Translations under genes and position numbers: made by a program
Notes under the pieces: generated by a model
Databases searched by the model: none
Told to the model about the DNA's origin: nothing
What the model saw: the letters and a program-made list of their open reading frames with translations, nothing else
Shown here: positions 1 through 64,000 of the stretch, in pieces
How the letters are laid out: every line of letters begins with the position of its first letter
Position numbering within the stretch: the first letter of the stretch is position 1
Source: Liolophura sinensis
Taxonomy: Eukaryota > Mollusca > Polyplacophora > Chitonida > Chitonidae
DNA length: 64,000 nucleotides
Direction of reading: 5' to 3'
Assembly (NCBI RefSeq): GCF_032854445.1
Contig: NC_088296.1
Coordinates: 7,243,435-7,307,434 of the forward strand

Positions 1-947
1 GAAAAACTACAACATGAGCTGTCTCCTTATGTTTAATTAACTTCATTCAGATCTGTAGACCTACACGTGCTTAAAGTAAATTGACATGTATAATATACAC
101 CCTGACATTATCTGCTTGTAAGACACTCACAGTCAGCTTGTAATGGCACATATCACTATATGTGCTCTACAGAATGGGTAGATAGTTCCATTTTAAGTTT
201 AACCTCAAAAACCACCATTCGTCTCCAAGTTGATGCGCAGCTCATGTATCCAAGCGCTTAATATGTTGCATTGTGTGACTGTGTCAGGGTGTTCGCAAAT
301 GTTAATGTCTGGCTTTGAGTAATTCTAGACCAGTGACGTCTATTAAATTGCAGTTAACATCATTGTTTAAAACTAATTCTGCTTAAGCCATGGTGTGAGG
401 TGGCGTGTAACGTGCTACTGTTTACCCATTTTTTATTCAAGAGTTAGAATAAAACCCTGACTGAGGTAAATTAACAAGAGGCCATATTTCGCCGGTTACG
501 TGTGACCATTTGCCAGCTATTACACTGTTGTCGCTGCTCTGGTTTTATTTTCTATGCTGTCCGTCTTTAATTATATTGTACCTGAAATTACGTCGTCATC
601 ACTAGTACTGTAGCTAAGACAACCTGTGGTCAAGATTATGAGGTCATCTATTAGCGCATGGCGCCATTGCATCTGCTTGCTGTTATTTTGATGTCAGTTT
701 GATGTGTATTCATCTACATGTATAATTCAGTGATACTTTGCCACTTTCTCTCCTTTGTGTTCCAACTTCTGAGAAATATGCCAAATAAAAATGAATGATT
801 GTGTTTATGTCATCCTTGTTTGACTGATTGAGTTAATGTCAGTGAAATGTTAGAGTAGTAATACACACGTAAAATCATGAACCGTTTGTAGCATTGATAC
901 ACGTTTTTTTTTTCATATACGAACTTCATATTCAACATATTCAAGTT
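1..947. repeat. Segmental duplicate of the 3' flank of TRIM gene A
   Basis: This stretch aligns nearly base for base with 41,511-42,529: the same CAGATCTGTRGACCTACACG, GTCTCCAAGTTGATGCGCAG and CTTAAGCCATGGTGTGAGG segments occur in the same order, with small indels. The 41.5 kb copy starts about 2 kb after the stop codon of TRIM gene A, so base 1 of the window is probably the 3' flank of another TRIM gene outside it. The 41.5 kb copy carries an extra short dispersed repeat near 42,113 that is absent here. No coding exon is seen. Confidence 0.85.
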
Positions 948-1790
948 TCCTGATGGGTATCCTATCAGCAGTGCTAGGTTTACTATCAAATGCCGAGTCC
1001 TCACATTACCCGATGAGTATCTTCTCAGGAGAGTTGGTTTTTCTCGTTTTCTAGCATTGGGCCCACACATTACCCAATGAGTATCTTCTCTGGAGATCTG
1101 GATTTCCTCTCTCCACATTACCTGGTGGTTATCTTCTTAAGTGTCGTGGATTTCGCGTCTCTGTCTAATAATTTTGTCCTTATATTACCTGATGTGTATC
1201 CTCTCGGGAGAGCTGGTTTTTCTCTTTTTCTAGCATTGGGTCCACACATTACCCAATGAGTATCTTCTCTGGAGATCTGGATTTCCTCTCTATGTAATAT
1301 CGGTTCTATACATTACCTGATGTGTATCTTCTCTGGAGAACTGGTTTTCCCAACTCTAATACCAGGTCCACACATTACCTGATGTGTACCTTCTCAGGAG
1401 AGCTGGTTTTCCCCTCTGTAATACCGGGTCCACACATTACCTGATGTGTATCATCTTGGGAGGGCTGGTTTTCCTATCTCTCTAATACCGGGTTCACACA
1501 TTACCTCATGTATAACTTCTCAGGAGGGCTGGTTTTCCTCTCTTTCTACATTTAATACCCGGTCATCACATGTGTATCTTTCAACGTGTGCTGGGTTTCC
1601 CCCCTCTCTGACACCTGTTCCATAATATCAATCTACCTGATTTATATTTCCTCAAGTGTGGACAGTTTCGTCCCACATGTTTCCGGACCCACATGTTACA
1701 TGAGTTGTCTCTTCTCGGGTGTACTTTGTTTCTCGCTCCGTCTAATTCTGGTCCTCCTGTCTGCTTCCTTGTGTATACGTGGTTCAAATT
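948..1790. repeat. Degenerate ~64-bp minisatellite, copy 1
   Basis: About thirteen diverged tandem units contain ACATTACCTGATGTGTATC, then CTTCTCTGGAGAGCTGG, TTTTCCTCTCT and AATACCGGGTCC. It is the counterpart of the more uniform array at 42,530-43,924 and follows the same flanking DNA. Units here vary in length and have many substitutions, which points to an older or less homogenised array. Short ORFs across it are repeat translations, not genes. Confidence 0.9.
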
Positions 1791-1834
1791 TCATTAGGTT
1801 GTGAAAGAAAGCCAGAGAGGGGAATCTGGAAAAA

Positions 1835-1985
1835 AGATGTAAACTATCCCATATAGCTTGTTGGTTTCCACAATATGGTCGTGGATTTATCTCGGGCCCT
1901 GCCCTGTTTCCTTCCACCTTAGTGCTGGCAGCAGTCGTGTAAGTGAAACATTCTTGAGTGCGGCGTAACACACCAAGCAAATACA
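1835..1985 (+). mobile_element. tRNA-derived SINE, 3' part only
   Basis: It matches the 3' half of the window's SINE family: GGTCGTGGATTT, CTCGGGCCCTGCCCTGTTTCC, then GTCGTGTAAGTGAAACATTC and TTGAGTGCGGCGTAACACACC. The tRNA-like head is missing. Full-length relatives are at 29,170 and 58,539. Confidence 0.8.
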
Positions 1986-2029
1986 TATATATTTAAACAA
2001 GGCTCCTTATTAACTCTTCACGGGTGAGG

Positions 2030-2150
2030 TTTAAAAAGCATCAAGGCTGAGCTTAAACTCTTGTGATCGGCGGGATCCAACATTTTAACTCATGATTTCC
2101 TTGTGCTGTCGTAACTGACAGACCCACAGTTCATGTACTGCCTCACTTCC
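2030..2150 (-). mobile_element. Small fragment of the minus-strand LINE family
   Basis: The segment AGCTTAAACTCTTGTGATCGG followed by GGATCCAACATTTTA matches 13,066-13,108, which belongs to a larger minus-strand LINE relic at 12,300-14,580. Only about 100 bp are recognisable. No open frame remains. Confidence 0.5.
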
Positions 2151-2194
2151 TAAGTGAGAGAAAGCGATGAGTTTAGTTTGAGATTCGAGTCTGT

Positions 2195-3370
2195 AACACG
2201 AGGCCTACGTCGTCCGTGTTCAAGACTAAACGTCCGATTTGGCTGCCAATCGACTGACAAGAACATATCAAGGAATAAACGGTGGCGTCCAGTTTAGATC
2301 TCACCAAAGAAGGATATAATGTTCGTAAAACAAATAAAATCCCTTAATATCGAAAGCCTTTAATATTGTCATTGTGTGTTCAATGTGATGACCATGTTTC
2401 GGACCTTTTAACGTCTGGAACAGCTTTCTGTCAGTAAGAGCGTCTCTCGATCTAATAAGTAATCGGCAATGTTTTAGCTCTAATAAGACGAACCCGTTTT
2501 AAATACATTAGTAGGACAATGATTAAAAGTGCGTGCAGCATTTACCGTCCTTTGTGGCATCACGACAGACATTGTCGTGTCAGCGTATGCATGTGGGTTT
2601 CCTTCAGACTTGTCAACCTCTTAGGAGTAGTCCTTCCGCTGCTGTTGAAATAATTTCATTCAGTATTACCGAAGGACAATCAAACATCTCCAGATCTGAG
2701 ATTTGCCGTCTACCTTTTTCGTCCAGCACAACCCTCAGTACTTAAAGCACAGGCTTTACTTTTAGACGCCGTTTTTCCTCTGTTTGTATTGTTTTTTTGA
2801 TTTTTTTTTATCAAGAGAATCAATTAAAGCACGGCAAATCTACAACAAATCTTTTTTATCCGTCTCTTAGCACCAAGAGAATACTTTGGCTGAGAAGAGG
2901 CACCATTAGTTTACACCACATTACGGAGGCCAGCTACGGTGAACCCCTTCTGCGAGTAACCAGCAGGAAGAGAAACGAGAATTCCACACCATCCTCGAGA
3001 AGATGGCTTCATCGCTTATACTCGGGCAGGACAAACCTAAACAATAAGAAATAACCCACTGTACAGACTGTAAAGACTGTAAAGACTCTCGTCTATAAAG
3101 ATGTCAGGACCAAAGCCCAGTGTTGGGTGTTAGTGTCTCGTAAGGCCAACCAGCCATGAGCTCCCACGGAAGACCGATTTCGCCGCCAATGGCCTGCAGT
3201 GATAATGTTCACAACAAGAATATATCTAGTAATAGACGGTGGCGTCTCTTGGTCTTAAGTAATCGGCCAACTGTTAGCTCTAATAAGAGGGACCTGTTTT
3301 AAATTACCATTAGTAGGACAATGATTAAAACTGTGTGTACAACATTCACGACAACGACTCCATAGTGACA
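2195..3370. repeat. Local imperfect duplication (2.2-2.56 kb and 3.16-3.37 kb)
   Basis: The two ends of this stretch repeat one another. GACGGTGGCGTC, CTAATAAGTAATCGG, TTAGCTCTAATAAG and AGTAGGACAATGATTAAAA occur in order near 2,280-2,545 and again near 3,233-3,330. The second copy lacks about 140 bp of the first. The DNA between them (2,560-3,160) contains a short open frame with no recognisable domain. I see no gene here. Confidence 0.6.
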
Positions 3371-3985
3371 TGGTCATTACCACGGAGATGACGCAGAAAG
3401 ACGAAATATGTTGTGTCAGACGGAATGAAATTTGCCACCAAGCTTTCGTAAGATTATAGAACATGGTGCAGAAGAATCCCTTCTATATTCACAAGGCTCT
3501 AATCAGTCTTCCTTTCCTCCTGTTTTAGAAATCTAAAAGTTGACATGGTTTTGGCACGAAAACATATAGCAGTCTGATCTAAACATTACGGCAATGAGTA
3601 AACTGTTGGTCATCAAAAACAAGTTGATCGCTGTGAAAACCAGATTAGAACTGAGATGGAGACGTTCTCATCTAATCAAACCAGGAGTTGTTATTCAAGC
3701 AATTGTAGTATGACTTACTGCCTTATAGCTACAAGCTTCCAAATGTCATTTAAAGATGTTAAGGATTAGGTAAATGCTAATATGTCTGAGACTTCCTTGG
3801 TGGCAGAAATCAAACAATCATTGTGGGCCAATATGTCCCATGGGTCACAAAGAAGCAATAATAAATCTCATCAACTATCAGAATTGTGCAATAACACTCA
3901 ATGTTCAGACACATAAATATATTTGGGGAATGTGCAGGCTGGCGACTTTAACTATCAAGTTAATGCCAAGGTTTGGAAAAAAATT
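3371..3985. other. Unannotated AT-rich intergenic stretch
   Basis: I see nothing recognisable: no long open frame, no repeat shared with the rest of the window, and no splice-site pair flanking coding-like sequence. Confidence 0.5.
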
Positions 3986-4720
3986 GACACTACCTTTAAT
4001 GGATTGATAAAGAGTGTATGTCGTTTGTAGAAGATACGTAATTTGAAAAATGTTGCAAAGTAACTGAATGTGATTGATTTAATATTTATACCTAAACCAA
4101 CCGTTTCTTGAAGAAAGGAACACTGTGTAATCAAGCACCGCAATACCTTATCATCATTTGAAGGGTGCTTTTATGACAGAAAATGAAAAAGGCAATTATA
4201 TGGGTGAACAAAAGCAAGTTAATCTAAGTCAAAAAGTAAACTTAGATATCAAAACGGTTTGAAAAGAAGTCTATCTTTTCTGGTGGACAAGTTTGTCAGT
4301 GATTGATACTTCATATTTAACGACTTCTTGTGATTAGCTCAAAACGCTTGAGTACAAAATTATATTGACTGGCGGAAGACTGTACTGAAGGAAACTGAGT
4401 AACTGAGCACGTAAAGCCCTTAGGTTGTTACAGATATTACATGATCACTTAAACACAAATAACTATGTAACCTTTTTTGTTTGTTACGATATTAATAAGC
4501 GGTAAAGCAAGAAAAAATAGTATTCATCTTGTATTTTTGGTGGGATTTTTGTACATCTATGTCGGATGTGTTTTGTGTTTACTATGGGTTTCTTGTACAT
4601 ACATCTTATACATTTTGATCTCTTTTTGGGTCTCTTGTACGTCTGATTCATTTCGCGTTTCACCCTCTCCCCCGCCCCTCTCCAATCAGGCTTAAGCCTG
4701 TGGTTTAGACTGGCTATATA
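3986..4720. repeat. Left part of the TRIM-locus repeat unit, copy 0
   Basis: It begins ATGGATTGATAAAGAGTGTATG and continues with TCGTTTGTAGAAGATAC, GGATACTGTGTAA-like and GGTGGTTTTATGACAGAAAA-like segments. These are also found in order at 22,785-23,400 and 54,385-54,860. It ends in the low-complexity motif family around TGTTTTGTGTTCACTATGGG that recurs at 17,950, 23,330, 25,640 and 54,930. This is the left-hand boundary module of the duplicated TRIM unit; the rest of that unit is missing here. There is no coding content. Confidence 0.7.
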
Positions 4721-4904
4721 GTCAGTTGCACCCAGCAGGGTGAGACCTGCGGTTTGGACTGGCTTTTTTTTTTGTCTCAGTCTGACTACTTTTTGTGTAT
4801 ATATGTGCATATCTCGGTGTGTGCTTGCGTGGATGGACGCATAGACACATTTGCTATTTTGTAAAGTTGTTGACAGTTATCAAGGCTTGGCTTTTTGGAC
4901 CTTT

Positions 4905-4995
4905 TGTACTCTTGTATGTGTGTGTGCGTGTGTGTGTATATATACATACGTGCGCATATATAGGTATACAGATATATAAATATAGATAAATGAAT
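4905..4995. repeat. TG/TA microsatellite
   Basis: A run of TGTGTGTGCGTGTGTGTGTA passes into TATATACATACG and ATATATA-rich sequence. It is simple-sequence DNA next to the start of the plus-strand LINE. Confidence 0.85.
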
Positions 4996-5419
4996 ATATA
5001 GATAAATAATAAACAATTCTTTTTTCAGGTTAGTTAGGTGCAGTTTAGGGGCATAAGTAACTCTGTTCTTTAGGTACAGAGTGTAGTATTATATCGTAGC
5101 CTTCTCTTTGTAATAACACTGTCTTCTCTGCACTACTCACCTGAGCATCTTGTTTCTGCTATCCCTGCCTAGAGAAGCTCCTAGGCGATCTTTCTCTATA
5201 AGTAGCTTTAGGGTTTACTTGTCTTTTTCGCTTTCTCTCTGCATACTTCATTTCTAAGGATACGTGTCTTGTTCTTTATGTTGCAGACTTCTGTTCAGTG
5301 CAGTCCATATAGAGCAGGGAGGGCCATCGTCCTCAATTTCTTCATCCATGATTTATCTACTATGATAACAATATATAGGGTGACGACATACAGGGGGCAA
5401 TTGGTAATGTTAAACTGGT

Positions 5420-6180
5420 CAAGAAAGTAAGTGGTAAAGACTTACTAGTGATATGCACCGCACCTACACAAGCTAATAAAATAAGGCAGGATATTGTATG
5501 CAGAGCACATACATCGACTTATTCTACCCATGGGGTAATTTACGGTGTAGGTGAAGAAATCACGGAAGAGGAAGTCCTTGTGACCTTAAAAAAAGTAAGG
5601 TGACTAAAGCGCAGAGATTATTAAAGGGAAAAGACAAAGTTTCGACAAAATGTGTCCTACTCTATTTCGACTTAGAAAGCTAACCTGATAAAGTATATTT
5701 ACGATACGAAGTGTTTAAAGTTAAAACTTACGTTCCACGTGTTGTACGTTGCTACACGTGTCAGTTGTACAGCCAAATTTGTTTTGACTGGGAGGGGGGG
5801 GGGGGTCAGAAATGTCCGAGATGTGTGTGTGTGGGGGGAGGGCTCATATATTTGATGAATGTGATTAGTTGGATTAACCACAGTGTGTAAACTACTGGTT
5901 GTTACATAGTTCGGCACATCTTGGATGTCCTCATCGTAAACATGTCAGTAAAACCCAGTTTATTAAAGTCTCTCAGAAAGTCTCATTTACAAAGGCATTA
6001 AAAGCAGTTCGAGACGAAGAGAACCACCACCAGGAAGGGCCAACAGTGCTTTGTTTGTAGGTACACCGTGTGAAACTCCTACAGAAGAACCTCGTCCTGT
6101 TCAGTCTTCTCAACCTCCGCCCTTGATTAAGCCTGTTACGTCTGTCAAGGCCGTTAAGCCTGTAATGTAATCAGTTTTCA
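5420..6180 (+). pseudogene. LINE ORF1 (gag-like, zinc-knuckle) remnant
   Basis: Frames with few stops spell GKDLLVICTAPTQANKIRQD, then HGVIYGVGEEITEEEV, RVTKAQRLLKGKDKVSTKC and YEVFKVKTYVPRVVRCYTCQ. This is the usual layout of LINE ORF1 proteins: an RRM-like region followed by a Y-x-P-x-x-V-R-C-x-x-C zinc-knuckle start. A long G run near 5,790-5,805 and G/GT runs near 5,821-5,840 interrupt the knuckles. The tail is proline-rich (PRPVQSSQPPP near 6,090). The protein would bind RNA in the retrotransposition particle. It is not functional now because of stops and frameshifts. Confidence 0.75.
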
Positions 6181-7209
6181 TACAAACTAATGCCGATAGC
6201 GGTTCTCAGACTGAAGACATATCTTATAATATGGTCACTCGTTTACTTGTAGTTTTTTTACAGAAATTAGGCTTTAAGGTTTTGAAATTTCGGATGCAGC
6301 AGGTTTTGTTAGGGCTGTGTTTGAAATAGCTGAAAACTGCTTCGGTTCAGAGCATGTTAATCCCGAGCGGCTTAGTGTCCCTATTATCCGCTCTGTCCTC
6401 CGATGAAGGAAATTCATGGCGAACAGTATCTCCCTGTGCCTGTATTATTTAGTGTCTATTGCCTTTGTAATGGCTTTTAATGTGCAACAATATAATGTCC
6501 AGGGTATATGACCCCCATGGCCAGGAGTTTAAATACCTTTTATACCATATCTTTCCGGTTTTTGCCACTTTCGCCAACTTTCACATCTCAAAAAATCCAC
6601 TTTTGCCAACTCTGTTATTTCAGCGGCCCCTGGCACACAATGGCCATGGGTTAGTTTACCCCCTGTGTAGAGTCAACATGTAGTAAAAGGTTTGTCCACG
6701 AGTGGTATAAACCCAGCAACTTAGCTTCGGTACAGTTCTGTCAACAATTTAATTTACTGACTAAAAATTGCTCACTCCGGGTATATAAAGGTAGCTAACA
6801 ATCAACATGGTCATTGCAAAAAAATGGCATCTTCGCAGACACGACTCAAGTTTGTTCCAACACGGAGAGGCGGATAAGCTGTTATGTATGGCGGCTACAA
6901 ATAGCGGGTAACACGAAAGAAAGAAAATGGAAATGATGACCTGCCGGATGTCGTTCAAGTTCATGTACAACAGACAACATCCTTTATGTCAGCCAACAAG
7001 AACACAACTATGACTTCAGTACATTTAGTCGACAGTTTGATGAAGTGAAAAGATGTATGCAGAAGACAGCAAGAGAAGAATTAACACCTATGCCTACCAT
7101 TTATGACCATGAACTGACTAAACTCTACAATGATGAACCACATGAATGTTTCCGTGTTTTCACAGCACCAAAACAGTAACAATATACTTAAAGCTATGCG
7201 GCCAATAAT

Positions 7210-8462
7210 TCTGTTCCAAAATCATCTGGAGTAGTTCATTTTAAGAAGCCGATGCCGTGGTGGACGGATTAGTGCTCAGCAGCTATCAAAGAGCGCCAGC
7301 GCCGGAAGAACCGAGCGCGACGTACCAGATTAATGGATGATGTTCTATTATATAAGAAAGCTAAAGCTGTAGCACGGTGCATCATTAAGCGAACGGAGAA
7401 AGAATACTGGCTAAAGTTTTGTTCTTGTCTTAATTTCAAGGTTACAAACAAATCTATGTGGAATAAAGTTAATTCCATTAAAATTAAGAGAACTAAAGGT
7501 AATATCCCCACAATTATATCTGATGGGGTAAAAAGTGGGTCCATTGAGGACAAAGCGAATATACTGGTTGATACGTTCTCTTTTGTATCCATTTCGGATA
7601 ACTATAATGTAGATTTTGTCCCACATAAAAATGTTGATGAAGACATGCGCCCTTTCAAAAATATAGCCTATGATGACATGCCTATTACTGACGGCTTTAG
7701 CATTACAGAACTGAAACGGGATTTACCTTCGCCTGCGGATTATTCTCTTGGGGAAGACGGCATTATGTATTCAATGATTAGAATCGTACCTGACCACTGT
7801 CTCAACACTTTATTTTTGTTATATAATACTATATGGTCAAGCATGAAGTTAACGTCTACCTGGAAGAGAGCTGTAGTCATTCCGGTCACCAAACCTGGAA
7901 AAGATCATTCTCTCCCATCTTCATATCGGCCCATAGCTCTAACGTCATGCATCTGTAGAACTATGGAAAGAATCATTAATTCCCGTCTAATATATTTCTT
8001 AACTAAAAGTAATGTTCTGACCTCCGCACAGAGTGGATTCAGGTTTGACAGGTGTACAGCTGAGCATGTGATAACACTAGAAACCGATATTCGTGATTGT
8101 TTTTCAGGTAAAGAGTATTTATTTGCTGTTTTTTTCTGTTGTGTTTTTTTTTTTGGACATTGAAAAGGCATACGTTGTCCTCTGGAGGACGGGTGTGTTG
8201 ATGAAACTGAAGAATACTGTTATAGGTGGGAAAATGTTTGGGGGGGGGGGGGTCGGCACAGAGAGACGAGAGACAACATATTCTTTTCTTATATCCTACC
8301 ATAATTCGTTCTCGACTTGACAACTGCCGTGAAACGTATGACTCTGCACGTAAGACACTTAAGGGTGGATTGGATTCTATTCAGTGCGCTACGGTGCGGA
8401 TTTGTACCGGGTGTATACGATCGACGCCACTAAGCGTCATGCAGGTTTTCTGTAAGGACTGA
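7210..8462 (+). pseudogene. LINE reverse transcriptase remnant
   Basis: The frame reads NNSVPKSS, KKPMPWWTD, then a stop, then an open frame from 7,333 to 8,163. It contains the RT signature SSYRPIALTSCICRTMERII (about residues 190-215 of that frame) and AQSGFRFDRCTAEHVITLE. At the T-rich run near 8,140-8,152 the frame shifts, and motif A (FLDIEKAY) continues in another frame. The region that should carry the catalytic YxDD box is deleted, and the frame resumes near 8,290 with IIRSRLDNCRETYDSA and LRSTPLSV-like sequence. This enzyme family reverse-transcribes the element's RNA at the target site. This copy is dead. Confidence 0.9.
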
Positions 8463-8817
8463 CCCTTGTACATCGCACCAGTAGATTCTTTCTCATACTT
8501 AAATCGTCTGTTAATATCTCTGCCTCTGCTGTTCTTCAGCCTTCATTTTATGATTGTTTATAAGATTTACAGGATTCTCATGCAATGCCTTTCAGTTTAA
8601 GATCCAAACAAAGTTCTTCTTTATTGCAGCGTAATTATTTAAATCTTCATTTATCTTTTGTACCTCATTTCCCCCCAGTGAAGCTGCACATACCATATAC
8701 ATCCGCGGAACCACATGCACTCAAACATCAGTCAATGTGACAATTTAGCTGTGTCTTTGCCAAGGATCAGTTTCATTGATTTGTTTTAGTGGCATTTAGA
8801 AGTTGGCACGGAAGTAT

Positions 8818-8974
8818 ACTGGACAAGGTATTGCTTATGGATTCATAACGACGTTTCGATGCAGATATTTGCATCGCTTTCAAGTTTCAATCTGTTATCA
8901 AGTTTCGATCGGCATCGAAACGTCGTGACAATCAACCAAGAAGTTGTAAATCCAAAAGCAATGCCTTGTCCAGT
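8818..8974. mobile_element. Short inverted-repeat (MITE-like) hairpin inserted in the LINE
   Basis: ACTGGACAAGG begins the element and CCTTGTCCAGT ends it. The arms continue inward with GCTTATGGATT / AATCCAAAAGC-type pairing and then ACGACGTTTCGATGC / GCATCGAAACGTCGT. The complementary arms are about 60-70 nt around a short AT-rich centre. GTAT flanks both ends (8,814-8,817 and 8,975-8,978), a possible 4-bp target duplication. It splits the LINE between RT and RNase H. There is no coding capacity. Confidence 0.75.
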
Positions 8975-8999
8975 GTATCAATTTCATTGTAATTGGTCC

Positions 9000-9145
9000 C
9001 AGTAACTTCACGTATTTACAGACGCTTCAAAATGCCACGATTCCAAATTAGTGGGTGCATCCTTCGCCATACCAGAGTTAAAGTATAACAAATCGTTTAG
9101 ATTATCTGATTTAATTTCAGTTTTCACAGCTGAACAGGGAAAGAG
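9000..9145 (+). pseudogene. LINE RNase H domain remnant
   Basis: The frame reads VFTDASKCHDSKLVGASFAI, followed by ELKYNKSFRLSD and SVFTAEQG. This is the start of an RNase H fold: TDxS with its first catalytic Asp, then a strand, then xxAE with the catalytic Glu. The position downstream of the RT fits an I-like LINE. The domain then ends abruptly. Confidence 0.7.
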
Positions 9146-9783
9146 ACGTATGTTTTACCTCTATTTACCCCTATATGTAGGGGTTTTTAAAAAATATGTT
9201 GGATAATTGTGTTTTATGGGAAACAAATGGCGTGAAAGCCGATTTCTCCGAAACCGCCATAATCTTTCACAGTGGATGACAGTAAATATGACTGCTCTCA
9301 AGTGGACTTGAGTAAATAAGTGACCGCGAGCTTCACACCTCCGTCGGTTATATTTATAGACTAACGTAAAGAAAATTCTGGATGGTATGAACGAAAATAT
9401 GTTTACCACACCTATACATATTTCAAGAATGTATACGCTTTGTACAATGACACTGAACTCACGAACACTGAAGCCTCGAGAACGCTCGACTCATTTACAG
9501 TGCAGGCTATAACTTACACTGAGGGCAAAATGTAGGCCAGGCACTCAGTCAAGAGCAAATGAAAAAAAAAATATAATAGAATATTTAAAGACAGGGTACG
9601 TACGGACATAACACTTTTCCTCTCAATATAATATACAAAGAAATACAATGCTCGTATTCTCCTGGATCCACAGCAAGCTCTGAGCGACTCAGGATGTGTT
9701 GTTGTTGCTGAGTGTATCGTCGAGTGGGTCTGGCTCACATGTTCATTACTTGTCGCTCCCATTTATTTACCTTACTTTTTTAT
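9146..9783. other. Unassigned sequence downstream of the LINE
   Basis: There is no convincing gene. A small inverted repeat (ACCCCTATATGTAGGGGT, about 9,168-9,185) is visible just after the RNase H remnant. Short open frames on both strands show no domain. Confidence 0.4.
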
Positions 9784-10243
9784 TTAAATTAAAAGAAAGC
9801 TAAAATATGAAGTAAGGTTCATCCTACAGACCACTGAAACTATGTGTAAATATACTTTCATTTTTTTTTTAAGATTCTGTTGAAAGGCATTCAAATACGG
9901 TATTTGCATTCTACGGTGGCCATACCGACGGTATTTAGCAACTCTGACGTCAGATCCCATTTTCCCCCTGATGTTCATCAGAAGGAAGGAATTTTTGAGA
10001 ACATTATTTCAGCAATCTTTTATTCATTGGTTAAAAGAGTTATTGCAACACCCAGTGTCGTGTTGGAAAAAAAGTTCCTGTGACGAGCCCATAAAGCCCA
10101 CCTTAGAATTCAAAGGTGTAAACGGCTTTAACTCTCGTCAAAAAAATCTAAAAAACAAAACAAATGAAAGTATATTCATGCACAGTTTTAAGCTGTCTGT
10201 ATGACGAACCTTACTTCCTATTCTAGCTTTCTTTTGCTTTAAC
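9784..10243. mobile_element. Foldback/MITE-like element with ~95-bp terminal inverted repeats
   Basis: The left arm (from about 9,785) reads AAAAGAAAGCTAAAATATGA, AGTAAGGTTCATCCTACAGA and, further in, AAATATACTTTCATTT. The right arm, read on the other strand from about 10,243, gives AAAAGAAAGCTAGAATAGGA, AGTAAGGTTCGTCATACAGA and AATATACTTTCATTTG. The arms pair over about 95 nt with a few mismatches and enclose about 270 bp of unique DNA. No transposase is encoded; the small open frames inside are not convincing. Confidence 0.75.
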
Positions 10244-11184
10244 ACTACTCCATCACCGGTCAATGCCTGACGTCACTGACCGAGCGCTTCGGAAACTTGA
10301 CACCTGAATAACCTGGCTTGTGCTTTCCTTTCTGACAGGCTTTAATGAGGTCAAAAAGATTATGTTGCTGACTGAAAACCAGTTGGGTTTGTGCGTATTG
10401 TGATGAAAACTTATGGATAATCTCTTATTCACATCAGATTGACTGGTGTAAACCTGAAACTAATCTGGTTGTTACATTGGAAGTGTAATTGTGATTACTT
10501 GACTCCACTGAGTATTTCACTTGAAATACATGGTATGTATAAGAGCAACAATGACAACACGAAAATGGCGCAAAATATTAATAAATAACTGTCGTCTTCT
10601 GCCTGCACCTCTGCTGTTAAGTTCTAAAATACTGACACATTACTGCGTGAATATTGAGAGGAACTCGAGTATCGACTGATCGAGTCTGAGACCAACAATC
10701 ACCACAATCGAACATTAGGCCGTGAGATTTTTGGAGGGCCATTCAACAGTGAGTCCTCCTACATTGTCTTATGCATGACTAATATTTTATTGTTAACAAA
10801 ATTAAATATAAGAAGAGTTTCATGGGATTGTTTTTGATAAAGATATCCCTTGTGACCGATTTTAGTGACCGATTGTCACAGAATTCTGATGTAAAAATGT
10901 ACTCATTGTTGGCTTAGAACTCATAGTTTATGAAACAGGTATATATTGTTGGAGTTTCTATGGTCTTACCTCATTTAGAAGCTATTTAGATTTGTACTAT
11001 TTAATAGAAATTACGGGGCTTTTCTTAATGTTGGCATGGGGAAACTTACCGTATTTTAACCACATTTGGTTCGCTATCATAGTAAATTATAGGCGGGGCA
11101 TAGTAAGAGGTGAACGCTGGTCACTGCACGTCACTCAGTCAAAATGTGGGATTTTTAGTGATTAGCATCGCCTATTCTGTCTAC
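10244..11184. other. Unannotated intergenic stretch
   Basis: Nothing recognisable on either strand: no long frame, no shared repeat and no RNA-gene fold that I can support. Confidence 0.5.
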
Positions 11185-12110
11185 GCGCTGTAAAAGGGCA
11201 TCGCTCATGGCGTCTGACAGATGGTCCTGGAAGTCTATGACAGTCAAGATCGAAGACAAAACAAAGACAAAGGTAAAGGCAAGATGAAGTCAAGGCACAG
11301 AGGATTAGAGGATACCACAGATGAAGATTTACAGTTACTGAAGTATACGGACGTAAGACGGCTATACGGTTTCAAGACTCCTAATGTGAGTTAAGAAGTT
11401 ACTTCTCTTGCATTAAAATATACCTAATCATTACTGTTAAGTAGAAATTCCACCACATACACCTGTTGTAATGTTTTTAAATTGCTAAAGATTGTTCACC
11501 GTCTATAGCCGAACCAACAAGCCGCCCAGATTTATTCCCTCTGAAACTCTCTTGCAAATGGCATTGCTGATTCTACACGCTATAAAAGGGCATCGATCGT
11601 GGCGCCAGATGGTCCTGGAAGTCTACGACAGTCAAGATCGAAGACAAAACAAAGACAAAGGTAAAGTTAAGATCAAGACAAGGCACAGAGGATTAGAAGA
11701 TGCCACAGGTGAGACAATTACTGAAGCATACAGATGCAAGACAGCTATACGGTTTCAAGACATCGATGAGCACCCATAGGGATCAGCATAGACATTTACC
11801 AGAGACCGCCGATCTTTACAAGAAGAGCCGATCTTGATTGGCAGCGATCGGAGCTTGCGTATTCGATTCCGCAGGAGATTTGGTCGATCTGGCGGGAAAT
11901 GACTATGACTATATGAGTTAAGGAGTTGCTTATCTTGGATTAAAATATACCTAAGGATTACGGTTAGGTAGAAATTCCAGCACATATAACTGTGCTAATA
12001 TTTTTAAATTGCTAAAAACTGTTCACCGTCTATAGACGTGTCAACAAGCCGAGAGTTATTTCCCCTGAAACTCTCTCTCGCAAATGGCATTGCTATTCTG
12101 AAGGAATATT
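11185..12110. repeat. Tandem duplication of a ~400-500 bp segment with a TATA-like box
   Basis: Two consecutive copies start near 11,185 and 11,570. Both contain AAAAGGGCATCG, AGATGGTCCTGGAAGTCTA, CAGTCAAGATCGAAGACAAA, CACAGAGGATTAGA and CTATACGGTTTCAAGAC. Both are followed by TTAAAATATACCTAA, AATTGCTAAAR and GTTCACCGTCTATAG. The second copy has a good TATA box (GCTATAAAAGGG, about 11,578) and an in-frame 95-codon frame crossing it (11,492-11,779), plus CACAGGTGAGA, which resembles a 5' splice site. It could be a duplicated promoter and first exon of an unknown transcript; no domain is visible. Confidence 0.6.
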
Positions 12111-13412
12111 TGATGATTTGACTGTATATATGTGAATAAATGGAATTCACTCTTTAGTGTTCGAACTGAAAAACAAATCTTCGGATCTTCTATTATGGTG
12201 CTGTTGCCGATCTACTGAAATAAGTCTTAAGACTTGAGTTTTCCTCCAGGAGTTAGACCGGAACAATACAGACTGGGAATGCATTTGGTGTGTTACATAG
12301 AATTATAGCATTGTTTTAATGATTGGAGTATTGAGAGTAAATCCATATTTCTGTAGTGGTGTCTCCAAACACTTGAAGTAAATATCGGTCTCATACGCTA
12401 TTAGAATGGAAAACTTTTTACCTCGGAGTCGATAGAGATTAACTTGTGATAAACAGAGAGCAATGCAAAGCCTGTATTCTATATTATCTATAATCTGTAA
12501 GCCATATTGTGGCGAGAACATGTTTAAAACACGAGGTGGAAAACGGCTTTCTGCCTGACAATGAGAACCGTTTAAAAAGAACCACATTTTAGATAAAACC
12601 TCAGAAACCACATTTTTTTATCTAGGAAAGTATATAAATAATAAACAACTATATTTTATGGTACAGGCGTATGACCTTCCCATATTTAATGACAGCATGG
12701 CCATGAATGCTGTGAAATAAACTGAATATGGAGTTGACTGTGTGCGACCTTTGCCTGACGTGGGCAGAAGGTTGTGGAAGAAGCCAAGGAGGAGACTCCG
12801 AGAAAGACACGAATGGAATATTCTCTAGTTTAATGTTAGCTTCCACAAAACGACCTCGAATATGAAAACCAAGCAAAGATCTCGGTAGAAGTTTTATTAC
12901 ATTCAACTCTGTATGATGAACTGGAGTCCCACGTAGGGTTTGTTGGATGAGCTTTAAGCTTTGTAGCACATTGACGGCTGAGTTTTACACGTCTGTTATA
13001 TAACAAAGGCTCGTTAGGCTCGACATATAAACTCTCTACTGGTAAGGTTCTAAAGGCACCAAGCCTAGGACTTAAACTCTGGTGATAGACAGGATCCAAC
13101 ATTTTAGACACTATTTCCTAGCGGAAGAGACAATGTCCCATAGTCCAATATAAACCTCATGGTAGATGAATATTTATTAGCTTTAAGCATCCTTATATGG
13201 GGCATAAAATACACTTTCATATCAAATATCTCCCCAAAAATATATTTTCTCCATAAATCTTTTGAATAACTAATTCGCCATAAACCTTAAGCTCAGGGTC
13301 TAAATGAACTTTCCTCTTGCAACAACAAAATGCATATCGAAGAATTTAAATGCAGAAAATATAAAATCTACATGTTCATTATTGATATAACCACCACATA
13401 TTAAAAGTTGAA

Positions 13413-13510
13413 TGAATGACTGAATTAATGATTATGGCTTAACGCCACATCGGCAACATTTTAACCATCTTCTGGCCAGAACAAGTTGAAAACACGAGAC
13501 GGTGATTGGT
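13413..13510 (+). repeat. Short dispersed repeat ('GGCTTAACGCCACATCGGCAA' family)
   Basis: GATTATGGCTTAACGCCACA followed by TCGGCAAYATTT is shared with 42,113-42,170. Here it lies inside the minus-strand LINE relic, and there inside the 3' flank of TRIM gene A. It is absent from the paralogous flank at 1-947, so it moved after that duplication. Confidence 0.65.
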
Positions 13511-14435
13511 TCATCAAAATTTAAGGAAAAATATTCGAACACGTTTAAAACCAGATAACCACCAAAATTAAAAATCGAAAACCATCATTTTTTTAAAACA
13601 GTTTACCGAGAATACTGTTCATGCGTATATCTTTCCATTCAAAAGTTGATTGGCCTTTACGGAAGTTTTATAGTGGATAAGTGTTTCAAGGAACCAAACA
13701 TGCCTACCATTTATCATCCGCCCCATTGTCTTACAGACACGGTTGGTAAGAGCTATGGAACGGTAATGAAATGGATCAGTATATCTGTGAGCCGGGATAA
13801 TACAACTGGCTTAGATGGTAAATGGTTCAGACATTTATAACAAACATAATGAGGACCACTTGCAGTGTCATGTGCATTTTGTAAATGCAGATTTAAGATC
13901 TTTGAACGAAATGAGACATTTCCAAGATATTATATCCAAAATTATTTCAGCAAGCTTCTTAGGTACACTAATTTTTTGAGAAGAAAACCATAATTCAGCT
14001 TTTTCTTTCTGGTTTTATTTGCTAGAATTCAATAAAACAACACTCAGATGATTTTTGGCATATTTTTCATCAAGCTTAATAGATAAAATGCGAGAAGGTA
14101 GAATGTGATCGCATCTCCATTTTTTAGGCCATGGAACTATAGTCCCTTAATAAAATTACCGACACCCCGGATTTCTTTTCACCCCATAACTCTTTAAACA
14201 CAACAGAATTCTGATTAGGATGACCTCCCTGGAGGACGAAATCTGGGCCGAACTGACAACTCAAAGCACCACAAAGGTCAAATGATTCATTTCAATTAAA
14301 CAGAATGGCAATATGGTGAAACTCAGTACATATCTCTTCAACTGCAATAAAATCGAATTGCCACAATGTGTACTCATTGGCCCTTACGGTGTCAGAGTGG
14401 ATCCACACATTCCAAACCCAACTAGGTGTTTTACC

Positions 14436-14580
14436 TCTCAGAAGTGTGGGCATGGTATTGTCCGTTACAAATCGAACACCTGACAGAGTTCTCGCAATCG
14501 AAGCCTTCATGACCCATCTTGGCACATTGGAAACAAACAAGTTCGTTGCCAAACCTGTCCCACTGACACCAAACCAACAC
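14436..14580 (-). pseudogene. LINE ORF1 zinc-knuckle fragment
   Basis: One minus-strand frame reads GNELVCFQCAKMGHEGFDC, an intact CX2CX4HX4C zinc knuckle, then a second pair starting RCSICNG, then a stop after HTSER. Homologous fragments lie at 21,480, 27,610, 52,360 and 56,999. It would have been the RNA-binding ORF1 protein of the minus-strand LINE family. Confidence 0.75.
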
Positions 14581-14599
14581 TATATTTGTTTGTTATCTT

Positions 14600-15845
14600 A
14601 TACTAATGCGTGTTACCCGCCTGGTAGAGAACTGTGCGATATTTTTCCGTATCACCATCCCCCGAACTTTCGCATGCGCAGAATTATTTTCTCGCTGGCG
14701 AAGCCCTGTCTTTCTAAAAGGGATTTCCATGCAGTGCTGACGTCCTTGAACCTTCAATGAACATCGTAAAACCCTGAGGAAAAGTTTAATTTTCTACATT
14801 GTCTGCATACTGTTATAAAATGCCAACTGTTTACAATAATAATTTGCGTCGTATTGTTGTGTCGTCTGCTTCGTGATTTTTTTTTAAGACCAGATTCCAT
14901 TCCTTGGCACGAACAGCTGTGAGTTCAGGCCAGATTTACCGTTCAAACCATCTGCACGTAAAGTATAATCGCCATTTTAGCACAGAATCAACTACACGAG
15001 AAAAGATTCCAGTAGTGTACTGCACACATGTCAGTATCAGCCAATGGGAAAACACATTCTAAAATCCATAATAAAGGCTGTGGCAATAACCTTACCTGGC
15101 CTTTTAACGAGTCAGAGTGCTACTAAAACTGTGTGTACCCGACTCCTTCATGCAAGCATCAACAACTACGCTGTCGTTTCTCATAGAATGCAGGAAAAAG
15201 TGAGTTACATCATTTTAAATGCGCAAGTCGCACAGCCTTCCTCCTCAAGACTATATGTGGCCCTATCTTGCCAACCAGGTACATCTACAGGAATGAACTC
15301 TTTGTGTCCCATTCACTATTTTTCCATTTAAGAATGACGCGTTTTTATCTAATTTCACGCACAATGTGAACCATGACACCTGCAAAAGTACAACTGCAGG
15401 GGTTTTGAATTTCTGCCAAAGATGGCCATTAACTTTAATGACAACTTCAGAAGCTTTCTATGACTTTCAAGCATCCTCACCGGTGTGCAACTCACTAATT
15501 TTGTATATTATTAGCGTTACATGTTCACTTGGAAAGTAGGTAATTTTTTGGCCTATTAAAATCTGGACTATACTCTATTTCAAAGTGGCAACGCAACCGA
15601 TAATCTCTGTTTACCAGACATGCTTGCTATTTGTGCTTTCTGGGAGCCTCCTGTATACATGTATATATATAGCTAAAACGTGTCTCTGTTGGTACAATTC
15701 TCCTTGTGACGACTTAATTAAAGTCGAAATATTGAGATTGTCAGAATGAGTTTCTTTGGAATTACTTCACCTATTTATTACCCTAAACTGTTTGATGGAT
15801 CAACTATATACATGTACACGACTATTTATATTATAAAAAAAATGT
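14600..15845. other. Unannotated intergenic stretch
   Basis: Two open frames (14,368-14,760 and 15,044-15,331, plus strand) exist, but the first mostly reads antisense to the LINE ORF1 relic and the second shows no domain. I recognise no gene, repeat or RNA here. Confidence 0.45.
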
Positions 15846-17394
15846 TTGGATTTTTTAGTTTTAACTAAGGTTAATTCTTTTAACAGGACTTTAACACATT
15901 CGTCTGTTTCATTTTTGATGTTTCATTATGCTGAAAACCATTCAATGTTTCTTTATATTGACAGTATGGCATTAAGCCCAACTCATTTATTCATTTATTC
16001 ATATATTCATTTTAATGTTACTTGTGATTTATATGTTTATTGTATATTTAATGCATTTCCCGGCCTATGTGTTTCTTTGAAACCCTAAAGTATTTTGTGA
16101 ACTTTGTGTATATGAGTTTTTTTTTTTTGGTATTTCATGTATTTTGCGTCCTCTGTGCGTTCCATATCAGTACTTGTCACATCTTTTGTATTTTACATTT
16201 CCCTGTCACGTGGCTGTACGTTTAATGCCGATTGAATTATATGTGCAGCTGTTGTAACTATGACCTAATCTCATTATACCAATCTCAGAAAATCCACCCG
16301 ACATTTTCCAAAATAACATCAACTACGCAAGTGCTGAATTAAGTTTTGAGAAACTGATATCAACCATATTTTCAATTTATTTTCTCAGAAAGAAACCTGA
16401 TTCAAATGTAAATGATGTAAGAAAAAACTGCTGACCGACTGTCAGGCACTACTTAGTTGATCTGGTCGTCCTGACACTGACACAAACCACACTGGCGAGT
16501 GAGGGTATGTCCTTGCAGAGACTGTAACCTCAGCCTGTGTGTTCACCTCTCTCACTGTCATTAAAAAGTCAGAGTATTTCCTTTAGAAGGAAAAGGATTC
16601 ACGCTCATGCACTTTAACAACCCCTACGCTATTAATGTGAGGTTTTGGGGCTTTGACCTTGAAAGGCATTATGTAAGGTTATGCAGAAGGTAGCTTGTTG
16701 AGGGTGACGTGTGTTAGGGGTACATACATAGCCAGAAAAACCGGTCTATATGGATCGCCCTTTGTTTACTTACAACATTTGCCTGTCTGCTCCAGATATA
16801 AAAACTCTAATAGTAAAAAACTGCTAGTTAAGATATACATGTTCTCATATTTCAAGCCAGGCAACAAAACGTACTACTGTTAAAGTGTTAGTATTGTCCC
16901 AGCTCTACCGAATTCGCGGCGGGTCCTAGAACTTTAAGCGTTTCAGTCCCGTATAGGGGATCTATACGCGTAATCCTGTCCCTGTTACTATTTGTAGAGC
17001 CAGGAATCGCTTGTTCAAAACTGTTTTAAGACTTAATACCGGATTTAACTTTAATCCAAAGCTTCAAGATTGCACTTAGTCCAAAAACAATTGCTTGACA
17101 GTTTATTAAATATGATGTTATACTTTGAATTTGGACAGCCACATTGGCAGCTGAGTTTGGCTAAAATTAAAAATTTAAAACATGACTTAATACATGATAC
17201 ACTTTCGAACAACTGGGCCCAGATGTATATGTATCCGTGAACTGAATGGCTACATGTATTATTAACTCCCCACTCAAAATTCTACAGAGAGAGATACTCC
17301 ATAGGTATGGGCAAATGATCATATGTGGGATCAAATCCCGACATTTTCATATTGACTGAGTTTTTAAATAGCTAGTTTCTAGTTGCTGTACACA
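15846..17394 (+). repeat. TRIM-locus repeat unit, copy 1 (5' flank and intron part)
   Basis: It contains the same ordered landmarks as the intact units: low-complexity TGTATTTTGTG-like DNA, TTTAATGCCGATTGAATT, CTCAGAAAATCCA, GGTCGTCCTGACACTGACAC, CAGCCTGTGTGTTCACCTCT, TTTGACCTTGAAAGGCATTA, GGATCGCCCTTTGTTTACTT and ATGGATGGGAGCTATAT. Compared with the other units, the TATA/5'-exon module that should sit near 16,350 is missing. The sequence leads directly into the broken TRIM exon that follows. Confidence 0.7.
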
Positions 17395-17715
17395 AATCTG
17401 CTAATTATGGATGGGAGCTATATATCTATCGAACATCACTATCAAACACATCTGGCCATATTGACTTTACCAGGCCTTTTCCCCCCCAAAAGTCTAGACC
17501 TGGACAGACAGACGAGGCTTTCGGCAGCACGGAATGTGAAGACGTACATCTGCTCATCTCATACCCTGTATGTCGGACACCAACCAGTCTGAGGAGAGAT
17601 GGTGTGACTGGTCTGCCTCCAACCTTTCATCTGGCAGAAATTGGGAGAGGTTCACTACTGCTGTAAAGGTTGAGGATGACATCCGATGTTGTTCTCTGTG
17701 AGAGGGTAATCAGAT
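17395..17715 (+). pseudogene. TRIM RING/B-box exon relic
   Basis: The first half (ATGGGAGCTATATATCTATC to TTTACCAGGCC) matches the DNA just 5' of the RING exon in gene B (60,842-60,910). After an internal deletion the rest matches the end of the RING and the start of B-box1. One frame reads PVCRTPTSLRRDGVTGLPP and THFHLAE-like residues, against PVCRAPTNLGREGVAGLAP in gene B. The first Cys of the last RING pair is replaced (YPVC). Frameshifts and stops follow within 40 bp. It ends inside B-box1. This is a dead third TRIM copy of the cluster. Confidence 0.85.
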
Positions 17716-17729
17716 TACCTGCTCTGTGC

Positions 17730-18364
17730 AAAGCTATTGACGATTGCGTTGGACACTGAGTACAAAATTATGTTGACTGATGGAAGCCTGTACTGGAGGA
17801 AACTGAGTAGCTGAACACGTAAAGCTCTGAGGATGATCATTTCACAAGCATATGACTACGTGACTTTCTTGTTTGTTACAATATTAATAAGCAGTAAAAC
17901 AACAATAGTATTCACCTTGGAATCCCTTTGGGGTTTTGTACATGTATGTCTGATGTGTTTTGTGTTCACTATGGGTTTGTTGTACATACATCCAATATAA
18001 TTAATGACGTGCAGCATAGAGAGTAAGACCACAGCAGTGTGATATCTGGCAAATGGTCCCACGTAACCAGTGAAATAAGGCCTCTTGTCAATTTACCTTA
18101 ATCAAGGTTTTATCATAACTGTTGATGTAAATGCATGAACAATAGCAATTTAGTAGCAATTTATAGGCTCGATGGCATCATGGCTTATCCAGATTTAGGA
18201 GAAAAAAGATGCAGTGATGTTAACTGCAGTTTATTAGACGTCACTGGTGTAGAATTACTCAGAATGTTGTGTTGTCATCACATTTAACATACAGTCCCAT
18301 TAACAATACAGTTTGAGCTCTTCGTGGGTTTACTGTCTCTCTTATTCATTTTGTGTTCTCTTTA
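17730..18364. repeat. TRIM-locus repeat unit, copy 2 (left part)
   Basis: From TGAGTACAAAATTATGTTGAC the sequence follows the left module of the unit (compare 23,120 and 54,712): GAGGAAACTGAGTAGCTGAA, CACGTAAAGCTCTGAGG, ATTAATAAGCAGTAAAACA and GATGTGTTTTGTGTTCACTA. It joins the broken RING/B-box relic abruptly at about 17,715-17,730. Confidence 0.65.
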
Positions 18365-20050
18365 GGTTTGGGTCACACGACATTTTCACCCAATAGCGAG
18401 CTTGAACAATTTCAAAGGACAAAGTTTTCGTCATCACCCTGAATTGTGCAACCGCAGTTTAATTTTCAGCTCAATCACATCTGCCGTTCTGGACATGAAG
18501 ATTTGTTTCGCTTGGCCCAAAATCCAATACGGCCGCCAAGTCACACGCCTAAATGTTGCCTAATGTCAAAAAGCACAACTACAGATCCTTTTCCAAAACA
18601 AACTGAAGTCTCAGGAATGTACCACTTGTCGTTTTCTCATAATATGCATCACCAAATTGCCGAGAATAATAATAATAATAATAATCCGAACAGATACAAT
18701 AGCCTGGTTGGCTTGAACACCTAATACCCCCTACGATAATAATGCCTTTTCCAAAGCTTTTAGCATGGGAGCCTAAACAAAAATACTGCAGTGATGTTAA
18801 CTATTATATATTAGACGTTGCTGGTCTAGAATTACCTGTCCCTCAAAACCTGAATCATAAGAGGATTTGTACCTGATTTCTTATGTTTACGTGGGTCAGG
18901 TATTTATTGACTTTTGGAAGAAGCTAGGGAGGAAACTCCCAAAAAGACATACGAGCTATATCCTCTTTGTTTGACGTTACTTTCCTAAACTGATTACTGA
19001 ACATGTATGTCTATCTACATATACTTACACATCACAGTTGTTGGCAGGTTTGTTGGATGTGCTTTTAAGCTTTGTAGCATATTGACTGGGTACTGTATAC
19101 GCCTGTTGCATACTACAAATTGGTTAGCCGCAACGCATAAAGTCTGTACAGGCGAGGTTCTAAGGCACCAAGACTAAGCCGCAAACCTTACTCATGGACA
19201 GGCGGATTTCCTCGCAGAATGGTGAAAAGGGGACCCATGGTAGAACTTAGACCTCACAAAAGATTCATATAAATTTATTAAATATTGATGGCAGAACAAT
19301 GCTAAACAGCGCTAACTACGGCGTTCATTATATCAAGAGCCTTTCTTAAACGTCAATTCGGGAATAGGTCTTGTTGTTAATGAGCTGGAACGCTCATCTT
19401 GGTTGACGGCTGGTGTACGTATGTCTGTTTCGGCGTGTAGGTTTGTACATTTCCCTTTGAGTAATTTAATATGGGGTATGAAAGATAATTTGCTATCAAA
19501 TATGACCCCTAAAATCTATTTTCTCCAACAATTTTTCACTCATTCACCATAAAAGTCGAGTGAAGTTTCCGTTTACAAATTTAGAAAATCTAAAACCATT
19601 TTCAGCTGCCCCACTTCCTGGCTTTATTGAGAGAAATCTGCAGCTACGTTTCGATGGTGTTCATGTTTTGCATATTAGGAAATCATCAACATATAACGAA
19701 CCCTCTATGCCAAGTGTTTCAGTCTGAGTACGCCAACCCTAAACTGACAATCAGATAAAAGTTTTGATACATGTATAGAAAGTGTGAAAAGCGATAAGTC
19801 CCATATATGAGGTGTTTTTAAAAACAGCGTATTTCCATGAATTGTCGTAAGCCTAAAGGTCGTAAGGTCGAAAAATATTGACACCACATGTTCATTATTT
19901 ATTATACCATTATGAATAAAAGTTTCAATTCGAGAAAGTTTAGCTCGACCTTCAAGAAAACCACACTGAATATTAAACAGTAAATTGTTGGTTTCTGGAT
20001 ACAAAACAAGCCTACCCTTTATCGTCCAGTCCATGGTCTCACAGAGGCAG
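18365..20050 (-). mobile_element. Minus-strand LINE relic inside repeat unit 2 (RT and 3' part)
   Basis: On the minus strand the frame 20,034-19,705 reads NNLLFNIQCGFLEGRAKLS, ETFIHNGIINNEHVVSIFFD and, later, LSDCQFRVGV. These are RT fingers/palm sequences of the I/Jockey group: the CGF motif, the EHVV-x-IFFDL strand carrying the motif A Asp, and the NRQFRV strand. The 3' part continues to about 18,900 with sequence shared with 12,770-13,100. Its 3' end (about 18,365-18,720) is shared with 25,750-26,060 and 55,030-55,330. It is non-functional. Confidence 0.8.
18664..18686. repeat. (AAT)n microsatellite
   Basis: An AATAATAATAATAATAATAA run lies in the LINE 3' region. A shorter one sits at the matching place in the 55.3 kb copy. 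Confidence 0.9.
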
Positions 20051-20107
20051 ATGGTAAGAACAATGGATTAATGGATTATCTCAACGGATTAGTGTGACCC
20101 TCTCCCG

Positions 20108-20450
20108 ATTTGTGAGTGAATGAGTGCTTGGGGTTTAACCTCGTACTTAACAATTTTTCAACCATTTGACGACGAAGGAATTCTTAGAGTGCATGTGATG
20201 TGCCTTCTTGTTGCAGGACGTATTACCACCGCTCTTTTATCACGTGCTGCTTCACTGAGACGACTTACCAAAGGCAAGTAAGCCGCACCGCACAAGCCAT
20301 TATACTGATACGGGTCAACCAGTCGTTGCACTATCCCCTTCATGGTGAACGCCAAGCCAGGAAGTTACAAGTTCCTCTTTTAAGGTCATAGGTGTGACTC
20401 GACCCAGGATTGACCCTGGATCTACCGCCCCCGCCGATTTGTGAACTGGG
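20108..20450 (+). repeat. Dispersed repeat of the 'CTTGGGGTTTAACGTCG' family
   Basis: It begins GAGTGCTTGGGGTTTAACCTCG and includes AACAATTTTTCAACCATTTG, TTCACTGAGACGACTTACC, CATTATACTGATACGGGTCA and GACCCAGGATTGACCCTGGA. Relatives in the window are at 34,398 and 49,300, with an antisense one at 23,870-24,136. I read it as a non-autonomous mobile element. The ~200-nt open frames inside it (both strands) are not genes. Confidence 0.7.
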
Positions 20451-20691
20451 AGAATATAAAGTTACCAGTTATCCAAACATTGTTAATCAGTTGCCCAGAT
20501 AGTATACTACTGAGTCCACGTAATCAGGCCCACCTTTGGGTCAAATAGAAGAAAAATGGAGTTTTTAGACTTTGTGCAGAATCATGTGGAGGATTGCCCT
20601 GCATTTTAGCGCTGACATCTAAAGATTCAGGACGCCCTGCAGCAAAGCAATGTTATTGCTCTGTGCAAAGCTATTTACAATTGGAGATGTT

Positions 20692-20865
20692 TAATTTATT
20701 TATTTGTTGGATTGCCTGGAGGAAACCCACGACCATTCGCAGATTGCCATAAGGTTTTTCCACGTATGACCGGAGAGGAGGCCAGCTTGAGCTGGACTTG
20801 AACTCGCGGCTCCGGCTCATTGCGCTACGCTGTTACACCAAGCACCTCGACCACGGAAGCCCCGA
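20692..20865 (-). mobile_element. tRNA-derived SINE, internally deleted
   Basis: The minus-strand copy starts TTAATTTATTTATTTG and ends ACCACGGAAGCCCC, with the central part deleted. It is flanked by GATGTT on the left and a decayed GAAGTT on the right. The same insertion point carries a SINE at 27,204 and 56,617, so this is one ancestral insertion that was later copied with the locus. Confidence 0.85.
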
Positions 20866-21479
20866 GAAGTTTCATGTTAAAACAGTTAGGTCTTGTCAAT
20901 TCTTGACTGAGTGTAACGGGAAAAAACAGCAGCCTATCAACCCGTTGTCCCTGAAAAACATGCTGACATTTCGGTAGTCGTGTCATCCTACAACTCACTA
21001 AACAGACGGGTGATAAGAGACATAGATGACTTAACTGACGAGGAAGCTCACACCAAGTTTGTGACAGCCTGAGCGGGTCGGTCTGAAGGGCCACTAGGCT
21101 TAACTCATACTGATTAGATCCTTATTTTGCAGGTTAAGATATATATTTTTGCTGACAGGAGCAGAGATACTATTCTTCTTCTGTGTTTCAGAAACAGTTT
21201 GAACTCTCTGCTGGGGCAAGATGAAGACGTTTTGTTGACAGGTTTAACTTATTCTGGCAGAAATATTGTGTTCGATTCACCGTCATTAATCATCACCAAG
21301 TCAATGGTATTCGAGCGACCGTCGATGATGATACTCTCTTGACCACATTGGCGATATAAAGTTTTCAAGAGAGCTCTCGAATAAGAGGCGACGTGCTTCT
21401 TGAAAAGTTTTATCGTTTTGAACTTTTAAGTTAATGTCATGTTTTTTTTTATAAAGAACAGATTATAGAAGAGGCCATA

Positions 21480-21700
21480 TGGGCTTTGTCGTACTTTAAA
21501 CATTTTATTGCCTTAGTTCACTCAAAACCCTCATGGCCTTCTCATGCACATCGGAGGCAAACCAGCTGCTTTGTACATTGGTCATTGCCATGCCCGAGCT
21601 TTTATCATGTAAAGCATCTAGTCGGTTTAGGTATGTACAGGTTTACTTGAGCACAATGCGGGCAAACTGAGATCGAATGAGGAGCAGAAGGGGTATTAAA
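21480..21700 (-). pseudogene. LINE ORF1 zinc-knuckle fragment in repeat unit 2
   Basis: The minus-strand frame reads VNLYIPKPTRCFT, two stops, KLGHGNDQCTKQLVCLRCA, a stop, then EGHEGFE. The CX2CX4HX4C knuckles are still visible despite three stops. It is the 5' part of the LINE whose RT lies at 19,705-20,034, separated from it by the SINE and the dispersed repeat. Confidence 0.75.
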
Positions 21701-21709
21701 TGTCCATAA

Positions 21710-22500
21710 GTAGATGTAGGTGTATCCATAAAATAAAAAGCTGCTTATAATGTTATCTCCACACTCTTCACACTGACAACTCTAGCTCAGCTCTACAAGG
21801 CCTACATGTATGTATCGTGCCGTCCCAAATAGCCAACCGCTTATACCCTCTATTATCCATGATCACTGGGCGAGGTTGTAATGTCTAGTGATGTAACTGA
21901 CGCTGACCTACTTCTACAGTCTACTTGACGTTACATGTCTCCAATCCCGGCTTTTGTTCCTGTTAGAACACTGTATCTGACTAGTGCGTCGGCCAGAGTG
22001 TATTCCAGACGTGTGACCCCATTATCATAACGGTCAAGTTCCAACATTGCTGCTGAAGGTGTTTTCTTATTAGCTGGATATCAATCTACTTTTATGTCAC
22101 GGGAGTCTCGTTTTCACACACAACTCTGATATTTACGGATGGGGGCTATATAGGGAAACCGTAGGCATTGCACTGCTGCACATATATCGGTGCCATCACC
22201 TTCAAACACGTCTGGCTATATTGGTCTCACCGAAATTTCGTTAATTGTCTGTCATACATGATAAAAGCAAAAATCGCCAAAGTTCTGACAAAGCAAAAGG
22301 GATTCCGTCTCAGGGAAGCGAAGCGCACTTACTCTCCTGATATAGGTATTACAATGAGAACTGAGCAATAACGACAAAATGTAATATATGTTACACGCTA
22401 TTTGGTTGGAATAATGGAACAGATACTGAATTACATATGGAGACTGTGTTGAAGGATTATTGTCTGACAATCTTCATTCTACTGAGAGTCAATGAGAAAC
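21710..22500. repeat. TRIM-locus repeat unit 2, RING-exon upstream flank
   Basis: ACGCTGACCTACTTCTACAG, ACACTGTATCTGACTAG, then CGGATGGGGGCTATAT and CACTTACTCTCCTGATA follow the order of the DNA that precedes the RING exon of gene B (60,250-61,080). The coding exon itself is absent. The 67-codon frame at 22,168-22,371 lies in this non-coding flank and is not a gene. Confidence 0.65.
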
Positions 22501-22784
22501 ACATCCCTATTGACATAGTCAGTGTGACGGTTGGAGTTCAGCATGAAGACAAAACGCAATTCACATGTGGCAACACATGTGCATTTTGTTCAAGGCTTTT
22601 CAGTGCATGACATGAATGATGCGATCATTCAATTAGGCTATGATACAATGCTGCGTTGATGTGCTGATATACTGATGAGCTGGTATGATTGACGTTTATA
22701 GGCTTCATATCGCTTCCCACTCCGAACACGCTCGGATTAGGGCGCCGCCATGTTTGCCTGGCACAACCTTCCATGGATTGCTAA
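22501..22784. other. Unassigned spacer between repeat units
   Basis: I see no gene or shared repeat. The next repeat unit begins abruptly with ATTGCTAAAGAATGTATGTC at about 22,778. Confidence 0.4.
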
Positions 22785-23868
22785 AGAATGTATGTCGTTT
22801 GTAGAAGATACACAAGTTTGAAAATGCTACAAAGTAACTGAAAGTGAATGATTTAATACTTAGACCCCTCAGCCTACCAACTTACACAACCTAAAACAAC
22901 TGTTTCTTGTAGAAAATGATACTGTTACACCTCAATAATCATCATTTGAAAGGTGGTTTTATCTCCAATTATATGGGTGAACAAAAACAAATTAATCGAA
23001 GTCTAAGACTAAACTTAAATATTAAATAGGTTTGAATAGAAATATGTCTTTTTTAGTTTATCCGTGATTGATACATGTGACTGATACGTAGCAAGGCATT
23101 TCGTGTTGAGCTCATAACACTGAGAACACAATTATATTGACAGATGGAAACCTGGACTGGAGGAAACTGAGTAACTGAATACGTAAAGCTCTGAGGCTGT
23201 TACATATATTACATGATCATTTCAAAAACAAATGACCATGTGACTATTTTGTTTGTTACAATATAATTAAGCAGTAAAAAACAACAAACAATAGTATTCA
23301 TCTTTTGTACATGTATGTCTGATATGTTTTGTGTTCACATATGTCTTATATATTTTAAGTCCTCTATTTATACATGTTTATTTTACATCTGAAGTATTTT
23401 GCATCCTTTATCAATTTGTTGCATGTCTAATGTGTTCTCTATGATTTTGTTGTTCACGTAATGTTTTCTGTATGAGTTTGCTTTACATTTAATGCATTTC
23501 CCCCCATTTTTATAGCATAATTGTGCATGTAATATAGTTTGTGTTAGCAGCGGGTTTGTTGTTCCTTTGATGTATTTTGTGTTAGCAGCGTATTTGATGC
23601 ATTTTGTGTTCTCTGTGAGTTTGTTCAGTTAACATGCGATGACGTTAGTGTTCAATATCAATTCTTTACTCATCTTATGAACTTTTTTTTCCCGGATCAG
23701 TTTGCTGTACATTTAATGACGCTTGAATTCTGTCTACAACTGTTGTAGCCATATATAGACTAATGGCGCTATACCAGTCTCAGGAAATCCATCTTACGTT
23801 CCCACCACAAAATGTAAAGTATATTTTGAAAGTATTCTGTTTGAAAGCAAATGTGATAACATATATAA
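22778..23868. repeat. TRIM-locus repeat unit, copy 3 (left part)
   Basis: It begins TTGCTAAAGAATGTATGTCG as in 54,390 and runs through GGAAACTGAGTAACTGAA-type DNA. It then passes into a ~450-bp stretch of degenerate ~40-bp repeats around TGTATTTTGTGTTAGCAGCG and CTCTGTGAGTTTGTT (23,330-23,700). It has no LINE insertion here, unlike copies 2, 4 and 6. That gives an approximate empty site for the LINE at GTACATTTAATGACGCTTGA (about 23,705). Confidence 0.65.
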
Positions 23869-24140
23869 ATGGCTCCCTGGCTTACCACTCAATACTGTAA
23901 GAAGAGAGCAAGGGAACAGGGGTGGCTGGCCCAGTGTCAGTATACTGTGATTGGGTGGGGTCATGGGTCATGTCTGGTGTCTTCGACCGGATACTTTGGT
24001 GGCATGAACACGGCCTGTCACAAGAAAACACGGTATATGTCCATACAATGTAATGACTCTTCGTTGTCCCATGGCTGGAAAACTGTTCAGTTCGACGTAA
24101 AGCCCCAAGCATACAATGTACATACATATACAAACTAATA
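23869..24140 (-). repeat. Dispersed repeat, antisense ('TTCGACGTAAAGCCCCAAGC' end)
   Basis: CCCAGTGTCAGTATACTGTG, TGTCACAAGAAAACACGGTA and GGAAAACTGTTCAGTTCGAC lead to a terminus that is the reverse complement of the CTTGGGGTTTAACGTCG start seen at 20,112 and 34,404. Open frames on both strands cover it because the element lacks stops, not because it is coding. Confidence 0.65.
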
Positions 24141-24239
24141 TAAATGATTTGAAACAAGTGCTGAAGTAATTTTATGGAAACTGGTATATTTCTTAAAATA
24201 CGTCATTCTCACATAAAGTTAAAAGGGAACGGTGCTAAC

Positions 24240-24396
24240 TATTGTAGGGATGTCATACGGTATTAATATGTAAAAGCGTATTGAGGGAGTTACCTCTCTT
24301 CCTCAGATCACGTGCATTTCCGAAATTTAAGTATTTTGATTTCAATCTGCGCAGTTTTGTTAAGTTGCGAAGCACGGTGGGATTTGGTGTCGACAG
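24240..24396 (+). promoter_or_regulatory. Candidate TRIM promoter/5'-exon module, copy at 24.4 kb
   Basis: It contains GAGGGAGTTACCTC, CAGATCACGTGCATTTC (an E-box CACGTG), AATCTGCGCAGTTTTG and GAAGCACGGTGGGATTTG. It ends GTGTCGACAG directly before GTAAGTCC, a consensus 5' splice site at 24,397. The TATA position is degraded to TATTAATA. It belongs to repeat unit 3, which has no TRIM coding exons left, so it could only start a read-through or orphan transcript. Confidence 0.55.
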
Positions 24397-25600
24397 GTAA
24401 GTCCTGTAAGATCGAGTAGGTCTATTTTGCGGCGGGATGTTTATCGGGTGAAGGAATTGTCTTTATCCAAATGTCTCAGACAGTATTTAGTTGGTCTGGT
24501 CGTCCTCAAATCGACACAAAGTAGACATACGGCTGGGGCGTGTCTTTATATAGACTCTACCCTCAGCCTGCGGGTGAACCTTTAACACTGTCGATGCGCA
24601 GTTAGAATATTTCCATCTCACGGAAAATGACTAATTTTGGTTCATATTGTTAACTGTGTCGATCTTGTCACTATATACACAAGGCGATGGTACGTTATTA
24701 ATGTGAGTTTCTAAAGCTTTGACTTTGAAAGGCATTACGCAGAGTTAGAGTATTTTGAAGGTCGATTACTGCCGGTGACGTGACGCCTCTAGTACACAAG
24801 GCCAGAACAAAACAACCACTGTTTGTTTACTTGTTTACTTTGTTTACAACGTTTGCCTGCCTGAGCCAAATATAAAAACTTCTATATAAGCGACCTTCTC
24901 GTAATCATGTATAGTTTACAAACACCCAGATGTATTTATGCATGAAGTGACTACATGTAGTATTAACGCCACGCACGGCAGACATTACAGCCTCGCCTAC
25001 TGATCACGGATATGGAGGATGTATCTTGACAAAGCTTGGCCCGTCAGGACGGTCGTTTACCCCACATGCAGGCCTGTTATAGATTAGCCAGGGCTGTCTG
25101 TGTGGAATTTTAGCAAACACTAACCTACTTGTACAGCCTGATAGGTTGTCTTTATATTTTCCCTTTTACCATAGCAACAGCCCTGTATCTGTCTAGACAT
25201 GTATGTCACATATCTGGTGCGCAGCGAAGTCAACACTTACGGTTTAAACATTGTGTGTTTATCCGTCTTGATCACACGATATATCAGCACTACTGTAGTC
25301 TGTATTTCTGTGGTTCCTCACAATAACACAATAAAACACAGCAAGCTGGAAGAGTTTGACCTGTCACGATTTTATTGTATAACCATTTTAATACATAAGA
25401 AATATCAAATGCCAAGCTGTAGTCCAGAGGCTTGGGGCTATTGTCATATAGTGTCAAGTCTCCTTCATTACCACTGTAGCCCAGACGTTTGCCGCCATTG
25501 TCATATAGGGTGAATTCACCTTTACTACCACTCTAGTCCAGACGGTTGTCGCCATTGTTAGGTAGGGTTATGTCAACTTCACTACCTCTGTACCCCAGAC
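24397..25600 (+). repeat. TRIM-locus repeat unit 3, first-intron part
   Basis: Ordered landmarks shared with 30,160-31,580 and 59,403-60,830 include GGTCGTCCTCAAATCGACAC, GGGGCGTGTCTTTATATAGA, GGCATTACGCAGAGTTA, CAACGTTTGCCTGCCTGA and CCTGTATCTGTCTAGACATG. The unit ends in three ~60-bp repeats of a CCATTGTCATATAGGGT-type motif (25,430-25,620). No TRIM coding exon follows. Confidence 0.65.
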
Positions 25601-25749
25601 ACTGGGCACCATTGTCATATATCGTCATCGGTTTTCATGTGTGTCGGATGTGTTTTGTGTTCACTATGGGTTTCTTGTACATACATCTAACACACTTTGA
25701 GCTCGCTCTTTGTGGGTTTACTGTACGTCTGATTCATTTTGCGTCGGAT

Positions 25750-26965
25750 TTGAATCACAAGATATTATCACTCAGTGGCGATGTTCAAAATAGAAAGTTT
25801 TCGTTGTCGCCTTGAATGTGCCTAGGCTTTGTGCAAATGCAGTTTAATTTTCAGCCCAATCACATCGGCCGATCTGCAAAAGAAGGCTTGTTCAGGTTGG
25901 CACAAAATCCAATATGGCCACCAATTGTCACCAAAAGCCAAAAACAACAACTTCAGATACATTCCTAAAACATACTGAAGTTTCAGGGACGTATCACTTG
26001 TTGTTTTCTCATAAAATCTATCACCAAACCGCCTGGAATAAACAATTTCGAAGAGACGCAATAGGGGTTCAAGCTTAGGGATTCAATTGGCCTTGCGATT
26101 GTTGACCTCGAATGTCCATCTTGATTGACAGTTGGTATACGAATGTTTGTTCCGACGCATAGATTTGAGCATTTAGCTTTAAGAATTTTAACACGTGTAG
26201 AAAAAGCGTAATTTGCCAGCAAAAAATCTGTTTTCAGTTCTCAATTTTAAATGTTTCACCATAAAAGCTTAGATGAAGTTCTGTTTACAACAAAATGCAT
26301 ATCGATGTTTTTAGATGCAGAAAATCTAGAACCATTTCCAACTGCCCATTTCTTGGTCTTATTGAGACAAAGCTGCAGCTGCCTTTCGATGCTATTCATA
26401 TTTTAGCACGGTAGCCTATAAGGAAATCATCAACATATAAAGACCCCTCTGACCTAGATGTTTAAGTTTTTGACAAGCTATTAAGTTTAAAGCTAAACAG
26501 TGTTGGTGATAGTACACTGCCCTTGAGTACACCCATTTTTGCTCATGAGAGTCAGAAAGATTGTCCGTACTCGAACCCTAAACTGACGATCAGATAAAAG
26601 TTCTGATACATGAATAAATAACGATAAGCGATAAGTCCCATACCCATATCGTAGGTCGGTGAGCTTTTCAAGGTCGAGAATAATTGATACCACGTGCTCA
26701 TTATGTATTATATCATTAGAAATAAAAGTTCCAATGCAACAAACTTTAAATTGACATTGAGGAAAACCGCCTTTAATATTAGACAGTAAATTGTTGGTTA
26801 ATAAATACCAAAGAAGTCTGTCACTTATTATTCGTTCCAAACTTAACCACGCTGGTAAGAGCTATGGGACGGTAATTAGACGGCTCACAATGATCCTTAC
26901 CGGGTTTTGAAACCAGGATAATACACGCCTCCTTCCATGACGGTGGAAAAAATACCACTCATCTA
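25750..26965 (-). mobile_element. Minus-strand LINE relic in repeat unit 4 (RT and 3' part)
   Basis: The minus-strand frame 26,840-26,493 reads MERIISDRLLWYL, NNLLSNIKGGF, NDIIHNEHVVSIILDLEKL and LSDRQFRVRVRTIF. These are RT motifs of the I/Jockey group: the MERII...RL helix, the GGF/CGF motif, the motif A strand with its Asp, and RQFRVRV. PSWKE-like sequence near 26,930-26,950 precedes them. The 3' part (26,222-25,983) carries the linker that follows the RT. It is the same ancestral insertion as the relics at 18,365 and 55,030. Confidence 0.85.
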
Positions 26966-27203
26966 AATATCATGATTAAACAAGCCCATGAGAGTCTCCA
27001 GTGGCTCAGGAGACAAATGGGTTAGAAACTTGTAATAAATATTACTATGACCACACGTACTATACGTTGTTACGACCACAAATCCAAATAATAAGGCTCA
27101 CCCTGAGGTAAAGATAAGATAAAATGAAGTTTGATCATAATGTGGAGAACAAAACAATGCTATTACGCTAGGCAAAGTTATTGATGATTCCGCTGGGGAT
27201 GTT

Positions 27204-27476
27204 TATTTATTTATTTATTTATTTGACTAATGTTTTACGCCGCACACAAGAATATTTCTCTTATACGACGGGGGCTGCAATATTATGGTGGGAGGAAACC
27301 GGGCAAGTGCCAGTGGAACCCACAACCATCCACAGTCTGATGGAAGACCTTCCCACATACAAGCGGAGAGGAAGACAGCATAGGCTGGACTTGAATTTAC
27401 AGAAACCGCGTTGTGAGATCCCCTGGGTCATTGCGTCGCGCTGGCACACTATCCACCTCGGCCATATAGACCCCGA
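27204..27476 (-). mobile_element. tRNA-derived SINE, near full length
   Basis: It begins TTTATTTATTTATTTATTTG and includes TTTTACGCCGCACACAAGAA and GGTGGGAGGAAACCGGGCAA. It ends with the antisense tRNA-like head (CCACCTCGGCCATATAGACC). GATGTT flanks both sides (27,198-27,203 and 27,477-27,482). It is inserted in the LINE between the RT and ORF1 parts. Confidence 0.9.
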
Positions 27477-27609
27477 GATGTTACAAAACTTAGGTCCAGT
27501 GATGCCTTGATTGTGTGCAGAGACAGATGAAGACATAGTTTTATTGACAGGTTAGTTAATTCTTTCACAGATATAGTTTTAGGTTTTAGGTTTATCGTCC
27601 CCAATCATC

Positions 27610-27880
27610 GGCAAGTCAGTGATATTTAAGTGTCAATAAATGTTGATTTGTGGCCTCCTCTTGCACATTGGAAGCAAAACAATTTATTTCTACATTGGCC
27701 ATTACCATGCTCAACTTTTGGCATGTAAAGCACCTGGAGGGATTAGGTATGCATAGGCCTACTTGGGCACTATACAGGCAAATTGAGAATGACTGAGGAA
27801 AAGAGGGGTTATTAAATGTCGACAAGTACGTATTGATTTTTCTATCACTCTCAATTTTATGTTGTGAATCACTTGACATT
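27610..27880 (-). pseudogene. LINE ORF1 zinc-knuckle fragment in repeat unit 4
   Basis: The minus-strand frame contains STFNNPSFPQSFSICLYS, then VGLCIPNPSRCFTCQK. After a frame change it continues HGNGQCRNK and FCFQCARGGHKS. This is an ORF1 region with two zinc knuckles. The matching copy is at 56,999-57,256. Confidence 0.75.
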
Positions 27881-28440
27881 TACGACCCCTTGTGATTTTA
27901 GTTCGGAGGATATCTTATCTAACCGACTGCTCAAACTGAACCAATCCGATCTTCAGTCTCTAACTGAGAGCCGTAGTGGAGTGTTGCGCTTAAAACCTCG
28001 CAAGATCATTCTCTTCAATTTAGTGTGACAACCAAGGGCAATCAGGTAGGTCTACTCCTCTACGGCCCTTCATACAATTATAGGAGATGTGAGTCCATTA
28101 TATTTCACCGAGGCCACATAGCAGAGCTCTATTTTACGACAAGCTTGCCAAGTAAACTGAGGTCCTATTCTTTTCAGCCCGGAGAACCCAAGACGGTTAT
28201 GCCGATTGAATTCAATGGGCAACTATTGTAACTATACCCTAATCTCATTATGCCGGTTTCAGAAAATCCATCCGTCATTTCTCAATTGTCCTTCCTATGT
28301 ATTCTGTTTGGAACTAAAAGTGATAAATGTAAATGATTTGAACCCATTTGCTGAAGTAATTTTGTGGGAAAGTGATTGTTTGTTGAAAGGTGACATTCAC
28401 ATATGGGCCTAAAGTTAATGGCGAGCTGCGGAAACCAATG
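27881..28440. repeat. LINE 5' region and junction with TRIM-unit flank
   Basis: The stretch up to about 28,195 is shared only with units that carry the LINE (57,257-57,560 and 52,740-53,040). From CCGATTGAATTCAATGGGCA onward it is also shared with the LINE-free units at 16,225 and 23,715. The LINE 5' junction is therefore near 28,195. There are no genes; the 68-codon frames here are chance. Confidence 0.55.
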
Positions 28441-28583
28441 TTGAGATGTCACAGAGTATAAATGTGTACAAACATACTGAGGGATTTGCCTCCCCTGCAC
28501 AGATTTCTCAGATCTAAGTATTTTCTATTTCAATCTGCTCAGTTTCACAATGTTGTGAAGCCAGGTTGGATTTGTGTCGACAG
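28441..28583 (+). promoter_or_regulatory. Candidate TRIM promoter/5'-exon module, distal copy for gene A
   Basis: GAGTATAAATGTGTACAAAC (TATAAA at 28,457-28,462) is followed about 25 nt later by GGGATTTGCCTCCCCTGC. It then runs through TTTCAATCTGCTCAGTTTCA to GTGTCGACAG, which directly precedes GTAAGCTC, a good 5' splice site at 28,584. The same module recurs at 53,300 (broken), 57,817, 24,240, 30,013 and 59,280. I infer a TATA promoter with a short non-coding first exon. The downstream coding exon begins at a 3' splice site more than 3 kb away. Confidence 0.6.
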
Positions 28584-29169
28584 GTAAGCTCTGCAAGACG
28601 ATTATATGTAGTTTGGATGGAAACCATCACTCTTGTTAAGGGGTTGTTTTTTCTTTATCATATTGCCGACTGTCAGACCCAGCTTAATTGGTCTGGTCGT
28701 CCTCAAATCGACACAATGTAGATACACCAATGGGGCGTTTTTTTTATAGACTTTAACAACAGCCATGTCAGCCTGTGTGTGAGCCTTGAACCCTCGATAT
28801 TTACGTATAAACGAAAACGACTGATTTTTATTTAGGTTCATGGTTCATACTGTTTAACTGTGTCGATCTTGTCACCATAGATACAGGGCGATAGTACGTT
28901 ATTAATGTGGGGCTCTGAAACTTTGGACCTAAAAGACATTAAGCAGTTAGGCTGAACGTCGATTGCTTGCGTTGAAGTGCCGTTTATAACACACAAAATC
29001 TGAATATCTTGCCTATATGGATCGCTGTTTGTTTACTTACAACGTACGCCTGTCTGACCCAAATATAACAACTGTGATAGTATAAAAGTCCTGTCAGGGG
29101 TATAAGCGTTCTCCTAATCCATGTAGGTCAGTCCGTCTGTTATATGATATCCTATATCAGTTGCTCATA
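28584..29169 (+). repeat. Unit-specific intron-like DNA after the 28.5 kb module
   Basis: It shares GGTCGTCCTCAAATCGACAC, CAGCCTGTGTGTGAGCC, GGATCGCTGTTTGTTTACTT and ACAACGTACGCCTGTCTG with the stretches after the 24.4, 30.2, 58.0 and 59.4 kb modules. The unit therefore contains two serial copies of promoter plus intron start. No exon is recognised. Confidence 0.6.
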
Positions 29170-29427
29170 GGGGCCTCCGTGGCCGAGGGTATTAGCACAA
29201 TAGAACGGCTCAATGACCATGAAGCCTTCCGCCAATGCGATCGCTGCGAGTTCAAGTCCAGCTCATGCTGGCTTCCTCTCGGGCCGTATGTGGGAATGTC
29301 TGTCAACATCAAGCGGATGGTCGTTGGCTTCCCCCAACCTCAGTTTTCCTCCTACCATAATGCTGGCCGCTGTCGTATAAGTGAAGTATTCATGAGTACG
29401 GCATAAATCAAATAAATAAATAAATAT
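29170..29427 (+). mobile_element. tRNA-derived SINE, full length
   Basis: The head GGGCCTCCGTGGCCGAGGG has a box A-like TGGCCGAG, and GAGTTCAAGTCC resembles box B (GTTCAAGTCC), as in tRNA-Ser/Leu-derived SINEs. The body ends CATGAGTACGGCATAAATCA and is followed by AAATAAATAAATAAATA. The orthologous copy is at 58,539-58,792, so insertion preceded the segmental duplication. Confidence 0.92.
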
Positions 29428-29870
29428 TGCGGGAGGTAAATTGTTGTTGATCGTTGATCTGTGAGCCATCCGATCAACTGCATTTGAAACAGTACTCTGC
29501 AAATAATGGCCTTTGCGAGGGCCAACATTTTTACGGTTATGTGCACATTCTTGAGTTTGGCACAAAAGTAAAATAAATAATTAAAATCTATTGCCCATAA
29601 TGTGTGTGTACGTAATTGGTGCTAAAAGTAAATAGAATCTTAAAATTATGTACAGATGTGCACACATTATTTTCAGCCCTACTATTATATATACAGGTGA
29701 TGTCATCGTAAGACTGTACATTGGACAGTGTTTAGACGCAAATCTCCATACAAATATAAATGAATTGAGCTAAACTACTGAATTCAGTTTAGGGAAACTC
29801 CATGGTAGTTTGTTAAAACATGGTATTTGCCTATAAAGTTAAAAGGGAACTGTGCTAACCATTGTGGGGA
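29428..29870. other. Duplicated non-coding stretch between SINEs
   Basis: This matches 58,793-59,236 closely (ATAATGGCCTTTGCGAGGGC, AATGTGTGTGTACGTAATTG, GACAGTGTTTAGACGCAAAT). No gene is seen. Confidence 0.6.
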
Positions 29871-29879
29871 TGTCATAGA

Positions 29880-30012
29880 TTTATTTATTTATTTGACTGG
29901 TGTTTTACGACGTACTCAAGAATATTTCATTAATACAACGGCGGTCAGCATAATGGTCAGAGGGAAACCGGGCAGAGTCCAGGAAAACTCACGACCATCC
30001 GCAGGTTGGGAT
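29880..30012 (-). mobile_element. tRNA-derived SINE, 5'-truncated, with target-site duplication
   Basis: The minus-strand copy runs from TTATTTATTTATTTGACTGG to ACGACCATCCGCAGGTTGGG and is flanked by the direct repeat TGTCATAGA (29,871-29,879 and 30,013-30,021). In the paralogous copy only the tail survives (59,248-59,288), because a later deletion of about 150 bp also removed the right-hand repeat. Confidence 0.9.
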
Positions 30013-30021
30013 TGTCATAGA

Positions 30022-30159
30022 GTGTAAAAGTGTAAAAGCATACTGAGGGATTTACCTCCCCTGCTCAGATGACGTGTATTTCTCCGAACCAAGTACTTTC
30101 TTGTTTCACTTTGAGCAGTTTTATCAAGTAGAGAAGCACGGTGGGGATTGTGTCGACAG
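30022..30159 (+). promoter_or_regulatory. Candidate TRIM promoter/5'-exon module, proximal copy for gene A
   Basis: GAGTGTAAAAGTGTAAAAGC stands where other copies have TATAAATGTG. ACTGAGGGATTTACCTCCCC, CAGATGACGTGTATTTC and AGAAGCACGGTGGGGATTG follow. It ends TGTCGACAG before GTAAGTCC, a consensus 5' splice site at 30,160. It lies 1.47 kb upstream of the first recognisable coding exon of gene A and is the nearest candidate first exon. The insertion of a SINE just upstream (29,880-30,012) may have displaced the original promoter elements. Confidence 0.55.
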
Positions 30160-31626
30160 GTAAGTCCAGTGAGATATGGTACGTCTATGTTTATGACGGG
30201 ATGTTTCTATGAGGTGACGGAATTGTCTTATTTGATCGTGTGCCCGACTCTCAGACAGTATTTAATTGGTCTGAACGTCCTCAAATGGACACGAAGTCGA
30301 TGTACGACTGGGGGCGTGTCTTTATATAGACTCTACTCTCGGCTTGTGTGTGAACCTCTGATACTGTCTACAAACACTCGCAATATTTTCTTCTCAAGGA
30401 AACGACTGATTTAGCTGGGTTCAAGTTCATACTGTCTAATTATGTTGATCTTCTCACTATATCCAGGACGATAGTACGTTTTTTAATGTACTTTTCTGAA
30501 GCTTTGACCTTGAGAGGCATTATGTAGGGTTTTGCCGAAAGTCGTTGGTTGCCGGCGACGTGCTGTCTGAGGTTGGGCCTACATACATATTGATAGCCAC
30601 AACAACCGACCTGTATGGATCGCTGTTTGTTTACTTATAAGGTTTGCCTCTTTGCTTTAAATATAAAAACTTTAATTGTTAAAAATTTCTAGTTAGGATA
30701 TATATGTCCTCTGTCTGAAGTGTTTGGTTTGATCTTGGATCTTCCGACTTCAAGGCGGGCTTAAACAGAAGGGGTGTATTACACTGTATAAGTAAATCGC
30801 ATCTGAAAATTATGTACTGAATTGCACACAGGATTTTCAGTGTTGCAGAACTGGAAGGCTACGTGTATTAGCAACTTCTCACTCAGCAATCATTACAACC
30901 TCGCCCATTGATCACCAATAATGGGGTGTGTTATATGACACAGCTTAACCAGTCAGGACAGCCGTATACTGCACGTAGGTCTACTTATACATTAGCTCGA
31001 GCTGTCTGTATGAAGGTATCTCTGACGCCGACCTACTTCTACAGTCTACCTGAGGTTACATATCTCAAATCCACGCTTTTAGGTTCTCTTTAAACTGTCC
31101 CTGTCATAACACTGTATCTAACTGGACGTGTACTTCACACTTCTACAGTGGAGCGAAGTCAGCATTTACGGTTTAAACATTTTGTTTGACCAGTGGTGAT
31201 CGGAGGGTGTAGCAGCTCTGCTGTAGTCTGTACTTCTGTGGTTCCTGACAACAACTAATCAAACACTGGGAGCTGGAAGACTTTGACCTTAATTCATATC
31301 CCTCTTTAATCTAAGTAAGACATGTTCGTGTTAACCATCACTATTAGAAATGTGATCTTTATTATATTTCTTAAATTATTTATTATAATTCTGTAGATAG
31401 AGCTGTTCCAAATGTTTTGCCCAATTATCATAAAGTATATAGGGTCAAGTTACCTTCATAACCAATGCAGTTCACAGGCCTGGCCAAATTATCATACTGA
31501 GTCAAGTCCCGACATTGGGGCTGAAGAAGATTTCGCCCTGGCTCTCTGTAAATCCACTTTTAACCCGCGACAGGTTCGTTTTTACACACGAATGTAACTT
31601 TCGTTCTTAACTTTCATCTGGCAGAA
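30160..31626 (+). other. Putative first intron of TRIM gene A, with RING-exon deletion junction
   Basis: The sequence runs parallel to 59,403-60,826 of gene B up to TTTTTACACACGAAT (about 31,581-31,595). The next bases shared with B are CTTAACTTTCATCTGGCAGA, which in B lie inside the RING/B-box exon at about 61,468. About 650 bp present in B are therefore missing here, including the 3' splice site, the ATG and the whole RING. Short open frames in this region show no domain. Confidence 0.8.
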
Positions 31627-32016
31627 ATGGTGGAGAGGTTCTCTACTGCTGTTAAGGTTGAGGAAGACATCCCATATTGTTCTCTGTGTGAGGAGGACAA
31701 TCATGCTAAAGCTGTCAAGTTTTGCACCATCTGTGGTGTGTTCTACTGTCAGGAATGTCTTGCAAATTTCCATCCAATGAGGGGGCCTCTAAAACGTCAT
31801 CGACTGATTTCGGCTCTGGAGTACCTCTCCCAGGAAACCTCACAGGGTGAAGTCAGCAGGGACCACCAATCAACTCAGCAGCCGTTATGTGCTAGACACG
31901 GTCAGCCGTTCGTCATGTACTGTGAACCCTGTCGGATGGTGATCTGTGTGGGTTGTGTGTTTGAGCATCCGGGACATGCTGTGCGGGATATACCATCTGC
32001 AGCTGAGAATGACAAG
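31627..32016 (+). CDS. Gene A exon 1: B-box1 and B-box2
   Basis: It encodes 130 residues. B-box1 is YCSLC...FCTICGVFYCQEC followed by FHP and KRH, the same ligand spacing as MID-type B-box1. B-box2 is CARHGQPFVMYC, EPC, VICVGC and EHPGH. The exon ends at GACAAG before GTAATG. The start is uncertain: TTCTTAACTTTCATCTGGCAG before AAATGG (31,624|31,625) looks like a usable 3' splice site, so the ATG at 31,627 could follow a non-coding 5' exon directly. Compared with gene B, the first ~135 nt carry one change, while the rest has about 12 amino-acid changes. Confidence 0.8.
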
Positions 32017-35000
32017 GTAATGCGAAAAAGATATGCGTATATCAGCCATCAACCGAAATCGATGTTCTGAGTCATTAATCATAAGGTCAATTCTCAATAC
32101 AACGATTAACACGAACCAGGAAGAAACTAAAAATTTGTGCAAATTTAAAATTACGCTGGAATCACGTAAAGAGAAGTGGTAAACAGTTTTCAATGATTTT
32201 AAAAAGACGCAAAGAATGTTTTGAGCGAATAACTTAAATCACTATCTAAATCGCGTATCATGTCAGTATATAGGTCGATAATCAAAATAAATATATCATG
32301 ACTTGGAGCTATATATTAACCCAAAGGTTGTGATCTATAGTGAAGAAAGGGTCTTTGTGTCCTGTACTGTAGTGAGTCATTTGAAAGGCGGATTTTTTAA
32401 TGTAGCTTTCTTTCAATTACAGCCAGTTGTTTTGAACAAGACGAGTGAACTGGAGAAAATGCTACAAGAAACTAAAGAATCACTGTCAGGAGTTATGAGG
32501 CTGCACAGCAAGATACAGGTTGGTATTTTCCATGACACCTGTTCAGCTTTGGTTGTACTGCACACGCTAGTGACTCATTTTGACTATGTGGAGTATTGCT
32601 ATCGCTCACAAATCCAGGTAACATACAGCTGCCAATCATTTAGCCTTGATAAAGCTGTCTTCTGTCACATATTATATATGTAGATTACAATCAAAGAGTT
32701 AAACCTGAACAGTGACGATTTTTATAAAAACACTATAATACACGGTTTGATGCGGAGATGTATTTGCATAAAGGACGAGTTTATTTTGTCTATTTCTGGT
32801 TTATCTAATAAGACTATCGTATCATTATTATGACTTTTTCCTAAGTAACACACGGTATATGCCCATCTCAGACAGCTCCATTTGATGTATTATCGCCGAT
32901 AATACGCTGTCATAACGTACTTTGGGTTTTGAGTCGACACTTACATGTACATCCCTAAACTAGAGGGAAATCATCTCCATCCCGGAGATACATTGTAGCC
33001 ACAGTTGTGTGGCGCTTATATTTCACCCTGTTACACATACATATATAACTTCTTCAACACACAATTCTAAAGGTCTGGATGAGGCAGTAAGCGATTTTTC
33101 TGTTTGGTAGGAAAACCAGGAACTTCACACTCAGGAGGTAGAAAAGGCTTATTGTGCAGCCTTGGAAGCTTTACAAGCATGGAAACAACAGTCCTTAGAT
33201 GGCATAAAAACCCGCTATTCACAGTGGAGCGTGGAGTGTAGCGCTATACTCAAACATTTTCAGCTACAGACCCAGGAAATGGAGAGGATGGTACAGGCTT
33301 CCAAAGATTTGTTAGCGTCAATGGACGTCGAGTTTTTGCAGGTAAGTCAAATGTGCACATCCTCAAACACTGGTTCAGCTGCTTCAACTCCGGATGTTAC
33401 CCATACCACAACCACCCTTAGGAACTGTTATCAGGTGTTGAAATCCATCTCATGCTGCCAAATCTACTAAGGTTGATTCGAATTCAACAGTTTTGTTTTG
33501 CTCAGTGGTACCCTCCGGTCGCTGTCAACTTTTCTACCCATAACCGAACCACTGTCCGATTAAAGCAATAGAGTAGCAACATACAATGTGAAAAAGAACA
33601 TACTGCACACTGTTTTTCAAAAACAAGGTTTGTATGAAAACAGATCTTTGGGGGAAAATTACATTGCATGAAACACCATGGGATTTATTAATCGGAATTG
33701 AGAGCTGATGTGAACTATATAATAGAATGGAATGTAATTGTAATCAGGGAATGGTCTAAAAGATTTTATAACTGTGTACTTGTAATATGTTGAGGTGAAA
33801 GTATGGCTACAGTATCTCAGTTTCGGTTATCATCTTTACATGATTTTATGTGTTTTCAATTCTGTTTGTTGACAGGGTTCCACAGACTTCACCAAAACGT
33901 ATGTATAAATGTGTAATACCGCTCTGGGTTTGTTATACATTTGGAGGTCTCTGTTGTCAGCAGATATGTTTCTATATCATTTAGTACCAGCACTGTAGTT
34001 ATCCAAAACATGACCCGACTGTAAAATATATCCAATGTTTAAACATACGTTTGTCCGGACAAATCAGATCTAATCTACTAGGAACAGTACATCATGGCAT
34101 TCTTATAACTGCGTTGTACACAAGATTACTACACGACTGTGTCTCTTTGTTTTCTCTTCTCATCTCACAGAATTGATGACCAGCTAAAAGATATAAGAGC
34201 AGATCTGGAGAAACATGAGGTCAGCAAACAGAAGCTTCTAGATTCTGTACAACATGACTACGTTGTCCCTAGACAGGTGACTGTAAAAGAACGTCGGGAC
34301 TTAGTTACAAGTAAGTTCGTATATGTATGAAAAATATACAGAAGGGTGTGCCGAAAGGACGTAAACAACTGTAGGGTTTATGTTAGTATGTGCATCGAGT
34401 GAGTGAGTGAGTGAGAGCTTGGGGTTTAACGTCGAACATAACAACTTTTCAGTCATATGATGACAATGTGTGCATCGAAGACACAAACATAAAAGTATGA
34501 GGTGTACACTAGGGTGTGATCAAAACTGGGGTTTGGGAAAAAGGCACAAAGTTATGCAAGGTGTAAGTAGGGTGTACACAGAAGACACACACTAATGTGG
34601 GACATGCATTAGGCTGTTCACTAAGCATACCACATAAACCTATCCATCCCCTTAAGGTCTTCACAACAGATACAAACTAGTGGGAGGCATGCACTAGGGT
34701 GGGCAAAACAGATACAAACTCATGTGAGGCATTCACTAGGGTGGGCAAAACAAGATAGAAACTCATGTGAGGCATGCACTAGGGTGCGGAAAACAAGATA
34801 GAAACCCATGGGAGGCATGCACTAGGGTGGGCAAAACAAGATAGAAACTCATGTGAGGCATGGACTAGGGTGGGCAAAACAAGATATAAACCCATGGGAG
34901 GCATGCAATAGGGTGGGCAAAACAAGATAGAAACTCATGTGAGGCATGCACTAGGGTGGGCAAAACAAGATAGAAACTCATGTCAGGCATTCACTAGGGT

Positions 35001-38000
35001 AGGCAAAACAGATTCAAACTAATGTGAGACATGCACTTGGGTGGGCAAAACAAGATAGAAACTCATGTCAGGCATGTACAAGGTTGGGCAAAACAAGATA
35101 GAAACTCATGTCAGGCATTCACTAGGGTGGGCAAAACAAGATAGAAACTCATGTGAGGCATGTACTAGGTTGAGCAAAACAAGATAGAAACTCATGTGAG
35201 GCATGCACTAGGTTGAGCAAAACAAGATAGAAACTCATGTGAGGCATGCACTAGGGTGGGCAAAACAAGATAGAAACTCATGTGAGGCATGCACTAGGAT
35301 GGGCAAAACAAGATAGAAACTCATGTCAGGCATGCACTAGGTTGGGCAAAACAAGATAGAAACTCATGTCAGGCATGTACTAGGGTGGGCAAAACAAGAT
35401 AGAAACTCATGTGAGGCATGTACTAGGGTGGGTAAAACAAGATAGAAACTCATGTCAGGCATTCACTAAGTTGGGCAAAACAAGATAGAAACTCATGTGA
35501 GGTATGCGCTAGGGTGGGCAAAACAAGATAGAAACTCATGTGAGGTATGCACTAGGTTGGGCAAAACAAGATAGAAACTCATGTGAGGCATGCACTAGGG
35601 TGGGCAAAACAAGATAGAAACTAATGTGAGGCATTCACTAGGGTGGGCAAAACAGATACAAACTAATGTGAGACATGCACTAGGGTGGGCAAAACAAGAT
35701 AGTATCTAATGTGAGGCATGTACTAGGGTGGGCAAAACAAGATAGAAACTCATGTGAGGCATGCACTAGGGTGGGCAAAACAAGATAGAAACTCATGTGA
35801 GGCATGCACTAGGGTGGGCAAAACAAGATAGAAACTCATGTGAGGCATGCACTAGGGTGGGCAAAACCAGATAGAAACTCATGTGAGACATACACTAGGG
35901 TGGGCAAAACAAGATAGAAACTCATTTGAGGCATTCACTAGGATAGGCAAAACAGATACAAACTAATGTGAGACATGCACTAGGGTGGGCAAAACTAAGT
36001 TAGAAACTAATGTGAGGCATGTACTAGGGTGGGCAAAACAAGATAGAAACTCATGTGAGGCATGCACTAGGGTGGGCAAAACCAGATAGAAACTAATGTG
36101 AGGCATTTACTAGGGTTGGGAAAACAAGATAGAAATTAATGTGAGGCATGCACTAGGGTGGGCAAAACAAGATAGAAACTCTTGTGAGGCATGCGCTAGG
36201 GTGGGCAAAACAAGATAGAAACTAATGTGAGGCATTCACTAGGGTTGGTAAAACAAGACATACACTAATGTGAGGCATGCACTAGGGTTGGCAAAACAAG
36301 ATAGAGACTCATGTGAGGCATGCACTAGGGTGGGCAAAACAAGATAGATACTAATGCGAGGCATGCACTAGGGTGGGCAAAACAGATACAAACTAATGGC
36401 AGGCATGCACTAGGGTGAGCAAAACAAGATAGAAACTAATGTGAGGCATACACTAGGGTGGGCAAAACAAGATACAAACTAATGGGAAGCATGCAGTTGG
36501 GTGGGCAAATCAAGATAGAAACTAATGTTAGACGTGCAATAGGGTGGGCAAAACAGATAGAAACTAATGTGAGGCATGGAAAAGGGTGGACAAAAAAGAC
36601 TCGCAAGCTCGTCCCTTTCCTGGGCACCCAGGACTCGTCCATACAGGACCATACAATCAAATAACCTATAATAGAGTACCTTGTGGGCAAAGGACACAGG
36701 CTAATGTAAGGTATACAATAGAGTGTGCACGGAAGACACAGAATAATGTGAGGTATACAGAAAGGTGTGCTCAGAAGACATAGACTCATGTAAGACTTAC
36801 AGTAGGGACTGTACAAAAGACACAGACCAATGTGAGGTATACAATAGGGTGTGCCCAGGAGACACAGATACAATAGGGTGTGCCCAGGAGACACAGACCA
36901 ATGTGTTGTATAGAGAAGGGTGTGTTCAGAAGACACAGACTAATGTGAGGTGTGCAGTAAGGTGTGCACAGAAGACATAGACTCATGTGAGACTAACAGT
37001 AGGGTATGTACAAAAGACACAACCTAATGTAAGGTATACAGTGGGATGTCCCCAGAAGACACAAACAGATGTGAGGTATACAGTAGGGCATGCTCAAAAG
37101 ACACTGACTAATGTGAGGTACACAGTAAGGTGTCCCAAGAAGATAAGCTGATAAGAGGTATACAGCAGGGTATGCCCAGAAGACACAAACAAATGTGAGG
37201 TATACACTGGAGTGTGCCCAGAAGACACAGACTAATGTGAGGTTTACAGTAGGGTGTGCACAAAGTACACAAACAAATGTGAGGCATACACTGGGGTGTG
37301 CCCAGAAGACACAGACTAATGTGAGGTATACAGTAGGATATGCTCAAAGTACACAAACAAATGTGAGGTATACACTGGAGTGTGCCCAGAAGACACAGAC
37401 TAATGTGAGGTTTACAGTAGGGTGTGCACAAAGTACACAAACAAATGTGAGGCATACACTGGGGTGTGCCCAGAAGACACAGACTAATGTGAGGTATACA
37501 GTAGGATATGCTCAAAAGACACAAACTAATGTGAGGTATGCAGTAAGATGTGCCAAGAAGACACAGGCTGATACGAGATATACAGTAGGGTATGCCCAGA
37601 AGACGCAAACTAATGCAAGGTATACAGTAGGATGTGCACAGGAAACACAGATTAATGTGAGGTATACAGTAGGGTGTGCACAAAAGACACAAAGAATTGT
37701 GAGGTGTATAGTAGAGTGGGCCCAGAAGACAACAACTGAAGTGACGTATACAGCAGGGTGATGTATTTTATAGGGTGTGTACAGAGAACACAACCTAATG
37801 TGAGACATAAAATAGTGTGTGGTACTCGTAAAGTGTACAGTTGGCTCTTTGAAGTCAAAAGGCATTCAGTAGGCCATTCTAAGAAATATAAAGCCAATGT
37901 AAGCTATATACACAATGGTTCGCTAAAAATTAATAAAAAGGTAGTGTATATAACATTATGTTTTTTTTCGTTTTTTTTTAATGGAAGTACATTGCAGAGC

Positions 38001-39508
38001 TTTATATCAGCAGCTGTATAGTTAGAACAGGACAGATAGTTGTGTAACCCCTTTGTCAGGTGTACTGTTAGGACAGAACAGATAACATATTGTACCCCTG
38101 AGTGTCTTGAGTGATATTTACCTCATGTGTACAAATCAGCAGATGTACTGTTAGGACAGAACAGATAACATATTGTAGCCTACCCCTCGGTGTCAAACAT
38201 GTATTTCAAAGGGAAAACAACCCTCATATCTGTTTTATTGTTAATATTAAAGGGTTTCCATCTATGTATGTAGAAATAATTGTTGATCTAGATTTATTTC
38301 CTCACTTGATATAAGTTTGCTTTTAAAATTTAAATATATTAACTATCCTTTAAAAATATATTGGAGAAACTTCAATAGTTAGAAGATTCCAATACTTCTT
38401 GATTACTAATAATTCTGATGGATTAAATAGTCTTTTGAACATTGTGGCAAAAGAATGTCACTTGGTAAGTTATATGTGGCGAGTTACCTCCCTTACTAGA
38501 GGACGGCTTCGGTAGCTGGTCACTCCACGAATGACAACAGGTCTACCACAGCTTCATAGTGAGTTTTGTGTTCAAATGTGCCATAACTGATAACTAAAAC
38601 CAAGTACCGGATAGAGGAAGGTATTGTTCTTGTTGTAGGCAATAAGTTTCAAACAAATTAGAGCGCTAAATGTGTGTATTTTAACGCATTACTCGGCCTA
38701 TGTCGTACCCGTCAGTTAGTCATATATCCAGTTCTTGTCGAAGCACAACTCTTTTAAACTGGCTGAAAATGAGAGAGATCGGTGTATAAATTACATTCGT
38801 GTCAGCAGTATATGTTATTTTATTCCAAGACATTGTGTGGAGAAAGTAAAACTACGGTATGTGTACACCTCAGTCTTACAGCGTGTGTTTATGGTTTGCT
38901 GTTGTTTATACTGCTTCTGTTGTGTGTTTGCAGAGCCGACGCTGAGATTCACAGAGACAGACGACCGTGAGCTGAGAATTACTGACAGCGGCTCTATGGT
39001 AGAGGGTAAGGACTTGTCCCAGATGAGGTGGTGGAGAACTGTGACAGATGGGCGTTACCAGACGGGCAGGTACTACTGGGAGCTACACATCACCTGTTCA
39101 CATGGCTGTAACTGTGATGTAGGAGTGACACAAGAGAGGTGTGGTGTGAGGGGGAGGCTAGACCCTGGCCGTAACTCCTGGTACATTTTGATGGGGTATA
39201 GTGGTGATAAGGTCAGGTGTTGTAGTTACCGTGGTGGTGGTGAGATCAAACCTGACTATCTACAGTACAGACGTTACACACGACCTCATCACCTGGGTGT
39301 GTACCTGGACTGTGATGACCACACACTGACATTCCTGGACTGTGACAACAACCAGGTAATGTACACTGTCAGTGATGTTATCGTCACAGAGCCTCTCGTG
39401 CCATGGGTTAGGTTTTGTGTTGGGCCTGGATCTGTGTCTGCTCGTCTGGTAACGGGTGACTCTGCAACTCTGCCTCCAGTTCTCTGTGATATGATAAGCA
39501 CTTCCTGA
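31627..39508 (+). CDS. TRIM gene A: B-box1, B-box2, coiled coil, SPRY; RING missing
   Basis: The model joins six exons: 31,627-32,016; 32,423-32,518; 33,111-33,341; 33,876-33,898; 34,171-34,310; 38,934-39,508. Every internal junction is GT/AG and the phases (0,0,0,2,1) fit, giving one frame of 484 codons plus a stop. The product has two B-box zinc fingers, about 150 residues of coiled coil and a C-terminal B30.2/SPRY domain. TRIM proteins dimerise through the coiled coil and bind targets with SPRY; the RING normally supplies E3 ubiquitin-ligase activity. The paralogue at 61,210 has a perfect RING where this gene has a deletion, so this product should lack ligase activity and could act as a regulator or dominant-negative partner (inference). 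The ATG at 31,627 equals Met94 of gene B. The upstream frame is open only to about 31,563 without another ATG. Expression is unproven. Confidence 0.8.
32423..32518 (+). CDS. Gene A exon 2: start of coiled coil
   Basis: This 96-bp phase-0 exon lies between TTTCAATTACAG and GTTGGT. It encodes PVVLNKTSELEKMLQETKES and then LSGVMRLHSKIQ, a heptad-like helix. The gene B counterpart has the same length and three or four residue changes. Confidence 0.85.
33111..33341 (+). CDS. Gene A exon 3: coiled-coil core
   Basis: This 231-bp phase-0 exon follows TCTGTTTGGTAG and is followed by GTAAGT. The 77 residues begin ENQELHTQEVEKAYCAALEA and end SMDVEFLQ, Glu/Gln/Lys-rich with no proline, as expected for the RBCC dimerisation helix. 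The 231-bp single exon is the typical size of the coiled-coil exon in many TRIM genes. Confidence 0.9.
33876..33898 (+). CDS. Gene A exon 4: 23-nt microexon
   Basis: It lies between TTTGTTGACAG and GTATGT. It reads GGT TCC ACA GAC TTC ACC AAA AC (GSTDFTK plus two bases) and restores phase between the coiled-coil exons. The gene B copy is 23 nt as well, with one change (GSTGFTK), and its splice sites are intact. The 23-nt size matches the microexon found between coiled-coil exons of many vertebrate TRIM genes. Confidence 0.85.
34171..34310 (+). CDS. Gene A exon 5: end of coiled coil / linker
   Basis: It follows CATCTCACAG and ends TTAGTTACAA before GTAAGT. With the microexon it reads TIDDQLKDIRADLEKHEVSK, QKLLDSVQHDYVVP and RQVTVKERRDLVT. 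It is a charged helical linker that enters the SPRY exon in phase 1. Confidence 0.88.
34398..34475 (+). repeat. Dispersed repeat fragment ('CTTGGGGTTTAACGTCG' family)
   Basis: GAGTGAGTGAGTGAGAGCTT leads into GGGGTTTAACGTCGAACATA and CTTTTCAGTCATATGATGAC. This is the 5' end of the family also seen at 20,108 and 49,300. It is inserted at the edge of the intronic minisatellite. Confidence 0.75.
34660..36595. repeat. 43-bp minisatellite in the last intron of gene A
   Basis: About 45 tandem units contain GCACTAGGGTGGGCAAAACA, AGATAGAAACTCATG and TGAGGCAT. Variation occurs at fixed positions (GCACT/TTCACT/GTACT, GTGAGG/GTCAGG, AGATAG/GATAC), so unit types are interspersed. The purine-rich strand is the sense strand of the gene. 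Minus-strand frames crossing its right end are repeat translations. Confidence 0.95.
36670..37800. repeat. 42-bp minisatellite in the last intron of gene A
   Basis: About 26 units contain AATGTGAGGTATACAGTAGG, GTGTGCCCAGAAGACACAGA and CT. Because 42 is divisible by three, long frames stay open on both strands: 37,195-37,761 plus (14-residue repeat QTNVRYTVGCAQKT) and 37,108-37,692 minus (CLLGTPYCIPHISL). It can be aligned with the 43-bp array (shared GGGTG-GC, AGA-AC-AACTAATGTGAGG), so both probably descend from one repeat. A larger repeated block (about 168 bp) is visible between 37,185 and 37,500. Confidence 0.93.
38000..38180. repeat. Three imperfect copies of a short repeat
   Basis: GTTAGRACAGRACAGATA, followed in two copies by ACATATTGTA, occurs near 38,020, 38,067 and 38,151 within the last intron of gene A. 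There is no coding content. Confidence 0.7.
38934..39508 (+). CDS. Gene A exon 6: B30.2/SPRY domain and stop
   Basis: The exon begins after TGTGTTTGCAG. The spliced Lys codon leads into PTLRFTETDDRELRITDSGS. Conserved SPRY features follow: RYYWELHI (the WEV/WEL motif), CDVGV, NSWYILMGY (the SW motif) and HLGVYLDCDDHTLTFLDC, ending VPWVRFCVG and a stop at 39,506-39,508. The length (191 codons from the junction) suits a full B30.2. SPRY binds the protein target and decides specificity. The Cys content (for example CSHGCNCDVG and RCCSY) is high for the family. Reading from an upstream ATG (38,735) would run through intron sequence, so the splice acceptor is preferred. Confidence 0.93.
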
Positions 39509-41510
39509 CCATCGGATAATTATTCATTACATCTTTTCCGTCATATTATGGTTTGTTGAAATAGACTTTGATTAGGTTTTTTTTTTAAACAAACTGACCA
39601 ATGTCCGTATAGATGTTTTAGTTAATGTGAGCAGTGTGGCTAATTCAGTATGTTTAGCTTCTTCTGCAAAGTGGTCAGTTATCTGTCACAAGTTTACAAC
39701 TTGGAGTAGTTATACACAGTCTGTCTGACTTGTCCTGAACATCAATGTTAGTTTTCTTCCAGACAAAATACATGTAGATAATGAATGGGTAGTTTTATTT
39801 TTAGTAATGGTGACTTGTAAATCAGCATAATCAGGAGTGTCACTGAGCAAAACAGGTCACAGTTTATACATGACAGTACATATACTCAACATGGTACATG
39901 TAGTAACTCTTGTTGTATTATGTAACTTTAGTTCCGAAGAAAAAAAAAAGAGATATTTCCCTTACAGTTTTAGGTTAGATGCAAGCATTGATTTTCCGCA
40001 ATAATTCGGTAGCAAATCTTCAACTTCTACAATATACATATACCCTAAACTTTCGCGTGGTGCCTTGCCATACCTCCACATGTAGCTTGCACCTTTGTCT
40101 ACAACATTCTCAGCTACCATTTTTTTTAGCTGTGGTAGTGAAGTCATAACATTTGTTACCTTAGTAACCTCTGAGATGTGGGTAGTGGTTGTAATGGTTG
40201 GGGATAACCCAGGGCCTTATCTGTCCTCAGAAAGGCAGTGGGTGGAATCACCGGTGAAGGGCACCTCATTGTTGAATATTTTGATATATCTGCCATCCCG
40301 GATGACATGTGCATCTGATCATCACATTGTATCATAGGTACCCCAGTCCATCATTAAAAGGTTGTTTGTTCCAGTAAATTGAAAGTAACCCGGTCAACAT
40401 TATCTAAATGATAATTGAATTATCGTGGCTCCAAATTTCGTCACCTGCTTCAGGGCACACGTTTTCGATTTTAAATTCTCATTAAAAACTGTGTGTTTTC
40501 ATAACCAAGTTCTTTCACAGTGAACTCAAATATCCCTTATTGATTCTGGATCCAACATTAAATTTGAGTAAATTTACAAACTTTAAACCTAAACAACTGA
40601 AGTCGAAGGGCATATATTGCTTTCGCCACTGTGGCGAAAGGATGTTCCCGCGAAAAAGGCACTTCGAGGCAACGGCAGCGTCTGGTAATGGGACGCTGAG
40701 AAGGGCTGGATTAGGGTCCTGTAACCCATGGTAAATACCAATAAAGTAGTCCAATTAAGATAAGACACTCACAACCTGACCCAGGGCTGCCGTTGGCACT
40801 CGTCATTGTCGCAAATGTAGAACAATTTTTTGAAATGGCGATAAAATTTGAAAAAATGAGAATGCCTTTGGTGACAAACTAATTTACTTAAGGAAAGATA
40901 CAAACGTTTTACAAAATCTAAAATGAAAGTTTTCGGGGGCTGTTTGCAGATTTTCGCAATTTTTCTAATGAAAAAATCCACTTAGGCCTACTTTCATATT
41001 AAACGGCCTCATGTCGGCAAAGTGAGGAAGGATGATAAGCATTTATATTATAAATTATAAATATTTCCTTTCAACTAGATTTCCATGTAAGTGCTGTGAT
41101 GTAAGATAATATGCATTACTACACATGGTATTCACTGCCCAGGTAGATCCATATCCTGTAAGTATTCCACCGTGTGTGATGAATATATGTGATGACACTG
41201 TCATAATTTCGCCCAGTGCAAATCATATGTTTTAGATGTATTGCTAGTATATGCTTTTCTCAATACATGTATATACGTTGATTACATGTATGATGTGTGT
41301 CAGTTGTTTAAGAAGTTTGTTCAGAATATAGATCGTGTTTGGTTTGGATGTGCTTAGTCCGGTGAACTGATAGGTGTATCGTTGTTACACCGTTTTTATT
41401 TTTCAAATTTTAATGTAAACAATACTGTCCATAGTTTTTCTTTAAAAAACCTGATCAGTTGTTGTTGTACATGTACTGAGCGCTAATTCTCTTTTATTGC
41501 ATACATGTAT
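39509..41510 (+). other. 3' flank of gene A
   Basis: The possible polyadenylation signal AATAAA at 40,740-40,745 is 1.2 kb after the stop. A perfect 10-bp inverted repeat (CTTTCGCCAC / GTGGCGAAAG) lies at 40,620-40,640. Otherwise it is unique, AT-rich DNA with no convincing frame; short frames on both strands are not conserved elsewhere in the window. Confidence 0.5.
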
Positions 41511-42529
41511 GAATAACTACAAGATGAACTGTCTCCTTATTATGTTTACTTAATTTCATTCAGATCTGTGGACCTACACGTGCTTAAGTTAAAGTAAATT
41601 GACATGTATGATATACACCCTGACATATCTGCTTGTAACACACTCACAGCCAGCTTGTATTGGCACGTATCACCATGTGTGCTCTACAGAATTGGTAGAT
41701 AGTTCCATTTTAAGTTTAACCTCAAAGACCACCATTCGTCTCCAAGTTGATGCGCAGCTCATGTATCCAAGCGCTTAATATGTTGCCATGTGTGACTTTG
41801 TTTTGCTTCAAAATCCCCGTACATGTATGTTAAAACACACAACTTCGCAAATGTGTGAGTCTGGCTTTGGGTAATTCTATACCAGTGACATCTTTTAAAT
41901 TGAAGTTAACATCAGTGCATTTTGTTTACCTAATTCTGCTTAAGCCATGGTGTGAGGGGGCGTGTGACTTGCTACTGTTTATGTATTTACATAAAGAGTT
42001 AGAATAAAACCCTGACTGAGGTAAATGGACAAGAGGCCATGTTTCATCGGTTACGTGCGGCCATTTGCCAGCAATCACACTGTTGTCGCTGCTCTGGTTT
42101 TACTCTCTGTGAATGAATGATTATGGCTTAACGCCACATCGGCAATATTTCAGCCATATTGTGACGATTTACTCTCATTGCTGTCCGTCTTTAATTATAT
42201 TGTACCGTGGTCATCAATAGTGCTGTAGCTATGAGGGCGTGTAGTCAAGATTATGAGGTCATCTATTAGCGCATTGCGCCATTGCATCTGCTTGGTGTTT
42301 TTGTATTTGTATTCATCTACATGTATGATCTAGTGATATTTTGTCACTTTCTCTCCTTTGTGTTCCAACTTCTGAGAAATATGCTAAATAAAAATGAATG
42401 ATTGTGTATTATGTAATCTTTTGTTTGAATGATTGAATTAGTGTCGGTGAAATGTCATGAACCGTATGCAGTATTTTTACACGATTTTTTACGTATACGA
42501 ACTTCATATTTAACGTATTCAAATTGCTG
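41511..42529. repeat. Segmental duplicate of window start (3' flank of gene A)
   Basis: It is the counterpart of bases 1-947, starting GAATAACTACAAGATGAACT and ending CGAACTTCATATTTAACGTA. It differs by small indels and by one insertion of a dispersed repeat at 42,113-42,170 (GATTATGGCTTAACGCCACA). Its presence downstream of gene A defines the period of the TRIM tandem array. Confidence 0.88.
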
Positions 42530-43924
42530 GATGGGTACCTTATCAGTAGTGCTGGTTTCCTCTCAAATACCCGAGTACTTACATTACCCGATGAGTATCT
42601 TCTCAGGAGAGCTGGTTATCCTCTCTTTCTAATACTGGGTCCACATATTACCCAATGAGTATCTTCTCAGGAGAGCTGGTTTTCTCTCTTTTTCATACTG
42701 GGTCCACACATTATCTGATGTGTATCTTGTGTGGAGACCTGGTTTTCCTCTCTCTGTGCTATCGGCTGTCTACATTACCTGATGTGTATCTTCTCTGGAA
42801 GGCTGATTTTCCTCTTTGTAATACCGGCTCTATACATTACCTGATGTGTATCTTATCTGGAGAGCTGGTTTTCCTCTCTTTGTAATACCGGATCTGTACA
42901 TTACCTGATGTGTATCTTATCTGGAGAGCTGGTTTCCTCTCTTTGTAATACCGGATCTATACATTACCTGTGTGTATCTTATCTGGAGAGCTGGTTTTCC
43001 TCTCTTTGTAATACCGGATCTATACATTACCTGATGTGTATCTTATCTGGAGAGCTGGTTTTCCTCTCTTTGTAATACCGGATCTATACATTACCTGATG
43101 TGTATCTTATCTGGAGAGCTGGTTTTCCTCTCTTTGTAATACCGGATCTGTACATTACCTGATGTGTATCTTATCTGGAGAGCTGGTTTTCCTCTCTTTG
43201 TAATACCGGATCTATACATTACCTGTGTGTATCTTATCTGGAGAGCTGGTTTTCCTCTCTTTGTAATACCGGATCTATACATTACCTGATGTGTATCTTA
43301 TCTGGAGAGCTGGTTTTCCTCTCTTTGTAATACCGGATCTATACATTACCTGTGTGTATCTTATCTGGAGAGCTGGTTTTCCTCTCTTTGTAATACCGGA
43401 TCTATACATTACCTGATGTGTATCTTATCTGGAGAGCTGGTTTTCCTCTCTTTGTAATACCGGATCTATACATTACCTGTGTGTATCTTATCTGGAGAGC
43501 TGGTTTTCCTCTCTTTGTAATACCGGATCTATACATTACCTGATGTGTATCTTATCTGGAGAGCTGGTTTTCCTCTCTTTGTAATACCGGATCTATACAT
43601 TACCTGATGTGTATCTTATCTGGAGAGCTGGTTTTCCTCTCTTTGTAATACCGGATCTATACATTACCTGTGTGTATCTTATCTGGAGAGCTGGTTTTCC
43701 TCTCTTTGTAATACCTGATCTATACATTACCTGATGTGTATCTTATCTGGAGAGCTGGTTTTCTCTCTTTGTAATACGGATCTATACATTACCTGTGTGT
43801 ATCTTATCTGGAGAGCTGGTTTTCCTCTCTTTGTAATACCGGATCTATACATTACCTGATGTGTATCTTATCTGGAAGCTGGTTTTCCTCTCTTTGTAAT
43901 ACCAGATCTATACATTACCTGATG
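42530..43924. repeat. Homogeneous 62/64-bp minisatellite, copy 2
   Basis: About 22 units contain ACATTACCTGATGTGTATCT, TATCTGGAGAGCTGG, TTTTCCTCTCTTTGTAATAC and CGGATCTAT. From 42,836 onward the units are nearly identical. Two length forms, CCTGATGTGTATC (64 bp) and CCTGTGTGTATC (62 bp), are interspersed, often alternating. The left end (42,530-42,830) is as diverged as the array at 948-1,790. It ends abruptly at CCTGATGGGATGAAG. Frames such as 43,091-43,282 minus are repeat translations. Confidence 0.95.
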
Positions 43925-44950
43925 GGATGAAGTAATGACGGTAGAAAACTACGAACGTGTCAAAAATCTCCAGTCAACGAAATTGATAACATTTCCTTCA
44001 AAATTAGAAGAATTAGGGTGGTCAAGAAATCGGCTGTGAACTTTTAATATTGAGTAATTTCTAGTTCAGCGGCCTGCACGTGTTTGTAGATTATGAGACC
44101 AGATTTTCGGGCTACCACCTTTACAATTAGGAAAGCAAAATGGAAAGAAAAACGAAACGCAAAGATGATCAGAAACACTTAACTTTAACAGATTAATTGT
44201 TTGAGTGTACATGACATTATCTCCGCACCGGGTTCATATCATTCCTTACGTGGATAGTCATTGGTCAAATGTTGAATGGAATATGAACTTGAAAGAGCCA
44301 CTGACCAATCAGAAACGGCGATCTGGTAATGCTTGGACCGGATGTCTTCTGTCTGACAAAAACAACAGCTGCATGGCGGAAGCTTGAGTTGTTCGGTTTA
44401 TTGGTAAATGAAAACTTTTGGTCGCTAAAGGAATACAGGCTGGTTTGCATGGAGTATGGAGGCCAAATCACTGGTTACAAAACCATTAACAAACATGATA
44501 GAGACCTTTAAATACTATTATCAGCTGGATATTTCAAGTTTTTTAATTACAAGTGACCAATGCACCAAGACAACGTATCTCTACCGTATGTGTCGTCGTG
44601 ACAGTATGACATAAACAAGTAGTATCGCAATCTGTTCATCTTAAAATAAATTAAAATTTTGGCTATACTTGCATATTAACTTCAATTTCTGCGGAAGTCC
44701 CAAAGCCAATATCCAATGACACATGAACTTAGCCTAATAGAATAGGGGAGGTAATCCAGCCCAACAACGTCATATCATGTTGATGAATCTATTCTGAAGT
44801 TTTCATTGGCTGTTTCATTGACTTCCAACAAACGCGATAGCCCAATACCCTTAGGCTCATTTTTATAGCGTAACAAAGAAGAGAGAGACACTTAAACTGC
44901 AAGGAGCGGCTACATTCGTAACCGTCATATAAGCCTTTATCGCTCAAATC
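43925..44950. other. Unannotated stretch right of the minisatellite
   Basis: Nothing recognisable. Short overlapping frames at 44,205-44,511 show no domain, and there is no repeat shared with other parts of the window. Confidence 0.45.
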
Positions 44951-44964
44951 AAGGTCAAAAATCG

Positions 44965-45160
44965 ATTCATGTTGGCTTCCTCTCTGGACATACAAGGGAA
45001 GATCTTACAGTAACCTGCGGATGGCGTGGGTTTTCCCCGGATCTGTGTCGGGTTTCCTCGTTCCATAATGCTAGCTGCTGTCGTATAAGTGAAATATTCC
45101 TGAGTACGGTGTAAAACACCAATCCAACAACAAAAAAGAAATAAAATAAATAAACACCTT
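44965..45160 (+). mobile_element. tRNA-derived SINE, head missing
   Basis: ATGTTGGCTTCCTCTCTGGA, TAACCTGCGGATGGCGTGGG and GTCGTATAAGTGAAATATTC are followed by CTGAGTACGGTGTAAAACAC and an A-rich tail with AAATAAATAAA. Confidence 0.88.
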
Positions 45161-45479
45161 TCACCGACAGTATGCCCCTGCTTCCAATTTTTTAGCGCCT
45201 TTTAAACAAACAAATAAATAAATAAATTTACATTTTAAACGACATGCATGTATTTCCGTTTGAAGAAATATAATCGACTAATTTTCATATGACAGACCAG
45301 GATAACTTCCCCGTTGACAGTTAGTGCATGTTATCTGAACACCTAAAACTTTTCTTTTAGTGTGGAAATTAAGTTAAAATTTTGAAATGTATCCCACCTA
45401 TATTACCTATATGTGGCATTTCATGTCATGCACGTTCCCAACACATTTAAGCAACTTCTAGTAATTTTCGTGTGAGGAT

Positions 45480-46140
45480 GTGTTATTTTACAAATGCTGG
45501 CAACTGAAAATGTAAAACTTACTCCAGTTAAGTCAGTAGCTGACAAACGTTTGACAATTTCGTGATATTATATAACTTACAGAGATTATTTAACCTACAG
45601 AGAACACCTATTGTCTTTTCAAGATATATGTCCCTACAAAAATTTAATGATCGGGATCATGGTTTTACAAATTCTGGTAATTCTATCCAATAACCGGAAA
45701 TATAAAACCTGTCCCTTCTAAGCCAATATTTGACAAACTTAAAGTTTCAGACGCATGTGTAATTTAGAGAGAAAACCTACGACGCATCAATTAATCCAAT
45801 TTCCGACTTCATATGGGTCTATGTGGACACATATGCCATTTTTACACATATCGTGTATCGTTTTACAAACTGCTAACCGAAAATATAAAACCATTACATC
45901 TGATTCAACTTGCAGTTTTACCAAATAATATGTGACTTACAGTGAACACTTATATTGCACAATAACTTATATAGATATAGAGCTGTAAACGCAAGTCCAC
46001 TTTTCCAAATTTTACACTTTAAGGGTGGATGTTTTACTAATTCTCTTAAGAAAAACAAACAAAATCTTCCTCAACCGATTCATCAATTGCTAGTATTTTA
46101 AACAATAAATAATTTTAACAATTACATAATTTCACAAAAT
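45480..46140. repeat. Old ~180-bp tandem repeat
   Basis: A motif of the form TTTTACAAATTCTGG followed by AACCGAAAATATAAAAC recurs at about 45,490, 45,665, 45,860 and 46,030, so the period is roughly 170-195 bp. Between the motifs, GACAAACTT-like, GTGATTTACAG-like and GAACACCTA-like words recur in order. The copies are strongly diverged. There is no coding sequence. Confidence 0.5.
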
Positions 46141-46217
46141 ATCAGTCTGTTGAAAGATGTTTTAGTGACTTTCAGATAACGGTAGTTACACACACGCTGA
46201 CGACACTACAGGCGAAG

Positions 46218-46284
46218 ATGATGGCTACGAAAGATGAAATGGCGGAATACAAAAAGCTCGAAAAGCCAAGAGAGAGCCAGTCAG
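46218..46284 (+). CDS. Possible first coding exon of an orphan gene
   Basis: GCGAAGATGATGGC is a favourable start context. The frame reads MMATKDEMAEYKKLEKPRES and QS, and is cut by CAGTCAG before GTGACC, a possible 5' splice site in phase 1. The composition is more coding-like than its surroundings. I cannot join it directly to the exon at 47,604 because the phases disagree, so an intermediate exon or a different gene is needed. No family is recognised. Confidence 0.3.
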
Positions 46285-46788
46285 GTGACCTCGATAAGAC
46301 ACGAACTTTGGTCCGGTTAAGGGGAGCAGTACAATTTCTTTTTTTCGTTCCATTGCGTCTGTCACCAGGGAATATCATTATAATGCGCTCTTCTTTTTTT
46401 CTGACGTGCACTTTCTACCGTCAGAACTATCCAATCAATACTTCGTATAGAAAACGAAAATGGTAGCAACGACTTCTCTGGAATGTAAAATTTTCTTTGG
46501 GTAAACTAAGGATGCTTGGAAACAGGCAAACAAATATCACAATAAACCAAATAAACATAATCAAGATCACGGTCATTGGACGTTATCACCCACGAGGTGG
46601 AGTTCAGGGAAAAACAAGGGTTCAGGTCGCCTCTTCCAATCAGAAAACGACCGTTTTGAGACGTCCTGTGGAGATTTAAAATTGGAGCAATATAGGACTT
46701 AGCTGAAATCACATGTTAACTGAGTCATGACCTTCCTTGCCAGGCTAATGCATATAAACTATACTGAGTTGCTATTTTATAAAAGGAA

Positions 46789-46805
46789 GGGGGGGGGGGG
46801 GGGGG
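46789..46805. repeat. 17-nt G homopolymer
   Basis: Seventeen consecutive G follow AAAAGGAA. The length may be affected by sequencing error. Confidence 0.9.
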
Positions 46806-47149
46806 TGAGTATTTCTTGTCAAGGGTGTGTTTTCAACAGTGAAAAAAACAGGAGTCGCAAAAAGTGAAAAAGAAACTTCTGTGAAGAAAACACTAAGACA
46901 AAATGCAAAATACACTTGACTAGCTATAATTTTACCAAAACTACCTTGTATTGTAAACAAAGCTTCAGAATTGTCTTTTGTCCGTCGTTTAAGAAACACT
47001 GTTATGGTATACTTGAATAGATTTTCTGTGTCTGTAGCGGCCTTCGATAATGAATTAGTTGATTTGTTTGCCATATAATGTTATGGTGCGACTAGATATA
47101 GATGTGCTTAAAAGACATCTATTTCGGCGGTGTCAGGATTATTTGCAAT

Positions 47150-47245
47150 CTGGCCTGGCCGGAGAGGATGCCAGCATGATCTGGAATTCAACTCACGGGG
47201 ACTGTATTGGTGAGAGGCTCCTGGGTCATTGCTGGGACAAGATGT
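47150..47245 (-). mobile_element. SINE internal fragment
   Basis: GGCCGGAGAGGATGCCAGCA, GGAATTCAACTCACGG and GGTGAGAGGCTCCTGGGTCA match the antisense middle of the SINE family. Both ends are missing. Confidence 0.75.
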
Positions 47246-47603
47246 GACAAACCATACATATAACGTACAACAGAGGATAAAATTGGCACCAACATGGTAT
47301 CACGTATTTTTAATTTACAAAGTCCTCTAAAAATTCTTCCTAGAAAATAAGTGTTTATGTCGGAACACAGCTCTTATTGGATATTCTTTTTTGCTACACC
47401 GTTTTTTTTCAGTGAAGTATTTACCAGCATATAATTTGATTGACTAAGGTATTTACTAACACTCAATTAATAAGGTAGAGTTTACCAACGTGTGAAATGA
47501 TTTGACGATACCACTAAAACCTTTGTGAGACGTCATTTGTTTACTTCTTCAATGTTTTTTTTGCTTTTTCTTTCTTTGTTCTTCACTCTACCTTTCTCGA
47601 AAG

Positions 47604-47915
47604 GGCTACAATAATAACTTGTTCACTCGTCTGGACAACGCTGACTTAGAGCCGGAAACCGTTCCTGATTGTTTGGATATAGACACCAAACACTGCCCGG
47701 ATGCCAAACTACTCATCAGGGCCATGAAAAGCAAGGATTACTCCGGCTTCTGGACGGACAATACGAGCAGCTACGAAGGAGAGAAGGAAATCATCCACGT
47801 GACCAACGAGCGGAAATCTCGACTGGAATCCTTCAGGGCAATTCCCGAGCGCAAGACGGAAAAATCTAAGCAACGCTTAGTTTCTTCGTCCAAGGGAGAA
47901 AGTTTCCACCAATAA
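47604..47915 (+). CDS. Putative exon of an orphan gene
   Basis: A very strong pyrimidine tract (from about 47,550) ends CTCGAAAG, followed by an open frame GYNNNLFTRLDNADLEPETV, then DTKHCPDAKLLIRAMKSKDY, SGFWTDNTSSYEGEKEIIHV and ERKSRLESFRAIPERK. It stops at TAA (47,913-47,915) after SSSKGESFHQ. GC content and codon choice are clearly more coding-like than the flanks. The product is hydrophilic and charged with no domain that I recognise. It may be a terminal exon, or the first part of a longer frame broken by a frameshift, because coding-like sequence continues to about 48,960. Confidence 0.45.
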   Translation, partial: GYNNNLFTRLDNADLEPETVPDCLDIDTKHCPDAKLLIRAMKSKDYSGFWTDNTSSYEGEKEIIHVTNERKSRLESFRAIPERKTEKSKQRLVSSSKGESFHQ

Positions 47916-48960
47916 CATTAAGGTAGACAAACTGGAAGATCCGGATCTGTACGTTTCACGCCGGTTAAAAAGGTCCAGAATTCCAGTGAAAAGGACAGGA
48001 AGTCTCCTCAAGACTCAGCAGGAAATGTACGGATAAACTGCCTTGTGTAGTCAAAATGACCCCAAAACAGAGACATGGCAAGAACCTCTCCCATAAACAG
48101 GGAAAAGCCATATCATGGAGGACAAGGTATGCCGTGGCGAACTGAACACCAGGATGGAAGCCAACAGATTCATGCGAGTACTCCATGGTGATCTTTAGAA
48201 CACAAGGAGAGAGAATGCAGGAGGCTGGCAGGAGGGAGACAGCTTCTAATGTGGAATATCTAGCAAAGCTTAGAAATGTACGGAATCATGTTGAGTGAAT
48301 CATGGAGAAACAAAAACCTGAGAAAGAAGCCATGTTCTTTTGCCGGAAGATCGCAGGCGATGGCAGAGTATTGCTCTCACCTTGCGATGGCACAGACCTG
48401 ATATTAGACAAGCATCTGGCTCCATCACCTACCCACTACTGTCCCGTATTTCCTCAGGAAAAACAAAGTTATGAAGGATCAGTGGAGAAGCCATGGTCGC
48501 CAGAACCTCTGAAGAACGAGACATCTGCTGGACTGCCGGAACCAGTGTCAGTAAACACTGGCCCTCATGTGCGCGTGCACTGTTCGTTAGAAGATGGGGG
48601 CTACCAAACCAGTTTCCATTCAGTCAATGGTGGCAAGATATCCGAGAAAAATCAAGCTGACAAACCATGCACACTCCCTCTGCCCACTTCAAACTTACTA
48701 GTCAGAACTTGCCCCCAACTCAAAGTCTGAGACAACCTATACCCCACACCACACATGGAGCCCAACACCCAAAAGTTAACAGCATGGGAGGGTGTAGGGA
48801 AGCTGGAGACAAAACCAATCCTCTGTTTAGAGCCGAGACTGTTAATACAGATGGAGAAGTCGAGCGTATCAAAGACGGGAGACCAAGTCTACATCAGCAT
48901 CAGGAGAGATCGAGGGCTGTTTGTTCTCTGACAACTCCTGTGGCAGTGAATAATCGTAAT
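47916..48960 (+). pseudogene. Continuation of orphan coding region, frameshifted
   Basis: Coding-like composition continues in changing frames. KLRNVRNHVE is followed by a stop and then by an open frame 48,302-48,730 (MEKQKPEKEAMFFCRKIAGD, LLSPCDGTDLILDKHLAPSP, SVEKPWSPEPLKNETSAG). A further frame covers 48,667-48,963. Either the gene is decaying or the assembled sequence contains indels. No known domain is visible; the region is rich in Pro, Ser, Lys and Glu and probably disordered. Confidence 0.35.
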
Positions 48961-48965
48961 TAAGT

Positions 48966-49012
48966 TTATGTATGTATGTATGTATGTATGTATGTATGTA
49001 TGTATGTATGTT
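48966..49012. repeat. (ATGT)n microsatellite
   Basis: About eleven ATGT units lie immediately before the TTTATTT tail of a SINE. Confidence 0.95.
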
Positions 49013-49261
49013 TATTTATTTATTTATTTGATTGGTGTTTTACGCCGTACACAAGAATTTTTCATTTATACGACGGCGGCCAGCATTATGGTGGGAGGAA
49101 ACCGGACAGAGCCCAGGGGAAACCCACGACAATTTGCAGGCGGCTGGGTGACCTTCCCACCACCATGAGCTGGACTTGAACTCACAGCGACCGCTTGGGT
49201 GAGAGACTCCTGGGTCATTACGCTGCGCTAGCGCGCTAACCAAATCAGCCACGGAGGCCCC
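49013..49261 (-). mobile_element. tRNA-derived SINE, near full length
   Basis: It runs from TTTATTTATTTATTTGATTG through TTTTACGCCGTACACAAGAA and GGTGGGAGGAAACCGGACAG to the antisense head CAGCCACGGAGGCCCC. Open frames on both strands are a property of the SINE. Confidence 0.93.
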
Positions 49262-49289
49262 ATGCTTGTGTGTATATGTGGATGTATGT

Positions 49290-49620
49290 GTGTATGGGTG
49301 GATGTATGGGGTTTAACGTCGTAGATAAAAAATTTTCAGTCATATGATGACGTGGAGTCATTAAATTGTGTGTTCTTGAGGCAGGGTAAGTCGATAGCCC
49401 TGAAGTGCTTCCACCACTGAAGTATCATATCGAAAACACTAGTTATGACATCCCATCTAATGAGATTATACTGACACCAGGTCAACCAGTCATGTGTCCT
49501 AGCTTTAACCTCTCACTGCTGAGTACCGCGCAAGGCAGCAACAAATAGGCCTACCATTTTTAAAGTGTTTGATATTACCTCATTTCGAGGCGGACATTGT
49601 AACCACTAGGCCAACGAAGC
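49290..49620 (+). repeat. Dispersed repeat of the 'GGGGTTTAACGTCG' family, diverged
   Basis: ATGGGGTTTAACGTCGTAGA, TTTTCAGTCATATGATGACG and AGATTATACTGACACCAGGT followed by CAACCAGTCATG follow the order of the 20,108 copy, with many changes. Confidence 0.6.
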
Positions 49621-50081
49621 GGTAATTAAGTTTATGTCTTCGCGGTATATCATCTGGTATCCAATTACCCTAATTCTATCAGTATCCAAATCAAACCACC
49701 GTGAGGATATCAGCGGGTAAAAGTAATATCCACGGTCAGTTTGACAGAAAGAAAAGGCACCATTGCTGAAAACAGTTTGCACCATAACACGATGTCTGAA
49801 AGCCAATCGGTTATTGAACTACCTTCATATTGCTGGTAAAATATATCAGAACATTGGACGGCTGGAGTGTACGGAAGTGTAGTCTGTTTGAGCGAGAGAG
49901 CGAAGTTCTCCCCTGGCGGCTGGAAGCCTGATTGCAGAGACGTTGTCGAATTGAATTTTATACCTTTACTTCTTTACATACATTTTGGGATAGAGGTATA
50001 TTTCATATAGGGTTGACTTATTGTTTGCGAGCTTTAAGTTATAAAGTATTCAAACTTAAGAATGTTGTTTTTGTGTTCAGA

Positions 50082-50526
50082 ATTTAGGCCTACTGGCCCA
50101 AGACCAACAAGAGGCAAATTCCCACACAAGGGGAGAGGCCGTGCGTGTCTGAAGCCGACGTTGGCTGCTAACTTCGCTCGTCATCTGCCACAGCCCGATT
50201 CCTCCTTAACCCGGAAGCAGCCAGCGACCAGTCCAAACATTATCCGTGGCTGTCGGGAGATCAGGCCAACAAGATTTGGACAACAGTCAGAGCAGACGAC
50301 CAGCCGAGTTCACCCAAGTGACACGGGCAATGACGTCAACTCCAGCCAGGCCAGCCGTGAGCCGTCGTCGACTCAAGCCAGGTCGGATACTATGAGATTG
50401 CCTGGGGGAGGGCCAGATCAGATTCAGAGGAAAAGTGTCGGAGAGAGACTTGTTAGCTTTGTCAGGCGACGCTGGAATCAACTCCAGCAAAGTGCCAAAT
50501 GCTTAAATTGTGCTGCAGAGCCTTGA
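50082..50526 (+). CDS. Terminal exon of an orphan gene
   Basis: TTGTTTTTGTGTTCAG is a good 3' splice site and is followed by an uninterrupted frame ending in TGA at 50,524-50,526. In frame it reads FRPTGPRPTRGKFPHKGRGR, NFARHLPQPDSSLTRKQPAT, PTRFGQQSEQTTSRVHPSDT, SSQASREPSSTQARSDTMRL and ends GERLVSFVRRRWNQLQQSAK plus CLNCAAEP. It is markedly GC-richer than the flanks. The protein end is basic, Arg/Ser/Pro-rich and probably disordered, with a short amphipathic, Trp-containing helix at the C-terminus. AATAAA lies 91 bp after the stop. No family is recognised. It may be the last exon of the gene with the 47,604 exon, but no joint was established. Confidence 0.55.
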
Positions 50527-50616
50527 ACTTAGCAATAAGTGTCCTCTGCATGATGGTAGTTATCTTTTTATCTCTGTTTATGTTTGCGTTTGTTCTTAGC
50601 TTTGCTTTTTATGAAA

Positions 50617-50622
50617 ATAAAT
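50617..50622 (+). terminator. Polyadenylation signal AATAAA
   Basis: ATGAAAATAAATTTCC lies 91-96 nt after the stop codon of the 50,082-50,526 exon, in the expected position for a short 3' UTR. Confidence 0.55.
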
Positions 50623-50899
50623 TTCCTAAAACATATATAAATTCTTTGATAATTCATAAACAGTTATGAATTTATAGTTATGTATTTAGCAAAGCATAGT
50701 AATGCAATGTATATGCTGGAATGTCTGTGAAAAAAAGTTAAAAGCTACAACTGAGCAACCAGAATTGTAATGTATTGTCGAGGCGGATGTATTGTCACAG
50801 AAACACCATAGCAGCGATGGCTGACACCAGAGAATTTTTCAGGACGTAAGAGATCGTCCGTGCTCTGGGTAAAGACGCCTGCGCAAGATCGGTGGATTC

Positions 50900-51860
50900 G
50901 TTTGACACACTTCAGAAACAGACATCAAAAGTTTGACACACCTTAGAAACTTCAGGACAAACAGCCCTAGAAATCGTTCGAATCATTCCACACCATCCCC
51001 ATATAATCCCACAAACCGTATTAAATCGTCAATGGGATATTGGGTTTTGCGCACGTCGCAATGCGTCGTAGACGCCAAAACATGGTCAAGCAAGGTTGCA
51101 GTGGTGCAAACAGGACATCAGACGCCCTGCAAGCTGGTGACAAAATGTTCTGTTTAGGGACAAATTGCGTTTTCACCTTTCCCATTCAAATGGGCGTCTA
51201 CGCCAGTGTGGTCGTCCGGGTGAGCCTTACTTTCATGCAGTTGTTGTTGAGAGAAGCCGTTTTGGCGGCGGGTCAGTGATGGTGTGGAGAGGTGTCACAT
51301 TTCGCCACCGTACTCTTGTTGTTGATGACAGTAATTTGAATGCTGCAGGTTTTACCGAGACCAGATCCTTCAGCCCGTTGTCGTTCCTTTCATGCAGCTT
51401 CGCGGCCCCAGGATGACATTACAACAGAGTAAAGCTCATCCCTCGGGTGACAGGAGCATTTATGGATGCAAACACCTTTAACGTAGATCTTGATCTTTAA
51501 TCATTGGCCTGCAAATTCACCTGATTTATAGCATCCATTTAGCAAGTTGATTACGAAATGCACCTACGCTTGAGACAGCAGCGACGCCAGCACCAGCAGG
51601 TTGACGCAATAGCTGGAGACCTAACCAGGATCTGGGCGGAGATTCTGCAAACATTCCTTGTTCGTCTGGCGACTTCATTTATTTATTTGTTTATTTATTT
51701 AGTCAGTATTTTACGCCGGACTCAGGAATATTTCACTTATACGACGGCGGCTAGCATTATAGTGAGAGGAAACCGAGCAGAACCCGGGGGAAACCAAGGC
51801 AACTTCATTGAGACGGAGATACACGGAAACCATCGACGCTCGTGTTGACCAAACCCCGTT
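50900..51860 (+). mobile_element. Tc1/mariner-type transposase relic, split by a SINE
   Basis: Frame fragments read FHLSHSNGRLRQCGRPGEPY, VVVERSRFGGGSVMVWRGVT, FRHRTLVVDDSNLNAAGF, then after frame changes PVVVPFMQLRGPRMTLQQ, and finally LRRYTETIDARVD after the SINE. GGGSVMVWGGI, LTAQRY...PVVVPF...MTLQQDNARPH and the RRRxxxxIxARGG tail are typical of Tc1 transposases. The expected DNARPH Asp block is destroyed (QQ, stop, KAHPSG) and the final SPDLNPIE is partly altered, so there is no active DDE/D site. The start of the relic is uncertain; the HTH region is barely recognisable. Confidence 0.82.
51680..51801 (-). mobile_element. 5'-truncated SINE inserted in the Tc1 relic
   Basis: TATTTATTTGTTTATTTATT is followed by TTTTACGCCGGACTCAGGAA and GAGAGGAAACCGAGCAGAAC. 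The direct repeat ACTTCATT flanks it (51,672-51,679 and 51,802-51,809). The transposase-like frame resumes on the right side, which fixes the order of events: Tc1 first, SINE later. Confidence 0.9.
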
Positions 51861-52340
51861 ACTGAGTTTTCCGATCTTCATTTTGACCCTTCCTCCGTCA
51901 ATGACCTTGAAAACACGTTAGCGACGTGTGACTCGAATAATCATATCAATGACAATACTTTGTTCTTCAACCATAAATATAAAAAAGACAGTATGCATTC
52001 GAAAATGGAAGAACAACACATTTATATATACGTACAATTACTTAGTTGAATGGGTGTATAATTGAATAGCTACCTAAGCCGCGAGAGCCACATTAGTCAC
52101 GGCAGATCATCACTACTAAGTACATTTAATGTACGTGGCCAGACGACTACATTTGTGAGCTGCCTGCGGCAATCCATAAACAATTCAAACTGTGTGAATG
52201 GCTGAGCAAATGTTGAGCTATGGTAGTAAAAAAAAAACTTTACTGTGGGGTATTTAAGTACCAACTTGCTGGAGTGGTCTTTGATATGCAAATTGCTTCC
52301 CATGACTGGTTGTCAAGGGTAGCACCAACCGTTAAAAACA
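51861..52340. other. Unannotated stretch
   Basis: No gene or shared repeat was recognised; short frames only. Confidence 0.45.
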
Positions 52341-53035
52341 ATTTTTTTTAATTGGAATTTATATTTTAGGATTTAGGCCAATGGCCCTCAAGTATTTCAT
52401 GATGGCATTGAGAGTGAGGCTGTCAAACAAAACATGTATAGAGTTGACTCTTTGTCGAACATCACCTGCGCGTGGGGAACAAACCAATTTATTTCTACAT
52501 TGACCATTGCCATGTCCACACTTTTGGCATGAAACGAACCTAGTCGGGTTAGGTATGTGCATGTCTACTTGGACATTGTGTGGCAATATTGAAATTGACT
52601 GAGGACCATAAAGTTTATTAAATATCGATAAGTTCTTGTTAAGTTTGCCGTTACTGTATTTTTTTTTTTTTGGATATGTGAATTGCCTGACATTTACAAT
52701 CCCTTGAGATTTTAGTTCGGAATACATTTGCTCCAGCCGATTAGTTCAATTGGACCAGTTCAACCTCCCGCCTTTATCTAAGCAAGGGTCATGTGCAGTG
52801 TTGGGCTTGAAAATGTCGCAAGGCTAACCTGAACTCAACTACTCGTATCCCGTTCTCTCGCATTAAGGGTCGCAACCCACAGCAAACAGGTACTCCATGA
52901 TCAACATGTAATCCACCACCCGCTAAGATATGGGTCTATTACATGTATATTCACATGGGCCACATGGGGGAGCTCTAGGTTAGTCGCCTTGTACGACAAG
53001 GTTGACCAGAGACCTGATTTCACCCCGGAGATTCC
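52341..53035 (-). mobile_element. LINE ORF1 and 5' region in repeat unit 5
   Basis: The minus-strand frame 52,727-52,359 reads VDMHIPNPTRFVSCQKCGHG and NGQCRNKLVCSPRAGDV, a zinc knuckle with CX2CX4HX4C spacing. The 5' region to about 53,035 matches 27,890-28,195 and 57,260-57,555. The RT part expected further left is absent, so unit 5 is truncated inside the LINE. Confidence 0.8.
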
Positions 53036-53420
53036 ATTGGAGTAATGCCGCTTGAATTCAGTGGGCAACTCTTGTAGCTGTAGCCTAATCGCATTATACT
53101 GTTTTCAGAAAATCCATCCAACAGTTCTCAACTATAGTTTTCATATATTCTGTTTGCAACCGAAAGTGATAACACTTACACATAATTTGAACACATCTGT
53201 TGATGTAATTTTGTAGAAAATTGGTTCTTTGTTGAAATGTGACACTTTCATATAAAGTTGAAGGCGTTGCGTGCAAACCATTGTTGAGATGTCACAGAGT
53301 ATAAATGTGTACAAGCATACTGAGGGATTTACCTCCCCTGCATAGATCACGTCCAATTCTCAGAACTACGTATTTTCTATTTCCATCTGTTCAGTTTTAT
53401 CAACTTGTGAAAGGGTGTAT
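53036..53420 (+). promoter_or_regulatory. Broken TRIM promoter/5'-exon module, copy at 53.3 kb
   Basis: GAGTATAAATGTGTACAAGC (TATAAA 53,300-53,305), ACTGAGGGATTTACCTCCCC and TAGATCACGTCC are present. After TTTTATCAACTTGTGAAAGG the sequence leaves the family, so the GTGTCGACAG and 5' splice site are lost. It sits 573 bp from the ORF1 fragment, close to the spacing in the 28.5 and 57.8 kb copies. Confidence 0.6.
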
Positions 53421-54310
53421 AGTAGCAAATTACACACCCACTAGCACCATGGTTAAAGCAGAATTAGGTAAAAATGGCAATGATGTTAATTGCAGACTGA
53501 CGGCTAGGGCGTGTCTTTTATAGATTCTACCGTTAGCCTGTGTGTGAATCTATAGCACTGTCGATAAACAGTCTAAATATTTACGTCAAGGAAAACAACT
53601 GGATTGGATTCAGGTTCATACTGTTTATTTATGTCGGTCTTGTCACTACATGTATATGTACAGAGCGATGGGAGGCCTCTATGTTATTGAGTTTCTGAAG
53701 CTTTGACATTGAAAGGCCTTATACAGAGTTATGTTGAAGGTCGATTACTGGCGGTGACGTGTCCGCCTGTGGTACACAAAGCCCGAACGTATTGCCTTGA
53801 TCATGCATCGGTGTTTATTGTTTACTTAACAACGTTCGGCTGTCCGCTCCAAATATAAACCTGTGGTTGGTAATGATTAATAGTTATAGGGTATACAGTT
53901 CTCCTATTCTATATAGGTCAGCACATCTGTTGTACGATAGCCTATACTAGTTGATCATGACGTCAAAGATTAGGAATGTCTGTATAGGTAAATGGTGCTG
54001 AAAGTAAATCGAATCTTAAAATTATGTACGGATTTGCACATATTATTTTATAAAATTGGGTCAAAATTACCAAGTTCCAACATTGCTTCTGGAGGTCTTT
54101 CTTTCTTTTGTTTCTTTTTTCCTACTTTTATATCGCCAGAGTCTTTTTTACACACTGCTGTTTATAGCATAACAATAGCAAAAGTCGCCATATTTCTAAC
54201 TGAGCAGAAGGGATGACCTCCGAGGCAAACCAGGCACACATACTGATATGAGTCTTACAATGCTTTTTGGATGAAAATTGCAATAGTGAGAAAGGGTATT
54301 ACGTGTTCCC
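53421..54310 (+). repeat. TRIM-locus repeat unit 5, intron and RING-flank remnants
   Basis: GGGCGTGTCTTTTATAGATT, GAAGGTCGATTACTGGCGGT, TAACAACGTTCGGCTGTCC, then GTCGCCATATTTCTAACTGA and GCAGAAGGGATGACCTCC, are in the order found upstream of the RING exon of gene B. The coding exon is missing. A C-rich patch (CCCCACCCCCACCCCCC) lies at 54,309. Confidence 0.65.
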
Positions 54311-54379
54311 CACCCCCACCCCCCATATATGGTTGGAAATGTTTTGAGAGATAACTCTCTCTGAAAAATTGGCACTACG

Positions 54380-55029
54380 TTTAATATAGATTGCTAAAGA
54401 ATGTATGTTGTTTGTAGAAGATACATAAGTTGGAAAAAGTAACTGCGAGTAAACGATTTTATATTTAACCTCGTCGGCCTACAAACTTACATCACATGAA
54501 TCCACTATTTTTGTTTGAAGAAAGGGATACTGTGTAAGCAAACACCGCAATACCTTATCATCATTTAAAGGGTGGTTTTATGACAGAAAATAAAAAAGCA
54601 ATCATAAGCGTGAACAAAAACAAATTAGTTTTAAAAAGGAATAAATCTTTTCTGGTTAGCCAGTCATAGGTACTTCATATTTGTAAACTTCATATTTGTA
54701 AACTCATAAAACTGAGTACAAAATTATGTTGACGGGTGGAAACCTGTTCTGGAGGAAACCGAGTAGCTGAACACGTAAAGCCCTAAGGTTGTGACTTCAG
54801 CACAAATGACTATGTGGCTTTTTTCTTGGTTACAATATTAATAAGCAGTAAAACAGCAAACAATTGCATTTATCTTTTGTTGCCATTGTACATGTACATG
54901 TTGGGTTTCTTGCACATGTGTGTCGGATGTGTTTTGTGTTCACTTTGGCTTTTTTTTACATACATTTAATACATTTTGAGCACTTTGTGGGTTTACTGTA
55001 CGTCTGATCATTTTGCGTTCTCTTTGAAT
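54380..55029. repeat. TRIM-locus repeat unit 6, left module
   Basis: From ATTGCTAAAGAATGTATGTT to GTACGTCTGATCATTTTGCG it matches 22,778-23,400 and 25,630-25,750, including GGAGGAAACCGAGTAGCTGA and TATTAATAAGCAGTAAAACA. It marks the start of the unit that contains gene B. Confidence 0.7.
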
Positions 55030-56535
55030 TTAAATCACAAGTCATTTTCACCCAGGAGTGAGCTTGTAGAAAGTTTTCGTTATCAACCTGAATGTGCCTA
55101 GGCTTAGCGCAAATGCAGTTTAATTTTCAGCTCAATCGCATCAGCCGCTCTGGAGAAGAAGATTTGCTCAGGTTGGCACAAAATCCAATATGGCCACCAA
55201 ATGTCCCCAAAAGCCAAAAAGCACAATTTCAGATACATTCCTAAAACATACTAAAGTTTCAGGGACGTACCACTTGTCGTTTTCTCATAAAAGTTATCAC
55301 CAAACTGCCTATAATAATAATAATAATTCGAACAGATACAACTAGGGCTCAAGTCTAGGGATTCAAGCCTGTATTGCTGCGGATGGTCGTGTGCTTCCCC
55401 CGGGCTTTGCCCGGTTTCCTCCCACCATAATGCAGACTGCATATGAAATGGTCTTGAGGTTGGCGTAAAACACCAATCACAAAAATAAATAAATCAAGCT
55501 TGTATGGCTTGAACTCCTAATAATCCGTACTATAACACTAGGTTATAGAAAAACTAAAAGCTAAACTAAAAGTGTGGAAGTCTAAAAAAAACCCCACTGC
55601 AGTGATGTTAACTGTTATATTTTATACATTACTGGTTTAGAACTAGCTGTCCTTCAAAAACTGTGTCACCAGAGAATTTGAAATTGATTTCTTATGATTA
55701 CGGGGATCAGATATTAATTCAGGTTTTGGAAGAAGCGAGAGAGGAATCGCCGGAAAAACCCGAGTCAGTGCTGGGCTGTGCTATATAAGACTTTAATTGT
55801 ATCTAGATGCTTACTTAAACGTAGTTTTTAGGAATTGGCCTTGCGATTGTTGACCTCGAACGTCCATCTTGATTCACGGTTGGTATACAAATGTTTGTTT
55901 CGACGCATAGGTTTGTACATTTAATTTTAAGAATTTTAACACAGGGAAAAAGCGTAATTTGCTAATTTGCTGCGGCTGCCTTTCGATGTAATTCATAATT
56001 CAGCACGGTAGCCTATAAGGAAACCATCAACGTATAAAGAACCCTCTGTAACAGATGTTAAGTTTTTTTGTCAAGCTATTAAGTTGAAGCTAAACAGTGT
56101 TGGCGATAGTATACTGCCCTGGAGTACACCCATTTTTGCTCATCAGAGTCGAAAAGATTTTACCTACTCGTACTCTAAACTGACGATCAAAGTTCTGATA
56201 CATACATAAATGACGACAAGTCCAATATCCGAGAAGTCTTTTAAAACACCATATTACGAATAAAAGTTTTAATGCGACAAACTTTAAATCGACTTTGAGG
56301 AAAACCACATTTAATATTATACAGTAAAGTTTATTATTTATTATTTGTCATTTACTACCGGGTTTTGGAACCGGGATAATATATACCTTCTTCCACGAGT
56401 GTGGAAAAATTACAACTAATCTAAATATCATGATTAAACAAGCCCAAGTGAGTCTCCAGTGGCTGAGAGGACAAATTGGTTGGAAACTGAAACTGAAAAA
56501 TGAAGTTTGATCATAATGTGGAGAATTGGTCAGCA
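55030..56535 (-). mobile_element. Minus-strand LINE relic in repeat unit 6
   Basis: Minus-strand fragments read KVYIIPVPKPGSK (56,348-56,536, the PVPKPGK motif that precedes the RT palm) and DRQFRVRVGKIFSTLMSKNG (56,308-56,090). It is the same insertion as the relics at 18,365 and 25,750, with more deletions in the RT. A SINE fragment interrupts it at 55,370-55,495. Confidence 0.82.
55370..55495 (+). mobile_element. tRNA-derived SINE, 3' half
   Basis: GCGGATGGTCGTGTGCTTCC, CCCGGTTTCCTCCCACCATA and GGCGTAAAACACCAATCACA are followed by AAAATAAATAAATC. It is absent from the matching place in units 2 and 4, so it inserted after the unit duplicated. Confidence 0.85.
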
Positions 56536-56616
56536 TTTTTAGTGATTCAGGGCGTCTTGCAGCAAAACAATGCTATTGCTCTAGGCAAAGCTATTGATGA
56601 TTCCGCTGGAGATGTT

Positions 56617-56868
56617 TAATTCGTTTATTTGATTAATGTTTTACGCCGTACACTTATACGACTTCGGCCAGCATTATAGTGAGAGGAAGCCGGACAAATC
56701 CCGGGGGAACCCACGACCATCCGCAGTCTGCTGGAAGACCATCCCACATACAAGCGGAGAGGAAGACAGCGTGGGCTGGACTTGAATTTACAGAAACCGC
56801 ATTGTGAGATCCCCCTGGGTCATTGCGTCGCGTTGGCACACTAACCACCTCGGCCACGGAGGCCCCGA
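56617..56868 (-). mobile_element. tRNA-derived SINE, near full length
   Basis: It runs from TAATTCGTTTATTTGATTAA through CCATCCGCAGTCTGCTGGAA to the antisense head CCTCGGCCACGGAGGCCCC. GATGTT flanks both sides (56,611-56,616 and 56,869-56,874). It occupies the same insertion site as 20,692 and 27,204. Confidence 0.92.
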
Positions 56869-56998
56869 GATGTTAAAAAAAAGTTAGGTCCAGTGATACG
56901 TTGATTGAGTGCAGAGCCATATGAGGACGTAGTTTTATTGACAGGTTAGTTAATTCTTTCACAGATATAGTTTTAGGTTTTAGGTTTACCGTCCCCAA

Positions 56999-57256
56999 TC
57001 ATCGGCAAGTCAGTGTCAATAAATGTTGATTTATGGCCTTCTCCTGCAAATTGGACGCAAAACAGTTTATCTCAACAATGACCATTACAATGCCCAAGTT
57101 TTGGCATGACAAGTTAGGTATGTATAGGTCTACCTGGGGAGTGTACTGGCAAATTGAGAATGACTGAGGGAAAGAGGGGTTATTAAATGTCGATAAGTAC
57201 GTACGGAGTTTTCTATCACTGTCACTTGTATGTTGTGAATTGCTTGACATTGACAA
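56999..57256 (-). pseudogene. LINE ORF1 fragment in repeat unit 6
   Basis: The minus-strand frame contains STFNNPSFPQSFSICQYT and VDLYIPNLSCQNLGIVMVIV. It is the counterpart of 27,610-27,880; the zinc-knuckle cysteines are partly lost by frame change and deletion. Confidence 0.72.
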
Positions 57257-57780
57257 CCCCTTGTGATTTTAGTTCGGAGGATATCTTCTCTAACCGATTG
57301 GTCAAACTGGGCCAATCCGATCTTCAGTCTCTAACTAAGTAAAAGCCGAAGTGGAGTGTTGGGCTTGAAAATCTCGCATTTAAGGGTTGCAACCGAGGGC
57401 AATCAGGTAGGCCTACTCCTCTATGGCCCCTCATACAGAGATGGGAGATGTGACTCCATTATATTTCACCGAGTTCTCACTGCAGAGGTTTAGGTTACGA
57501 CAAGCTTGCCAAGAAAACTCAGGCCCTTTTCTTTTCAACCGGAGACCCCACAAAGGTAATGCCGCTTGAATTCAATGGGGAACTATTGTAAGTATAGCCT
57601 AATCTCATTATGCTGGTTTCAGAAAATCCATTCGACATTTCCCAGCTATCTTTCCAATGTATTCTGTTTAGAACTAAACGTGATCAATATAAATGATTTG
57701 AACCTATTTACTGAAATAATTTTGTGAGAAAGTGATTGTTTGTTGAAAGGTGACATTCACATATAAGCTTAAAGTTAATG
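57257..57780. repeat. LINE 5' region and unit flank before the gene B promoter
   Basis: It matches 27,881-28,440, including the LINE junction near 57,555 (CCGCTTGAATTCAATGGGGA). No gene is seen. Confidence 0.6.
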
Positions 57781-57958
57781 GCGAGCTGCGGAAACCAATG
57801 TTGAGATGTCACAGAGTATAAATGTGTACAAACATAGGCCTAGGGAGGGATTTACCTCCCCTCCACAGATCACGTGCATTTCTCAGATCTAAGTATTTTC
57901 TATTGCAATCTTCTCAGTTACACAAAGATCTGAAGTCAAGTTGGATCTGTGTCGACAG
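57781..57958 (+). promoter_or_regulatory. Candidate TRIM promoter/5'-exon module, distal copy for gene B
   Basis: TATAAA at 57,817-57,822 lies in GAGTATAAATGTGTACAAAC. It is followed by GAGGGATTTACCTCCCCTCC and CAGATCACGTGCATTTCTC (E-box CACGTG). It ends GTGTCGACAG before GTAAGCTC (5' splice site at 57,959). It is the best preserved copy with both TATA and E-box, 3.2 kb upstream of the RING exon. Confidence 0.62.
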
Positions 57959-58538
57959 GTAAGCTCTGTAAGACGATTATATGTACTTTGGATGGAAACG
58001 ATCACTCAGGATAAGGAGTTATCTTTACTTGATCATATCACCGACTGTCAGACACAACTTAATTGGCTTGGTCGTCCATAAATCGACACAATGTAGATAT
58101 ACGAATGGGGCGTTTCCTTTATAGACTTTAACATTAGCCATGTCAGCCTGTGTGTGAACCTCAAACTGTCGATATTTGCGTATAAATAAAAACGACTGAT
58201 TTTTATTCAGGTTCATACTGTTTAACTGTGTCAGTCTTGTCACTATGTATACAGGGCGATAGTACGTCATTAATGTGAGGTTCTGAAACTTTGACCTTGA
58301 AAGACATTATGCAGTTATGTTGAAGGTCGATTACTGGCGGTGACGTGCCGCATGTGACACACAAAGTCTGAATATCTTGCCTAAATGGATCGCTGTTTGT
58401 TTACTTACAACGTTCGCCTGTCTGGTCCAAATATAACAACTGTGATAGTATAAAAGCCCTGTCAGGGGTTCAAGCGTTCTCCTAATCCATGTAGGTCAGT
58501 CCATCTGTTGTATGATATCCTATATCAGTTGCCCATAG
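57959..58538 (+). repeat. Duplicated intron-like DNA after the 57.9 kb module
   Basis: It is the counterpart of 28,584-29,169 with very high identity. No exon is seen. Confidence 0.6.
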
Positions 58539-58792
58539 GGGCCTCCGTGGCCGAGGGTATTAGCACAACAGAACAGCTCAATGACCATGAAGCCTTCCGC
58601 CAATGCGATCGCTGCGAGTTCAAGTCCAGCTGATGCTGGCTTCCTCTCCGGCCGTATGTGTGAATGTCTGTCAGCATCAAGCGGATGGTCGTTGGCTTCC
58701 CCCAGCCCCAGTTTCCTCCTACCATAATGCTGGCCGCTGTCGTATGAATGAAGTATTCATGAGTACGGCATAAATCAAATAAATAAATAAAT
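58539..58792 (+). mobile_element. tRNA-derived SINE, full length
   Basis: It has the same head, box A-like and box B-like words and tail as 29,170-29,427, with about ten differences. It is the orthologous insertion carried by the segmental duplication. Confidence 0.92.
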
Positions 58793-59247
58793 ATTGTTAG
58801 AAGTAAATTGTTATTGATCGTTGATCTGTGAGCCATCCGATCAGCTGCAGTTAAAACAGTACACTGCAAATAATGGCCTTTGCGAGGGCCAACATTTTTA
58901 CGGTTATGTGCACATTCTTGAGTTGGGCATAAAAGTAAAATAAATAATTAAAATCTATTGCCCACAATGTGTGTGTACGTAATTGGTGCTAAAAGTATAT
59001 AGAATCTTAAAATTATGTACAGATGTGCACACATTATTTTCAGCCCTACTATAATATATATAGGTGATGTCTTCGTAAGACTGTCTATTGGACAGTGTTT
59101 AGACGCAAATCTCTATACAAATATAAATGAATTGAGCCAAACTACTGAATTAATTTTAGGGAAACTGCATGGTAGTTTATTAAAATATAGCATTCGCATA
59201 TAAAGTTAAAAGAGAACTGTGCTAACCACTGTAGGGATGCCATAGAT
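58793..59247. other. Duplicated non-coding stretch between SINEs
   Basis: It matches 29,428-29,870. Nothing coding is seen. Confidence 0.6.
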
Positions 59248-59288
59248 TTGTTTATTTATTTGATTGGTGTTTTATGACGTACTCAAGT
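59248..59288 (-). mobile_element. SINE tail left by a deletion
   Basis: TTTGTTTATTTATTTGATTG followed by GTGTTTTATGACGTACTCAA is the tail end of the SINE that is longer in the paralogous copy (29,880-30,012). The body, its right target repeat and the TATA position of the next module are deleted. Confidence 0.85.
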
Positions 59289-59402
59289 GAGGCATTTACC
59301 TCCCCTGCTCAGATGACGTGTATTTCACCGAACAAAGTATTTTCCATTTCAATTTGCGCAGTTTTATCAAGTAGTGAAACACGGTGGGGATTGTGTCGAC
59401 AG
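59289..59402 (+). promoter_or_regulatory. Candidate TRIM 5'-exon module, proximal copy for gene B (TATA deleted)
   Basis: GGCATTTACCTCCCCTGCTC, CAGATGACGTGTATTTC and GAAACACGGTGGGGATTG lead to TGTCGACAG before GTAAGTCC (5' splice site at 59,403). The upstream TATA-like part present at 30,022-30,050 is gone, so this copy may be a spliced exon without its own promoter. Confidence 0.55.
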
Positions 59403-61191
59403 GTAAGTCCTGTAAGATATGGCACGTCTATGTTTATGACGGGATGATTCTATTAGGTGAAGGAGATGTCTTATTTGATCGTGTGCCCGACTCTCACACA
59501 GTATTTAATTGGTCTGAACGTCCTCAAATGGACACGAAGTCGATGTACGACTCGGGGCGTGTCTTTGCATAGACTCTACTCTCGGCTTGTGTGTGAACCT
59601 CTCATACTGTCTACAAACACTCGGAATATTTTCTTCTCAAGCAAACGACTGATTTAATTGGGTTCATACTGTCTAATTATGTTGATCTTCTCACTATATC
59701 CAGGACGATAGTACGTTTTTAATGTACATTTCTGAAGCTTTGACCTTGAGAGGCATTATGCAGGGTTTTGCTGAAAGTCGTTGGTTGCCGGCGACGTGCT
59801 GTCTGAGGTTGGGCCTACATACATATTAATAGCCACAACAACCGACCTATATGGATCGCTGTTTGTTTACTTATAAGGTTCGCCTCTACGCTTCAAATAT
59901 AAAAAAAGACTGTAATAGTTAAAAATTTCTAGTTAGGATATATATGTCCTCCGTTTGAAGTGTTTGGTTTGATCTTGGATCTACCGACTTCCAGGCGGGC
60001 TTAAACAGAAGGGGTGTATTACACTGTATAAGTAAATCGAATCTGAAAATTATGTACTGAATTGCACACAGGATTTTCAGTGTTGCAGAACTGGAAGGCT
60101 ACATGTATTATTAACTTCTCACTCAGCAAGCATTACAACCTCGCCCACTGATCACCAATAATGGGGTGTGTTATATGACACAGCTTAACGAGTCAGGACA
60201 GCCGTATACTGCACGTAGGTCTACTTATACATTAGCTCGAGCTGTCTGTATGGAGGTATTGTTGACGATGACCTACTTCTACAGTCTACCTAAGGTTACA
60301 TATCTCCAATCCACGCTTTTGGGTTCTCTTTAAACTGCCCCTGTCATAACACTGTATCTAACTGGACGTGTACTTCACACTTCTACAGTGGAGCGAAGTC
60401 AGCATTTACGGTTTAAACATTTTGTTTGACCAGTGGTGATCGGAGGGTGTAGCAGCTCTGCTGTAGTCTGTACTTCTGTAGTTCCTGACAACTAATCAAA
60501 CACTGGGAGCTGGAAGACTTTGACCTTAATTCATATCCCTCTTTAATCTAAGTAAGACATGTTCGTGTTAATCATCACTATTACAAATGTGATCTGTATT
60601 ATATCTCTTTAATTATTTATTATAATTCTGTAGATAGAGCTGTTCCAAATGTTTTGCCCTATTATCATAAAGTATATAGAATCAAGTTACCTTCATAACC
60701 AATGCAGTTCACAGGCTTGGCCAAATTATCATATTGAGTCAAGTCCCGACATTGGGGCTGAAGAAGATTTCGCACTGACTCTGTAAATCTACTTTTAAAC
60801 CGCGACAGGTTCGTTTTTACACACGAATCTGTTCATTATCTGGATGGGAGCTATATGTCTATCGAACATCAGTATCAAACACATCTGCCCAAACTGGCTT
60901 GACCAGACCTTTGTCAAAACAGTCTCTCGTGGGCAATAAAGGGTTGGATCGCTAAATTTCTAACTGACCAGAATGGATTCCTTTTCAGAAAAGTGATTTA
61001 CGCACACTCTCCTCATACATGAATAGGTACTTAAATGCTTTTTAAATGAGAATAGGAGAATAGCAACTAAAAAGTAACGTGTATAGTGTTGAAATAGGCG
61101 GAGGCTGTGTGTTGTCTTGAAAGTTAATATTTTTTTAAATAGGAACACCCTCACAGGTGCCAATCTGAGCGATTTGTCGTTTTTATTTCAG
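59403..61191 (+). other. Putative first intron of TRIM gene B
   Basis: The intron has 5' splice site GTAAGTCC at 59,403. The sequence to about 60,826 is nearly identical to 30,160-31,595. From 60,827 it contains DNA deleted in gene A, including ATGGGAGCTATATGTCTATC and CTGACCAGAATGGATTCC. It ends in GTCGTTTTTATTTCAG at 61,191. No other exon is recognised. Confidence 0.65.
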
Positions 61192-61209
61192 GAAAAAAAA
61201 CCTAAGCAA

Positions 61210-61878
61210 ATGATGGCCGAGAGCAAGCAGAATCGGGATGATGTTCTCACATGTTCGATATGTATGGAAACATTCCAGAAACCAGTAATGCTACCCTGTC
61301 AGCACAGTTTTTGTAAAAAATGCATTGGTTTGTATGCTGACAAGTCCAAATCTGTGCAGATAGATGACACCTCCGATAGTAGGGGGAATGATGACGCTCA
61401 TCTGATAGCATGCCCTGTGTGTCGGGCACCAACGAATCTGGGAAGAGAAGGTGTGGCTGGACTGGCTCCTAACTTTCATCTGGCAGAAATGGTGGAGAGG
61501 TTCTCTACTGCTGTTAAGGTTGAGGAAGACATCCCTTATTGTTCTCTGTGTGAGGAGGACAATCATGCTAAAGCTGTCAAGTTTTGCACCATCTGTGGTG
61601 TGTTCTACTGTCAGGAATGTCTTGCTATTTGTCACCCAATGAAGGGGCCCCTGAAACGTCACAAACTGATTTCGTCCCAGGAATACCTCTCCCAGGAAAC
61701 CTCACAGGGTGAAGTCAGCAGGGACCACCAATCAACTCAGCAGCCGTCATGTGCTAGACACGGTCAGCCGTTCGTCATGTACTGTGTACCGTGTCGGATG
61801 GTAATTTGTCTGGGGTGTGTGGTTGAGCATCCGGAACATGCTATGCGGGATATACCATCAGCTGCTGAGAATGACAAG
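61210..61878 (+). CDS. Gene B exon 1: RING and both B-boxes
   Basis: The acceptor TTTTTATTTCAG is followed by an 18-nt leader and ATGATG. The 223 codons begin MMAESKQNRDDVLTCSICME. The RING contains LPCQHSFCKKC and ACPVCRAPTNLG, with an acidic insert (IDDTSDSRGNDDAH) in its second half. B-box1 is YCSLC to KRH and B-box2 is CARHGQPFVMYC to EHPEH. It ends GACAAG before GTAATG, phase 0. Confidence 0.92.
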
Positions 61879-64000
61879 GTAATGCGAAAAAGACATTCGT
61901 TTATCAGCCATCAACCCAAATGGATGTCATGAGTCATTAATCGTAAGGTCAATTCCCGAACAGTGATTAATACGGACCACGAAAAAACTAAGAAATTGTG
62001 CAAGTTCAAAATTACTTTGGAATCATGTAATGAGAAGTAATAAAAAGTTTTTAATGTTGTTAGAAAGACGCAAGGGAATGTTTTGGGCGAATAACTTAAA
62101 TCACTATCTAAATCGTGTACCATGCTAGTATATAAATCGATACTCAAAATAAAGATGGCATGATTTGGAACTAAATATTACCCCAAAGTTTGTGATCTAT
62201 AGTAAAGAAAAGGGGCTTTGTGTTCTGTACTGTAGTGAGTCATTTGAAAGGCTGATTTTTTAATGTAGTATTTTTTCCATTACAGCCAGCTGTTTTGAAC
62301 AAAACGAGTGAACTGGAGAAAGTGCTACAGGAAACTAAAGAATCGCTGGCAGGAGTTATGATGTTGCACAGCAAGATACAGGTTGGTATTTTTCATGACA
62401 CCTGTTCAGCCTGTGTTGTACTGCACACGCTAGTGACTCATTTTGACTGTGGAGTATTGCTATCATTCAGGAATCCAGGTAACATACAGCTGTCAATTAT
62501 CTAGTCTTGATAAAGCTGTCTTCTGTCACATATTATATATGTAGATTACAATCAAAGAGTTAAACCCGAACAGTGACGACTTTTTACAAGAACGTAAACA
62601 GGGGAATGCACGAACTGATGAGGGAATTTACTTGCGTGATGGGCCAGTCAATTTCACCTATTTCTTGTTTATCTTATCTACTATCGTATCATTATTAAGT
62701 AACACACACGCTATATGCCCACCTCAGACATCTCCATTTGATGTATTATCGCCGATAATACGCTGTCATAATAATATCTATAATATATATATGTATATGT
62801 ACACCATTTGATCTGATGGGGCGACAGCGTTCGGGTTCGGGCACTGTCCGAAGCATGTAAGACTCCACCATCTCGCCCTGTTCTGAGCATCAGTTGTGAT
62901 GGCACGACCCTTTTTGGAATTAAACAACGTACTTTGGGTTTTGAGTCGACACTTACATGTACATCCCTAAACTAGAGGGAAATCATCTCCATCCCGGAGA
63001 TACATTGTAGCCACAGTTGTGTGGCGCTTATATTTCTCCCTGTTACACATACATATATAACTTCTTCAACACACAATTCTAAAGGTCTGGATGAGGCAGT
63101 AAGCGGTTTTTCTGTTTGGTAGGAAAACCAGGAACTTCACACTCAGGAGGTAGAAAGGGCTTATTGTGCAGCCTTTGAAGCTTTACAAGCATGGAAACAA
63201 CAATCCTTAGATGGCATAAAAACCCGCTATTCACAGTGGAGCGTGGAGTGTAGCGCCATACTCAAACATTTTCAGCTACAGACCCAGGAAATGGAGAGGA
63301 TGGTGCACGCTTCCAAAGATTTGTTAGCGTCAGTGGACGTCGAGTTTTTGCAGGTAAGTCAAATGTGCACATTCTCAAACATTGGTTCAGCTGCCTATAC
63401 TATGTAATAGATCAGGAAATGGTCTAAATGTTTTGAGGTAAAAGCCGTGGGTGGCTGTGTACTTGAAGAGATAAGACATTTCAATTACAAATGTGTTCTT
63501 GTTATATGTTGAATTGACAGTATAGCTACAGTATTTCAGTTTCGGTTATCATCTTTATATGATTTTATATGAGTTTTTAATTCTGTTTGTTGACAGGGTT
63601 CCACGGGCTTCACCAAAACGTATGTATAAATGTGTGATACCTCTCTAGGTTTGTTATACATTTGCACGTCTCTGTTTTCAGCAGATATGCTTCTATAACA
63701 TTTAGTACCAGCACTGTAGTTATCCAAAACATGACCCGACTGTAAAATATATCCAATGTTTAAACATACGTTTGTCCAGACAAATCAGATCTAACCTACT
63801 AGGAACAGTACATCATGGCATTCTTCTACACGACTGTGTCTCTTTGTTTCCTCTCCTCCTCTCACAGAATTGATGACCAGCTGAATCAGATAAGAGCAGA
63901 TCTGGAGAAACATGAGGTCAGCAAACAGAAGCTTCTAGATTCTGTACAACATGACTACGTTGTCCCTAGACAGGTGACTGTAAAAGAACGTCGGGACTTA
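61210..64000 (+). CDS. TRIM gene B: RING, B-box1, B-box2, coiled coil; continues past window end
   Basis: Exons are 61,210-61,878, 62,286-62,381, 63,123-63,353, 63,597-63,619 and 63,868 to at least 64,000. All junctions are GT/AG and phases are the same as in gene A, giving 384 open codons to the window edge. The start is one of two adjacent ATGs after the acceptor at 61,191 (CAAATGATGG). The open frame upstream of 61,192 is intron. The RING has all eight ligands (C15, C18, C30, H32, C35, C38, C68, C71, C3HC4 type), so this is a likely E3 ubiquitin ligase. B-box1 spans about residues 111-151 and B-box2 about 181-210, followed by the coiled coil. A SPRY exon is expected a few kb to the right by comparison with gene A. 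The subclass resembles C-IV (RBCC-SPRY); the B-box1 spacing resembles MID proteins. The substrate is unknown. Confidence 0.88.
62286..62381 (+). CDS. Gene B exon 2: start of coiled coil
   Basis: This 96-bp phase-0 exon follows TTCCATTACAG. It encodes PAVLNKTSELEKVLQETKES and LAGVMMLHSKIQ. Confidence 0.88.
62771..62926. mobile_element. 156-bp insertion specific to gene B intron
   Basis: The paralogous intron reads GCTGTCATAACGTACTTTGG at 32,905-32,925. Here 156 bp separate GCTGTCATA from ACGTACTTTGG. The insert begins with an ATAATATC/TATATATATG-rich part and contains GATGGGGCGACAGCGTTCGG and GGCACGACCCTTTTTGG. Read on the minus strand it looks like a short element with an AT-repeat tail. I do not recognise the family. 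Confidence 0.65.
63123..63353 (+). CDS. Gene B exon 3: coiled-coil core
   Basis: This 231-bp phase-0 exon begins ENQELHTQEVERAYCAAFEA and ends SVDVEFLQ before GTAAGT. It differs from gene A by about five residues (K/R, L/F, Q/H, M/V). Confidence 0.9.
63597..63619 (+). CDS. Gene B exon 4: 23-nt microexon
   Basis: It lies between TTTGTTGACAG and GTATGT and encodes GSTGFTK plus two bases. The size and phase are identical to gene A. Confidence 0.85.
63868..64000 (+). CDS. Gene B exon 5: end of coiled coil, cut by window edge
   Basis: It follows CTCCTCTCACAG and reads IDDQLNQIRADLEKHEVSKQ and KLLDSVQHDYVVPRQVTVKE. By comparison with gene A the exon should end 7 nt past the window. Confidence 0.88.

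Follow-up and report, generated by a model that had tools for sequence, protein, structure and literature searches.

A RING-less TRIM gene with an open reading frame in an array of RING-bearing sisters in Liolophura sinensis

Within an array of TRIM genes of the mollusc Liolophura sinensis is a copy, gene A, from which the RING finger has been removed by a deletion. What remains of the gene is a B1–B2–coiled-coil–B30.2 frame, its coiled coil being putative, in the domain order of TRIM16. Lacking a RING finger, A does not have the make-up of an orthodox TRIM E3 ligase, and two fates for it are about equally likely: that it is a RING-less partner of its sister copies, or that it is an incipient pseudogene.

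The window, that is, the whole stretch of DNA analysed here, comprises 64,000 nucleotides without any N (C2:7243435–7307434), and whole-genome searches covered the 609-Mb genome, in which eight matches to the molluscan haemocyanin beta-sandwich domain follow one another on a single contig, in keeping with a mollusc. Gene A spans about 30–39.5 kb of the window; gene B, used throughout for comparison, starts at about 59 kb and runs past the end of the window into the copy designated L008. Both are members of a large TRIM family, concentrated on contig C2 and built of a RING, two B-boxes, putative coiled-coil exons and B30.2. Elsewhere in the window are a reading frame with a reverse-transcriptase (RVT_1) match (7273–8163) and, between A and B on the + strand (46119–50526), four open frames that may be another gene, none of which matches Pfam at E up to 0.01.

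The features that define the deletion are as follows.

31594–31604, + strand: deletion junction, an 11-bp insert replacing 638 bp of gene B (alignment, junction probe)
60829–61466, + strand: gene B segment absent from A, comprising the end of intron 1, acceptor, ATG 61210 and RING (alignment)
61192–61878, + strand: exon 2 of gene B, encoding a RING and two B-boxes and used for comparison (alignment, Pfam)

Aligned with gene B, gene A lacks 638 bp (60829–61466 of B) and carries in their place 11 bp (31594–31604, GTAACTTTCGT). Homology between the two genes ends at 31593 in A and 60828 in B, the last positions of TTTTTACACACGAAT (A 31579–31593, B 60814–60828), and restarts at 31605 and 61467; the start of CTTTCATCTGGCAG is at 31611 in A, 61473 in B and, in a decayed copy, 17624. 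Contained in the segment missing from A are the end of intron 1, the acceptor (exon from 61192), the ATG at 61210 and the RING, and the alignment thus bears out the initial annotation, in which the loss comprised the first coding acceptor, the ATG and the RING. The breakpoints given there (A about 31,595 and 31,611; B about 60,826 and 61,471) are right in essence and need small corrections, to 31593/31605 and 60828/61467. What had been called a clean deletion of about 650 bp is confirmed as a loss, of 638 bp, but the junction with its 11-bp insert is not perfectly clean. Eight of the inserted bases, TAACTTTC, copy the sequence immediately to the right of the break. A short templated insert at a break is the usual look of end joining, and the repair route at the A junction was probably error-prone end joining with such an insert.

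The assembly does contain the deletion. When a 121-bp probe spanning the junction was searched against the genome (best 40 of 84 candidates scored), the junction itself was the single full-length match, the other 40 matches listed covering one side only; a second copy or haplotig of the A locus was rejected on this single full-length match. Near-identical tandem repeats assemble poorly, so that an assembly error or a collapsed haplotype had to be considered, but an 11-bp sequence peculiar to the junction, A-specific differences in its flanks and a window free of N all speak against this, and we regard such an error as most improbable. A RING exon elsewhere that might join A, a possibility raised in the initial annotation, was looked for by tblastn (E up to 1) and rejected, no match being found between 17.7 and 61.2 kb of the window; at the same threshold the only RING sequences in the window are in gene B and in a decayed tail at 17490–17621.

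Following the junction are six exons, modelled as listed here.

31625–32016, + strand: gene A exon 2, ATG 31627, two B-boxes (exon model, Pfam)
32423–32518, + strand: gene A exon 3, 96 bp, putative coiled-coil part 1 (exon model)
33111–33341, + strand: gene A exon 4, 231 bp, putative coiled-coil part 2 (exon model)
33876–33898, + strand: gene A exon 5, 23-bp microexon (exon model)
34171–34310, + strand: gene A exon 6, linker, 140 bp (exon model)
38934–39508, + strand: gene A exon 7, B30.2/SPRY and stop (exon model, Pfam, profile, fold)

Joined in this way, the exons give 484 codons and a stop, fully open, with each exon flanked by AG and GT wherever splicing requires it; the intact 484-codon frame reported earlier is exact under this model. 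The 96/231/23 exon pattern is that of vertebrate SPRY TRIMs. Much of intron 6 is taken up, at 34668–37760, by two adjoining minisatellites (a 43-bp unit in 45 copies and a 42-bp unit in 26) that are also present in sister introns, and one frame through them is open for 204 codons by virtue of the repeat structure.

Both B-boxes of A are recognized by Pfam (zf-B_box, 49.8 bits, two stretches, above the Pfam cut-off), with a further match to the ANCHR-like B-box (46.6 bits), and they score higher than those of gene B, whose exon matches the Pfam RING in addition to the B-boxes. Exons 3 and 4 are homologous to the putative coiled-coil exons of the sisters, the reading frames that hold them having no Pfam match, and their peptide is identical to that of seven local sisters at 98–106 of 109 residues (L006, in which exon 4 is shorter, was left out). 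The SPRY domain is matched by Pfam (43.4 bits) and by the profiles of 2fbe (RFPL1-like, E of 4.5e-5) and TRIM21 (E of 2.7e-4 to 3.5e-4). Its AlphaFold model, of moderate confidence (pLDDT of 68.7 and pTM of 0.70), superimposes on MID2 with a Z-score of 13.7 and r.m.s.d. of 2.9 over 141 aligned residues; as the non-TRIM SPRY chains of RanBP10 (12.9, 3.4 and 154) and Ash2L (12.7, 2.9 and 141) follow within about one Z unit, the model identifies the fold and not the nearest relative.

The start of the gene is less secure, and two features bear on it.

30155–30161, + strand: putative 5′ UTR exon donor, GACAG/GT (exact string in four of eight copies searched)
31605–31624, + strand: candidate 3′ splice site from former coding sequence (score 1.9)

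A putative upstream exon is closed at 30159 by the donor GACAG/GTAAGT, found as an exact string in A, L002, L005 and L007 of the eight copies searched. For the predicted start of A (acceptor 31625, ATG 31627) the sequence makes a possible, not a strong, case. The putative acceptor scores 1.9, below all 38 family acceptors (2.8–15.5; class means 7.8–14.1), with the position matrix built from the same 38 distinct acceptors that serve for comparison; this places it in the top 1.9% of the 3,758 AGs in the window. Its AG is inherited coding sequence, exon-internal in each of the seven sisters in which it could be placed, and the matching site in the sisters scores between −1.6 and 2.5, with GG in L005. 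An AG with an ATG is therefore present where a new 3′ splice site had been suggested, but the AG is old and its score weak.

Inside exon 2, a better-scoring AG is found at 31753 (6.9 compared with 1.9), and the exon 3 acceptors of the family score 2.8–12.9. These values favour a shorter product, in which exon 1 would be joined to exon 3 or to the AG at 31753 and the coiled coil and B30.2 would be made without one or both B-boxes; skipping of exon 2, however, leaves internal ATGs only, and we consider a shorter product unlikely. At the other end of the gene, the nearest poly(A)-type hexamers lie 0.84 kb or more beyond the stop, a distance that counts against a functional A.

Around gene A the RING is kept in all eight of the other array copies examined (B and L001–L007; C2:7.11–7.36 Mb). 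Throughout the genome the B-box region of A has at least 123 matches, at least 92 of them near-complete (at least 115 of 136 residues), and by hand count at least 63 of these 92 are on C2; these lower bounds amount to the many tandem copies of a finTRIM-like array. Of the 92 B-box exons, 85 (a lower bound) have, within 400 bp, a RING match covering 70 or more of 87 residues, four have a partial match and three have none, namely A and two distant genes, C5:17047547 (40% identity, and a partial RING match some 2 kb further upstream) and C6:81895881 (31% identity). For this census the best 150 of 209 RING candidates were scored and RING matches adjoining no B-box match were excluded by eye, and an absent RING match is not proof of absence except in A, where the sequence was read directly. 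Within these lower bounds, A is the only close relative among the 92 B-box exons that has no RING match at all.

Two further loci show the family in other states. At C3:25382900–25392815, many RING and half-RING pieces, some with a stop, are arranged head to tail and adjoin B-box pieces. At C13:1263250–1263900 (L023), a SPRY exon is 82% identical to that of A, whereas the B-box match at C13:1281369, some 18 kb distant, is only 58% identical, a difference that suggests exon exchange between branches of the family.

Under the same model B, L002, L003, L005 and L007 also have an uninterrupted frame between the ATG of exon 2 and the stop of the SPRY exon, whereas the RING-bearing copies L001 and L004 have broken SPRY exons; in L001, L002 and L003 the edge of exon 6 was taken from A without a following GT, and the exon 6–7 link is putative. 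In L013, exon 7 breaks close to its end; L006 has no exons 5–7 in the 18 kb examined (200 N within), and L015 has no exon 7. The start of exon 2 itself is lost in two further copies, at breakpoints that differ from that of A, and both copies are otherwise defective. One of them lies in the window.

16625–17705, + strand: decayed 5′ remnant of another copy, lacking B 60913–61388 (acceptor, ATG and first part of the RING) (alignment)

No downstream exons were found for this remnant. The other copy, L009 at C2:838072, has half a RING and matches B only from 61304 onward, and the nearest upstream match to B ends at 60209; L009/L020 (C2:836000–848000) has an open SPRY and is without coiled-coil exon 4. 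Among the three copies that have lost the start of exon 2, A is the only otherwise whole one. This recurrent loss may reflect a fragile spot or plain decay and, having occurred in defective copies, somewhat favours the reading of A as a pseudogene.

An incipient pseudogene would have lost its RING, native acceptor and start by chance and would be open in frame either because it is young or because conversion has refreshed it. We hold this to be a serious possibility, a little short of probable. The replacement acceptor is weak and decay is common in the array, as seen in the remnant at 16.6–17.7 kb and at C2:838072, which lack the same exon start, and in the broken SPRY exons of L001 and L004; A is in addition a mosaic of its sisters, so conversion could have kept its frame open. 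Against this, the 484 codons contain no lesion, even with the native start and acceptor lost: six exons remain open and the internal splice sites correct, despite private changes at 1.53% of intron sites. The contrast with the half-RING copy, the remnant near 17 kb, L001 and L004, all of them defective, favours a functional A. The absence of obvious decay after the loss, emphasized in the initial annotation, thus stands as regards the open frame and the internal splice sites; since the deletion may be young, it is weak evidence.

Pairwise dN/dS between A and ten copies is 0.20–0.65 over exons 2–4, a measure that does not isolate the branch of A itself. The comparison of nonsynonymous with synonymous change suggested for A earlier gives low pairwise values and leaves too few private changes for A itself: three nonsynonymous and one synonymous in exons 2–4 relative to ten copies, or three and two relative to the seven local ones. 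The corresponding counts in the sisters range from one and one (B) to seven and three (L002). From the introns of A, with 26 private changes in 1,701 sites (1.53%), about 7.6 replacements would be predicted in exons 2–4, and three are seen (Poisson about 0.055, hand arithmetic), a marginal deficit that hints at constraint, which may have acted before the RING loss or after it. The SPRY exon of A has nine nonsynonymous and four synonymous private changes, the most replacements of six local intact copies. The private changes of A in exons 2–4 are too few to tell constraint from drift, and the changes in A may be older than the loss of its RING; with so few of them, a test of selection on the A branch was dropped, and no claim is made from it.

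Along the gene the nearest sister of A shifts from window to window, among L005, L002, L001/B, L004, L003, L007 and others, which indicates that gene conversion or a similar exchange is active and further blurs any test of selection on A. The pairing of A with B as a special tandem partner, proposed in the initial annotation, does not hold up, the nearest copy to A changing along the gene.

The alternative to a pseudogene, that A is transcribed and yields a RING-less protein pairing with its RING-bearing sisters, is one we put forward tentatively, short of calling it probable. A germline break in intron 1/exon 2 of A, repaired by error-prone end joining with a templated insert, would have removed the RING. 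The gene would be transcribed from its unchanged 5′ region, the first ATG of exon 2 would be used, and the protein would pair with the sisters through the near-identical coiled coil. With 98–106 of 109 residues identical, A should join any dimer that the sisters form, and mixed dimers of A and a sister are plausible from the sequence. To these, A would lend its own B30.2 specificity while lowering the ligase dose of the sisters, and it may in this way serve as a regulator or decoy.

In the family as a whole, the B30.2 domain is under diversifying selection. Counted over 43 SPRY exons (36 of 40 fetched, with A, B, L002, L003, L005, L007 and L014; L046, L047 and L059 were dropped by the start pattern and L036 because its stop lay outside the piece), mean dN is 0.097 and mean dS 0.056, giving an omega of 1.72 (codon bootstrap 1.25–2.39; 0 of 2,000 at or below 1). 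For 30 RING/B-box exons (23 of 35 fetched, with B, L001–L005 and L007; 12 pieces were dropped by boundary patterns though their translations are open across the region) the same counting gives 0.31 (0.24–0.40). A codon model on a nucleotide tree gives an omega of 2.02 for the SPRY exons (lnL of −5796.15, compared with −5827.29 at an omega of 1) and 0.41 for the RING/B-box exons (−5007.67, compared with −5074.09); the model assumes a single tree, which recombination breaks, but the counting result needs no tree.

Single SPRY pairs are nearer to 1 (omega of 0.69–1.65). In ten copies, eight of them local, mean JC divergence is 0.089 upstream of the exon, 0.098 in it (45 pairs each) and 0.091 downstream (28 pairs). 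Locally, then, flanks diverge about as much as the exon, and it is the genome-wide set that carries the strong omega signal. The same figures led us to reject special constraint on the synonymous sites of this exon, the flanks being as similar as the exon in the ten copies; the low SPRY dS more likely stems from homogenization of the 3′ part of the genes.

Among 212 SPRY columns, 79 are invariant, and 19 exceed an entropy of 1.5 bits, one of them with five sequences only. Codons at these variable columns are near-fixed in their third base and range widely in the first two (for example, TGG, AGG, CGG, GGG, GTG, GCG and GAG). Of the 17 variable columns that could be positioned in A, six pairs are two residues apart where 1.4 are expected (100,000 random draws, P about 0.001, at an entropy cut-off of 1.5 that was set with no prior plan), and from this spacing the variable residues probably share one face of a sheet. 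Eleven of the 17 lie in predicted strands, as do half of all residues, so this proportion is not striking alone. The hypervariable SPRY codons (for example, window 38936–39505) merit separate study. Diversifying selection on the B30.2 domain makes an immune-type recognition role of the family likely. More speculatively, and in our estimate doubtful, the array could be a germline repertoire of B30.2 receptors, mixed by conversion and varying at alternating residues on one sheet face, in which RING-less copies would act as specificity subunits of mixed dimers, allowing combinatorial recognition and a tunable ligase dose.

RING-less TRIMs are known elsewhere, and A is a further example, set in a fast-evolving B30.2 family. 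Closest in domain content is human TRIM16, which like A has two B-boxes and B30.2 without a RING, with a coiled coil that in A is putative, and which, in the available part of its description, heterodimerizes with MID1, TRIM24 and PML (PMC3357404). TRIM16 is called one of the oldest TRIMs in those passages (PMC3357404), whereas a local deletion gave rise to A, among sisters that bear a RING. The nearest relatives of A in this genome are these sisters; its likeness to TRIM16 is one of domain order, and no orthology is claimed. By analogy with the B-box-dependent ligase activity reported for TRIM16 in the same excerpts (PMC3357404), A might still be a ligase through its B-boxes, given the shared domain order; its B-boxes are, however, set apart from those of the RING-bearing sisters by nothing but a higher Pfam score than those of B, and such activity seems very unlikely.

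Six human B-box proteins without a RING are mentioned in the accessible portion of one survey (PMC2533329). TRIM5 gamma and delta are described, in the section available, as dominant negatives for which coiled-coil mixing is assumed (PMC1906832), but they are splice forms without the B30.2 end, and A is a separate gene without a RING. In zebrafish, btr31 is reported, in the extract at hand, to have lost both its B-boxes and its coiled coil, while btr32 next to it is intact (PMC3137616); A has lost its RING instead, and comparison with eight neighbours that bear a RING allows the deletion to be followed at single-base resolution. A is a RING-less TRIM at a seemingly early stage, with the scar and its eight RING-bearing neighbours side by side, so that its fate as adaptor, decoy or decaying gene can be tested directly.

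As regards the family, the part available of an early survey covering fly, worm and sea squirt gives no SPRY group-2 TRIMs in invertebrates (PMC2533329), class IV-like TRIMs are noted in cnidarians and placozoans and thought ancient in another source seen as an extract (PMC3137616), and a B-box family is among those expanded in bivalves according to a passage of a third (PMC8382680). No paper on a SPRY-TRIM expansion in molluscs is among the matches listed from the open-licence literature, and PMC10875847 is without the whole words tripartite, TRIM, SPRY and RING. The finTRIMs of teleost fish, in the excerpt available, are a large lineage-specific TRIM-B30.2 set with diversifying selection in B30.2 (PMC2657112), and the family described here likewise comprises many TRIM-B30.2 copies under diversifying selection in that domain, a resemblance in kind. 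In finTRIMs, according to the same excerpt, a few selected sites lie just upstream of the RING (PMC2657112), whereas here the RING/B-box exons are under purifying selection on average; the host is moreover a mollusc, and the variable sites include alternating residues in predicted strands. If the resemblance is borne out, large and fast-evolving TRIM-B30.2 repertoires would have expanded separately in fish and in this animal.
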